Shown here in pieces: positions 1 through 64,000 of a DNA stretch of 64,000 bases (the stretch's first letter is position 1; every line of letters starts with the position of its first letter). Where the stretch lies: contig CP136064.1 of NCBI GenBank assembly GCA_032622095.1, forward strand, positions 260,875,863-260,939,862, in the 5' to 3' direction. The notes under the pieces were generated by a model. It saw only the letters and a program-made list of their open reading frames with translations. It searched no databases and was not told the origin of the DNA. The DNA is from Siphonodentalium dalli (lineage: Eukaryota; Mollusca; Scaphopoda; Gadilida; Siphonodentaliidae). A program made the translations under genes and the position numbers.

Positions 1-270
1 ATGAATTTAGTGATGCTACCCCACACAGTGATAAATGAGTGAACATTCACCACAACTGCGGAACTTCGATCTGATCCTAGGTATCCCATAGCAGTCACCT
101 CGATTATGCATTTTATCTTCTGAAAATTAGGGGATATAGAAACTGAACAGAAGGGAAAAAGTAACTAAAAACAATGTTAATTTGAGACATTAGATACTTC
201 CCAGAAGATGAGGCCTAAGCAGAATGAGGTCCTCAGAGGGTGAATTTAGCAATGACAGACAGTATTTCAA
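1..270. repeat. Fragment of a long GAGGTCCCCAGAGGG-type element
   Basis: GAATTTAGTGATGCTACCCC at the very start and GAGGTCCTCAGAGGGTGAAT with ACAGTATTTCAAGGCTTG at 224-278 are the two ends. The middle matches 26780-26870 (TTAATTTGAGAC inverted), so the family has a longer internal form. Confidence 0.55.
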
Positions 271-477
271 GGCTTGCTCACCCCATTTTGAAATATTATA
301 ATTTGATGGGCGATTTTGTTCAATCTAAACCTATATATATATGACCCATGATCTCTTTTAATTAATGGAATGTCTGAAAAATGGGTCAATCTTTCTACAA
401 TATAGAAAATTATTTATCCAAGGAATCAACATGCGTTATTTTACTGAATTCTCACCACAATGAAGCAAGCAATTTCT

Positions 478-1390
478 TAAAGGTCCACTTAATTTTCGAA
501 CCCCCAGATAATTTCATATTATATACCATTTGAAAGAGGAAGCTCCAAAACCTTGTAGTATCACATTATTCTGTGTAATAAACTGAGAACATGTTTTTGT
601 TGAGATACCAACTTGTGTCCTGTGCTCAAGTTCATTAATTTCAATGGAAGGGATATAACTCTATATTTTAAGATTGAATTTGGCTGCATTCTGAGAGCCA
701 TAATGGGGGAAATCTTGCTATGATTTCAGCTGTTTTATATGGGCATTTTCTGAGACACAGACGTTTGAAATGGTGATGATTTGTAGTATTTTAATCATAT
801 TTTATGACATAAATTGTTATTAAAATGGTGTATCAAGGTACTATAAAAAAAAAATCAGTGATTCGAAAATTAAATGGGCCTTTAAATTTATACAAATCAG
901 CTTCTTTTTTTTGTGGCTTCATCGACTAGGAAATTCATGCTATTTATTAAAACTGAGGTTTGAAAATAGCGATCTACCAGTAGGAAACAACATTGGGTGC
1001 ATGGGTAGATCTAGATCGATACCCCAGACTAATTATGCCAGTTTAAAGGTACTCAATCCGATTCGATGGTCCCCATATCATCAGATTCCAAAAATAAACA
1101 AATTTGAAATGCCGCTTCAGTTATCAGAATCGAGTAATTGCCCAACAATAATGCTAACCAGCGTCAACTATAGTATAAATTGCTCAAAATCTGTTATTTG
1201 TCAACATTTTGTTCAACAAAATTTTGCCGGTTTGTCAAATATCTGACACAAAAAAGCCACTTGATTTTAGAGTTATCCATCTGACCACTCTGAGCTTTGA
1301 CTTGAATCAAATATTTGTTTTTACCCCCAAAGCCAAGGAAATAGTAATTTGCGAGCGTTGATTTGGATTATGCATCTTTAATATATATAT
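478..1390. repeat. Old dispersed repeat, modules Y and X
   Basis: Module Y (478-890, from GGTCCACTTAATTTTCGAAC) and module X (about 1060-1390, around GAATCGAGTAATTGCCCA) also occur at 59680-60145 (Y), and at 45085-45340, 48830-49080, 58180-58446 and 60690-61045 (X). Their order differs between loci. The ORF across 911-1246 lies in this repeat and is not a gene. Confidence 0.6.
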
Positions 1391-1504
1391 TTAGATCAAA
1401 CATTGAAATCTTCTAACTTCGCCCGTCAAGAAATATCAGACTATAGTATATTCGTCACAGTGTTATGCCAGTTTAAAGGTATTCGTCACAGTGTAGGAGA
1501 TCAT

Positions 1505-2218
1505 GCCATGAATCTCTACTCTGGCTAACGCCCGTAAAGATCATATCCCACCAGTAAAAAACCTGGGAACTTTTTGAAGTTTTGACAGGGAACCTAATAA
1601 AGTCTAACAAATATCGCGGGGAACAGCTGGGGAATTGCAGGGAATATATTTCTTTGTTGTTATCTGTTTCTTAACCCTTTGAGTGCCAGGGGCCGATCTT
1701 ATCGGCCCTAAACCTACAAAATAAGTCTGTTAAGAATATAAGAATGAATTATTAAAATTGTAAAAAAAAAACAAAACAAAAAAAACATTTGTTAGGCCAA
1801 TGCATTCTCTTATATATGCGAGGCGACCTATGGTCGACTCGCATATATAAGAGAATGCATTGCCACAGGGTATATGGGTTGATACAAAAATCGGACCTGG
1901 CACTCAAAGTGTTAATAATGTACTTCACTGTAGGTGATGGTCCCAACTCATCGAATTATGGCATTTTTCCTGGGTAATTAATTTGATGTTAATTGCAATA
2001 ACGGCTCACAAGAGTCACAGAAAAGCATGCAATTTGGAGTTGGGACATTCACCTACTGTGAAGTACATTATTAAAGACAAGATAACAACTAAGAAATATA
2101 TTCCCCACGTTATGTTTTCGACTTTATTAGGTTCCCTGTCAAAACTTCAAAAAGTTCCAATGTTTTGTACTGGTGGACTATGATCTCTACGGGCGTTAGC
2201 CAGAGTAGATATTCATGA
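1505..2218. repeat. Composite nested foldback
   Basis: Outer arms (1505-1680 and about 2095-2218) share GGCTAACGCCCGTA, CCAGTAAAA and GTTTTGACAGGGAACCTAAT in inverse orientation. Inside them sit a TTAA element (1671-1915) and a second inverted repeat (1917-2071, AATGTACTTCACTGTAGGTG). It is three palindromes stacked in 714 bp. Confidence 0.75.
1671..1915. mobile_element. TTAA foldback element with one hairpin module
   Basis: TTAACCCTTTGAGTGCCAGG start and GGCACTCAAAGTGTTAA end, with a near-perfect hairpin module at 1795-1862. Nested in the larger foldback at 1505-2218. Confidence 0.7.
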
Positions 2219-2224
2219 CATGGT

Positions 2225-5200
2225 CTGCATGTTGATAAACTCTGGACAGCACCGAGCGTGGATGTTACCCAATACCCATGCTCCCCCGCCTCGTATACCG
2301 ATAATTATAATCCCGTTATCCAGGGACGTGCATGGTCAGAGAGTATCCGTTATATATAAAGTTAGGGGGTGTCCACCATGGAATTTCAACTGCAATCACT
2401 TGCACCTGACCAAACTCACAAGTCTGTGTATCTATTGCACCACCCACCACCCCTCCTTGCAATTGCGTTTTTAATTTGCGCGGATGAACATAATCCACTG
2501 GGAATTTTAAGATCTGAACCCCCGATTTGTATTTTTTTTAAATTAGCATTTTTTCACTGGCTATAAGGGGGGCATAATACACCATGGTTCGGCTCGGCAG
2601 AAGAAACTTTTGAAATCTGAACATTAAAACTGCACAATCATATACAGCATCTAGACCGCATGCATGACCTCAAGCTTTCCAAGTGTGGGAAATTTCCAAG
2701 CTGACACCCCCAAAGGTGGAACATTTTTAAAATGATGGCCATTTCAATCCAACATTTTGACCATTAGTACTTAGTAAAATAAAACAACAAATTCACCACT
2801 AATAAATTGTTGGAAATTTTTAATTAGGTGAACAATTTCAACATATTTTTGTGGGTGTGAATTTCCAACTGAAATAATATTGTGTCACACCAACTAATGC
2901 CAAATTATTAATAATATTAATATACACAAAAAATGCTCAGACGTAAACAATATATCAGGTATGAAATTTCCAAATGTTGGAAATTTTGACCAAATTAAGT
3001 GCGACCCCCCCCCCCCCCCAAGCCCCCGTCCGTTGACAGTCACGTCCCTGTCCGGTGTTATGCTAGCATTCCGTGCGAATTTAAGTTAATAATTAGAAGT
3101 TGTACCAATATAAACCTCTCAAATTCACATGTAGACCATAGTGTAGACCATGGAGTATAGAGTCTACCTATTGTATTGCGTCGTAAAAAGGGTACCAATA
3201 TATTTCCCATCAGGTGGCTACTATTTTCAATTCTATAAGCTACATGGTGTGGAGTACGCCGGATTAGTTCTATGATTCGATATATATTCCATGCTGTCTC
3301 GACCAGCTTATTTGACATGAAATGTAAATAGACTGAATATTACTTATTTTCACATAATAATGTAAATTCAATTTGAACAATTTCCATGATTTTTTTCTGG
3401 ATTTCCCAGGAATTTTCACAGAATTTCTTGAAGGTTATAGGTTATAACTTATAACTCCAAATCATTGAAATTAAATGAAAGCATTTTATTAATTAATACC
3501 GTACTATATTATTTTATTCAAGGCTGGTTATTTGTTATGTTATGATTTTACTTTGATTTTTTTTGGGTCTATTTGTTTCTTTATTTGTTTCTTATTGATT
3601 TATGATTCACTTTTTAAAGGTCTAATTATGATTGTTTGTTTGTTTTATTTTGATTTGTTTGTTTTTGTTAAATACAATGTATGTGGATAATTGCTAGATT
3701 ATCATATGGATGTATAATGAATATATAGTCATAAAGATGAGTAGTATCTTTGAATATAAAATATAGCAATGCTCCTATTTATGACTCATATTGTGATAGT
3801 ACAAAATTTAACTTTTACCATTTTATTTCAACTAATATGATTAAACTGTTAAAAATTTATTTCTGGTTTATGTTTACCAACTAGTTATAATCAATATTAA
3901 TAATGATATTGCATTTTTATTTTTTTTTATCAATAAAATTTGAATTGAATTAGTTTCGGCAAGGTTTATAAATATTATTTAAAGATCCACGTCCTATTCC
4001 GAATTTTCAATGTCGCCGGAAGCAGGTGTTTTTTGGCACGTGATTTCTGTAGCCAATCACGGTTTGTTTTATATTTACTTGTAGGAAGCCACAAACCGTA
4101 AAGTTTGAGAGCGAAGCTTGATTTTTTTGATATTTCTCAACAAAATATCTATACAAATATAATTCAGAATACATAACCTTTGTAGAATAAATACTCTCTC
4201 TAGGTAAGTTAAAGTTATAAACCTTCAATCACGACGAGTATTGTCGTTTGACGGCTGAATAAGGATTTATTTACATTCCGTTCTAAATTCTAATTTGTTT
4301 TGACGCGACCAGTTTGCGGGCAATTTTTTCCAGGAGATGTTCATCCAAATCTGCATTGTCTTTCATCTTTATTTGCGTTTATCTTCTTTCTTTAACTTAT
4401 CAGTTAAGCATATCTACTGGAATATGTAGAGTGATTGGAAATAAGATCGTTTTATGAGGTTTTATTACTTGTCAGAACTGTTCATCACAACGACCCAATT
4501 TCTTGGCAGGCTGCCAAAAAGAGTCAGCTGAAAGATCATGATATTGAAGGAGATTAGAATAGAACGAAATTACTCCTCATCAGAATGATTTCTTAGATAT
4601 ATCTCTCTAAGAACCTCTTTCATTTTCTTGTTGGCCCATTTGTCTTATTACTTTGGCCAGTTAGTGGCAGATGGCTCTTTTAAATGTATTTGACATAGGT
4701 GTTTTGAGGAATCTTTGCCTTTGGCATTAATTATACATGGAAATTCCAAATAGAATTATAGATAACGTCAATAACAATCTAAGAAAAGCATGCAGTAATA
4801 ATACATTCAATTATAATTGGAAACACGATGAGTTAAGAATAAAATTTGGTGTGGTTCAATATTCTCTGTAGACTAGACTGGTTCACCTGATCTCGTGCAT
4901 GGTCAATGGTTTTCCAGATTGACAGAAGTGTCTCGCTGCACCAAGCTACTCCACACAGGTACATTGGGAGAATCGGTGACATTTCTGGTGAAAACCCACA
5001 AGCAACATACTAATTTACAAATACACACCACAGGTGCCTTGAATGAATCATTCCAGTTCAATATGCTCTGTAGCTGGTGGTCCCGGGAGGCGGTGTGTGA
5101 GGCGCTGGTATGTGCTTGTTAATAAGTTTTTGCTACTAATAGGATAGGAATCATATCAATCTGACACATTTTGCTATTTAAATTATCTGATTACTATTTT

Positions 5201-6060
5201 ACAATTTAAATATCAGTGAAAGCAGCTGTTGGAAGCAATGACAATAATGGTGACCCTCATTCAAACAGCCTTCATAATTGGATACAGCAATCAGCATTGC
5301 CAAAGCAATTTGCTGAAGCAAACTGGGCCACAGCATACTGTTGCCGTAGCGGATTGCCGAAGCCAAACAATCTGAATTAAGAGGGCTGTTCAAAATTGGA
5401 CACTTCACCTCTCTCTATGGTAATATCTGGCATGATCTGCATCTGAGTTGAGGGACAGCTCAATTTGCTACTTGGATTGATGGCTTATTTTATTTTCGAT
5501 GAGAAATGAAAACTTGTTCACACACAATAAGAAAGGTACACTCATACTGAGCCAGTGTCTCCACCCATTCTGATATTGTATTCTCGAAAGAGAGACTAGT
5601 TACAGGTAGGAAACAAGCTTAATTCCACCCCCTTCTTGAATATCGTTTATGGAGCAGTACTATAACTCGGGTGGACATACGGTACCAACAATAATAAAAA
5701 AATGTGTTTCAACAAGTACCGGTAAACATCCCTCAAAATTAGAAAAAAAGCCCCACAGCAAATTTAGTGCTGTGGCATATTAGATTCCACATGTTGCCAT
5801 GGCATTTCTTATGGCATTACTTATTGCCATGGCCAATTTCCAGGCCTTTGCTCCAGTCAGTATACATGAATGTCTTTCTTGGGCCTGTGGATACCACAAG
5901 GAAGATACAGAATACTTCTTGATCAACTGCCCCTTATACTCAACCTAACTTGTCTTGTCATGCAATCAATAAATTACTGCACTACTGGTAGAAACCTGAT
6001 ATTTATTATTCATTAATAATTGTATTAACAAATATTTATTGTATATACACCACTGGTTTC
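2225..6060. other. Gene-free AT-rich stretch
   Basis: I find no exon or RNA gene. There is a run of 15 C at 3005-3019 and T/A-rich sequence at 3500-3960. ORFs here are short and lack coding character. Confidence 0.5.
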
Positions 6061-6278
6061 TAATGAAATGATAAACACAACTACATTAATCTCCCACCCC
6101 CCCATAAAAAATTCCAATATAGGCCACCCTGAACATACAAAATTCTCCTTAATCTGCACTATTATCCCTTCGTGTCACCTACACAACCCAACCTACTCAA
6201 AAAACCAACACCTGCACCACTACTCTTGGGTCCAAATAAGCATATGGTACAGAATAAGAGTACAGGGTGGACAATTCT

Positions 6279-6323
6279 GCTAAATCCAATAAGAGTATGG
6301 CCCATACTCTTATTGGATTTAGC
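6279..6323. repeat. Perfect 45-bp hairpin
   Basis: GCTAAATCCAATAAGAGTAT and its exact inverse with a one-base loop. Nearby TACAGGGTGG repeats occur at 6262 and 6423, suggesting a small foldback element. Confidence 0.7.
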
Positions 6324-6811
6324 GCTTTCCGATGTATGGCAACAAACCATATTTCTGACTAAATCCTGAAAAATTACCCATAATTCTGCTGTGGTTAAGG
6401 ACTGTATGGGGTGAAATAACAGTACAGGGTGGCAATTTACATCATGGAAGCAAGTCCATCTGAAATGCTATAAGGTCAATCATATATATTTCTCAAATTC
6501 TACACTGTTTGTTGTTATATGAGTTACCAAACAGACTTCCATCAACATGTTTGTATTATCTTTTCCTGATCTGAGGAAAGGTTCCAGCAATTCTGATAGG
6601 ACTATAGTATAAACTTCTTGACAATCCCACTTTTTAAATAAACATACGGACCCAAATAAGCACCATACAGAGTGGCAACTTTAAAAAAAATTAATAAGCA
6701 TACAGGTATGCTAATTTGGACACCAAGAGTAACACCAGATACCTTTGGTATATCATACATCATTCCAATTATGCGCACTACCTGTCATGGCAAATTAATT
6801 GTATTTCGTTT

Positions 6812-7060
6812 TTATACCCCCCCCCCCCCCCCCCCCCACACAACGAGAAGTGGGGGCGTATACTGGAATCAGCTATGAAACTTGGCACATATATTTAGTG
6901 CCACGGAAACCTGTGCACCTACGATTATCAGATCTGTCAGACTTTTTTTTGTGGAGTTATCCGACTTTTACTGACTTAGAAAATTTTCTCAAGATACATA
7001 ATTTTTTCCGAGTTTTTATTCCTAAATTTTCTGGTCAATTACAGGCCTGGCAATATGGCG
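6812..7060 (+). mobile_element. Old, truncated relative of the Helitron-like element
   Basis: TTATAC, a run of 21 C (6817-6837), GAGAAGTGGGGGCGTATACTGG, then one copy of the block with ACCTGTGCACCTACGATTAT. The 3' hairpin and CTAG end are missing. Confidence 0.5.
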
Positions 7061-7189
7061 CGAGCGATTTTATCGCTCGCGCAATTTCAATTTGGCGTTG
7101 GCGATATATTGCTCGCGCAACATTCACTACCCAACATACTTTTGCAGTCGTAATTTTGATGAGTTATCCGTTTGAAAACATATAAGGCA

Positions 7190-8490
7190 ACGCGACATCG
7201 CATCTTTGAAGCAGGAGACACATGCTATGTTAACAGTCGGCTACCACCGGTATATCTAATTAGGCCAAACCATGCTACACACCCGTCACCAGTGACAGAC
7301 TGACGATTACATGACCTAACTGTGAAATTTGTATTGTGTTCACAGTACGATCCTAATAAAACAACACTAGCTGTGACCACTGGCGAAAACTCCTCTCACA
7401 TGCCATAATCATGCATTGTTCATCACATAAAGACACTAGCCAGGTTCCTATCTAAACACCGCAGAGTGTGAAACACACCTGCAATTTATAAGGCCTTACT
7501 AACTACCTGCATGCCCCAGTGTGAATCGGACCGCGTCGGTGACCAAGGTAACACACTCATTGGATCGCTTGCTACACACATCAAAGCATGCTGTGTATAC
7601 ATTGTTTTAAACATTCAGACTACAGGCTACAGTTGAGTTCAAAATCAATTTCGATAACAAAATGGTACCACTACTAGTAATTTGTGTCATTGCTCCGATT
7701 GATTCAGATAATATATGAAATTAGGCCCTATATACGGACTACCTATTATTAATTTGAATACATTTGTTCTCAAAGTCTGTGTAGGCCTATACATACAACT
7801 ATGCGACTTTTGGAAAATCTACTGTATGCAGCTATGCTTATTCTTATCTCAGTACGCCTGCACGTAGGCCTATGCATGCATCCAGGTTATTGACAGATCA
7901 TGTATGGGTGAGTGACGTGTTTGACGTCAAATTATGATACAGTAGGCCTACACATTGTTATCCATTTATACAGTAACGTAACCCGTCATTTGATGCGTCA
8001 TGACTTTAGTTTTACATTGCTTATTATTTATAAATAGAATAGGCCTTCAATCATATTGCGGATTTGTTTCCACAAGGACCGGTCGCATGTGTTGATGTGT
8101 TCAGTTGAATTAATTTATCATGGACACATTCAAAGGGAATCGCGTTAAACTTTCGACGTACACGAAGTGGAATACAGGAGGCCTGATCAACTAGGAGTCG
8201 ACCACATGCAATGGTTGTGAATATGTGACAAAAGTGTGGTGCAATGTGTGCGCTAAACACAGTACGCGTCTCAGATCTAATCTTCGCGGGAAGACGCTGA
8301 AGGGCCTCGATTGTTACATAATGGGGACAACGTTCGTAAAGAAATGCTCGGTCGATAGGCATTTATCTTCAAAAACGCACACTTTCGCTATTGAAATTTC
8401 GAAATATTAAATTCTCAGTTATGTTCCATCAAGTTCACTGTATTGGTTTGTTTATTCTCCGACAATTAAGATGAGTATATTATTATATTT
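7190..8490. other. Repeat-poor stretch upstream of SAP130
   Basis: No match to the repeats of this window, more CpG than the surroundings (for example GGACCGCGTCGGTGACC near 7530), and a zinc-finger-like fragment at 8225-8410. It may hold 5' regulatory sequence or a decayed element. No promoter can be defined. Confidence 0.3.
8225..8410 (+). pseudogene. Decayed hAT/CGGBP1-type zinc-finger fragment
   Basis: A 61-codon ORF with VWCNVCAKHS and then GLDCYIMGTTFVKKCSVDRH LSSKTH. The second part follows the pattern C-x2-C...SxVDRHLxSKTH of N-terminal zinc fingers in hAT-related transposases and CGGBP1-like proteins, but the second Cys is Met. No downstream transposase is present. The identification rests on this short motif only. 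Confidence 0.3.
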
Positions 8491-8840
8491 CTCATTAATA
8501 CTGATTGTTGATTCTGGTTATGTCACTTGACTTAATGGTTAGACTAGTCACAACAAGCATGATATAATGATTGATTCTGGTTAGGTAACTTGGTCACTCA
8601 GGTATAAAGGAACAAACACAAATATATCATGTACATGTATGTACAATATATGCATAGCATAATGATTGATTCTGGTTAACTTACAATAATATCTTACCAT
8701 GATGTCACCTCATACATGTATTATACAGTACTATAACAGCATGTAATATATGATATAAATATATTATAATGATTGATTGATTCTGGTTAACCATTAGGTC
8801 ACTTGGATCAGGCATAAAGGAACAAACACAACAATACCAT
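8490..8840. repeat. Spaced repeats of TTGATTCTGGTTA
   Basis: Four copies of ATGATTGATTCTGGTTA at irregular spacing, two of them followed by TCACT...GGCATAAAGGAACAAACACA. A degraded tandem repeat. Confidence 0.6.
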
Positions 8841-9159
8841 ATATGCAAGACATGGTATAACATTTATAAAAGTACTTTATTAAACATTTTTAATAAGTTA
8901 TACAACATTCATTGATAATTTTACAATTAATATATGATTATAAATTAATTAAATTTAAATATTATCACTTACCACATAATAAGTTATATGCAATATGACA
9001 TATGTCAGTTTACTTGTATTTCATATGTTACAACATAAATACCCCATAAAACAGAAATTGCCCCTGGCCTGCAAAATATTTTAGCCCCTGCAAAGTATTT
9101 TGGCGAGGGCGAATTTTAGCCCCTGCAGATTTTTCATAAGGCCAGCACTGCAATTGTTA

Positions 9160-9860
9160 TTAAACTTGGCACAGATATTTAGTACCATGGGAACCTGTGA
9201 TCTATGAGGTCTGTTCTTTTTTACTTAGAAAATTGTCTCAAAATGCATAATTTTGTCCTAGTTTATATACCTATATTTTTCTTTCCATTTTTGTTATACT
9301 TGGCACAGATACTTAGTACCAATGGAACCTGTGCACCTGTTAAACTTAGAACATTTTCACAACATGCAGAACTTTGTCCGAATTTGTATTCCTACATCTT
9401 TTTGTCAATTTTTACGTCAACTTTAATTTGTAAAGTTTAAGCTAGTGGGTTGGTTTTGTGCATGCATGTGTTCATCAACAATTTCCTTTGGCACACCCTA
9501 CAGGCCAGATCCCTCATCCGATCAGTACACTTTCCTTTGGCACACCCTACAGGCCACATCCCTTATCCGATTGTCATCAAACTTCTTTGGGGTGACCTCT
9601 ATATGGGATCTTAATTTATTTCCGAATTTCATTGGAAAAACATGGCTGCAAGTGGCCATCTTGGATTTCAGGTTTGAATCCATTAATACACCCTACAGGC
9701 TGCATCCCTCACACGATCTTCACCAAACTTCATATGATCATTGGGGTGACCTCCAAAAGGGAGCTTACCATTTTTTCTGAATTTCATTGAAAAAGTGGGC
9801 AATTTTGTTTGCAGTTTTTCTCGACTGCCATGGGGTCTATCCTTGCTCCCGTTTGTTTGT
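9160..9860. repeat. Mixed old repeats
   Basis: 9170-9400 matches internal blocks of the Helitron-like element (ACCATGGGAACCTGTG). 9440-9850 matches the AGCTCAACTT-type repeat of 53035-54260 (CACACCCTACAGGCC...CATCC). Confidence 0.55.
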
Positions 9861-10049
9861 GGGGACTGGAGGTTCATCTTTAGTTTTAAAATCTTGTCCT
9901 CCAATTCCCCAGTCTCTATGTAATCATGATATGATAATAGAATATGTCTAAATAAAAAATGTATGTTGAAATTCTGATGAAGAAAAAACAACAGTTCACT
10001 TTATGTATAAAATAGGTTTGGTGAATATCTCAAATTTCATTTCCTGCAG

Positions 10050-10108
10050 ACAAGAAGAGAATGATCATTTTGTGACTCAAATGAAGTCAATTCTTCAGAA
10101 CCTGAAGA
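10050..10108 (+). other. Possible 5' exon or UTR exon upstream of SAP130 exon 1
   Basis: TTTCCTGCAG is followed by a 59-base segment open in one frame (QEENDHFVTQMK...) and a GTAAGC donor. It would suit an exon, but the next acceptor (10150) is only 42 bp away, and no frame connects it to the exon 1 reading frame. It may be transcribed 5' UTR or a chance match. Confidence 0.25.
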
Positions 10109-10190
10109 GTAAGCAATATTGGAGCCTCTAATTTCGATTCTATGTTTCAGCCACCAGATTTTAATGGTAATAGAATGAAAAAAAACATCA

Positions 10191-10415
10191 ATGGGTGACA
10201 GACATACAGAACACCATGAGCATCAACCTGCGAGAACTCCGATCCAAATCATCCCTCCAGCTGAGTTGGTGTGTCGACCTGCAACAATTCACACCATCAC
10301 TATGTCACAGTCAGGTGACAAACCGATTCGACACCCGACTACTGGCCATATCTTATCGCAAGCAGCTTTATCTCCTCAGCAGACTGAAGTTTTGAAAGCT
10401 TATACAAACAGTCAG
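10191..10415 (+). CDS. SAP130: SAP130 exon 1 (first coding exon found)
   Basis: 75 codons from MGDRHTEHHE to TNSQ, then donor CAG|GTATGT; ends in phase 0. The ATG context is only fair (T at -3, G at +4), and several ATGs lie just upstream. All frames from the nearest good acceptor (10150) hit stops before or near this ATG, so I start here, but the true N-terminus could come from an unrecognised exon. The segment is rich in His, Pro, Gln and Thr, as expected for the SAP130 N-terminal region. Confidence 0.65.
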
Positions 10416-13400
10416 GTATGTGATAGACTCTACAGGGGTCAATTAATTTTTTTTAATTTGTATAGCATTTTGCAGCACTGGATAGATTTTGTATAGCATT
10501 CCCTACCAATACACGTACCAGTACTGGTAATATGTAGCCAGAAAGTGAAGCTCAGACACTTCTGGGGTACTAATATCTTTTACATATATGTGACTGCTGT
10601 TGTTCTGTTTCAATGTAATTAAACTGTGTAGAATTTTGAACTAGCCATGGCATCAGAATGGAAAATGTCTAATTTTGTTCTAAACTACTGGTTTAAATAC
10701 TTCTTATCACACTACTGCTTAAAATTATTTTTCGGAGTAGCATTACTAAATTTGCCCTCTGGGGACCTCATTCTGCAAATATCAGAAATGCTATATCCAG
10801 GCTTTGTCAGAAATGTGTGTCAGAAAGTGGCTGGGTGTACAAACCCTGTGGGTGAAGGTAAATCATGCAGTAAAATGTCAAATGAGATTTCTGAAAATTT
10901 AAATCCTCCCAAGCGAGATAGGTGGAAGGCGAGTTAACCCTCTATGCATTAGTATAAAGTTATTATACAATGTTGTGTACAGTATGTGTTATTCTTGTAC
11001 AAGTCCAGGTTGTGGTGAAAAGTCATATTGGACGAGACCATGAAAAAACATATATTCCTACACATACAAGCCTGGAAATGACTCAGCAGGGCTTAAATTC
11101 TGACGGGAATCAGAATGATGATTCTTAGTTTGAGTCTTGTAAAAGCAGCTAATACGCTGTAGAAAAGCTATATTTTGATTCTCACAAAATTTTATGGATA
11201 ATATGGCCTGGTGTGGCAGGAAAGCCCAAATGACCAATGCATATTTGCTTGTGCCTGTCATTATGATTGGTGCTCATGTATGGAGGCCTACAGGCACTGA
11301 TAAAAATGGCTTATTCTCACTTATCCGGCAGGGATGTGTGAATGCATCTGAGCCGGCAGGTTATAGTCTGTTTTTACAATGTGTGACTAGTGATAGGATC
11401 GCCGCAAGCAGTGTTTGTTTAAGCAAAGTGTAGCACTAACTTACCGGCAATAACTGTATATCACGATATGAACTCTTGTCACTGAAAACAACTCAAGTGA
11501 GTTATTTCCAGAGATCATGTTCTCACGCTAACATATAAATTACAGAGGTTCACAAAGACAGATCATATCAAAATGGCAAACGCTCAAGTACACATTTATT
11601 TCATTCCTAATGATCGTGGTGGTAAATATCTCGTCTTTAACCACTATAAGTTCTGTGTTAAGTCTCGAAGAAACGACAGTGTACATTGGCGATGCTGTTC
11701 AAAGACATCTGGTGCTACTGTAAATACCAAGAACGACATATCCTACAAAAGCCAGCATAACCACGACTCAGACCAGGCCCAAGTTGCTGCTGAAACCATC
11801 ATCGCAGAGCTTAAAACCTTAGTTCGACAGAAATCCAGACCAGTCACTGCTATCTACCAGGAAGAAATATCTAGTATGTATATCTTTGAGAAAAAAAAAA
11901 AAGGTGAAACAAAGACGCTGATTCGTAGGGCAACTGCGTTACCATTCCTGTCGGTAGGTGATATAAGCGACGCCTTGTTCGAAGTTCTCGAAGAGGCACC
12001 AGCAGGTAGCAACATCGAAAAATTCACAGACTATGTCACATCGTACTGGGTGGAAGGCGACCACAGTAGACAGACATGGAATCACTTCGACAATGACGGC
12101 CCCAGAACAACGAACCATGTTGAAGGCTGGCACAATAAACTGCAAAATTATCTGCCGTGGAGCAAACCGAACCTGTTCAACTTCATTGAATTCATTAAAA
12201 AAGAACAGGCGTATCATGAATCGACGATACTGCAAGTGAGCAATGGTGGTCGGGTCAGACCACAGCAGAGAAAATACAGGAGTATCAACAACAGTCTTCG
12301 CCACTACAAGAGAGTTTATAGAGAAGGGCAGTTGGGAATGTTACAATATTTAGATTCAGTTGGATATTTATCTGGCTTTTGAAGACCTGTGATGTGTATG
12401 TGGTGATTATTATGTTATTGTAATTGTCGTATAAATGTATTATATTATATAAATGTATTATATTATATTATAATAAATCGTTAAGTGCAACTGTTGTTCA
12501 AATGGTCCCCAAATAAAATACCGGTAAATCAGCCCAAATGTTGCTTAAAGGGGTACTGTACACCAATTTCAATAAATTCCCGGTGACAATAGCGATCTAA
12601 TATGAATATTTTTTATATTATAAAATAACTAATTTGAGTCGACGATGTCTACTCAAAACGTTCCGGTTAACAGGCTATCGTAAAAGTAAAATTGAATTAT
12701 TTAATATAAATTCATTTATGGCTGGAGTCATAAAATGGCGAATTATGTCATTACGAGTTACCGTTCTTGAAATCGCATCTGCTGCGTGTTTTTTATTGAC
12801 GACCGTTCGCGAACATTATTGAGTTGCAAACAAAACATGTTACCTGCAAAAGGAAGGCCCGTTATAACCGATTCGGAAAAAAGGAGAAAGAAACAAGAGT
12901 CATAAAGCGTCAAGTACTTTTATAGGGAGTGAGATTGTTCGATGGAAGAGATTGAATGCATCAATCGAAGCTGTGAGCAATGAACTTCCGGTTCTTCCTG
13001 AGACCTGCGTCTTCTCTGGTGAAGGTAAAAAACATGGCACGTAGTTTGAAATCGTAATATTTTTCTTTCTAAGATCAATATTTTCTTCGCTAAATTAGGT
13101 TTATACGAAACTCATATAACACGAACACAATCTAACTTGAAAGTTATTTCAATGGGAGTAAAAAAAATTGCCTATCTCTGTGTACATTACCCTTTTAAAT
13201 AAAAAAAAATGTAAAACAGTTAAAAATCTAAGTAACTGCAGATACAGACTATAAGCGGCAACTCTTTCATGTTGAGGATTATCACACATACCTCCGATAC
13301 AATACCTGCCGGATAAGTGAGAACATCTCATAAAAATGCTGTAATTTTTTGTCGATTCAATGTATGTAAGATAATAAATATGTTACTTGTAAGTTTTAAC

Positions 13401-16400
13401 TGCATGTTTTTAAAACTACTTATTCTCAATTTTTCGTTTGATAACATGTTATGATTGTCACTTGTGTATTAAAAAATGAATACCAACAACATCGTGTCAA
13501 CACTTAAAAAAAAAGCCCAATGAACATACATGTACATGTACATATAGCATGTACTTTGTGAAAATGTCTATGACTGACACAAAATTATTAATGACCAGCG
13601 CAAACCAATTGGTGTCTGTTTTTGTCAGGTACCAAAATTTATTTCCAAATTTGTACATATACATGTACCTACAAGTACCCTGAGGGTACTACCTTCTCAT
13701 GACATGATCTCAATTAGTGCTGGGCGGTATGACAATATATCGGTTATACCCGGTTTTAATTTTGATATCGTCAATAATATCGTCTGAAATAAAAATATCG
13801 TAATACCGTCCCAAGTTGTAATATTCTCCATGTAGGTTGAAACCCATCATATGGTCAAACAAACAGCGAAGTTAGAGTAAGTATAATAGTCCCAAACTTC
13901 CCGGAAATACGCAGTCGAAAACATTTTAAAACATCGGAGCACGTGCTTGTCAAGTTGGATATGCTTCGTCGGAAACATCAAAGAGATACTAGTAGCATCA
14001 GTTGGCTACACAGTGAGATTGGCATGTCGCGTGCATGCGACTGGCACAATGACCTCCTTTCAAGTTGGTGCAGCTTGCTCTATCAACCGTAACCGGTTGC
14101 TCTTAAGCGGTTGCTTGGAGACGGATTACGATGTCAGATTTTATATTGACCACACTTAGTCTAGCTGATCGTCTCAATGTGTGCAAATTGCGAGTAAAAT
14201 GATTTTGTGGACATGTGCCGTACGGATCACGGCATTGCTATCGCTTCAACAAATGTCAAATTCACAAACTAATTGAACATGATTGTCTATATTTATTTTC
14301 CTCAGCTAAAAAAATGCCGACGCAAATTCATTTCACGTCGGCTTTTGCCTCGGCACTGCCCATTGTGGCATTGTCGACGCTAATTCCCAGGGCTGCCGTA
14401 TATAGACATTGAAGTCCCACAGTGCTACAAACTACCAATTACCACTGATAAATAGTCTCACAAACAACCAATTCCTCACGAATTAATAAAATGGCAATTT
14501 GAAACCGAATGCGGTGCTTAATGTGTGCATGGTGTTGAGCGCTATGGTCAAAGGGATATAACTCTAAAAAATGTATGCGAAAACGCACGTGGGCCGTGTT
14601 ATATGATTATATCCCTTTGTTTCAAAGTTATTATTTCTCCGTCGGCAAACTGTCAATTGTTGCAGACGAGTGGTCATTATATACATGTATACTGTGATGT
14701 TACTGATAATTGTTCAATACACATTTACTCGACCTCTCATGACCCACACATCGTAAATAAAACGAAAGGATGTATTGTGCAAACTTTATTCATGAAATAT
14801 TGCATATATTGTACATTGTGCTTGCCAATTGTAATATACCAAAATAATATCGCGATAATATCGTGTATCGCGATGTTGTCGCCATAATATCGCCCAGCCC
14901 TAATCTCAATAACAGAAACACAGACATTTTCTATGCCTAGATCTAAATGAAAGTAACTTTTGACATGATTTCAACACGGTAGTGTACAGGTATTCACATT
15001 TGATCAATATTATGAAATGTGGCTTATCTTTGCCTAGAGCTAAATGAAAGTATATGATTTCAACAGATGGTAGTTATAGAGTTATTCACTTTTAATCAAT
15101 GTTATGAAATGTGGCTTGTTCTGTGTACAGAAATTCACATACTATCGTTCCATGTTGTATGGTTACTATGGTAACTTAGTTTTGGTTATTTCAGGCAAAT
15201 ATCACCAGGATGCAAACAAGACCGATGACTATCAACCCTGTTGGGCATATGGCAGTGACTGGAGCCTCTGGAGCCTCAAATATAATGCCCGTGCAACGTA
15301 GGTTCAAGTTATTACATTGCTGAAATTATTTGATGTACAGTAATGCCCTAAATAATCAACTCCTTATCCACAGCAGAATTATGGGTAAATTTTCAGGATT
15401 TAGTCGGAAATATGGCTTGTTGCCATTCATCAGAAAGCTCTCACTTTCATTACGGGAGCTGAGCTGGTGCAGCTTTAAAGATCCTGTGCCAGTGCATTCT
15501 CTTATATATGCGAGTCTCCCTATATAAATGAATGCACTGGTTACAAGGTCAAGATAAATATTGTTAGGCCAGTGTATTCTCTTACTAAAGCGAGGCTCCC
15601 TGTGGTAGACTCGTGTATATAAGAGAATTCACAATATTTTAGGAAGTTCCAATGGAGGGAATCCCATCAATTTAGTTCAATTTGAATCAGATATCCAGAG
15701 ACATAAATATTGTAAAATTTTCGTCGCCTTTTAAAAGAGACTGTGTTAATAACAATATAGAATGTTCTCTTGATCTGGTTTCAGTTAATAAATGCATATT
15801 GTCTGCAATACATTCTTAATTTATAATGTCGGAAATTTAAATTTTGCCAAAATGAGCCATGCGCTTTCTCCATCATTTCTTCCATAATACTTGATTTAAC
15901 AACATTGGGCGGGGCATGTGTAAACAAGTGACAAAGTGTGAATAATTATTCGGTTTGCAGGAGGTTATTAATTGGTCAAGCAATGCATTCTTCGATACGC
16001 GGGTAATTTTATTGGCTCAATTTCCTCCCGTTTGAAATAATATTAACCATGGGTGTCCCTAGTATGTTGATTGAAATGAAACATCGTCTAGTTTTAATTA
16101 GACTGAGTCAATACAAATCATTAAAATAAAGTTTGATTACCTTTTTTTAATTTTCTTTGAAAACAGGAGAAGTTATAAGGCACTCATCTGATGTTAGTCA
16201 TGTCGCTAAGTCAGTCGTTATAGGAAACACAACACAGAGTATTCAGATACACACCGGGACATCATTACCCAAGCAGAGACAGACATTGTTCCAAATAGCA
16301 AGCACGTCACCGGCTGTAGCAGGGACAATATCGATGCCGACGATGAGTTCTGTTATTAGAGGCACAGCTCCTGTCATACAGTCACAGTCTGTGCCTTTCC

Positions 16401-19400
16401 CGTCACACTTACCGAGGGGTGAGTACGGTACATTTGGTCATTCATAACAGAAAAATTTGAATTATTACACATAGTTTGTAAAATGTGGTTAAGTGTAGTC
16501 TCAGAAAAAATTTGGTTTACATGTTTTGAAAAAATGTTGCCAAACATTCAGTCGTTCACACAACCTCTGATAAGGCCAAAACAAAATATTCCAAAAATAG
16601 GTGCGTCGGGTGGCTTTTCATTTTTTCATTTTATTTTCAACTTTGCTCAAAATAAATATGAATACCCCCCAGACTGATTCTCAGGGACCAGCCTAGACCA
16701 GATTTTCAGGGCGAAATGACTTCGCCCTACTATAAAAATAAGGCGAAGTGGCCGTTCTATAGGGCGAAGTGAGTCTACAACAGTACTACGACAGGAATCG
16801 CTATAGAACGAAAATAGGAGAGATGACATATGTCAATTAAACTTATGAAACAATGGTTGAAATATGGAGTCATTATGTTCACTTCATGACCCTAATAACT
16901 ATTAATAATACCCAAACATAATTGTGAGAGGATAGCAGCATTTTATATCGTAATTGTGGGAGAATGACAGGATTTTATTTCATATTTTTCGGGTTTTTAA
17001 AAATGCCAACAATATTATCAAACCGAAACGAAACGAAATCATGAACACTTTTACTGCGCTCTGTTAGTAATCCCGTTTGAAATTTTAATATGCTTCACAA
17101 ATGAATTTGTTTTAAAGTTTCTTTAACCAAACTCCATAGAGGGATTGATGAATTGACACATTGTGAGAGGTGTGAGTTGTAATCTTCATTGTAAGGTGTG
17201 GTAATCACGGTAATCTAAAATAACAACAACCAGATTAACACTTGAGGTCCGACTATGTTTTCACAGGTACCAGTAATCAGACTCCGTTGTCAACATGCTT
17301 CCAGATTGGAGCAATACAGGTGTTAATTGTTTTATAACACCCTGATACACCCTGATAGTGGAGTATTGTGTGCAATCACAGTTGACAGTTGTAAATTATC
17401 ATAAATTATTTGGGGCATTTTGCCGATTTTCGTCAGTCAACTTTGGAATTTTCAGGGCGACTTGAACTTCGCCCGACTGCAAAAATAAGGCGAAGCGGAT
17501 GGCGCTAGGGCGAAGAAGTCGCCCTCTCGGCTGGTCCCTGCTGATTCTCCTTGTTTTTAATCTACTATATATTTTGAGAACTCCGTATATATATAAATAT
17601 ATATGTGTATATATATATTTGTACTTTATAGAATCGAAAACGGCTGCCCCGATCGAGACCAAACTTCCCATCTAACGGTAAAAACCCACGGTAATGGTCG
17701 TCACGGCGTTTTGGAGAAGCTTCGAGCACCCGTTCTCAACTCTCAGTCACAAAAAACGGCACTGTGGGGTTAATCGCGTTGATAGTTAAAGAGCATTCAT
17801 ATCCGCAGTGTCGTTGATAAAGAGCGTAATGTGTGTAATGTGATTCTTATGTCTGTGTCTGGGTCCGGGCGTGAGCGTGACTGTATCCCGACATGAGCGT
17901 GTTGTGTGGTCCGGGCGTGAGCGTGACTGTATCCAGACATGAGCATGTTGTGTGATTCTTACGTAATTAGGCCTTCCTAGGAACGGGGGAGATTTTCATC
18001 GAGTCAGTTTTTCCGCCCGAGTTGATCTTCACCTTGAAACGGGTACCCACAAATGATATATATGTGTATGTCCTTTATAGACTCGAACCAATTGAGCTCA
18101 AACTTGCTACCTACGGGAAGTGTCATGGACGGGTTAAATTGTGACCCGACCTGACCTTGAAAATGATCAATTCAAAGTTAAATCGGGTCAAATTAAAAAA
18201 ACCAAAAATTTAATAAAAAAATTAAAAAGGCACAATTAACTTATTGAAAAACAAAAAAATTAATTAAAAAAATTAATTAAAAAAGCCAGTAAATTAAAAA
18301 GGCACAATTAACTCATTTAAAAACAAAAAATTTAATTAAAAAATTAATAAAAAAAATTTATTAAAAAAATAATTAAAAAATTAAAAATTGTCATGTTTCT
18401 GACGATTGCCGCCAGTGCTGGGCTAACCTGCTAGTGCACTATAAAATAATAAAACTAAGTACATAATATTAGAATAAAGTGTAACTTATTGATTTATTGA
18501 ATAACACATGAAAAAGTAAGTTTGTTTCGGCTGTGACCAAATTGAAGTGTGGTATAATTTCAGGTTTAACAGTACACACGATGTGTCCTTTTTACATTGA
18601 AATGAATCAGTTTACATGGAAAATAAAATCGAATGCATACTGATTTTGCAAAATCAATAAAATGAAAATGGTCGGGGACTCCGGAATAGGGGCGGGTTGG
18701 TCACCAGAAACACAGGTCTTTTTTATTTTGGCCTAAGAGTAGGAATCAATAAAGTTTGATCGGCTGCTCAAGTTGACATCTGCTCTTAACCCTTTACCCA
18801 ACAGAAGGTCCCTGTGCCAATGCATTCTCTTATATATGCGAGTCGACCATAGGTCGCCTCGCATATATAAGAGAATGCATTGGCTTAACACATTAAAAAT
18901 TATAAAATTGTTAAAGAATGTAAGAAAAAATGGTAAAAAGTGTTAAAAAAAGATTTTTTTTAAGCCAATGCATTCTCTTATATATGCGAGGCGACCTATG
19001 GTCGACTCGCATATATAAGAGAATGCATTGGCACAGGGCATAACTGTAACTATCACAATGTGTTCAAGGAGCCGGTTCCAATGATATCCATATTTGTATG
19101 GTTCTATTGAGACAGACCGAAGATATTTTAGGCTGTTGAAGCTTTATTTGGCCGGTTTTGGCCGGTTTGTTGGGTAAAGGGTTAATCCAGAATTAAATTT
19201 TATTCATGACCATAAAAAGAATATACTAGCTGCCACAAAATAATATATACATGTATTAGATAGGGGTGGGAGGTACGCCCAGTGTCACGATACGATACAT
19301 ATCTAGATACATACCCTAGTATTTCGGGATGCAGCCCTTCATAAGGAATTCATGAATTGGTTGAAAGAAAAACATGTTCAATCATAATCATTTAATGTTA

Positions 19401-22400
19401 ATAATTCATGAAGATATGAAACATATTTTGGGTTGCTAATGTATGAGAAGAGTGGTCACTCAATTGAATTGATCATATTAGATCACAACAGGGGGGAAGA
19501 GTGAAGACATTGTGCAGCTGATCTCAATCTTCAAACTTTGTCGACTTACATAGTTTTTATAAACCCCACTGTAAAACAGTTTTAGTATGTCGTGGTGGGA
19601 TTCCAATTTGAATCCATGTTGCTTCGTGACAGGCCTCAGCCTAGGGGTCCAGAACAGGGAGACTTGAAGTCTCCCTCCAGGAAATTTAGGGAGACTTCAG
19701 GGAGAAGTGGGGAGACTACCAAAAATTGACAATTTTCAAATATCGCTTTATTTTATAACATCTGACAATAAAAATTTTAAAAAGATAAAATAAGAAATAA
19801 AACTAAACAAATTTGACTTGATATGAAATTAGCTTAATTAATTGTTATTATACATTTAAAAATTTTGGAAATGTTTTGTGTAGCTATCATTTAAGCAAGA
19901 CAATTATCAAGTTACAGTAGTAGTGAATTTTTTAACTAAATGAAAGTAGTATTATTTCCTAGACTGCAGCTTGGAAGATACGTTTGTACAGTCTGAATTA
20001 TGATGCATGTAACTTTGTAAGTTTAATTTGGTCACGGCTGTAATGTGGGTGTCCGCTAAAATAAAGAATAAGGACTAACTAACAAAGGAGTTGCAAAAGC
20101 TTTTATTAATTAATGGCCTCCCTTAATTACTGCCAACATCACTGGTATAATCCGATTAAAGCAATAAACTTGACATTATTTTATTTACGGAAGCGGTCTC
20201 TTCAAAAAGTCCGACGAGGTCTCTTCAAAAAGTCTGACGCGTTACCGAAACTTCCGAAGCGCCTGGTACATACTCTGATAATGTCGTAATTCTTTTATAT
20301 CTGAAAAGCGGGACGGCGGTCTTTTAAGTTAATTAAAACATTTATTTGTGACACTCACGATGGTCAGTAACAACACAGATGCGAACATCTCATCGTGTTT
20401 TCAGCGTGTCAAAACATTCGTGATTAACATTCTTTACCGCAAAGGGATCGAACAAAGGCGACTGAATAACAACACAAAACAATAGGTCATATTTTATTTT
20501 TTATTTTAAACACTTGGGTCTTTGTCTCTGCATCGTCGGTTTCTTTTTGGGATGGCCGCCACAATTCATCTATATATGGACATGTCCAGACATGTCCGGA
20601 AAAAAAACTAGAAAAATATTTAAGAAAAACAAAAATTCCCCCTAAAATTGAAGGCGACTTCAATTTTGCCTTAGAGCGACGACAGGGCGAAGTCAGCGAC
20701 AGTAAGGCGACAATCTCGCCCGAGTCGCCTTGTGAGCTGAGGCCTGCTTCGTGCAGTATTAACTATTAAGTTATGAAAGCACGCATTGCCACACAACGTC
20801 ACTTTTACGTTGTCACTTCCTTGTGTGCATTCAGAGTTATCCTTCCTGCATCATTTCTCTGAACGAACTCATCTTTGTGCCAACGGTATATCAATCATTA
20901 CACAGCAATAACAAAGCCGAAGCGTATGACCGACAAACAGGTAGCTGACCTATTTAATCGGCGCTTTGAAGCAGAACGACTTCATCTTGCTTCTTTGCGT
21001 GCCGTTGTAATTAATTATCATTTTCCGGCGTGAATATATGGATTTTAAAGATCGAATAATGGATAATAGATAAACAAAATTGTGTATCGCGGTGCGCGAT
21101 TTTTTGGCTATGGAACCGGTGATATCTCGCACCCCTAGTATTAGACCACATTACTTATCTTGGTTTCCCCTGACCCTATCCAAAATTTCAAGATTGTGTA
21201 GGTTGATAGGTGATCATTTATTTTGTTTAATTGTTAGAATTCACTGGCCGGATGATTAATCCTTTCCCTTAAGAACCATAGGTTGTTTGTAGAACTTATT
21301 ATCTAAACATATCCCTCCAATAAATGGGACACCTTCTGTCCTTCTGTACTTGTATTATCAGTCATGTGCTTATTTTTCATCAAACCCTCTCCAGATGAAT
21401 AATAGACCATTCCATTGTATATTTTTATAACTGAATGGGAAAATCCATTTATCAAAGAAAGGGTTAATGGGAGTTTAATAATGTTTTTGAGATTAAAATT
21501 TTATTTGATCTATTCCTCTACCTGCCATAAATTAAATTATAGACTGTATCTGTCGAGGTATGTTAAAGGTTTTCAATACATTTCAATTATTATGTTCATG
21601 TATTTATCATCTTCATTGAAAATAAAAAAAATATATTCTCTAGGAAGCCAATAAAATACCGGTATTTGATTAGGGATCGTTTTGTTTAGGGAAACAATTT
21701 TGTTTTATTTTGGCCTTAGTTTACTGTTTACAACATAGACTGGCATATTATGATAATGTCAAATTTGTAGCAAACAGCATTTTTGAAACTCTGTACCCAT
21801 TCCCACTGTATCTATCACACTCTATCTATCCCACTCTATCTGAATGTAAGGCCAAATAAATAACACTTTCGTGTTCTCACCCTCCTCCCTTGTCACTCAG
21901 GTATGTTTTCCAGATTTTGAGAAAAAAATAAATAACCACCCTCCCTCATCTCAAAATTTGAGATCTATTTGCCTGAATATCACTCTCAAATTTTTTCAGG
22001 CGCAATAGCTGCAGCTTCAGCCTTGTCAATACCCAAAGCTGGAGCCGCAAATACTGCCACCGCAGTATTACGACCCAGTCAGTCTATCGGATCAGTTCAG
22101 CTGACGTCAGCGGCACACACCCAGTCACCTTTACAGACCACTCTGAACACTACCAAGACTGCAGTTCAGGCTTCTCATAGTGCTTTACAAAGTTCATTAT
22201 CGATGACTCAGACATCACACGGAGCTCATATCCATAGTTCCGCTCCATCCGCATCAATTCTTACTATTCCAAAACCCGCACCCATTGTTCCAGGATCTGC
22301 TGTGTTACGAACCAGCTCCATCCATAATCCAATAGCTACGACAACTCCTATGCCATCTTCTGTGAAGATTGAGACAAACAGAGCGCAGCTGATATCCACA

Positions 22401-25400
22401 CTTAAATCTAGTGCTCCTGCCAGGGCTAATTCTCCTGCTTTAACTCTTGCAAGCTTATCACAAACTGATGTACAAAGGTTAGTCCGATTATTACCTACAG
22501 AACTCAACTTATTCACCAATTGGGTTTATATTTAGTCCAGGTAGTCTATACCGGACGAGACTGTGAATTTGGTGATGTTAGCCCGCTATGTGGGATAGGG
22601 TAACTAAATTCACCCTCTGGACCTCATTCTGCAAATGACAGGCACACTAAACTCAGGCTTGCCCACCACTAACGAGAACTTTTTACGATGATTTGTTCAG
22701 TATGACCTTTTATTATACCCCCCGCAACGAAGTTAGGGGGGGTATACTGGAGTCAGCTTGTCCGTCGGCGTCGTCCGTCCGTCGGCGTCGTCCGTCGTCC
22801 GTCCGTGGACACAAATTTGTCCGGAGTTTTTCTCAGTCGTTTTTTGATCAATTTCCTTGAAACTTGGCACAGACATCAACCACCATGGGAACCTGTGCAC
22901 CTGTGATTATGACGTCTGTTGGACTTTTTTTAGTGGAGTTATCCCCCCTTTTTCGACTTAGAAAATTTTCACAACATGTATACTTTTGTCCGAGCTTTTA
23001 TTCCTACATTTTTCAGTCAATTTTTTAAAAACGTGGCACAGATATTTAGTACCATGGGAACTTGTGCACTTGCGATTATGACGTCTGTCCGACATATTTT
23101 GGTGGAGTTATCCCCCTTTTTTTATTTAGAAACTTTTTTTGCAACATTCATAATTTTGTCCGAGCTTTTATTCCTACATTTTTCGGTCAATGTTTTTTAA
23201 TCTTGGCACTGATATTTAGTACCATGGGAACCTGTGCACCTGCGATTATGACGTCTGTCCGACATTTTTTGGTGGAGTTATTCCCCTTTTACAACTTAGA
23301 AATTTTTTCGCAACATACATAATTTTGTCCAAGCTTTTATTCCTACATTTTTCGGTCAATAGGTTTAAGATTAGGGTTATGGTTGTACACCTGCAATGGG
23401 AACTGTTATTTTGTTATTTTAACTAAATGTTTACTGACATGTGAAACATCTTAGTATTTTAAAAACAGGGGGGTATCCGTAGTCCCATTGGGACAGTCAC
23501 ACCTCTAGTTGGGAATTAATTCAGGTCTTATCTACCATTGCATGGATAAAGATCCCCTCTGAAGTTCAATCAGGCAATATAATTTCCAGTTTTCTATTGA
23601 ATTTTTTAGTTGTTAATTATTGTGTTTTGACAGCAAATTCATTGCTGACACAGAAATACCTTTTCCAAATTTATAATGTATAAACCCTTTTTATATTAAG
23701 AGTAAATACTCATTGACGAGTAGTTCCCTTTGGAAATGTTCAGATAATAAGTTCAACAAATGACCATAGGTTGTTTGTTGAACTTATTATATGAACATTT
23801 CCACCAAGAATATGAATCATTCTGCTTTTGTATTATCAGTTTTTCTGTCTGTCATCTGCTTTTATTACATGAACATCCCTCCAAATCAATAATAGACAAT
23901 TTCCAATGTATACTTTTATAACTGAATGGGAGAATCTATTGAGTAAAGAACATGATAATCGATGATGTTATGCGTATTTGCAGATCAACAGTTCCTTTAC
24001 ATCAACCCGTGTCTTCATCATCAAATCCAAGTCTGCAAATCACTCTGACTCCCAGATCAGTTGCTTCGGAAATCAAAGGAAACATGCAGACAAAAATTAT
24101 TCACACACCATCATCGATGGCTACTCCACAGCAGAAGGTCATGTTGTCGTCCCAGACGCAAGGTGCTCCGTTTGTGCAGCAGGCTTCTCTGTCAGCTATG
24201 GCCAAATCAGGTTTGTTGGTTTAAACATTTATTACACTCCTGTGCGCGATTTCCATTGAAAACGCTGTTAATTAAAAATGGTAATGTCACTAGTGAATTA
24301 TGTCATTTCCTGTGACGTTATTGACGTTACGTCGCTTACTGGTCTAGACTGAATTTTCGATGGTTGAACTTTCTGGGTGTTTTAATCATATTTGGCGAAC
24401 CAAATTGATGCAGAAGTATAATAAATAGAGTAATAAATTATTCCGAGAATTACAGTTAATAATTCACTCGAGGGAAGAGACTTTTGGGTAACTCGTTTCT
24501 TACCGACATCTCTCGCCTTTCGTGAATTATTAAACGTAATTCTCGAACCAATTGATTACTCTCTATCTATTTATCAAAATAATTTGGTGACAAGATTGTA
24601 GGACAAGTGCTAGCTACTTAGATGGACCTCTACACATGAAAAGGTTAGTTTTAGAGCTCATTAACCCTTTACCCAACAGAAGGGCCCTGTGCCAATGCAT
24701 TCTCTTATATATGCGAGTCGACCATAGGTCGCCTTGCATATATAAGAGAATGCATTGGCTTAACACATTAAAAATTATAAAATTGTTAAAGAATGTACTA
24801 GTAAGAAAAAATGGTAAAAAGTGTTAAAAAAAGATTATTTTTTTAGGCCAATGCATTCTCTTATATATGCGAGGTGACCTATGGTCGACTCGCATATATA
24901 AGAGAATGCATTGGCACAGGGCATAACTGTAACCATCACAATGTGGTCAATGAGACGGTTCCAATGATATCCATATTTGTATGGTTCTATTGAGACAGAC
25001 CGAAGATATTTTAGGCTGTTGAAGCTTTATTTGGCCGGTTTTGGCCGGTTTGTTGGGTAAAGGGTTAAAATTAAAAAAAATTGTGGCCCACTCCATGTTC
25101 AGTAATTTTTTATGCCCATTTGAAAAAATGGTCGTTTTATGTAATCAGTCTGTCCATCCATCTGTGTTTGGTTTTCGTCTGATAACTCCAGTTTTTATTA
25201 TTTGATCTGAAAAAAAGGTTGGTATGTGTGTCAAACTCAAATACAGATTCCTTTCTATTATCCATGAGTTATAGCCATTTTTCAATTTAATTCATCTGAC
25301 AATAATAACAATTTACAAGTAAACTAACAGCCTTATTTTTAAACATCGTAGAGAATAGCTCCAAGGAACAATAATAATTTATCTTTTTTCCTGTTACCTG

Positions 25401-28400
25401 AAGTGAGAAATCACACAAGATTCACACAAAATTCAATAAATTAGAAAATTCTACCAACATTTATAGCTCACCATTGAAATTAGCTGAAATTGACTGCTTT
25501 TACTTAAAATCTGAAGAAGTATCATTTTATACTATAAATCTAAAGAAAAAAACTAATTTTGGAGGCATCCTCAAAATGGTGGACGACAGATATTCCCATC
25601 TAAGATATTACATGTACATGTATCCACTATCAAACTTTACTTCTATCTATCTGTCCGTAAATTTCTGTCCCATCACTCCTACATGTATATCTTTCTTACT
25701 TTTTCCCCCCACCCCCTCCACTTATATTCTTTTTTTTTATCATTTTGTTTTTAATCACCAATTATTTTTCTCCTTTTATTTTATTTTATTAATTTTCTTA
25801 TTACTCAAATTATGCTGCATGAAATGTATTTCAAAAAAGAAAATCTGAATAGAATTATATTTTGGGACTGATTTCAGTGATTTGAATGCACTTTTCTGTG
25901 ATATAAAACACTCTTTCATCCAAAATAAATCTATAAAAAAAATTATGTTGAGAGCATGGTAAGAATTATAATTGTATTCAAATCTGTTCAAATTGGAATA
26001 AACTAATTTGTTCATACAATTGCTGAAATAAAGAAAGTAGGGTACAGACTATCAAAGGAGCATGCGAGCTGAGTAAACTGTCCATACATGTATTAGGGGA
26101 TTGCACGTCAAAAATGACGGGTCTATAACATTTCATCGGTTTACTGACACAAACGTCATAACTCTATCTTATATCTATCATGCACTTGATGCAGGACATA
26201 AATCACTATAGGGTTATCTTAGTGTTCTCAGTGACACCGTGCTTTTGTATGCTAAAACACTGCCTAAATTTTGTCATCGCGACCCTTGGAAAATGTCCAT
26301 ATATCTCAGACAGTCTTTAACCAATCAGCCTGAAAATTTGTCAGATCTTATGTTCCAAATTTGGGCAACATTGGACGTATGATTGAAGAGTATAAACGTG
26401 CCAAAGTGCAACAGAGTTGCACACACACAGACAGATGATGGGGTTTTATATATATAGATCTCGAGTTAATTTATGTTAAAGGTGATTTCATATTACGTTT
26501 CAGTTGGTATGAATCTGACTACTCACAGCCAGCCTACCAATCTCACGGCACTGAACATGACTGTTCCACCAAAGACAACGGCACCTATTGCTGCTGATAT
26601 CCCAGTCGGTAAGTTACTAATCAGCTTTGATGGCACTAGAGAAATTGTGTCTATATTCCTAGCCTTGAAATAGTATGTCTGACATTTGCAAAATGAGGTC
26701 TCCAGAGGGTGAATTTAGTGATGCTACACTGCACAGCGGGCTAACATCAAATTCAACTTCTGGGCACCTTGTTCTACTTACTGGGAAGTATCTATAGTCT
26801 CAAATTAACATTGTTTTAGTTACTTTTTCTCTTCTGTTCAGTTTCTGTATTCCCTATATTTTTAGTGCAGATGATCTACACAGTAAACTAATAGAAACAA
26901 TTCAAAACCGTATTTCATCTCGAACCATGTTTCTACTACATACAAATTCGGTCAAAGACCATGAACATTTCTGTAGACTTCGAATCAACTGTTGTCTTTC
27001 ATAAGAAATTGAAAAAGTCAGACACAAACGTCTGCTGACGTCAGTCGATGAGCGTTATGCAAAATGTGCAATGTTAACTCAGTGGAAGACGAGAATCATT
27101 TTGTTTTCCACTGTGTCAAATACGACAACTTGAGAAAAAATCTCTTCGAAGAACTAAATAATAAAAGCAATGCATTTCTTGGGCGCGTTTCCGTATACTG
27201 GGAACAATGCAAGGCCTTCACCACCGGTGATCTATAACCTTGCAATTAATTTTTATCTAATAAATTTTCTAGGTTTTAAAGTTATTGCGGTTGATAGCAT
27301 AGTAACTTGGGTAGAAAATGGATGCAAAACGACCAGCAAATCTACTCTCTGATTCTTCTATTGGTTGATACAACAAAAGTAGGTCCACTAGTGTTTCCAC
27401 AACATTGAAAACATTGACTGCATTTTCCCCTCGGCGGATACAGGACCCGTTCCCAAAACCTGGCGGAAAGCCTGTATTGTGTAATGGATAAGGCTCACAT
27501 GAGTGTTTTTATGCTAATAAAATATCAAATATTAACCCTTTCAGTGCCAAGTCCGATTTTTGTATCAACCCATATATCCTTGATCTTTTTCAAATTTATT
27601 GATTATAATAATGTGATACATTGATGGAAAGAGCTTTAAGAGCTCTTTTCTTCAATGTATCACATTATTATAATCAATAAATTTGAAAAATGATCAAGGA
27701 AATATGGGTTGATACAAAAATCAAACTTGGCACTGAAAGGGTTAATACTGCTATCTGATGCAAATATTCTTTCCTCCCACAGCTAAAGTTACTCCCCAGA
27801 GACATCAGCACCCAGCGGCATTACACCCTCAGATTACCACTGTAGTCACGTCGTCTGGGGATGCCTCGCGGACTGAGCTGCCAATTCCTCACACAACACA
27901 ATCATCTCATCCTCCTCTGCCAAGCAACCTGATCGTCACCCAAGCTAATCACGCCCCATCAACCATCGTAATAACTACATCTAATACATCAACAGCTTCT
28001 CAACCGTCTCAGGATTCAAGGTGAGTTGGCCTATATCACCTATATTTTATTTATTTATGTGGATTTACGTCTATTGTTTGTGTTTTTGGTCATAATAAAT
28101 GTATTCACACAAGTTATATATACCAAGAAAGACAAACATGACAGATATTCCTATCCTTCCGCGCTAGCACTCGTGCCGTATCAACAAACCCATTAACCCT
28201 TTACCCAACAAAACGCCCAAAAACGCCCAAATAAAGCTTCAACAGCCTAAAATATCTTTGATCTGTCTCAATAACACCATACAAATATGGATATCATTGG
28301 AACCGGTTCATTGACCACATTGTGATGGTTACAGTTATGCCCTGTGCCAATGCATTCTCTTATATATGCGAGTCGACCAAGGATCGCCTCGCATATATAA

Positions 28401-31400
28401 GAGAATGCATTGGCCTTACATTCTTTAACAATTTTATAATTTGTTCTTACATTTTTTAACAATTTTTATAATATTTTTCTACATTCTTTGACAATTTTAT
28501 CATTTTTAATACATGTTAAGCCAATGCATTCTCTTATATATGCGAGGCGACCTATGGTCGACTCGCATATATAAGAGAATGCATTGGCACAGGGCCGTTC
28601 TGTTGGGTAAAGGGTTAACACACTCATGTCGTTCTTCATATATATTTTGAGAAAGGCCGACTTACAATCCGGGCTCAATTTTCTGAAATTTCTACTTATC
28701 GCAGGCTTGGGAAAGGTACACTAATTTTCTACCTGTCACCTCTGAATTTTGCCTGTATTTACCCTCATATGTGGCATAATATGTATTTGAGACGAGGACA
28801 TTTCAGTTGATTTTATTCTGTATAAAGAATAGTTATAATCTTTACTGCTACAACCAGTATAATACTGTAGTGTGAAGTTTGAGATAAATAAATAGGAATT
28901 TGAGGATAATGTTGCTAAAACTCAGACTAAAGTGCTATCTCAAACTGACACAAGTAGATATTATCTGCAGTCAGAAGCCTGTAGACTTAGTTCACCTGTC
29001 ACTTGTCACCCAGAAAGAGTGGCCTGTCAGTGACAGGTGGGCTGATGTATGCCTCGAGCTCTGTTTACAATTTAAATATGGCAAGAAACGCTGTTTTAAG
29101 TCAACCATGGTAAATTTGTTAAGAAAGGCTGATATATAATTTTAACATGGTATATATACCGCAAGAAGCTGATATATAATTTTAACATGGTATATATACC
29201 ACAAGAAGCTGAAATATAATTTTAACATGGCATATATACCACAAGAAGCTGATATATAATTCTAACATGGCATATATACCACAAGAAGCTGATATATAAT
29301 TTTAACATGGTATATATACCACAAGAAGCTGATATATAATTTTAACATGGTATATATACCACAAGAAGCTGATATATAATTTTAACATGGCATATATACC
29401 ACAAGAAGCTGATATATAATTATACCCCCCGCAACGAAGTTAAGGGGGGATATACTGGAGTCAGCTTGTCCGTCGTCCGTCCATCTGTCCGTGGACACAA
29501 ATTTGTCCAAAGTTTTTCTCAGTCGTTTTTTTTATCAATTTCCATGAAACTTGGCACAGACATCAACCACCATGGGAACCTGTGCACCTGCGATTATGAC
29601 GTCTGTCGGACTTTTTTTGGTGGAGTTATCCCCCCTTTTTCAACTTAGAAATTTTTCGCAACATGTATACTTTTGTCCGAGCTTTTATTCCTACATTTTT
29701 TGGTCTTTTTTTTTAAAACGTGGCACAGCTATTTAGTACCATGAGAACTTGTGCACCTGCGATTATGACGTCTGTCCGACATTTTTTGGTGGAGTTATCC
29801 CCCTTTTTCGACTTAGAAACTTTTTTTACAACATGCATAATTTTGTCCGAGCTTTTATTCCTACATTTTTCGGTCAATGTTTTTTAATCTTGGCACTGTT
29901 ATTTAGTACCATGGGAACCTGTGCACCTGCGATTATGACGTCTGTCCGATATTTTTTGTGTGGAGTTATTCCCCTTTTTCGACTTAGAATTTTTTTCGCA
30001 ACATACATAATTTTGTCCAAGCTTTTATTCCTACATTTTTCGGTCAATAGGTTTAAGATTAGGGTTATGGTTGTACACCTGCAATGGGAACTGTTAATTT
30101 ATTATTTTAACTAAATGTGTACTGACATGTGAAACATCTTAGTATTTTAAAAAACAGGGGGGTATCCGTAGTCCCATTGGGACAGTCACACCTCTAGTTT
30201 TAACATGGTATATATACCACAAGAAGCTGATATATAATTTTAACATGGCATATATACCACAAGAAGCTGATATATAATTCTAACATGGCATATATACCAC
30301 AAGAAGCTGATATATAATTCTTGTTTGTTTATATTTCAACTGAGGCTCATGTGTATTAACCCTTTCATGATGTGATCCGCGCTGGTGCATCATTAAAGAT
30401 CCTGTGCCAGTGCATTCTCTTATATATGCGAGTCTCCCATATGAAGCTCCAGTCATAGAAGAGTTATGTCAACCATTGTAAATTTGTCAAGAAATGCTGA
30501 TATATAACTCTAACATGGTATATATATATCACACGAGGCTGATTCATTATTCTAGTATGTTTATATTTCAACTGAGGATGATGTGTATTAAATGTAAATG
30601 AAAATGTCATTATCTTCATGACAGGATATATCCATGCATGAAGAGACATATTCAATTCTTCAAACAAATAAATGAGATGTTTATTTTTGGTTCATCTATG
30701 CTACCATACTTTAAATAAGACATTTATTTTCATGTCATCTATGTCACCATACATTAAAGGAGATGTTTATTTTCAGATCATCTATGCCACCCTACATTCA
30801 ATGAGACGTTTGTTTTCAGGTCGTATATGCCACCATACATTAAATGAGATGTTTATTTCCCATCCGGTCATCTATGCCACCATACATTTAAATAAATGAG
30901 ATGTTTATTTTCAGGTCATCTATGCCACCATACATTAAACGAGATGTTTGTTTTCAGGTCGTATATGACACCATACATCAAATGAGACATTTGTTTTCAG
31001 GTCATCTATGCCACCATACATTAAATGAGACGTTTGTTTTCAGGTCATCTATGCCACCATACATTAAATGAGACATTTGTTTTCAGGTCATCTATACCAC
31101 CATACATTAAATGAGACATTTGTTTTCAGGTCATCTATGCCACCATACATTAAACGAGACATTTGTTTTCAGGTCTTCTATGCCACCATACATTAAATGA
31201 GACATTTGATTTCAGGTCATCTATGCCACCATACATTAAATGAGACATTTGTTTTCAGGTCATCTATGCCACCATACATTAAACGAGATGTTTGTTTTCA
31301 GGTCATCTATGCCACCCTACATTCAATGAGACGTTTATTTTCAGGTCATCTATGCCACCATACATTAAATGAGATGTTTATTTTCAGGTCATCTATGCCA

Positions 31401-32136
31401 CCATACATTAAACGAGATGTTTGTTTTCAGGTCGTATATGCCACCATACATTAAATGAGACATTTGTTTTCAGGTCATCTATGCCACCATACATTAACTG
31501 AGACGTTTATTTTCAGGTCATCTATGCTACCATACATTAAATGAGATGTTTATTTTCATGCGATCTATGCTACCATACATTAAATGAGATGTTTATTTTC
31601 AGGTCATCTATGCCACCGTACATTGCACCACAAGAACTGTATTATCACTCACTCCAATACGGTAATCTAAATCCACTCGTGTATCAGCAGGTTGTTGGGG
31701 CAGCACAGTCTCGACTGCCAGGACTTGGTATGTACCCTTTAAAGGCATTTATTTAAACTGCTTCAAACTGACATTTTACACTACAAGAATTTAAAGAATA
31801 TAAGGTCAAATAAATACAAATTCTGTGTTCTCAGGCACCTCCATTGTTACATCTTTTTTCAATGTTTTCTATTAAAAATATTGGATTTAAACAAAAAAAC
31901 TAAAAAAAAAATTGTTTCTCTGGAAAGTATATTTATTATCAAATAATTTGTTTTTTTAGTTTCTTTAGAAAGTGTTTCATTTTATTGTTTAGTTAGTTCT
32001 CGTTATCCCCAAATTGGCAGATGGCACAATTCATAATCAAGGTGTCCAATGGGTGCCCATCCCCATCCGGGAACTTAAATCTGAGTCTAGGTATTTCATA
32101 GCAGATGATGCCATGAAGAATGAGGTCCCCACCGAT

Positions 32137-32169
<33 letters not shown>

Positions 32170-35100
32170 GGGTTCAAACCTTGACCGGCTGAAAAAAAAA
32201 TCTGATTTTCAAATTCAAAGGGCCATAACTCTTGAACAAGAAGGTCAGTCTTTTAGATTCCTTCAGATTTGTATTCACTTTCAGAATCGCATGCCCTTTC
32301 AAATGATATATAACACAACATATTCAAATGATTTCAATTGTATCACTGTCTATAAAGTTCGCGGTCTAATGCTGGTCCATTATTATGCCCCCGACTTGAA
32401 GTCGGTGGGTATATAGTCGACGTCTCCGTCCGTCCGAACATTTTGCATTATTGTTCAGCAACCGCTGGGCAGATTTAGCTGATATTTGGTATGGTGATAG
32501 AGCAGCATGGGGGAACAGCTACATGCATAGCGTGGCTTTCGTCCACCAATTTTCACCAGAGTTATGGCCCTTTTTTTACTTAGAAAATTAAATTTTGTCC
32601 GTCCGTACACACATTTTGCATTATTGTTCCGCAACCGCTGGGAGATTAAGCTGATATTTGGTATGGTGATAGAGCAGCATGGGGAACAGCTACATCCACC
32701 CATTTCACCAGAGTTATGGCCCTTTTTTTACTTAGAAAATTCAATTTTTCTCTTGTATTTTGGGTTTCCAGATGATAGCGTGAGCTTTGGTGGTACGATT
32801 GCAAATCCTGTATTTTTGTGGATCAGTTATATGAAAATACATGTCAAGTGCGAATTTGGGTATGATCTGATGATTTTTGCCAGAGTTATGGCCCTTTTTT
32901 CCACTTAGAAAATTTGAATTTTCGCTTGTTTTTGGGTTTCTGCAGTTTCGTCCATGCTTAATCCGAATTGCTATGGTCAGGGGCAAATGCCACGCGACAG
33001 CGTACCTCTTGTTAACATTGGGTGTTCTAAATTACATTCATTCTTTTCTCAGTTACTGGACAGACCACGAATCTTGCAGCGAGCCTAGCCGCTGCACAGA
33101 CCATCGCAGTGCCATCAAGTCAACCAGTCAGATTCAATCATCCCCTTATGGTCACGGTTGACCCATCGCGACCCCTCAATATGCATGGAGGGCAGTACCC
33201 ACATTCAGGAACTAGTACTCCAGACAGTACGTATCTGTTATGAAAGTACCTCATCTTTTCCAATGTAGTTGCACTGTTTTATTGAAGTGTACAACACTGA
33301 TTTGTGAATCAGTCCATGCAAAGTGTGCTGAATAGCTACAGCGCCATATTCCTTATTCCAAGTTTCCTTTGATGTAAACCAGCCAGTGAAATCTGTTGGG
33401 ATAATGCTGTTTTACATAGAAATTCTGTGTATATATCTTTCTATATCAGGTTTTAGCATTGTTAACATGCTCACCTAAAATAAATGTCACAATTATTCCT
33501 TAGAAAATATAATATTTTTTCTGAACTCCACACGAGATGGCAACTGTAAGTAGTAATGAAATGTGTGACATATATTTTATCACAATGTTTATAAGCATAC
33601 AAACTCATTTGAACTCGCGACGTGACAGTGTGTATTAAATGTAAACAAACTGAGATTACTCCTAATTACGCTGCATATTATAATCGTAATTCAACATGAA
33701 AGTTAGATAATAATTCATCATTATAAGCTCACACCCTCTACATTCACACATAGCTCGTGGGAATCAGAATTTGAGCAATATGTTACTTACAATTGTTTTG
33801 GTTGTTTTAAAAAGTTGTTCAAATGATTAATGTTCTATTAAAATGTACTGGTATATGATTATAAGGAATGACCTTGCAGATCGATTGGGGTCATTGGTTT
33901 GGACGGGAGGAGTCAAAATCTGCCGATGTCACTTCACTCTTTCTGATATATATAAGCATATGTATAGATTTTTAGGGTAAAATCGATTAAAATTGACGAA
34001 AAATCTGGTCATTGGTTCTGGGCGTAAAGTCTGCTATAGAAAGATATATACATGGGACATCGTCATATCGACGTAAAACAGCATTATCCCAACAGATTTC
34101 ACCGGCTGGTTTATGTCGAAGGAAACTTAGACTACATACTCCTCAATAAAACGCAGCACTACAACATTCATTCCTTATATTTATGGAGCTTCTTGATCAT
34201 TATTCTCATGAAATTAGCTGGAATAGTTTATAATTTTTTTATGAAACCTAGAGTTGAAACGACTAGGGTATTTCGTAGTCAAACAATCGACAGTCACAAA
34301 TCGAGTCCAAGTCGACTAATCGACAACCCCCATTCCCATGGAAAACTTCCATTTTACTATGTGGCTAATGAGTACTGTAAAATCACTCCAATATAACTGC
34401 TGTAAACGAGTTCACATTTTTCATGGGTGTTACGATCGGAAGAAGAAACTGGTGGCCGATGCTACTAAATTTGTATACATCCAGTAATTAATATCAGGAG
34501 TCTTGGCAAAGTTGGCTTGCACTTCACTGTAGGTTAGCGTTGTATTATGACACATTCATCATACCATATCCAGACACATAAGTCCATACTCATACTGAAT
34601 TAATTACACGCATAGTGACAGAGAATACACAATCAACGTATTGGTATATTTATTGTATTCAATAAGAACTTCAAAGCGTGGCTGCCGATACAGTTATCTT
34701 TGATCGGCCATCGTGCAACGATGTTTATTTATTAGTGACATTGTCAATTTCATAACTGGTGTTTGTGTATGTAATTCTACTAAATAGCACGGCTTTTGTT
34801 TTGACTTTTAACATTGTCCTTGCCGTTGTTGGTATATTGTATTGTACCATTGTTCTGTTAAGACACAGTGCATCGACTTTTGGTGAACAATTCATCGACA
34901 TAAACTAATCGACAAATCGTTTCAACACAACTGAAACCTGTCCCAGGTTTGGAAATAAACTCACCGGGGACCGCAAGTTGGCCCAATATTAAATTAATTC
35001 TACTTGTGAATTATCGATCAATTTATGTGTCTCATACTGGTTCTTTTATGGTGACCACAAGTTAGCCCAATATTAAATTAATTCTACTTTTGAATTATTG

Positions 35101-38100
35101 ATCAATTTATGTGTTTCATACTGGTTCCTTTTGTAGTGCGAATTTTGGTATGAATGTGTTTTATTGTGTTATAATGCCCCTGACACAAATGGCAATTGAT
35201 CAACCGGTGAACAGGATTTAGTTTGAGCTACATAGATGTAGGCTGTGTAAATATTTTCAAATATGAGGCTCTGGTGCCAATTATTTACACATTGTTTGTG
35301 TTCAGTTAATATGTGCTCACACACAAACGAAACAGTCTTTTGAATTTTCTTTCCAAGCCTTGAAACAGTGTCTGTCATTTGCAGAATGAGGTCCCCAGAG
35401 GGTGAATTTTGTGATGCTACCCAGCACAGTGGGCTAGCATCACTAAATTTACCCTCTGGGGACCTCATTCTGCTTAGGCCTCATCTAATCTAATCTAATC
35501 TAATTCTACATCATTGTTGAATACGTACCATTGAAAATCAATGTTATATAAAAATTAGGTGTAACAAACTAATGATACTACAAATTAATGAATATTTATC
35601 AATAGGGGTGTTTCTCTGTCTGTTGTCTGCTATAATATCTGAGCATCCCGGCAAAGGAATAATAGACCATACAGATGAACATTCCATTTTTTGGTGAACA
35701 AATTTCTGTGTACATGTTATGTCATGGGGTTGCTCATAACAATGCCAGAAAAACTTCCTGATAACCATATCTATAGAAAACAATGTTCCGGTTGACTTGA
35801 TTACGCAATTCCTGGCAGCACGGTGATGTAATTTATGCTTGTTGTCAATGACACTGCTCCAATCATAATTTGTACTCCCATGCTGGTGAATCGAAAACTG
35901 AAGTTAGCCGCTCTTGGCCAATCAGAATGCATATTTCAGCGACAAATATTCATCTTGATTTACAATTCTAGGTATTCGTTCAGCATCATCCTCAGCAACA
36001 GACAGTGCTACATCACTAAACACAGTGACACCAATATCAACTACGGCAACAGCACACGCTCATGCTCATAATCTTGCAACATCCCCTCAGCATGGAACTA
36101 ACCTCACATCAACCCCAATCAGCAACCCAAGTGCATCACCACGACCGAGCATTCTACGCAAAAGAACTGCTGATGGGTATGTTTGTAAAATATTGATCAC
36201 TCTACCACACTGAGTATTTTAAACCTCAGTTCATATCGAGATATCTCCTTTATCTTTGGTGTATATAGGGGGATTCTTGCTTTAGCGCGGCATGAATCTT
36301 GAAGAAAAATAGCACAATTGGAAGTGAGAATTATTATACCGTACTTGGCAACACCACAATTCTAAAAAGGCACTGCATAATTATTAAAGGGACTCATGGT
36401 CTTTGAATTGGCTTCACGCAAAATAAGTCTGTAAAACAACGATCACCAACAAGTTTTGTTCTTATTTTCATTATTAATAACTCTCCAATAATGAGATTTT
36501 CGCATTTCAAAACCATTGTTATTTAACCCTTTGAGTGCCAGGTCCGATTTTTGAATCAACCCATATACCCTGTGCCAATGCATTCTCTTATATATGCGAG
36601 TCGACCATATGTCGCCTCGCATATATAAGAGAATGCATTGGCCTAACAATTTTTCATTATTTGTTATTATTTTTTACAATTATTTACAAGTTTAATAATT
36701 TTTTCTTATATTCTTTAACAGACTTATTTTGTAGGTTTAATGCCAGGGAATCTTACGTTTTTGATGGGCATCAAAATTATTACTATGAATACTTGGTGAT
36801 AGTTTTGAGTTATAACATGCCCCTAAGGTATTATCCAGTTTGTTTTTAAATTCGTTATAGCATGCTTAAGCGTACCCAACCCAAAAAAAAAATTCAACCC
36901 AAAAAAAAACAGACTGTAAATTAGGGCCGATGATATCGGCCCCTGGCACTCAAAGGGTTAAAGATCCTGTGCCAGTACATTCTCTTATATATGTGAATCC
37001 CCCATCGGGAGCCTCGCATATATTAGAGAATGCACTGGCTTACAAGTTCGAGGTAAATATTGTTAGGCCAATGTATTTTATATATACAAATATATAAATT
37101 ATCACTTCCGGTGTTTCGACTGAGATGTTTTGTATTTGGTTTTATATGCTTCCCGTGTTTTTACTGGGTTGCTATGTATTTGGTGAGATTCGCTTCACGT
37201 GTTTTGACTGAGATGTTTTGTATTTGGTTAGATTTGACAAATGCACAAATAAATCACTCTAATTTCAACCATCTACTGTTATCTTCTTCTTCCAGGCCTG
37301 TGATCATCAAGAAACCTTTTAATTTATCAGCATCCGAAGCATTGTCTCCGCATAAGGAAATGCCATCGACGCCGCACTCAAATCTCAGTTCTCCAAAAAC
37401 TCCAGCTGGGTGAGTTAAGAAATAAATAATTTTAAGTTTATGAAGTTATGATCTCACCAACTTTATTTTCTATATTATTTTACCATTAGCTTAGAAAGAG
37501 CAAATGTGACCCGCCATATCAAATCCAGTCGGAAGTCAGGATTTTTTTACCCTGTGCCAATGCATTCTCTTATATATGCGAGTCGACCATAGGTCGCCTC
37601 GCATATATAAGAGAATGCATTGGCCTAACAATTTTTTACAATTTTAATAATTTTTTCTTGTATTCTTTAACAATTTTATAATTTCACCCATACAGAGCCC
37701 CAGACAAACATGAGCAGACGACACTCTTCTATATGCTTCTATATATGTGTGGGGCTCCCTGCAGGGTAATGGATGTTTTTTATTTTATGTCCTAAAAATT
37801 GTAAGAAACATTTATTTAAAAAAAATGATAAAAAATTGTTAGGCCAATGCATTCTCTTATATATGCGAGGCGACCTATGGTCGACTTGCATATATAAGAG
37901 AATGCATTGGCACAGGGTAAAAAAATCCCGACTTCCGACTGGATTTGATATGGCGGGTCACAAATGTATTTAAATAGGATAATTACATTAGGGGCAGATC
38001 ACTTCAAATTGACAGTTGATCATTTGAATTTTGTCACGACGACACGTGGTGACATGGCAATGTCACATTCCCAATATTTCCAACTCAAAATGCACTGTTG

Positions 38101-41100
38101 TGTTGATATATTCTGTTGACATGTAATTTTAAGGAATACTCTCTGTTTCCAAATATGATTAAGTTTAAGAAATTTTCTTCACAACAAACTTTAGTTTGTG
38201 ATTAGCCAAATGTCTTTAACCCTTCCATGACTGGAGCTTCCTGATATTTTGCGAAAATCCTGTGCCAATGCATTCTCTTATATATGTGAGTCTCCCATAG
38301 GGAACCTATCATATACAAGAGAATACATTGTCCTAACATTATATACTTTGACCTTGTAAGCCAGTGCATCCTCTTATATATATGAGGCTCCCTATGGGAG
38401 ACACATATACCTGAAAGGTACTACTTTCTCTGCAATAGCATCACCACATTTACCCTTCTCCTTAATGTTACACATATCTGCTGCACACAAAACCATAAAT
38501 AGCAACATTGTGTGAATGGTCAATGCTGAGATAATAGCTTTAAATGCTGATCACCTGATATTTAGCACAAGTCGTGGGTGGTATTGCTAAGATAATTTTC
38601 AGACAAGATACTGAAAACGAATATTGTGCATCGCGTGATAGCATATGCAGTTGTAAAGTGCTGACAGAAGTAATTCGAACAAAACTGTCTACTTGAGAAA
38701 CCGGTTTGGTAGCAGCATGAAAATTAGTCATACATAAATTTTATGATATACCGTCTCCTTGATCTAGTGGGATGGGGTGCTATTCCATTGAAGAGATGAG
38801 TGTTTCTCTACAGTATAATAAGCATTGCGACTTGCGTACATGGTTTATCATCATGGAGAATGTTGGAAATTCTTGAAATGTAACTAGTATTTATACTGCA
38901 AAGGTATGCACTTCAGTTTCTGTGTCACATTCAATAATTAATCATCATGCTGAACGAAACTATCACGTACTGTGTGGTGAACATTACTTTGTGTGTTGAA
39001 TACCCAAAATTATTATTTTTCACCCAGCTATTCTAAGCAGAAAACCATGAACTTTTAAAGAGGTAAATCATTGGGTTTAACTTGCGTTGCAGTGACCGGT
39101 AAATCCTTCAGATGGATCTGTTTTAATGATATGTGTACCTTTAAGGATATTTAACAAGAGACTTGTATATTACCAATAAAGCTAGCAATGGTTGATTTGT
39201 TTTCCAGGGACAATAGTCAGCCCTTTAGAGATAGTGTCCTGTTTGCCAAAGCTAACTTAATGTTTTTTTTTTCAGGGACAATAGTCAGTCCTCTACAGAC
39301 ACCGCCCTGTCTGCTGAAGCTAACACACCGACCCCGACGCATAATAACGCTACGGATATGAGGATAAAACAAGAACCCCCAGACCTACTGGAGAATGGTA
39401 TGAGTGAAAAAAAAAATTCTATATATTGTACTATAGCAAATAATGTTTTGAGCTGCTCAAGTATGGAACGTTATTAACTCTGTCTTTACTAAATACTCAT
39501 TGATGAGTAGTTCCATTAGGAAATGTTCAGATAATAAGTTAATAAGTTCAGCAAACAACCAATGAATATGAATCCTTCTGAACCTCTATTATCTTTGAGT
39601 ATATCTGTTGTCTGCTCATTTTTCCTGATTACCCCTCCAAATGAATAATAGATCAATCCAATGTATATTTTTTATAACTGAATAGGAGAATCCATTCAGT
39701 ATAGAAAGGTTTAATAATGAAAATATTAATATCTAGCTAGGTGAATATATAAATTACTTTCTTTATTTGATTAATATGTGATATATTTATGATATATTAC
39801 TTTACCATTAGTTTTGTGCGCTTTATGATTTGTAATCATCTAAAATTATCCGTGTCATAAATTTCAGGCATTCCCACAACACCTACTCATAGTAACAGTA
39901 TAGAAGCTTCTCTGAGCACGATAAACTAAAACGATCCATGTTATAAATTTCAGGCATTCCCACAACACCTACTCATAGTAACAGCATAGAAGCTTCTCCG
40001 AGGAAGAAACCAAGGAAACAACTTCTGTGAGTTTGTTTGTTATTATCCAAACTGTCGGTCTGTCTGTCCTTTGTGAGTTTTTTTCAGTAGTCGAATGGTT
40101 TGTACACAAGAGTTGTTTTATATCATGTGAAACTCCTGTTTCATAATGAAAAATGTCCAATGTAAAGAATCTAATTCAACAGTATTTTTGAATATGTTGT
40201 AACATCAAATGCATTAATAATAACTAGGAATAATGCATTAATAATAACTAGGAATAATATTTGTTTCCTTCATTTGATTTATAAATAAATTTCTTTTGAG
40301 TTAAAAATATTTCAGTGTTTTATATAAACCAAATACTGTGCAATATCCACATTTCAGCAAAAATATGAACATGAAAATTCATTGCGTGTTTGTGTTTTGG
40401 ATAATAATTTATCTAGAACTTTTTATAATCTTGTCAAAGTGTGGCTAAATTCCTTCTCCTAGTATTCTAAATATTCTCTTTTACCCTGAAGTAATTCTCT
40501 TTAAAAACAAAATAATATATGACATGTGGGTGTAATTTAGTTGTTGTTCAAGGCTGTATCTAACCATAACATTTATTTGTGACTAATTTTCCAATAGTCT
40601 CTAGACTAGTTCACAAAACGTGCCATTGTAAGTGTGTTAACCATTTATATACTAAATACTCATTGACAAGTAGTTATGCCTTAGGAAATTTTCTGATAAT
40701 TAGTCAACAAACTTCACATAGGTTGTTTGTTGAACTTATTATCCGAACATTTCCCACCAATCAATAGGATTCCTTCTGCACTTTCTATTGTCTGCTCATA
40801 ATTCCTGATCATCCCTCCAAATAATATAATAGACCATTCCAATATACACTGTTATAACTGTTAGGAGAATCCATTCAGAGTAAGAAGGGTTAGTGGAGAC
40901 GACCATGATTGAGTATTCTGAGGAATTGACGTTTTGTTAAAATTCATCATTAACAGACATGCTAATGAAGACTTGAAAGACAACTCCTCAAGTGATGAAG
41001 AACTTAATAAATTAACAGACTTCAAACAAGAGAGACTGAAGAGTATCAAGAGAGAAATCCGAGATGGTAAATTTCTACGTTTTATTATTTATTAAATGAT

Positions 41101-44100
41101 CCGATCCTTATTCTGATCATTAAACCCATTCTATAATAATGATATGCAACGGTCATTGAAACAGTGTCAGGTTAACCCAAATGTATTATTGTTGTGCAAA
41201 TGTGATTCGGACTCCGGGATGAGGAATGAAGAAGAATCGGTGTCTGTGACTGATATTGATATAGATATATTTACATACTAAGTGTTGTCATCACTAAATC
41301 CAGCATTCTCATTGGTCGGCGCCCACGTGGCTAGTTGCAGTTATTTCTCGGTGAATGCGCAACGGCTCATAACACCAAGCTCATAACACCATCGATACGT
41401 CATGGGTTTGGAAAGACGAACGCGTAATGTTTTGGGCAAATTTGGACTCGCGCAGGATTGACTTAATACATCATCGGGTTTCAATATGAAGAGAAATTGT
41501 TCCTATTAACTTTTGCCAAGGGTGCTATTGGGTATTTTGGGCTGTTTTTGTCACGATACACTTTTCGATTTAAATACATTTACAAAAGTGGCTTTTTCGT
41601 TAAATGTATATAAATATAAGGATTAACTGTCATGTGGACTATTTTTATGGAGATGTAACCGTGAGGTAAGTGGTCATAACTTGTATGTAAAACCCTTTGG
41701 GTTTTACACAAGTTATGTCCACTTACCTCATGGTTACATCTCCATAAAAACAGTCCACATGACAGTTAATCCTTATTTAAAATTTATTTTATTAAATTTA
41801 CACCATTAAATACGTCAAAGAGTCTTTATTTATCTAGGGATGTGGGCAAACAACGAATAGTTAAGTGAAACTTCATCACATGTTATAGAAGCCGCTGTTA
41901 GTTTCACGTCCCATTTAATGATTTAAGTATGTTTTATGGAGGTTTTGGATCAGGAAATAAATAGAATCTACAATTCGTCCCCATTTTATAGATCAATTTA
42001 CAAAACTTGTCCAGTAAATTAGATCTGGCCCTTGCCACAAAGGCTTGGTCCAGACCTAATTTACTGGACTCGTTTTGTAAATTTCGATATAAACTGGGGA
42101 CGAAATGTAGATCATCTATACATGACTTGTTAGTCGACTTATGGTTTGGCGAGGGACGGTTGGCGGGCGGGCGGGCGGACCTAAAGAATGCCTTATAACT
42201 TGGACATTTTTTTTTTTATGGCGGCAGTTCCCAATAACTATTTACTGCCTGTAGAAAATGGATCACGTCCGAACTTTTTTACAAGAGTTATCCATCTTAG
42301 ATGGTTTTTAGTTAAGTTTTTCACCGATAGCGCGATAACTCACGCAAATATTAACCAATTTCAACAATATTTGGTATATGAGACTCTTGCAACAATATCT
42401 CGGACGAGTTCGAAAACCAAGTTTGTCCGAATTTTATTCCGGAGTTATGGGTCTTAGTTTGTCTATTTTTACCAATTTTATCACCGTTAGCGCGAAAACT
42501 CGATGAAATATCAACCAATTTCAACAATATTTGGTATATGAGTCTCCTGCAACAATATCTCGGACGAGTTCGAAAACCAGGTTTGTCCGAATTTTCGCGG
42601 AGTTATGGGTCTTAGTTTGTCTATTTTTTTTCTCATTGAAATGCCACTATAGTTTCATGATCTTTTCAAGACCTTCGGAAAAGCTACATCTAACTAGATT
42701 GTTCACTTGGTCTAAATTATTTCTTTTTGACTTTCCATACAGAGTATGTTGATGATGATGGAGTGCGGTGGACCTTGGAGAAGAAGAGGCCGTCTGTGAC
42801 ATTCTTAATGAACTTCTATAACATAAACTGGAAATCACGCAATAATCACTACGTGAAGCACACGGACATCAAACTCAAAGGTACAATTCTTCTCAGTACA
42901 GGCCATGTTCAGGAGTGAGCGGATGTTTCAGGAATACAATTGTTTTAAACACCTGAGATTCCAAGAGAAATCCTCTATTCAATGCATAAGTTTGCACTCC
43001 AAAATACACGTAATAATATTCGCTTTTGAATTTGCCAGTATCAAAATAGGCCATAATTACCTGAGCTACTTTCGACGAGCATTAAATGTCACAGAAAGAT
43101 GCAGTGAACACAAAAATTGGACCCTGAGCAAATACTGCACCATTAGTATTCATTAAAACATCATGCACTGCTTTCTCTTCAATTTAATTATAAAAATTAA
43201 GTAGAACCATAAACGTTACAGAGCAAGCCTTGAAATAGGGTGTCTGTCATTTGCAGAATGAGGTCCCCAGAGGGTGAATTTGGTGATGCTAGCCCGCTAT
43301 ACGGGGTAGCATCACTAAATTCACCCTCTGGGGACCTCATTCTGCAAATGACAGACACCCTATTTCAAGGCTTGTTACAGAGTGAAAAAAGATGCAGTGA
43401 ACACAAAAATTGGACCCTGAGCAAATACTGCACCATTAGTATTCGTTAAAACATCATGCACTGCTTTCTCTTCATTTTAATCATAACAATTAAGTATTAC
43501 CATAAACGTTACAGAGTGAAGACAGCTCTAGCTTTTCTTCCCAATGTCTACAGGTGCAATTTTAATGTGACTTTTGATAAACTATTTGAAAAAAAATTAC
43601 CGAAAAATAGAAGAAACAGAACATGTATTTACAGTGGTATATCGATTATATTTACAGTCGATTAATTTGTTTTGTTATCTTCTGCATCAGGATGTTTTGC
43701 AATACCTCTTACCAAACTATGTACACATAATTTTGGGATTCATATTCATGCCCAAAGTAGGGCCCGACGAATCAGCAATTTCAACATCGAAATTGAATTG
43801 AATCTCGAATCGAATCTTTTTTAAACACTTTAGTTAATTCGCGGTACCGATCAGTGGGAGGTACAAGCAAAAATGTCAGATGATTCTATAACGTCAGTGA
43901 GACAACTCAGATTACGAGGAGGTTCATTGAACTTAATTTCTATGACATGATATGAACAATATTTAATCAGAGTTTAAAACAGTTTAATATATTTTGTGCC
44001 ACTGCCACTATGCGTGAAAAGTAAGCAGTTTGGAACTTTAAAGTCAATGGAGTCCGATTCGAGTCATTGCAAACGGAAACTCTTCTGTGCATGTACGCTT

Positions 44101-47100
44101 CAACCTGTTGTGCACAGCAGGCACGCGCGATATTAAAATTGCGACTTGTGACTTGGGAATGACAGATTACAGAGAACTCTAGTATCCCAACTTAGGCTGT
44201 ACGTCGGAAAGCTGAATGGTCAACAATATTCCATTTCCCAGATAACATATATGCTGTTTAAAGATGTTGGTCGAATTTGGAGACGACATGATGGAGCCCA
44301 AAATGTTCATTTAATATATTTATATCGTTATAAATTTTGAATGAAAAAAATATGATATTATTTGATTGAGCTGAGTAACGCAATATAGGCTTTTCTGGTA
44401 AGAATGTCAGATACCGACATACAAATATGTCCCACAAGAAATGCACTCGCTTCGGCAGCTGGGACCGGGCTATATTGCGACATTGCTGGTTTTATGTGGT
44501 GGAGGAAACTGTGTGCGCTACGATTATGGTACAGCCGTGATGAACCATCACAGACCTACCTGCAGGTTGCACCGACCTTCCACGAGTAACCAGCGCTGGG
44601 ACTGGGAGGCCAATACATATATATGAGCAGTGAGCTTTTGGGTACTTACCCTATACACATTGGACCACGGAGGTCCCAGATGGTCGTGGAAAGAGACTCA
44701 GGTTAAGTATTGGGGATATAATGAACAATTTTTTATAGATAATGCAGTCTATTCCCGGTGATAAAGGACTTGTATATAACGATTCGAAATATCCCAAATC
44801 ACCCAACCGCTTTTGAATCGAATTGAATCGGAATGTAAGAGGTCCCCAGAGGGTGAATTTGGTGATGCTAGCCCACTATGCGGGATCTCGTCATTAAATT
44901 CACCCTCTGATTAATATGACAAAGATTTCTCTTTATTTATAGATGAGCGCCGCCCTACAGTAAATGAGCTGTCAAATCAAAAAGGAGTGGTACAGAAAGC
45001 GAGCGGATGGAAACTCTATCACCTAGGTGCTCAATTAGAAGATTTGGTATGTAACTCTATCCATTAAAATTTTGGTTAAAGGTACTCATACTCAATCTGA
45101 TCAGACGGTTCCCATATCATCAAGTTGCAACAACAACATTTCTTCAAAATACGCTTTAGTTATCAGAATCGATTAATTACAACAAAATAATGCTAACCAC
45201 TGTCAACTATTTTATAAAATTTCCCAAAATGTGTTATTTATCAACATGTTTTTCAAAGAAATATGGGCATATTATTACTTGATTGTCACGAAATTTGGTC
45301 ATATTAGGCCAAAAAAAAAAGTGATTTGATTCTCGGGCAATTTTTTTTGAGAATCGATGAGGGAGCGAGGGTTTTATTTTTATTTTTTATTTTCGTTATG
45401 GGGATAATGCCCATAGTTTAAAGCATGGGCTATACTTTCCCAGGTTAAGAAAATGTAAGGAGAACATTGTTTTGATATTATTTTATAAACTAATGTATTC
45501 CACTAAAGAATGACCATAATAAGATCGTTCTCAACGTTGTAGATGGACCAGTCTACTAACGTTTTATCACCTGTTGTCACATTTAATGGGAAGATAATAT
45601 TTGCGTTTCTAATATTGTTTCGTAACAAGCATGTTTAATAACAACAAACAGAGCTAAATATCCGGTTCAATTACTCAAATAAAAATACGGAAATTGAATA
45701 CAAACAAAAGATATATATAGTGATCTTCATAGAAAGTCTAGAATGACTTATTCTGCTGTATCTGAATAAGTATTGTGTAACTCAATACATGCCAGCCATA
45801 ACAACTTCAAATATTAAACCATCGACGTATATTGTGTAGATCGATGATTAAACCAGCATATACATCGCTAATACGCACCATATTTCTTTCCGGTTTGTGT
45901 TCCCGAAATTGTAAATCTCAGAATTGTTTCCCGTTTAGCGTTTACCTTTTCGAATTGATAAAATACCGAAATATTTGAACACATTTGACTCAATAAACTT
46001 GGTGTTTGGGCTCCTTGTGGTGACAATATACCCAGGGAAGGATCCAGGGCTCTTTTGATACCTGTTACAGGTTTGGGCGCCCAAACTCTGGTGGCCCAAA
46101 TGTCCCCAAATTGCAAGTGGATAGTTTTATTAAAGCTGAATTTTCTAAATTTTGAAGGAAATTTATTATAATTCAACAACATGCAATGCAAATCATCAAT
46201 ATACAGTTGATATAGAGCCTTTATTTGCTTAATCAAGTGTCCAGTGAGAAATATTTTAACCCTTTAAAATGGCTTTAATGACTGGGGCTTCTTGAAATTT
46301 TGCAAAAATCCTGTGCCAATGCATTCTCTTATATAAATGAGAGTCTCCCATCAAAGGAGAATCGCATATATAAGATAATACATTGGCCTTTATCTTGACC
46401 TTGTAAGCCAGTGCATTTTCTTATGTTTTATCTTTAATGTTGCACCTAAGGGAGGGGGCGACCCCCTCCCGTACCTACCCCCATCTCGGGCCTACGGCCC
46501 TTGGGATATGCCTTCGGCATATTATGGTCCCAAAACAGGTGTCCCCAAAAAATCCCTGGATCCATCCCTGAATATACCTGGTAGTTATCGTTGCCTAGTG
46601 TCTGTTTTTTAATACCAACACATACACCATTGTATGTCTATCATATTCGGTGTTTGAAACATAACTAATTTCTGTTTTCTAGTTTCCTATTTTCGTGTTA
46701 TCATTTGACAGCGTGGTCAAATTTGAAAAATCGTAATAAAATGGTTCAACGCGGGCCTTTTTTCCAGACGCGGCTATGCCCGAGAATCAAAACCCTTTTT
46801 ATGTTTACCCATACCATAGTATGGTAAACATAATGTCGACGTCCGGATTGACCACTCGTCGTGTGTCTGTCCGTCTGTCTGTCTGTCTGTCTGTCCGTGG
46901 ACACTTTACGCATGGTGCGATAACTCAAAATTTTTCTATCCGATCGGAACCAAATTTTGTATATGAGTTTCGCAGACCAAAATACAGATCGAGTTCAAAT
47001 ATGGGTTTGATCCGAATTTTTTTGACGGGTTATGGCCCTTTTTCGACCTCGAATTCACGCATGCTGTCATAACTCGAACAATTTTTATCTGATCGGAACC

Positions 47101-50100
47101 AAATTTGGTATGCGATTCTCAGAGCTCAAAATACAGATCGAGTTTATTTTAAAGGAGTTATGACCCTTTTTTCAAAAATAAAATTAAAAAAACTAAAATC
47201 CGATGCTAAAATACAGATCGATTTAATGACCCTTTTTTCAAAAATAAAATTAAAAAAACTAAAATCCGATGCTAAAACCGAAGTATATTTTGTCCGTTTG
47301 TGTTCATATTTGATATGTAGGTTTATGATGACATGCCCCTCATCTGTATAGTTTTTGGTATTGATTGGTTGATCGGTTTAGAAAATAATGAACCCTTTAC
47401 ACACATGCTATCCAATGCAATAAGTTGAACATATTTCTTCTGATCTGCCTCATATTTCTTACCTAGGTTTTTCTTAGCATGTTCTTCGTTTGTATGGTTT
47501 TTGGTATTGTTTAATTAACCCTTTTTTCACTCTTATGTTTACTTAGAATTCACCCAAGCTGCTATGACTCAAAACATTTTTCATCTGATCAGCACCAAAT
47601 TTGGTATATGAATTTATCACCCCCCCTAAATACAGATCAAGTTTGAATATGGGTTTGATCCGATATATTTTAACAGAGTTATGACCCTTTATAATTCAAG
47701 TAATTACTGCTGGGAATTTTAAGAGAACATATCTGGCAGACCATGTGTGTAATTGAAATGAGTTAATTATCACTAGGGACATGCTATAAAGCCTGATAGT
47801 GGTACTCTTGGCTGGCAGGATTTGTTATCATATTAATGTCAAATTGATTGATGGCTATCTGGTGGAGTTCTGTTTTCTGTGCAATATTAAGTTAGCCCCT
47901 TTACTGAAACAGGTTCATTACTAAAGTTTATGTAAACACAATAGGACACCTATTCTAAAATATTAAATTGGAATAGTCCATTGTTACTTTGTAGGGATGT
48001 TTTACAGACATTGTTGTCTACATACACTGTTGTCTTATCTTAGACAAAAATTAATCCACACATTCCCAGTTCCATGATAAGATGTCATTGCAAATGATTA
48101 ACCCTCTCCACACATCATATGGTTTTGATGCTTTTCATTTGATCATTCTCCTATATTATGTCCAGGTTGATGGTGATCCACTTTTGATTTGCATGGATTT
48201 GGGATTAAAATTAAACCATTCCATAGACACATATTATGCGATAGACAGATATAATATTATCCATTTCACTTTGATCCAGGTTCAGTAAGGGTTTCAATAA
48301 ATCACCAATTATATATTCATCATTAGAGGAAATGTCTTATTTTGAAATTCCCTCAATTGCATTTGGGCTCCAGGGTAATATTAATGGTGCTGGTATTCTT
48401 GAGACTGACTTATTGTATGGGTTTCTAAATCCAATGACATGCTTTGTATAGACTATTTTGTGTTTATCAGTTCATTAGTTTGGGTAAGATTAACCCTATT
48501 CTATCCGATTTGATAACTCAAATATTTCCATTGATTATGTTTATACATGTAGTTCTTGGCATAGTTGACAAGAACACACCCCTAACCTGCATAGTGAGGG
48601 TCATTTGGTTTATTTGCTTAAAAATATTAACATCCTCCGCCAATCCTGTTGACACAATGTGATAACTAAATATTTTTCACATGATCACTATGTGAATTGT
48701 TGAAACTTTAGCACTCATGAAAAGGTTGATGTAAGGATTTATAAAATTTATAAAAATAGCTAATCGCTATCGCCAAGGTATGGGTTAAACATCTGCCGAT
48801 CGTGATCGGCCTCTCGTTTTTTTTGGCCTTACCACTTGAATTTAGAGTTATCCATCTTCATCTGCAATTTTGTCTGAGATTGTCACCTTGACAAATTTTT
48901 TCCAGGCCCCAAATAGGTACAATCTCAAGAAATAACAAATTTCAAAACTCGATATCTGATCACTCTGAGCTTTGATGGGTGGGTTCCTCAACTCGATTCA
49001 AATATTTTTTACCCCCGAAGCCAAAGAAATAGTAATTCGGGAGCGTTAATTCGGATTATTCATCTTTAAACATTTATATATACTAAATACTCAGTTATAA
49101 AAGTATACATTGGCCTAACAATATTTAACTTGACCTTGTAAGCCAGTGCCTTCTCTTATATATGCGAGGCTCCCTATGGGAGACTCGCATAAATAAGAGA
49201 ATGCTCTGGCACAGGATCTTTAATGCTGCACCAGTGCAGGTCCTGTCATGAAAGGGTTAATCTGGCCTGTGAATCCTGAACAAAACCGTAGCATGCAGAT
49301 ATCCTTCATCCCATTGTGCTTCATGAATATATCAAAAGTTCATTCACATCTGCCACTGAATTTTCCACACTAAGAACTGCTTGTAAAAATTTTAATTATT
49401 TTATCAATAAGCTTATCACCATCAGGTTATGAAACATCAACACACAATTTGTTCAAACAAGCTGAAAGTCACACACAAAATTACTGTAATGTGTTTTGTT
49501 AGGATCTTTAGATTAAGATATGACCAGAAATGCATAATTTACCAAGATACATGAGTCCTCTGGCCTAAATGTGTCTGCTATATAAATGGCTAGTTTCAAC
49601 TTCAAAAATTGCACCGTACAGAGTGTCCCCCGCAAAGGTGGCTTTCCGCTGAGATTTTCTGAGGTGGCTTAATATGAAAGATTTATTAACCCTTTCATGA
49701 CGGGACCTTCCTGAATTTTTGCGAAAAACCCTGTGCCAATGCATTCTCTTATATAGGTCGCATCGTATAAAATGCTTTGGCCTAACAAATTTTATATTAT
49801 TTTTTACAATTATTAAAGAATGTAAGAAAAAAATGAAAAAAAAATTGTTAAAGAATGTAAGAAATAATGATTATAAAAAAATTATTATTTTTTTTTTTAA
49901 ATTGTTAAAGAATGTAAGACAAAATTATAAAAAATTATAAAAATTGTTAAAGAATGTATTTAAGAGTTTTTTTTAATAATTGATAAAAAAAATTTAAAGA
50001 ACGTAAGAAAAACTGATAAAAATGATAAATTGTTAGGCCAATGTGTTCTCTAATATATGCGAGGTGACCAATGGTCGACTGACATATATTAGAGAATGCA

Positions 50101-52920
50101 TTGGCACAGGATCTTTAATGCTGCACCAGTGCAGGTCCTGTCATGAAAGGGTTAATCTGGCCTGTGAAGCCTGAACAAAACCGTAGCATGCAGATATCCT
50201 TCATCCCATTGTGCTTCATGAATATTTCATAGATAATTCAAATCCGATATAAGATGACGGAGATACAGGGATGGACGTATTTTACACTCTGGGCCATAAC
50301 TTAAGAAGAAATGAACAGACATACCTATTGCACGTGGATATTGTCCTTCATGCTGCCTCATGAGCATACAACATATCATGACCTATGGTGACGGAGATAC
50401 AGACATCACGTTTTTACTCTAAGGGCAATAACTCTGCAACACATGATTGGACAAACCCATTCCATTTGGATATCACTTCCCCTCTGGTTGTTCGTATTTA
50501 TACCAAAGATCATTCAAATCTGATGTAAGAGAGCTCGATGTAAGGGAGCTCCAAAGTTGGTGAATACTGTGAGCGTACTACATGTAGTACCTATAGAATT
50601 GAAAATATTTGCAGTTATTTTTCTTGAATCTCATGCATTCAGGATGAATGATTAACCCTTCCATTTCTCATGCATTCAGGATGAATGATTAACCCTTCCA
50701 TTTCTCATGCATTCAGGATGAATGATTAACCCTTCCATTTCTCATGCATTCAGGATGAATGATTAACCCTTCCATTTCTCATGCATTCAGGATGAATGAT
50801 TAACCCTTCCATTTCTCATGCATTCAGGATGAATGATTAACCCTTCCATTTCTCATGCATTCAGGATGAATGATTAACCCTTTCATTTCTCATGCATTCA
50901 GGATGAATGATTAACCCTTCCATTTCTCATGCATTCAGGATGAATGATTAACCCTTCCATTTCTCAAGCATTCAGGATGAATGATTAACCCTTCCATTTC
51001 TCATGCATTCAGGATGAATGATTAACCCTTCCATTTCTCATGCATTCAGGATGAATGATTAACCCTTTCATTTCTCATGCATTCAGGATGAATGATTAAC
51101 CCTTCCATTTCTCATGCATTCAGGATGAATGATTAACCCTTCCATTTCTCAAGCATTCAGGATGAATGATTAACCCTTCCATTTCTCATGCATTCAGGAT
51201 GAATGATTAACCCTTCCGTTTCTCATGCATTCGGGATGAATGATTAACCCTTCCGTTTCTCATGCATTCGGGATGAATGATTAACCCTTCCATTTCTCAT
51301 GCATTCGGGATGAATGATTAACCCTTCCATTTCTCATGCATTCGGGATGAATGATTTAACCCTTCCATTTCTCATGCATTCAGGATGAATGATTAACCAT
51401 TCCATTTCTCATGCATTCAGGATGAATGATTAACCCTTCCATTAAATTAAATTCCATAAATTATTTATTTCAGGTTGATCTCGAGAAAGAGCTGTGTGAT
51501 AAAATCAGCGAAGTTCAGGAATCCATCGACCCGAAGCCACCGATGAAGCATGTTGTGGGTGATGATGAGATTGGAGTGGTTCATGAGTTAACACAGGTAA
51601 TTAGCAATGTCTCTGTCTTTCTGTATGTATTTTGGTTTCCAATTTAAGTTACGCACATTAGGCCATTAGGCCATTTTTTTTAATTTCTTCAACAAAGCGG
51701 CGTTGACTTGCCACGTTTTCGAGGGACACTGGTTGTCCGACCTTTTATTTTAGTTTATTCATCTCTATTAAATCACTAAATGTAGTTGGAGATTGATTGA
51801 ATGTCAATCTGCAAATAGGAACTAATATAAGCTGCCTCGATCTTGCAAGGAAACACTTGACGGATCCTAAGTCATGTTAACCATCTCATTCTGTAGGAAT
51901 ATCTTTCTTGCAGAATCATGTAATCTCTGATACTGGACAAAACCTTAGGGGCATGTTATAACTCAAAACTATCACCAAGTATTCATAGTAATAATTTTGA
52001 TGCCCATGAAAAACGTAAGATACCCTGGCACTAAACCTACAAAATATGTCTGCTAAAGAATAAAAGAAAAAATTATTAAAATTGTAAAAAATTGTAAAAA
52101 ATAATAACAAATGATGAAAAATTGTTAGGCCAATGCATATATAAGAGAATGCATTGGCACAGGGTAAAAAAATCCCGACTTATGACTGAATTTGATATGG
52201 CGGGTCACATATAAAAAATAATTCCCCCATCTGTCAGCATCTGTCCCAATTATCCAGAAAAGTTGGAGCATATATAAGAGAACGCATTGGCCTAAATTTT
52301 TTTTACAATTTTAATAATTTTTTCTTGTATTCTTTAACAATTTTATAATTTCACCCATACAGAGCCCCAGACAAACATGAGCAGACGACACTCTTCTATA
52401 TGCTTCTATATTACTGGATTTGATATGGCGGGTCACATATTCGACCTTTGAACCACCCATTGACTCAAACTGAGTTATTACTAAAATATGAACTCTTGAT
52501 TGCCCCATGGTCATAGAAATTCCAATCTAGAGAGACCTACAGAGGATGCTATTTGACATAGTGTGGTGCGTGTCAAGATCAGCATATGAAACGTCATTGT
52601 TTTGGAGATTTGTGAAACATTGGCTCTAAGTTAGCTCGACCATTTTCATGTCAGTTTAATTTTATGAACTTGCAACTGCAAAACATTTCAGCACCTGAAA
52701 ATTTACATTTTACATCCCGGCATGTCTCATTATTATATAATCTGACAGACTTTTTTTATGAATATTTCAGGGTAATGTACAGAGATGTCATTTGATTACT
52801 GACCAATTGAATGATGCTAAATCCTCAATGTTAAAAGTGCTAGATCACAAGCAGAGAATTATGGAGATTGTTCAGAAACACATGAGCAAGAGGCCAATCA
52901 AAAAGAAAGAAAGGACGTAG
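10191..52920 (+). CDS. SAP130: SAP130, SIN3-HDAC corepressor complex subunit (18 coding exons)
   Basis: Nuclear scaffold subunit of the SIN3A/HDAC1-2 repressor complex; in vertebrates its C-terminus binds SIN3. Coding exons: 10191-10415, 15195-15297, 16167-16418, 22000-22477, 23984-24210, 26504-26608, 27783-28020, 31603-31727, 33053-33226, 35972-36176, 37296-37409, 39276-39397, 39954-40026, 40957-41066, 42743-42880, 44943-45046, 51474-51596, 52771-52920. All junctions are GT-AG with matching phases; the sum is 3,066 nt (1,021 aa), close to the roughly 1,050 aa of the human protein. The first two thirds are Ser/Thr/Pro/Gln-rich and disordered-looking. Landmarks shared with vertebrate SAP130 (from memory) are SHLPRG, IPVAKV, SPRPSILRK and PRKKPRK (about residues 805-811, a likely NLS). 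The folded C-terminal domain runs from about residue 850 (EYVDDDGVRW) to the end, with NQKGV, GWK and MLKVLDHK. The initiator Met is the weakest part: extra 5' exons may exist. Not to be confused with SF3B3, also once called SAP130. Confidence 0.9.
11573..12382 (+). CDS. FLYWCH zinc finger fused to MULE transposase C-terminus (core deleted)
   Basis: An intact 269-codon ORF inside SAP130 intron 1. Residues about 8-65 form a FLYWCH zinc finger: aromatic Y-L-V-F start, HWRCC, and a closing HNHDSD. Residues about 118-269 match the C-terminal part of FLYWCH-type Mutator-like (MULE) transposases: LIRRATALPFL, DALFEVLEEAP, and the family hallmark GPRTTNHVEGWHNKL. The DDE catalytic region that normally lies between (some 200-250 aa) is absent. 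The joint is at an A-rich run (11889-11900) around FEKKKKGE. The start codon has a strong context (A at -3, G at +4), and AATAAA follows about 90 bp after the stop. It cannot transpose by itself. It could be a non-autonomous relic that still binds transposon ends or host DNA, or a chance in-frame deletion. I saw no terminal inverted repeats. Confidence 0.75.
   Translation: MANAQVHIYFIPNDRGGKYLVFNHYKFCVKSRRNDSVHWRCCSKTSGATVNTKNDISYKSQHNHDSDQAQVAAETIIAELKTLVRQKSRPVTAIYQEEISSMYIFEKKKKGETKTLIRRATALPFLSVGDISDALFEVLEEAPAGSNIEKFTDYVTSYWVEGDHSRQTWNHFDNDGPRTTNHVEGWHNKLQNYLPWSKPNLFNFIEFIKKEQAYHESTILQVSNGGRVRPQQRKYRSINNSLRHYKRVYREGQLGMLQYLDSVGYLSGF
12472..12477 (+). terminator. Polyadenylation signal after the FLYWCH ORF
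   Basis: AATAAA in an AT-rich stretch 90 bp after the stop of the FLYWCH/MULE ORF. In so AT-rich a region a chance hit is possible. Confidence 0.4.
13715..14902. mobile_element. hAT-type non-autonomous element
   Basis: Terminal repeats TAGTGCTGGGCG / CGCCCAGCCCTA, flanked by a perfect 8-bp duplication ATCTCAAT (13707-13714 and 14903-14910). No transposase ORF. SAP130 intron 1. Confidence 0.8.
15195..15297 (+). CDS. SAP130: SAP130 exon 2
   Basis: Acceptor TTATTTCAG, then ANITRMQTRPMT to NIMPVQ plus one base, then donor GTAGGT. It enters in phase 0 from exon 1 and leaves in phase 1, exactly what exon 3 needs. A competing GT two bases after the chosen donor's AG (GTTCAA) would give the wrong phase. 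No published sequence was compared; the phase fit and Thr/Met/Pro-rich composition are the support. Confidence 0.75.
15343..15460. repeat. MITE-like fragment
   Basis: CAGCAGAATTATGGGTAA to GTTGCCATTCATCAGAAAGC is shared with 62258-62353. The copy there has inverted AATAATCGACTCCTTAA ends; here only the left end is recognisable. Confidence 0.55.
15487..15640. mobile_element. Diverged hairpin modules in SAP130 intron 2
   Basis: Two imperfect palindromes (15487-15542 and 15570-15640), each with GCATTCTCTTATATATGCGAG-like arms, joined by TTACAAGGTCAAGATAAATA. They match the GTGCCAGTGC subtype seen also at 30406-30440, 36967-37040 and 49140-49215. Confidence 0.55.
16167..16418 (+). CDS. SAP130: SAP130 exon 3
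   Basis: Acceptor GAAAACAG, donor G|GTGAGT, phase 1 to phase 1. It encodes EVIRHSSDVSH through to SHLPRG. The closing SHLPRG at an exon end is also found in the vertebrate protein before its Ala-rich stretch. The segment is rich in Ser, Thr, Ile and Gln without a folded domain. Confidence 0.88.
16682..17540. mobile_element. hAT-type non-autonomous element
   Basis: Inverted ends CAGGGACCAGCC / GGCTGGTCCCTG with a perfect 8-bp duplication CTGATTCT (16674-16681 and 17541-17548). Subterminal AGGGCGAAGT-type repeats are arranged in both orientations. SAP130 intron 3. Confidence 0.85.
17862..17953. repeat. 46-bp tandem duplication
   Basis: GGTCCGGGCGTGAGCGTGAC through ACATGAGCGTGTTGTGT occurs twice with two differences. 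Not coding. Confidence 0.85.
18180..18395. repeat. Low-complexity AATTAAAAAA stretch
   Basis: Almost only A and T, with AGGCACAATTAACT occurring twice. Slippage-prone; nothing else is visible. Confidence 0.8.
18786..19185. mobile_element. TTAA foldback element with two hairpin modules
   Basis: TTAA then CCCTTTACCCAACAGAA at the left and TTTGTTGGGTAAAGGG then TTAA at the right: the TTAA target and CCCTTT start suggest a piggyBac-type MITE. Inside are two inverted copies of the 70-bp hairpin module (18812-18884 and 18964-19036) around a 75-bp AT-rich spacer, then a 130-bp unique right arm. Confidence 0.75.
19630..20746. mobile_element. hAT-type non-autonomous element
   Basis: Ends CAGGCCTCAGC / GCTGAGGCCTG and 8-bp duplication CTTCGTGA / CTTCGTGC (one mismatch). 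Subterminal GGCGACTT and GGCGAAGT repeats tie it to the element at 16682-17540. No transposase. Confidence 0.75.
21240..21480. repeat. Dispersed repeat, ACTCATTGACGAGTAGTT family
   Basis: Shares TAGGTTGTTTGTAGAACTTA and ATAATAGACCATTCCATTGT with 23690-23955. The 5' part is missing. Confidence 0.5.
22000..22477 (+). CDS. SAP130: SAP130 exon 4 (largest coding exon)
   Basis: Acceptor TTTTTTCAG, donor AAAG|GTTAGT, phase 1 to phase 2. It encodes an Ala-rich start (AIAAASALSI) followed by TAVLRPSQ, the same order as Ala run then TVLRP in vertebrate SAP130, then a long Ser/Thr/Pro-rich low-complexity stretch. The preceding intron (16419-21999) holds two hAT-type elements and one TTAA foldback. Confidence 0.9.
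22713..23508 (+). mobile_element. Helitron-like non-autonomous element, copy 1
   Basis: Same ends as the copy at 29420-30197: TTATACCCCCC after an A, and GTCCCATTGGGAC hairpin then CTAG before a T. The two copies are very similar along their whole length. It lies in SAP130 intron 4. Confidence 0.65.
23690..23955. repeat. Dispersed repeat, ACTCATTGACGAGTAGTT type
   Basis: Contains TAGGTTGTTTGTTGAACTTA and AATAATAGACAATTCC. Relatives occur at 21240-21480, 35590-35700, 39480-39715, 40655-40890, 60340-60430 and 61845-61920. Several lie close to SAP130 exons (23984, 40957). Confidence 0.55.
23984..24210 (+). CDS. SAP130: SAP130 exon 5
   Basis: Acceptor TATTTGCAG, donor ATCAG|GTTTGT, phase 2 to phase 1. 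It encodes STVPLHQPVSSS, then ITLTPRS and KIIHTPSS through to AMAKSG. The order 'ITL-P, TP-QQ, MA' recalls the matching vertebrate region. A copy of a Helitron-like element lies in the intron before it (22713-23508). Confidence 0.88.
24661..25068. mobile_element. TTAA foldback element, second copy
   Basis: Nearly identical to the element at 18786-19185, same orientation, including the right arm with GGCCGGTTTTGGCCGG. It lies in SAP130 intron 5, so it post-dates most other repeats here. Confidence 0.75.
25069..26460. other. Gene-free part of SAP130 intron 5
   Basis: No exon, hairpin or known repeat boundary is seen. A 124-codon ORF (25474-25848) is Phe/Leu/Ser-rich from T-rich DNA and not credible as a gene. 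Confidence 0.5.
26504..26608 (+). CDS. SAP130: SAP130 exon 6
   Basis: Acceptor TTACGTTTCAG, donor CG|GTAAGT, phase 1 to phase 1. It encodes GMNLTTHSQPTN and ends ADIPV; with exon 7 it forms IPVAKVTPQ, nearly the vertebrate IPVAKVVPQ, which confirms this junction. Confidence 0.9.
26690..27530. other. SAP130 intron 6, repeat fragment then unassigned sequence
   Basis: 26690-26870 is one end of a GAGGTCCCCAGAGGG-type element. After 26880 I see no gene; 27040-27160 reads like a worn retroelement tail in one frame (ENHFVFHCVKYDNLR), the usual end of LINE-type reverse-transcriptase proteins, but it is too short to call. Confidence 0.3.
27532..27745. mobile_element. TTAA palindromic element touching SAP130 exon 7
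   Basis: TTAACCCTTTCAGTGCCAAG at the left and its inverse at the right. The two arms pair almost perfectly along the full 214 bp. It lacks the hairpin module. It ends 37 bp before exon 7. Confidence 0.75.
27783..28020 (+). CDS. SAP130: SAP130 exon 7
   Basis: Acceptor TTTCCTCCCACAG, donor AAG|GTGAGT, phase 1 to phase 2. It encodes AKVTPQRHQHPAA through SQPSQDSR, rich in Ser, Thr, Pro and His. A 214-bp TTAA palindromic element ends only 37 bp upstream of this exon, so the branch point must lie inside or next to the transposon. Confidence 0.9.
28193..28618. mobile_element. TTAA foldback element, inverted copy
   Basis: Same family as 18786-19185 but in the opposite orientation: the unique arm is now at the left (28210-28340), and the two hairpin modules are at 28344-28414 and 28522-28594. 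TTAA at both ends. SAP130 intron 7. Confidence 0.75.
29130..30320. repeat. 40-bp minisatellite, about 10 copies, split by a Helitron-like element
   Basis: Unit ACAAGAAGCTGATATATAAT plus TTTAACATGGTATATATACC. About seven units lie left of the insert at 29420-30197 and three right of it. Degenerate pieces continue near 30480-30560. It lies in SAP130 intron 7. Confidence 0.95.
29420..30197 (+). mobile_element. Helitron-like non-autonomous element, copy 2
   Basis: Starts TTATACCCCCCGCAACGAAG and ends with hairpin GTCCCATTGGGAC, ten bases, then CTAG, inserted between A and T of the 40-bp repeat without target duplication. This end structure and A/T target are those of Helitrons. Inside are three imperfect repeats of a block with CATGGGAACCTGTGCACC. 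No RepHel protein is encoded. Confidence 0.65.
30670..31602 (+). repeat. 43-bp tandem array of SAP130 exon 8 splice acceptors, about 21 copies
   Basis: Each unit carries TTTGTTTTCAG|GTCATCTATGCCACC, i.e. the pyrimidine tract and AG of exon 8 plus about its first 20 bases, then CATTAAATGAGA linking to the next unit. Left-edge units are more diverged (Cs for As, ATTTTTGG in place of the AG) and the middle ones nearly identical, as expected for replication slippage or unequal exchange. From the exon phase, most units read nine codons and then TGA. A few have CGA in place of TGA and read into the next unit. Confidence 0.95.
31603..31727 (+). CDS. SAP130: SAP130 exon 8 (preceded by a splice-acceptor array)
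   Basis: Acceptor TTATTTTCAG, donor CTTG|GTATGT, phase 2 to phase 1. It encodes SSMPPYIAPQELYYH to SRLPGL, the Tyr-rich stretch that in vertebrates reads like FQYFLPTYPP. The true acceptor is the last of about 21 near-identical acceptors in the 43-bp array at 30670-31602. I chose this one because only here does the frame stay open with the right phase for exon 9; most other copies run into TGA after nine codons. Confidence 0.88.
32137..32168 (+). repeat. Run of 32 G
   Basis: Uninterrupted G tract on the sense strand in SAP130 intron 8. Its true length is uncertain because such runs assemble poorly. Confidence 0.85.
32385..32960. repeat. ATTATGCCCCCGACTTGAAG-type repeat
   Basis: ACTTGAAGT hairpin start and three imperfect internal blocks with GCATTATTGTTC and AGAGTTATGGCCC. 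It is built like the Helitron-like elements but of another family. No CTAG end found. Confidence 0.55.
33053..33226 (+). CDS. SAP130: SAP130 exon 9
   Basis: Acceptor CTTTTCTCAG, donor GACA|GTACGT, phase 1 to phase 1. It encodes TGQTTNLAASLAAAQ, then NHPLMVTVDPSR, ending GTSTPD. The LMVTVD core matches LMTVD of vertebrate SAP130. Confidence 0.9.
33350..34140. repeat. Element with about 100-bp inverted ends
   Basis: 33359-33450 (AGTTTCCTTTGATGTAAACC, AATGCTGTTTTAC, ATATATCTTTCTATA) pairs with 34030-34130 (TATAGAAAGATATATA, GTAAAACAGCATT, AAGGAAACTT). The inside has no ORF of note. No target duplication was found. Confidence 0.65.
34250..34931. mobile_element. hAT-type non-autonomous element
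   Basis: GTTGAAACGA near the left end and TCGTTTCAAC near the right, with a perfect 8-bp duplication TGAAACCT (34242-34249, 34932-34939). Repeated AATCGAC motifs occur near both ends. The outermost few bases do not pair, so the exact ends are less sure. Confidence 0.65.
34970..35125. repeat. Tandem duplication, about 75 bp
   Basis: GCAAGTTGGCCCAATATTAA to ATGTGTCTCATACTGGTTC occurs twice in succession with few changes. Confidence 0.75.
35345..35475. mobile_element. GAGGTCCCCAGAGGG-type MITE in SAP130 intron 9
   Basis: CAAGCCTTGAAACAGTGTCT start, palindromic core around GCACAGTGGGC, then GGGGACCTCATTCTGCTTAG. The right end is replaced by a short TCTAATC-type repeat (35480-35505). Confidence 0.65.
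35972..36176 (+). CDS. SAP130: SAP130 exon 10
   Basis: Acceptor CAATTCTAG, donor GG|GTATGT, phase 1 to phase 2. It encodes SIRSASSSATDSATS to the strongly conserved SPRPSILRKRTADG, with an AHAHAH run in between. SPRPSILRK is nearly identical in vertebrate SAP130 and is the best single landmark in the middle of the protein. Confidence 0.95.
36523..36961. mobile_element. TTAA foldback element, CCCTTTGAGTGCCAGG type
   Basis: Ends TTAACCCTTTGAGTGCCAGG and CCTGGCACTCAAAGGGTTAA. It has one hairpin module (36573-36645) and a long right part with GGGCCGATGATATCGGCCCC. Same end type as 1671-1915. A further diverged hairpin module follows at 36967-37040. Confidence 0.7.
37296..37409 (+). CDS. SAP130: SAP130 exon 11
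   Basis: Acceptor TTCTTCTTCCAG, donor GG|GTGAGT, phase 2 to phase 2. It encodes PVIIKKPFNLSAS through SSPKTPAG, with several Ser/Thr-Pro sites that could be phosphorylated (inference). Confidence 0.9.
37507..37960. mobile_element. Foldback MITE with TGACCCGCC ends and 6-bp target duplication
   Basis: Terminal repeats of about 50 bp starting TGACCCGCCATATCAAATCC, flanked by CAAATG on both sides (37501-37506, 37961-37966). It holds two hairpin modules (37553-37625, 37840-37917) like those of the TTAA elements, though its own ends are unrelated. Confidence 0.75.
38215..38410. mobile_element. Degenerate TTAA element with two diverged hairpin modules
   Basis: TTAACCCTTCCATGACTGGA start, then hairpin modules at 38261-38333 and 38358-38405 with many mismatches. 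No clear right end. Confidence 0.5.
39208..39275 (+). pseudogene. Diverged duplicate of SAP130 exon 12 start
   Basis: TTTTCCAG|GGACAATAGTCAG is followed by about 50 bases that align with the start of exon 12 at roughly three quarters identity. The 68-bp period is not a multiple of three, so use of this acceptor would shift the frame of the real exon. Confidence 0.8.
39276..39397 (+). CDS. SAP130: SAP130 exon 12
   Basis: Acceptor TTTTTTCAG, donor AATG|GTATGA, phase 2 to phase 1. It encodes DNSQSSTDTALSAEAN to MRIKQEPPDLLEN. IKQE fits the SUMO consensus (hydrophobic-K-x-E); vertebrate SAP130 has a similar acidic IKVKEE patch. A diverged copy of the acceptor and the first 50 bases lies 68 bp upstream (39208), frame-incompatible, so this copy is the exon. 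Confidence 0.92.
39480..39715. repeat. Dispersed repeat, ACTCATTGACGAGTAGTT family
   Basis: TACTAAATACTCATTGATGA to GGAGAATCCATTCAGTATAG, between exons 12 and 13 of SAP130. Confidence 0.5.
39868..39953 (+). pseudogene. Recent duplicate of SAP130 exon 13 start
   Basis: ATAAATTTCAG|GCATTCCCACAAC repeats the acceptor and the first 50 or so bases of exon 13 almost exactly, 86 bp upstream. The copy then reads CTGAGCACG and a TAA stop in place of the NLS codons, and lacks a donor. Confidence 0.9.
39954..40026 (+). CDS. SAP130: SAP130 exon 13 (NLS exon)
   Basis: Acceptor ATAAATTTCAG, donor TTCT|GTGAGT, phase 1 to phase 2. It encodes IPTTPTHSNSIEASPRKKPR and KQL. SPRKKPRKQ is a conserved basic stretch and likely nuclear localisation signal. 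A 97%-like copy of its 5' half with its acceptor sits 86 bp upstream (39868) and ends in a TAA, so only this copy is usable. Confidence 0.95.
40655..40890. repeat. Dispersed repeat, ACTCATTGACGAGTAGTT family
   Basis: TACTAAATACTCATTGACAA to GGAGAATCCATTCAGAGTAA, ending about 65 bp before exon 14 of SAP130. Confidence 0.5.
40957..41066 (+). CDS. SAP130: SAP130 exon 14
   Basis: Acceptor ATTAACAG with a poor pyrimidine tract, donor GATG|GTAAAT, phase 2 to phase 1. It encodes HANEDLKDNSSSDEELNK then QERLKSIKREIRD, an acidic then basic stretch matching the 'NSTDDEKS...KAEKRKSP' region of vertebrates. Confidence 0.9.
41612..41779. repeat. 168-bp foldback
   Basis: Arms from AAGGATTAACTGTCATGTGG pair almost perfectly through to the centre GTAAAACCCTTTGGGTTTTA. 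SAP130 intron 14. No target duplication is evident. Confidence 0.85.
41964..42113. repeat. 150-bp foldback
   Basis: Arms GATCTACA..TCGTCCCCA, TTTACAAAAC, TCCAGTAAATTAG pair around GGCCCTTGCCACAAAGG. It lies 185 bp after the previous foldback and is unrelated in sequence. Confidence 0.8.
42140..42640. repeat. Repeat with internal TTGGTATATGAG blocks
   Basis: Two imperfect tandem blocks (about 42310-42470, 42480-42630) with AACCAATTTCAACAATATTT and ATCTCGGACGAGTTCG. Ends about 100 bp before SAP130 exon 15. Confidence 0.6.
42743..42880 (+). CDS. SAP130: SAP130 exon 15 (start of C-terminal domain)
   Basis: Acceptor TTTCCATACAG, donor AAAG|GTACAA, phase 1 to phase 1. It encodes EYVDDDGVRWTLEKKRPSV then NFYNINWKSRNNHY; vertebrates have EYIDEEGVRY followed by PP-I-LL-HYRNPWK. 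This opens the conserved C-terminal domain that binds SIN3. Confidence 0.96.
43087..43520. repeat. Tandem duplication (about 140 bp) split by the palindromic MITE
   Basis: The segment from GATGCAGTGAACAC to ACCATAAACGTTACAGAG occurs twice, at about 43095-43223 and 43390-43517, with few differences. The MITE at 43224-43374 inserted at the border between the copies. Confidence 0.8.
43224..43374. mobile_element. 151-bp near-perfect palindromic MITE with 8-bp target duplication
   Basis: CAAGCCTTGAAATAGGGTGT to its exact inverse, flanked by TTACAGAG on both sides (43216-43223, 43375-43382): a hAT-like footprint. The arms include GAGGTCCCCAGAGGG. It is the cleanest member of a family also seen, in part, at 1-270, 10740-10800, 22560-22660, 26690-26760, 35345-35475, 44838-44912 and 54978-55602. 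Confidence 0.85.
43758..44838. mobile_element. Truncated hAT-type element
   Basis: Starts TAGGGCCCGACGAATC and is collinear with the element at 58447-59584, including a shared stretch around ACATACAAATATGTCCCACA. Its right end is lost where a GAGGTCCCCAGAGGG-type MITE fragment begins. Confidence 0.65.
44943..45046 (+). CDS. SAP130: SAP130 exon 16
   Basis: Acceptor TTTATTTATAG, donor TTG|GTATGT, phase 1 to phase 0. It encodes DERRPTVNELSNQKGVVQ, then SGWKLYHLGAQLEDL. NQKGV, GWK and AAQL-type positions are shared with vertebrate SAP130. Confidence 0.96.
45085..45340. repeat. Old dispersed repeat X in SAP130 intron 16
   Basis: Same family as 60690-61045. Beyond it, 45340-46030 has no gene or clear repeat apart from AT-rich sequence. 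Confidence 0.55.
46033..46570. mobile_element. hAT-type element with a nested TTAA fragment
   Basis: Ends CAGGGAAGGATCCAGGG and CCCTGGATCCATCCCTG, perfect 8-bp duplication AATATACC (46025-46032, 46571-46578). Part of a TTAA/hairpin-module element (about 46256-46440) has inserted into it. A GC-rich palindromic part follows (GGGCCTACGGCCC, ATGCCTTCGGCAT). Confidence 0.8.
46740..47700. repeat. CCATACCATAGTATGG-type repeat
   Basis: Starts with hairpin CCATACCATAGTATGG and a (GTCT)n run at 46865-46895. Internal blocks with GATCGGAACCAAATTT recur three times. 47160-47280 is a 61-bp tandem duplication rich in A. A further block is at 47570-47700. Confidence 0.6.
47700..48830. other. Gene-free part of SAP130 intron 16
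   Basis: AT-rich, with weak internal similarity to the preceding repeat (TTAACCCTNTNNACAC near 48100 and 47390). No exon is seen. Confidence 0.4.
48830..49080. repeat. Old dispersed repeat X in SAP130 intron 16
   Basis: GAGTTATCCATCTTCATC through GAAGCCAAAGAAATAGTAAT. It gives the uninterrupted form of the site hit by the hAT-type element at 58447-59584. Confidence 0.6.
49120..50155. mobile_element. TTAA element cluster with a duplicated flank
   Basis: A TTAA element with TTAACCCTTTCATGACGGGA and TCATGAAAGGGTTAA ends spans 49686-50155, with two partial hairpin modules. Just left, 49140-49260 holds the right end of a related element. The roughly 75 bp that follow each right end (from ATCTGGCCTGTGAA) are also duplicated, so a larger duplication, not just transposition, made this cluster. 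49795-50030 is A/T-rich and slippage-prone. Confidence 0.6.
50630..51443 (+). repeat. 37-bp minisatellite just before SAP130 exon 17, about 22 copies
   Basis: Unit TCATGCATTCAGGATGAATG followed by ATTAACCCTTCCATTTC. Copies differ by single bases (CCTTTC, CAAGC, CCGTT, TTCGGG variants). The array stops 30 bp before the exon 17 acceptor. Each unit has TTAAC, a pyrimidine run and CAG|G in the spacing of a 3' splice site. Confidence 0.95.
51474..51596 (+). CDS. SAP130: SAP130 exon 17 (preceded by a 37-bp minisatellite)
   Basis: Acceptor TTATTTATTTCAG, donor CAG|GTAATT, phase 0 to phase 0, 41 codons. It encodes VDLEKELCDKISEVQESID to DEIGVVHELTQ, helical, matching 'LEHDVYERLTNLQEGI...INELIQ' in vertebrates. 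Only 30 bp separate the exon from an array of about 22 37-bp units that each resemble a 3' splice site. Confidence 0.96.
51930..52440. mobile_element. Broken chimeric foldback element
   Basis: The left part matches, in inverse orientation, the inner right part of the element at 36523-36961 (CACCAAGTATTCATAGTAAT). The right part (52165-52440) matches the ends and core of the TGACCCGCC element, including ATGGCGGGTCACA twice. The hairpin module between is reduced to about 30 bp. Confidence 0.6.
52771..52920 (+). CDS. SAP130: SAP130 exon 18 (last exon)
   Basis: Acceptor GAATATTTCAG, phase 0, stop TAG at 52918-52920. It encodes GNVQRCHLITDQLNDAKSSM, then LKVLDHKQRIMEI, and a basic tail ending KKKERT. 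GN-QRC, DQ, SMLKVLDHK are nearly invariant in the family. Confidence 0.97.
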   Translation, partial: GNVQRCHLITDQLNDAKSSMLKVLDHKQRIMEIVQKHMSKRPIKKKERT

Positions 52921-52958
52921 CCCAGTACTTGTTTTTGTTTCTGTTTTATAATAATGTG

Positions 52959-52964
52959 AATAAA
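52959..52964 (+). terminator. Polyadenylation signal of SAP130
   Basis: AATAAA 39 bp after the SAP130 stop codon, implying a very short 3' UTR. There is no GT-rich element clear enough to place the cleavage site. Confidence 0.6.
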
Positions 52965-53034
52965 ATGAAAAAAATATTTAAAAATTAAATGAGAGTAATT
53001 GCATCACGATGACTTGAATTTATTATACACCTGT

Positions 53035-54260
53035 TGAATTTATTAGCTCAACTTTTACTTGTAAAGTTTGAGCTATTGCCATGGGTTGGTATGTGTGTGG
53101 GCTACAGTTCATGCCTTTGGTCGGATCAATGAAATTTGTCATAGTTGTTGACATTGACATGTAGATGGGAATGAGTCATTTTGGAAAAAAACATGGCGCC
53201 AGCGGCCATCTTGGATTTCAAAATTCAATCCATTAGCACAGGCTACAGGCCGTACTGTTCATCTGATCATCCTGAAATTTGTAATGGATGTTAATAGTGA
53301 CATGTAGATGGGAACTATTCATTTTTAGGTCATTTGGCCTTAAAACATGGCCACTGGCAGCCATCTTGGATTTTACTCTTTGCATGACAAAATCCTTTGG
53401 CACAGGCTACAGGTTGTAACTTTGGTCAGATCATTATGAAATTTAGTATATTTCGTACCATGGGAACCTATGCACCTGCGATTATGAGGTCCGTCCTAAT
53501 TTTTAGCTCAACTTGACAGTCAAGTTTGAGCTATTGTCATAGGTTAACTTTGAACGATTTTCAATGAAAAATATGGCCACCGCCGGCCATCTTGGAGTTT
53601 ACTTTTTATGACTAAATCCTTTTTTACACATTACAGACCACATCGCTCATCCGATCGTCACCAAACTTCATATGTATCTTTGGGGTGACTTCTAGATGGG
53701 AGCAATCATATTTTTTTCAAAATAAAATGGCCGCCAGCAACCATCCTGGATTTTATTCTTTGCTTGACTAAATCCTTTGCCACACCCTACCTACAGACCA
53801 CATCCCTGATCCGATCATCACCAAACTACGTATCGATCTTCGGGGTGACCTCCAGATGGGAGCCATAATTTTTTTTTATAAAATTTGTTTAAAAAAACAT
53901 GGCAACCAGCGGCCATCTAAAGATTCCAAATTTTAATCCATCGCTGCAGCATGCATTTATTGGAGAATTGTTTTGAAAATTTACAGGCATGTTTAGATCA
54001 CCTCCAGATAGGAGCTATCGAATTGAAATTTTTTTCGATGAAAAACATGGCCGTCAGCAGCCATCTTGGATTTTACTCTTTGCTTCACTAAACCTTTGGC
54101 AATCCTACAGACCTAATCCAAAACATGGCCGCAATCACCATCTTTGATTTTACTCTTTGTATGACTAAATCCTTCGGCGCACCCAAGAGGCCAACTCCGT
54201 CATCCAATCATCACCAAACTTCAAATGGATCTTCGGGTGACCTCAAGATGGGAGCCATCT
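53035..54260. repeat. AGCTCAACTT-type dispersed repeat
   Basis: Blocks starting TTTAGCTCAACTT...AAGTTTGAGCTATTG (53040, 53500), followed by five or more imperfect units with ATGGCCGCCAGC-CCATCTTGGA and CACACCCTACAGACCACATC. It begins just after the SAP130 poly(A) site. Confidence 0.65.
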
Positions 54261-54599
54261 CATACCTTATTGAGAAATAACCTCAATATTATGGGTGCTT
54301 GCTTGAGTGAGGAACATTTGTATGGAGGGAGTGCTCAGTCCAAGTCACAAAACAGTTGAGGGGGCAAAACCCATTTAAAGATGCAATTGAAGAACTTAGT
54401 GTTTTATGTAACCCATGCCACACCACATCAGCTCTGAATATAACTGCATGTCGTAGCAAGGGGTGAAAGTTTCAGGCAAGACTTTGAGGTATGGATGGAC
54501 ATTGGACATATGGCTACCAATTCCCCTTGCAGTAGCTGAGCATTGCCATAACGTTTAGTGTCATTACCCGAGAATTTTGACATTTGGGCATGTCACCTC

Positions 54600-54832
54600 T
54601 TAAAGGGGTGGGCTGTACACTAAATCCGGTCATTTATGGGACCATCTCCTTTTATACTCGATAGAATATATGCAACAAATGAATGAATTTGAGCCATGGA
54701 TTATATAAATACACTTGTGTGCTCTATGATAGATGCAAACATGGTAATTTTAATGAAAATTAATTTATGACTCGAGTCATATATTTTGTTGAGTATAAAA
54801 GATGGCCGGATTTAGTGTACATGCCCCTTTAA
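54600..54832. mobile_element. TTAA MITE, AAGGGG type
   Basis: TTAA, AGGGGTGGGCTGTACACTAA at the left and TTAGTGTACATGCCCCTTTAA at the right. A truncated relative lies at 57347-57510 and a short piece at 12547-12600. The TTAA target again suggests piggyBac-type mobility. Confidence 0.7.
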
Positions 54833-54977
54833 TGAACCCATTGATTTTTGGACAGTCGACTCTTCCCATTCAAATGGTATTCATTCAAGTGTGTAGCCAC
54901 TCACCGTAGCATTAGTTACAATATAAGTTAGTAACATAGACAGGATTATCTTCCCAAAGTTTTTCATCGCATTGGAA

Positions 54978-55602
54978 CCAAAGCTGAGTTTAGTGTGCCT
55001 GTCATTTGCAGAATGAGGTCCCCAGAGGGTGAATTTAATGACGCTATCCTGCATAGCGTGCAAGCATCACCAAATTCACCCTCTGGGGACCTCATTCAGC
55101 ATGGCCTCATCTGCTATGGGAGACATAGACTCGGATTGAAGTTCCCAAATGGTGAATATTGTGCTGTACACCCATTGGGAACCTCGATTATGCAATGTGT
55201 CATCTGCCAATTTGGGGATAAAATAAACCAAAAAAGAAATAAAATCTATGTGAAGAAGTTGTTATAGCTGGATAGCTTCACTAAATTCACCCTCTGGGGA
55301 CCTCATTCTGCAAATGACAGGCACTCTAAACTCAGGCTTGGGTGGAACCAAGCCTTGAAATAGTGTGTCTGTCATTTGCAGAATGAGGTCCCCAGAGGGT
55401 GAATTTAGTGACGCTACCCCACATAGCAGGCTAGTATCACCAAATTCACCCTCTGGGGACCTCATTCTGCTTACACCTCAGCAGAATGAGGTTCCCAGAG
55501 GGTGAATTTGGTGATGCTAGCCTGCTATGCGGGGTAGCATCACTAAATTCACCCTCTGGGAACCTCATTCTGCAAATGACAGACACATTATTTCAAGGCT
55601 TG
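54978..55602. mobile_element. Two adjacent GAGGTCCCCAGAGGG-type elements
   Basis: The outer element (about 54978-55340) has GCTGAGTTTAGTGTGCCTGT and its inverse. The second (55349-55602) starts CAAGCCTTGAAATAG, ends CTATTTCAAGGCTTG-like, and has a perfect GGTGGAAC duplication (55341-55348, 55603-55610). The second inserted at the edge of the first. Confidence 0.75.
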
Positions 55603-55810
55603 GGTGGAACTTACTTTTTTTTTATCTCTTTTAAATTTTTTGCCCAGAAATGTCTTCTCTGTCCACAACAGCTTTGGATATCGGTTGGGTTGATGCTGTT
55701 TTGACCGAGTCCCACTCCGTTACTCTTCTATAACAGACCAGGCAGAAAAAGGTAAGGTATTATGTAATGAAACAATCGTTTAACATATTGTTTACATACA
55801 TTTTCTGATA

Positions 55811-56140
55811 GTGCTACGAATCGAAATTCTATGGAAAACAAGGCTTTGTTTACTAATAAATCTTGTTGCTTTAACATTTGACGGTCCTCTGATATACAAA
55901 TCAAAATGTTTGATAAATCATTATGCTTGGGAAAGGCTGCCCTCAATGTTCATAAATGCAATGCGTCCATTTGACCAAATCCGAAGACGTAGAAGCAAGA
56001 TAACTCACAACCACGATTCTGGGTGTAAAGTCTGTTGTAGAAGAGTAACGGGACAGGACACAGTCCAAAATAGCATCAACCCAACCGATATCCCAAGCTG
56101 TTGTGGACCGATAAGTCTTGGTCTGATAATATCAGTATAA
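55811..56140 (+). other. Unrecognised 109-codon ORF, Cys-rich C-terminus
   Basis: It lies between the two genes and outside obvious repeats. It has a hydrophobic start (LCLLINLVALTF), a basic RRRRSK site, and then HNHDSGCKVCCRRV and CCGPISLGL. The layout superficially recalls a processed secreted peptide, but there is no clean signal peptide and no family I can name. It may be a chance ORF or an exon of an unknown gene. Confidence 0.2.
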
Positions 56141-56342
56141 ATGTATTTCGTGTATTTAGCGACCTCATGTGATGTTTTACACTCTACGTTCTATCTACCA
56201 AACAGAAATAACTTTTTACGTATACCATAGCATCACATACTCTCAGGGCCCAGGAATTCGCATGTCATTATAACTGAGTCTGGTAATTGAAGAAAAACAT
56301 TTGATATGAAAAAATATGCATAAACAACAAGAAATCTTATAT

Positions 56343-56634
56343 GGGTCCAAGTAAGAAAACTTGTTCACTTCATTAGCAGTCACAGCATTGGGGTGACGTA
56401 AGCAATCCAGAGGAAAGATCCTAGTAAGAAACTTATTCACTTCATCGGCAGTCACAGCATTTGGGTTATGTAACCTATCCAAGGGAAGATCCTAGTAAGA
56501 AAACTTATTCACTTCATCGGCAGTCACAGCATTTGGGTTATGTAACCTATCCAAGGGAAGATCCTAGTAAGAAAACTTATTCACTTCATCGGCAGTCACA
56601 GCATTTGGGTTATGTAACCTATCCAAGGGCAGAC
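56343..56634 (-). repeat. 72-bp tandem repeat covering the end of CCDC160-like coding sequence
   Basis: Four units (71-74 bp) start near 56560, 56488, 56417 and 56343 on the plus strand. On the minus strand each reads DLPLDRLHNPNAVTADEVNK and FSY then TAG. The unit is 24 codons long, so the frame is kept and successive units are separated only by the stop. One unit has lost a base and its stop (KFLTRIFPLD). Confidence 0.9.
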
Positions 56635-57264
56635 AAGCATAATGTTTCCTGAGTTGATCCAGTCCTCGCTTTGTGCTGGAATGAACTATTCTCTCTTTTT
56701 CGACCGTCAACGTCAAGTTCTTAATGGTTTCACTGAGGTCATGAACCGTCTTGCGATACTCATTTTTAACCCTATCGATAGCTGCCTGTTTATCTAACTC
56801 TACTTCTTTATTCATGTTGTCGAGTTTCATTTCCAGTTTCTTGAACGCAAGACGTTCTTTGTCAAACTTGCATTTAATATTGTGGTCTATTTTCATGATA
56901 CTGTTTTTCTCGTCTGATATCTCCTTAGTAAGTTCACCCAGTGCACTAAGCTTAGCATTACACAACTCAACTTCCGACTGTAAATTATCACAACGAATTT
57001 TCAGCCTCATATTAGCTTTCTTGGCATCTGTGATGACTTTCTCGTTGCTGGCGATACCTTCATTCTGTTCTTTTATGATCCGTTCATGATGTTTGTTCCG
57101 GAGTTCAAGCTCTTTGCATTTAGCTCTCATTGCTCTGTTTTCTTCCTGAACTTTCTTAGAATTTGATCGAAGAACTGATAATTCACCAGCGTCCCATATA
57201 CATGTATCTTCCTGTATCCCTGTATCTGTTCTTGAAATCTGTGTTGGTTCCGACCTCAGTTCCA
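56564..57264 (-). CDS. CCDC160: CCDC160-like, coding exon 2
   Basis: Acceptor GTTATATTTCAG, then VELRSEPTQISRTDTG and a continuous coiled coil, ending RKHYACLPLDRLHNPNAV and TADEVNKFSY, stop TAG at 56566-56564. The last 24 codons are the first unit of a 72-bp repeat that continues into the 3' flank. Confidence 0.8.
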
Positions 57265-60200
57265 CTGAAATATAACAATTATCTTTATTTAGAACAATAT
57301 GCATATATAATTTTGAATATCAGATGAATGTGACACGTATGTACTTGAAGGGGTACTGTACACTAAATCCGGCCATTTATTGGACCATCTATTACACTCA
57401 ACATATGCAACAAATGGATGAATTTGAGCCATGAATAGTGCAAAATAAACTCATTTACTTTATGAACGATGTAAAACAACATGGTAATTATAATGAAAAT
57501 AAATTTATTACTCCAGTAAAACAATGAAACTGTATATGAATTTCATATGATCTCTTTCAAAGGTACTCAATCAGATTTGATTCCCCATACAGTGAAACCT
57601 GCTTTGGGCGACCACTGCCAAGAGCGACCACCTGGCTTTAACGACCGGATTGGCTTTAAACGGACTGGTTTTACTATATAAATGACCTGCTGTGAGCGAC
57701 CACCTGTCAAACGCGACCAGCGGTCAGTGATTTGTGGCAAAAATGACAAAATTTACCCGTTATGAACGACCACCAGACATGAAAAATAAGTCTTTAACCA
57801 GTGCTTTTCCAACGTGAGCCCCAGATGCTTCAGCAGGATACATTTCTTTGAATAAAATTATTTGCAATCAGTTGCTTCATCACAGACTATGATTTGGGGA
57901 TTCCCCACCGGGACATGTGACTAAGTGGAATTCCCAGCAGGAGGGATATATCATTGGTTCATTTTAATCCAAAAGTAGTATTTGGGAACGTGGATTATAA
58001 AAATTTCATCATTCTTATTATTTTTGACGTGAATGTTGACGATGTGTTTGACCTAACTAATGTATGATAAAATACAAACAAGATCCTATATTCCACAGTA
58101 GCATAAAATTGAGACACTGCTTGGCTGTACTGTTGTTTTAGGGATAGGCCTATCATTATAATCCAGACGCTGCCTCATCAGAATCGATTAATTGCCCAAA
58201 AATAATGCTAACCAGTCATCTATAGTAAAATTGCCCAAATCGTGTTATTTATCAACATTTTGTTCAACGAAATATGGCCGGATTTTCAAATTTTCAAATT
58301 TCAAAGCCACTTGATTTTAGAGTTATCCATCTTCATCCACAATTTGGTCTGAGACCATCGGTTTGACGACTTTTTATCAGGCAACAATTAAGTATACATC
58401 TCAAGAAATAACAAATTTCAAAAATCGATATCTGATCACTCTGATGTAGGGCCCGACAAATCGGCAATATCAACATCGAATCGAATCGAATATTTTTCAA
58501 ACACTTTAGTAGATTGGCGGTACCGATGAGTGGGAGGTACGAACAAAAATGGGGGCAAATGTCCGATGATTTTATAACGTCAGTGAGATTACGAAGGGGT
58601 TAATTAAACTTAATTTCTATGACATGATATGAACGGTATTTAATCAGTTTTAAACAGTTTAATATATGAGAATGGCACGACATCATTTCACATTTTGTGC
58701 CACTGGGACTATGTGTGAAGCTCTTGAAAGTAAGCAGTTTGGAACTTTGGAGTCTGATTCGAGTCATTGCAAACGGAAACTCTTCTGCGCATGTATACAC
58801 TTCACCCTGTCGTGCACAGCAGGCACGCGTGATATCAAAATTGCGCTTCGTGACTTGGGCATGACGCATACGCAAACGGGATCACAGGATCTATGTATAG
58901 TATCCCAACTTGGGCCTATCCATCGGATCAATTGAGTTGTCATGAAAGCTATAAATGGTCAACCATATTCCATTTCCCGGATAACATATGCTGTATAAAG
59001 ATGTTGACCGGATTTGGACACGACATGTTGGAGCCCAAAATGTTTATTTAATTTATTTATATCATGTTAAGTATTAAATTTAAAAAATATATTATTTGAT
59101 TGAGTTGAGTAACGCAATATAGGCTTTTCTGGTAAGAATGTCAAATACCGACATACAAATATGTCCCACAAGAAATTCACTCGCTTCCGCAGCTGGGGCC
59201 GGGCAAAATCGCGACATTGCTGGTTTTATGTGGTGGAGGAAACCCATGTGTGCGCTACGATTATGGTACAACCGTGATGAACACGCGAACCACCACAGAC
59301 CTACCAGCAGGTTGCACGAGTAACCCACCGACCTGACACGAGTAACCAGCGCTGGGACTGGTAGGCCAATATATATATGAGCAGTGGGCTATTGGACAAC
59401 TCAACTATACACATTGGACCACGGAGGTGCCAGATTGTATATATAATGCAGTCTATTCCTGGTGATAAAGGACTTGTATACAAAGATTAAAAATATCCCG
59501 AATCACACGACCGCTTTCGAATCGAATCGAATCGGAGCATAAGATTCGAAATCGAATCGAATCTCCAAGCTTCGTCGGGCCCTACTCTGATGGGCAGGTT
59601 CCTCTACTCGAATCAAATATTTTTTATCCCTGAAGCCAAAGAAATAGTAATTTGGGAGTGTTAATTCGGAATATGCATCTTTAAAAGCCCACTTAATTTT
59701 CCAATCCCCCAGATAATTCTATAAAAATATATGTCATATTATTAACCATTTGAAAGAGGAAGTTCCAAAACATAGTATTATCAACTTATCCGGTGTAATA
59801 AACTGTGCATGTTGTTTTTGTTGAGATACCAACTTGGGTCCTGTGCTCAAGTTTCATTAATTTAAATGGAAGGGGAATAACTCTATATTTTAAGATATAG
59901 AGTTATTCCCCTTCCATTGAAAATACATTTTTTTGCATTCTGGGAGCCACAACAGGGGAAATATTTCTATGATTTCAGCTGTTTTCTATTTCTCTATGGG
60001 CATTTTCTGAGACACAGACATTTCAAATGGTGATGAACTATAGTATTATAATTATATTTTATGGCTTAGATTGTTATTAAATCCATATATCAAGTCACTA
60101 TAAAAAAAATAATAAGTGACTCAAAAATTAAATGGGCCTTCAAATGATCAGTTTTACAAATAAACTGAGTAATTTCTTCCCATAATGTAAAATCAGGAGC

Positions 60201-61648
60201 AAACAAAAGAGAATGACTGCCATCAAATATTTTCTGTATCACATGCTTTATATATTAGTCAACATGATCATAAACTGAGGAATATATTTTTTTACAATAT
60301 GGGTTAAAAAGTTGTAGGATGGCTTCAATAAACCAGGCTACTATCAACCATTTCTTTACTAAATGGAGGCTCCCGCTCAGTTATACAAGTATATATTGGA
60401 CTGGTCTATTATTCATTTGGAGCGGTGTTCAGGAAACATAAACAGATGCTAGCCAGATGACATAATAAAACAAGTGCAGAAGAATTTCTGTTCATTTAAA
60501 TTAGTAGGAAATATTTAGATATTAAGTTCATTGTCATTAGTAGGAAATATTTAGATTAGTAGGAAATATTTAGATTAGTAGGAAATATTTAGATTAGTAG
60601 GAAATATTTAGATATTAAGTTCATTGTCATTTGTTGATCTTATTTTTTTAACAAGGGAACTAACCTGTACTCGTCATACAATTTCTTCAAATTACGCTTT
60701 AGTTATCAGAATCGATTAATTACAACAAAATAATGCTAACCACTGTCAACTAGGGTATAATATTTCCCAAAACGTGTTATTTATCAACATGTTGTTCAAC
60801 GAAATATGGCCGTGTTAGCCATATTATCACTTGAGTATCACGAAATTTGGCCGTATTACCACTTGATTTAAGAGTTATCCTTCTTCATCACCAATTTTGT
60901 CCGAGACACCATCAGTTTGATAACTCTATTGCAGGCCACAAATAAGTACACATCATGAGAAATAACAAATTTCAATTTCAATGTCTTCTTCCCGAAGACA
61001 AAGAAATTGTAATTTGGGAGCGTTAATTCGTATTATGCATCTTTAAAGAAAGGGTTAAACTACTGATGCCTAATATACGGAAAGGGTTAAACTACTGATG
61101 CCTAATATACGGAAAGGGTTAAACTACTGATGCCTAATATACGGAAAGGGTTAAACTACTGATGTCTAATATATGGAAATGGTTAAACTACTGATGCCTA
61201 ATATACGGAAAGGGTTAAACTACTGATGCCTAATATACGGAAAGGGTTAAACTACTGATGCCTAATATACGGAAAGGGTTAAACTACTGATGCCTAATAT
61301 ACGGAAAGCATGTCTGTCTGCTACATACCTAATATACGGAAAGCATGTCTGTCTGCTACATACCTAATATACGGAAAGCATGTCTGTCTGCTACATACCT
61401 TTTGGTTTAGGGATCTTATTAGTTTGTGGTTCATTCTCTATAGTCTCGGCCAACTCATTCATGATCCTGACCTTCTCATACACTTTACGGATAGAGTCCG
61501 GATCATACTTGGAAACATGTTCAAACTTTGATTCTCTTGGCGACTCCTCACACTGATTCCAGTTTAGAATATCATCGACAGTGTAGCTGAAAGCCGGCTG
61601 ATAGCATTCCTCCATCCAGTTAGGATTATATGCAACTGATTTCTTCAT
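56564..61648 (-). CDS. CCDC160: CCDC160-like coiled-coil protein (two coding exons)
   Basis: Two exons on the minus strand, 61648-61399 and 57264-56564, join in phase 1 (G + TG gives Val) to 951 nt, 316 aa plus stop; vertebrate CCDC160 is about 325 aa. The N-terminus has NPNWMEECYQPAFSYTVDDI, resembling the vertebrate HWKENMFTPFFS...VL motif at the same position. The C-terminal exon is a long coiled coil (about residues 100-290, heptads rich in Lys, Glu, Leu) closing with RGLDQLRKHYA, close to RALELLRKHFA of CCDC160. These comparisons are from memory. Function is poorly known in any animal. The gene converges on SAP130 tail to tail, 3.6 kb apart. An acceptor just upstream of the ATG (exon start 61657) indicates a separate 5' UTR exon. 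Oddities: the donor of exon 1 and the last 24 codons are both tandemly repeated. Confidence 0.72.
57347..57510. mobile_element. Truncated copy of the AAGGGG-type MITE
   Basis: GGGGTACTGTACACTAAATC and then AACAAATGGATGAATTTGAG and a short tail, matching the left and middle of 54600-54832. The right end is absent. It lies in the CCDC160-like intron, just outside coding exon 2. Confidence 0.6.
57590..57800. mobile_element. Tigger-like terminal fragment or MITE
   Basis: TA then CAGTGAAACCTGCTTTGGG, followed by several GCGACCACC-type repeats, as in pogo/Tigger termini. The other end is not found, so the boundary at the right is approximate. Confidence 0.5.
58180..60150. repeat. Old dispersed repeat, X then Y, interrupted by a hAT-type element
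   Basis: X (58180-58446 and 59585-59680) runs into Y (59680-60150). Within Y, 59865-59918 is a perfect foldback (AATGGAAGGGGAATAACTCT and inverse) absent from the first Y copy, which has only one arm. Confidence 0.65.
58447..59584. mobile_element. hAT-type element nested in an older repeat
   Basis: Ends TAGGGCCCGACAAATC / CTTCGTCGGGCCCTA, 8-bp duplication CTCTGATG on both sides (58439-58446, 59585-59592). Subterminal GAATCGAATC repeats. No transposase ORF. The flanks join into one copy of the old repeat also seen at 48940-49030. Confidence 0.85.
60528..60620. repeat. 20-bp tandem repeat
   Basis: TTAGTAGGAAATATTTAGA repeated about five times, flanked by AAGTTCATTGTCATT on both sides. Confidence 0.85.
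60690..61045. repeat. Old dispersed repeat X
   Basis: GAATCGATTAATTACAACAA to TTATGCATCTTTAAAG; most similar to 45085-45340. It ends exactly where the 32-bp minisatellite starts. Confidence 0.6.
61047..61308. repeat. 32-bp minisatellite in the CCDC160-like intron, about 8 copies
   Basis: Unit GGAAAGGGTTAAACTACTGA plus TGCCTAATATAC; one unit is variant (TCTAATATATGG, AAATGG). It contains AAAGGGTTAA, like the ends of the TTAA foldback elements in this window. Confidence 0.95.
61300..61401 (-). repeat. 35-bp repeat of the CCDC160-like exon 1 donor, three copies
   Basis: On the minus strand AG|GTATGTAGCAGACAGACATG is repeated three times, the first copy being the actual donor. It passes on into the 32-bp array at 61047-61308, whose units share the CCGTATATTAGG end. 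Confidence 0.9.
61399..61648 (-). CDS. CCDC160: CCDC160-like, coding exon 1
   Basis: 83 codons plus one base, MKKSVAYNPNW to NKIPKPK, donor AAG|GTATGT. Acceptor TTTTTAACAG at 61658 places nine bases before the ATG in the same exon. The in-frame GTG at 61654 is not a likely start. The donor is followed by two further copies of itself in a 35-bp repeat. Confidence 0.75.
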
Positions 61649-62257
61649 TTTCACTTTCTGTTAAAAAGAAAAACAAGTTAAATCGTTGCTAATATTTCCA
61701 CAAATCTCAACTTATCATTTTGTCTGACATATATTTAATGGCCAACATTAATAGATAGCGAGATCATGGTCAAGTATGAAGATTTTCAGGGTAAATTCGT
61801 ACTTTGTCATTTTTTCCCAAAAGCTAATTGGTTTAACCCTTTCTATACTAAATGGATTCTCCCAGTCAGTTAAAAAGTGTACATTGGAATGATCTATTAT
61901 TCATTTGGAGGGATGTTAAGGTGATAAAAGCAGACGACAGATAAATAAAAGTATGTCATTCTAAATGACTGTTTCATGTACAGGTATATATACATGTGCC
62001 AACATCTCCGGTGCCGATTTTGCATTTTAATTCAGCTTCCTATGTGTTGATATTTATGGTGCCGCAGATGAAATTTACGCTGTGACTTTACTATACATAC
62101 ATGTACATATAACTCTTCTTCTTCCAGTTAAAATGCAAATTCCTGTAGATGTCTTACATTTGGAATTTTATCGCACTTGAATAATCAATAATCTGCAGTT
62201 TTTACTTTGTTGCAATGGCAGATAAGGTCACACTCGAAGCTTAGAACATGAATGCCC

Positions 62258-62366
62258 AAAATAATCGACTCCTTAAGCACAGCAGAATTATGGGTAACTT
62301 TTCAGTATTTAGTCGGAAATATGGCTTGTTGCCATTCATCGGAAAGCTCTCAGTGAGTTAAGGAGT
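62258..62366. mobile_element. Small MITE with AATAATCGACTCCTTAA ends
   Basis: AATAATCGACTCCTTAA at the left and TTAAGGAGTCGATTATT at the right. The flanks repeat TTAGAACATGAATG on both sides (62241 and 62372), a possible long target duplication. Confidence 0.6.
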
Positions 62367-62399
62367 CGATTATTTAGAACATGAATGTATGCATGCTTA

Positions 62400-63308
62400 G
62401 TGGTACAAGTAGCTCATAAATGTTGATCACTGCGAATATTCAAGATTCAATTTGATGCCGCCGGTGCGATTCGGTATCGACACCGAATCGGACACCCAAT
62501 TTGAATATCCAAATCATTGTCACAATGTTGCTATTTTTTACACATGCTAATCTAATGATGAACAGGGCATGTTGCATCTGCATTATTAGTCACGACACAC
62601 ATATTGTGTTAAATTACAGAGCTTGGCTCACTTATATACATATATGTAATGTCAAAACGTGCGCAAGAGATGAGCTGTCACAAAGGCCTAGTATTTTATG
62701 ATGAATCATTTAATTTCTGGTTAATTTTGTAAACTGCATGATTGTGGGTGTATACATCTATTACATGTAGAGCTTCACAGTTTTTCGGTATTTAGTCATA
62801 TCGCGAAATAATTTAATTTTTTAATGTAGTCGGTTTAGAGAGATCTAGACCTCTCATGCAGAAGTAAATTACCTTCTATATTTACACCGCAACTGCTACA
62901 ACTACTATAACAGGCTACGAAATCCAGAGTGCGTTAGAGTATAAATGAAAGTGAATAATTTTGTACGGAAATTCATTTTGCATACAGAGAAGATTGTGCT
63001 ATTCTAGAATTATTTGTATAGTCATGTCATCAAATGAAATGGACTGACAATGTCATCATGCCATAGACTTAAGAATCAAGGCTAAATCTACGTGCCGTAA
63101 ATGGAGCCACTGACTTTTCGTATTGCCACTAATCACTATCGCCAGAATCGGGAATGGGACTTGCCAATTTTTATTTGGCCATTTTGCAATTTTTTAGCCG
63201 ACTTTGCATGGGAATGGGGCTACCTGCCCCTGAGCCAACCCGCCCATCTGCTGTTTTCTGGGCGGGTCATCCCGATAAACACGTGGGTAGTCCCAAAATT
63301 GTTAACAG
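62400..63308. other. Gene-free stretch before the Tigger-like element
   Basis: No exon or repeat of this window is recognised. The short ORFs at 63101-63369 overlap in different frames and cross the transposon end, so they are not genes. Confidence 0.4.
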
Positions 63309-63310
63309 TA

Positions 63311-64000
63311 CAGTAAAACCTCCACATACCGGAACCTCTGCTATCCGGATCCCTTGCCAATCCGAATGAAATGTCCGGTCCCGAATTCACCCACGTGCAT
63401 TCTCACTAAAAATTACCTCTAAAATCCGGAACCTCCAAATTCCGGATATCGGACGGGTTTGTCAGTCCATAATTAAGCGAACACTGTGATTATTAGCTCT
63501 GAATACCGGACGAGATCGGACGAGATCTCGTATCAGCCGATACGAGATCGGTCGAGACGAGAGTATAGCGACTACGTAGTCCAGTATAAGCGGACCGTTT
63601 AATTAGCGTTCTTTTGTTCGGCGTATGCTTTGAACTGGATTGTAACAACAGGAGTCTTATTAGATATCTACGCTCATTTCACACATTGAGTGAACAATGG
63701 TGATTTCACAGATCGAGAATTAGAGCACTGACATATTGTTTTTGCAACAGTTATTGCGTCGTCAAAACAATAAATTGCTATAATTGCCCGATGTTGGCGT
63801 ATAGTCAGCATAACAGTTTGAATCTTTCACAATGACTGAGCCTTCGCGAAAACGACATCGAACAGAGTTAACACAGAAAGTCAAAGTTATTAAAGATCTC
63901 AGCTCAACGCCTAAGCCGACATGCAAAGAACTAAGTGTTAAATATGGCATCGGCAAATCAACGATCAGCGACATCGGCAAGAATCGAGACAGTTTCTTTC
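63311..64000 (+). mobile_element. Pogo/Tigger-like DNA transposon, 5' end
   Basis: A TA dinucleotide at 63309-63310 is followed by CAGTAAAACCTCCACATACC, the typical Tigger-type terminal repeat start, with further CCGGA-rich repeats inside (63330-63450). The transposase ORF starts 520 bp in. The 3' end is outside the window. Confidence 0.7.
63832..64000 (+). CDS. Pogo/Tigger-type transposase, N-terminal part (cut by window end)
   Basis: Open from an ATG to the window end (56 codons). MTEPSRKRHRTELTQKVKVI and ELSVKYGIGKSTISDI form a CENP-B/psq-type helix-turn-helix, which binds the terminal repeats of pogo-family (Tc1/mariner superfamily) elements. The rest of the HTH, the CENP-B DNA-binding domain and the DDE domain would lie to the right. 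No stop or frameshift is seen in the visible part. Confidence 0.75.
   Translation, partial: MTEPSRKRHRTELTQKVKVIKDLSSTPKPTCKELSVKYGIGKSTISDIGKNRDSFF

Follow-up and report, generated by a model that had tools for sequence, protein, structure and literature searches.

A 43-bp minisatellite across a splice acceptor of SAP130 in the scaphopod Siphonodentalium dalli resembles the mirages of amphioxus genes

One exon of the SAP130 gene of Siphonodentalium dalli is preceded by a long row of tandem copies of its own acceptor, most of which retain the splice signal and all of which lead to a premature stop. Based on the sequence, this array is probably a boundary minisatellite of the kind described as a "mirage" in amphioxus, which would be close to neutral and in which the exon-proximal acceptor would win. 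The original prediction had offered two possibilities, a cassette tuning SAP130 output or a slippage product which the splicing machinery must ignore. The second is supported by the detection of the array solely at its exon and the near-identical counterpart of this exon, by shared edges and a shuffled interior in two versions of the locus, by a freely varying AG and by boundary repeats in other genes, whose frequency is close to background. We analysed a stretch of 64,000 nt (the window, to which positions refer unless a contig is given) and compared it with a second arm and with a survey of other genes.

The gene was identified as SAP130, which encodes a Sin3/HDAC subunit, by two matches to Pfam PF16014 (SAP130_C), one of 40.9 bits at 52762-52869 and one of 29 bits at 42739-42936 (cut-off 27). 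After low-scoring calls had been set aside, the ab initio exon chain on the plus strand runs from 10261 to 51596; two low-scoring calls before 10261 and three others, at 20675, at 29014 and beyond 59000, were discarded as spurious. The array lies in an intron of 3.6 kb, between the exons ending at 28020 and starting at 31603. The features are as follows, with a slash at the splice boundary:

27783-28020, plus strand: upstream SAP130 exon (ab initio model), ending in AAG/GTGAGT and leaving 2 nt for a split codon
30669-31624, plus strand: 43-bp splice-acceptor minisatellite of 22 units, namely 21 upstream decoys and the unit of the real acceptor (Tandem Repeats Finder and unit-by-unit reading)
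30691-31602, plus strand: the 21 decoy units, from the exon-like part of the first; AG kept in 17/21, AG/GT in 16/21, premature stop in 21/21
31539-31581, plus strand: decoy unit nearest to the real acceptor, AG lost (CAT/GCG, by unit reading); the two nearest units are likewise dead in the other arm
31603-31727, plus strand: real SAP130 exon (ab initio model), phase 1 start, donor TTG/GTATGT
52762-52869, plus strand: C-terminal SAP130 exon segment (Pfam PF16014 match)

The real exon had been called exon 8 in the original prediction, which holds if counting starts at the modelled exon at 10261; the number shifts if a further first exon exists.

Tandem Repeats Finder reported the array at 30669-31624 with a period of 43, 22.0 copies, 88% matches and a score of 1362, far above chance. 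Each unit consists of the final 21 nt of the intron and the initial 22 nt of the SAP130 exon, so that all 22 copies span an intron end and an exon start. The claims that a 43-bp unit repeats the real acceptor together with the first exon bases, and that the true exon is entered from the last copy only, were thus borne out: the exon opening at 31603 is reached from the 22nd unit alone. The spacing departs from 43 bp at unit 5 (47 bp) and unit 6 (48 bp). About 21 acceptors had been predicted, and there are indeed 21 units upstream of the real one; the AG is missing in four of them (units 1, 2, 5 and 21), which leaves 17 acceptor-like decoys.

Locally, most of these decoys look like the real site. 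The AG/GT expected of a dual-specific splice site is found in 16 decoys and in the real site, while unit 3 keeps its AG but reads AG/AT. With a simple acceptor matrix, whose values, like those of the donor matrix, are approximate, 14 of the 17 live decoys scored 2.9-3.3 and the other three -0.3, 1.5 and 2.6, as compared to 3.3 for the real site. The decoy units at 30915 and 31388 each differ from the real site at a single one of the 43 positions. When the split codon is begun with the 2 nt contributed by the upstream exon, each of the 21 decoys meets a stop codon, in 15 cases at codon index 9 (SSMPPYIK followed by TGA, or a close variant) and in the remaining six at 8, 22, 22, 52, 55 and 65. 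This agrees with the earlier reading of most units as SSMPPYIK-TGA and with the suggestion that decoy use would give a truncated product or a target of nonsense-mediated decay.

How such an array might arise and be tolerated can be proposed from its structure. A single tandem duplication of the last 21 nt of the intron and the first 22 nt of the exon would have been followed by unequal exchange or slippage, by which the copies were multiplied and shuffled; this origin is read directly from the unit structure and the edges common to both arms (see below). The spliceosome would normally join the last, exon-proximal acceptor. At an intron length of 3.6 kb, exon definition is to be expected, and this should prefer the acceptor giving the shortest exon with the downstream donor. 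The exon is 125 nt long with the last acceptor and would be 211 to 951 nt long with the live decoys. The dead nearest decoys, located 43 nt from the real acceptor in the window and both 43 and 86 nt from it in the other arm, would ease this choice; the nearest live decoy would give an exon of 211 nt in the window arm and of 254 nt in the other arm. Decoy use would then be rare, or its products would be removed by nonsense-mediated decay, and in either case the array should be close to selectively neutral.

Three points weigh against this interpretation. First, the local sequence offers no reason for the choice, since 14 of 17 live decoys score close to the real site. A role of RNA structure in hiding the decoys found no support in a fold of 300 nt (31431-31730), for which z was +0.80 and 155 of 200 shuffles were equally or more stable. 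Second, the death of the nearest decoy or decoys in both arms may point to selection acting on close decoys, in which case neutrality would be incomplete; decay at the array edge accounts for it as well. Third, the test of neutrality by the survey described below is weak, with 234 junctions, an interval of 2.3-7.7% and donors at 9/116 (p = 0.044 uncorrected against a background of 3.8%, p = 0.21 against 5.3%).

A genome search, which passes over words very common in the genome, matched the array at the two SAP130 arms only and nowhere outside them, which indicates a local origin and rules out a dispersed satellite or a mobile element. The second array, of 36 units, is found at one place, in an inverted, near-identical arm approximately 300 kb away. 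The arms correspond to C4 about 260560267-260642712 (minus strand) and about 260865863-260944064 (plus strand), and both carry a modelled SAP130 gene. Away from repeats, their identity is mostly ~96-99%, broken by insertions. In the other arm the array has 35 upstream units, of which 27 carry AG and all 35 meet a stop. The 58 units of both arms fall into 34 types. Units at the edges are common to both arms and in the same order: on the left A, B, then C or S, D, E and F, and on the right Q followed by the real unit; in the latter, a single base is changed between the arms. The interiors differ, the E-F block being present three times in the other arm. Edges in the same order together with a differing interior (22 versus 36 units) are the usual signature of minisatellite turnover. 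Within the arrays, the two positions of the AG carry 3 minor alleles against 43 at the 43 unit positions, both counts being inflated by insertion-bearing units. The AG dinucleotide shows no special constraint within the arrays, being no less variable than the unit positions on average.

We compared 15 of the 17 modelled exon stretches between the arms, the first two lying outside the fetched arm, and found no gaps and 10 base differences, by which 8 codons are changed synonymously and 2 non-synonymously. None of the differences falls in exon 8, and coding is intact in both arms over these stretches. The match is present at both sampled ends of the window, patchier on the right, and also ~10 kb further inward. 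Outward it stops one base before a gap of 100 N at C4:260944065; beyond this gap only short, repeat-like matches were detected in the 5.7 kb fetched. CCT genes are known as single-copy genes in animals. In this assembly, CCT gene segments are doubled nearby, with equal or near-equal scores, at C7 133.43/133.49 Mb, C1 54.10/54.27 Mb, C1 68.37/68.54 Mb and C8 26.61/26.65 Mb, and at C4:274.2-275.5 Mb eleven matches to one myosin-head segment form a single cluster. The doubled CCT segments and the myosin cluster are either retained haplotypes or recent duplications. Because the match ends at the 100-N gap and CCT genes are also doubled nearby, the two SAP130 arms are probably two haplotypes placed side by side; the alternative is a recent inverted duplication. 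The arms, near-identical and probably haplotypes, carry 22 and 36 units, which lends support to the expectation that copy number varies between individuals.

Two more acceptors in the SAP130 gene are duplicated:

39193-39324, plus strand: second acceptor duplication, a 68-bp unit × 1.9 across the acceptor of the exon at 39276; also × 1.9 in the other arm
39835-40006, plus strand: third acceptor duplication, an 86-bp unit × 2 across the acceptor of the exon at 39954; the other arm has one unit

A decoy acceptor was therefore gained or lost between the arms at the 86-bp duplication.

The frequency of such arrangements elsewhere was estimated from 120 exon loci of kinesin (60 of 123 matches), CCT (40 of 53) and SNF2 (20 of 73) genes. 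The kinesin set comprises the first 66 rows minus five near-identical copies and one other, and the SNF2 set the first 27 rows with seven removed, most of them long or interrupted by stops. The CCT set omits two very long matches, nine near-identical copies and the last two rows. The survey is confined to these three families, and the 85 myosin matches listed are outside the sample. Junctions were called from DNA alone with the simple approximate matrix and counted when an array covers at least 8 nt on either side. Since 2 acceptors and 4 donors were uncallable, 118 acceptors and 116 donors remained. Kinesin loci were retrieved with flanks of 450/200 nt and CCT and SNF2 loci with flanks of 400/400 nt, and long arrays are cut for this reason. 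Tandem arrays cover 2 of the 118 acceptors and 8 of the 116 donors, in total 10/234 or 4.3% (interval 2.3-7.7%). At L069 the script had called the donor wrongly; added by eye as the ninth, it brings the totals to 11 junctions and 9/116 donors. Read by eye, the 11 arrays are copies of exon ends or starts, with up to about 7 units:

Donor arrays in kinesin, CCT and SNF2 genes: L039 (60 bp × 3.1), L042, L057 (30 bp × 7.5), L059 (34 bp × 6.8), L065, L069, L084 (63 bp × 1.9), L087 and L094
Acceptor arrays in the same genes: L128 (127 bp × 3.8), which already looked duplicated in the match table before its retrieval, and L129 (decoy without AG)

A 69-bp array at L057 ends just at the acceptor and was not counted, and in the donor array of L087 an intermediate unit lacks the GT. 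Intron positions lie in arrays in 5.3% of cases, or in 3.8% without the boundary arrays, and exon interiors in 2.1%, including boundary arrays reaching into exons. Neither enrichment nor depletion at the junctions is clear from 10 of 234 (11 with L069), and since 4.3% is close to 3.8-5.3%, junctions seem to be struck about as often as other intron positions. A process directed at junctions is not clear in SAP130 either, where arrays cover three of the 16 acceptors and none of the 16 donors as compared to 11.3% of intron positions. The excess of donors over acceptors (8/116 versus 2/118, Fisher p = 0.058) is suggestive only, and SAP130 leans in the opposite direction. No frame rule was seen for the decoys of the donor arrays: in the nearest decoy of the nine arrays the frame is kept in 5/9, and a stop arises in 3/9. 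The survey rate near background is the strongest evidence for tolerance of boundary repeats, in a small sample from three families with donors maybe slightly above background.

The presence of AG/GT in 16 of 21 decoys allows for a different function. Joining to a decoy regenerates a donor (AAG/GTCATC), and from there splicing could proceed to the next or the last unit until the normal mRNA is obtained stepwise, as a self-correcting ratchet of tandem dual-specific or recursive sites. In the polyubiquitin gene UBC, tandem AGGT sites are reported to serve as acceptor and as donor (excerpts of PMC10809524). By the approximate donor matrix, the regenerated donor reaches at most 3.5 in the window arm and the donor of the real exon 5.8, and GTCATC is without the usual purine at +3 and G at +5. 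Moreover, the four other acceptor mirages seen read AG/GG, AG/GC, AG/GG and AG/GA, none AG/GT, which argues against a general rule. We consider stepwise splicing quite unlikely. It is similarly improbable that both hold, i.e. that junction minisatellites are a genome-wide, tolerated class (approximately 1 in 20 junctions) and that SAP130 is an extreme case in which AG/GT decoys work stepwise, giving dozens of near-equal acceptors and one mRNA.

The decoys could also be poison acceptors, used at a set rate and giving nonsense transcripts, so that the array length would tune SAP130 output. The retained AG, the stop in every decoy and the scores about like that of the real site in 14 of 17 are in line with this proposal, which was part of the original prediction. 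However, chance would be expected to place stops in an AT-rich unit with a length not divisible by 3, the decoy AG shows no special conservation in the arrays, the arms, about 97-99% alike to both sides of the repeats, differ by 14 units in length, and similar arrays exist at unrelated genes. Thus, we found no support for such a cassette and regard it as very improbable. Although the assembly seems to keep both haplotypes in places and is hence imperfect, it is hardly credible that the units were invented or miscounted by the assembler, a possibility raised in the original prediction, since the units differ mutually (34 types among 58), the second arm has the array too, with similar edge units, and two further duplications exist in the SAP130 gene.

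The interpretation as a mirage has precedents. In the excerpts of PMC3087553 and PMC3902484, mirages of amphioxus are minisatellite-like tandem duplications across an intron/exon boundary, acceptor or donor, in which many decoys keep splice signals; they are described for Adh3, troponin C and the globins BflGb6 and BflGb9, with similar imperfect repeats in PGBD5. The BflGb6 units are 81-100% alike and number 6 versus 3 in two haplotypes. According to the same excerpts, RT-PCR and the Adh3 data suggested that regular splicing is undisturbed, and somatic instability of the Adh3 mirage is cited in PMC3087553. As far as these excerpts go, the SAP130 array shares the boundary-spanning tandem units and the decoys keeping splice signals, and a length difference between haplotypes is probably shared as well. 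It is longer (22 and 36 units) and was analysed as DNA, while in amphioxus splicing was examined. From what is given in the excerpts of PMC10809524, UBC resembles it as a tandem repeat with AG/GT in most units, but the UBC units are coding and their use leads to a variable number of monomers, while those of SAP130 lie in an intron, contain in-frame stops and have a weak donor side. A potato RdRp case of intron gain by tandem genomic duplication, as excerpted from PMC4974935, is likewise a local duplication within a gene tied to splice sites; in SAP130, however, an existing acceptor was multiplied and a new intron was not made. Among open-licence papers, boundary minisatellites were found for amphioxus only, and none for molluscs or bivalves. 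The SAP130 array is a long example of the known mirage type, in a genome where such arrays seem common.

Thus, the array looks like a tolerated by-product of repeat growth at the DNA level, not like a purpose-built switch. Its value lies in being a natural test of how cells choose the correct splice site. The two decoys with 42/43 identity to the true acceptor are located 215 nt (31388) and 688 nt (30915) upstream of it, and distance and exon context must discriminate the true acceptor from them. The two natural SAP130 versions, with 21 and 35 decoys, and the arrays at donors and acceptors of kinesin, CCT and SNF2 genes amount to a natural experiment on exon definition and first-AG rules. Further, boundary minisatellites at approximately 5% of the sampled junctions would continually supply alternative splice sites and new introns.

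Other repeats were seen in the SAP130 gene. A 37-bp array at 50629-51443, with 22 units in the window and 11 in the other arm, contains CATTCAGGATGA in most units; it ends ~30 nt before the SAP130 exon at 51474 and places a row of AGs just upstream of it. Exon sequence is absent from its unit, and it was not counted as a mirage. The array-bearing intron also harbours 40-bp arrays at 29128-29421 and 30198-30319, the first of which seems longer in the other arm. They have the short stretch ACCACAAGAA in common with exon 8, which is probably due to chance. Finally, a G run of 36 bp (32137-32172, ~94% G) is a likely hot spot of sequencing error or polymorphism.
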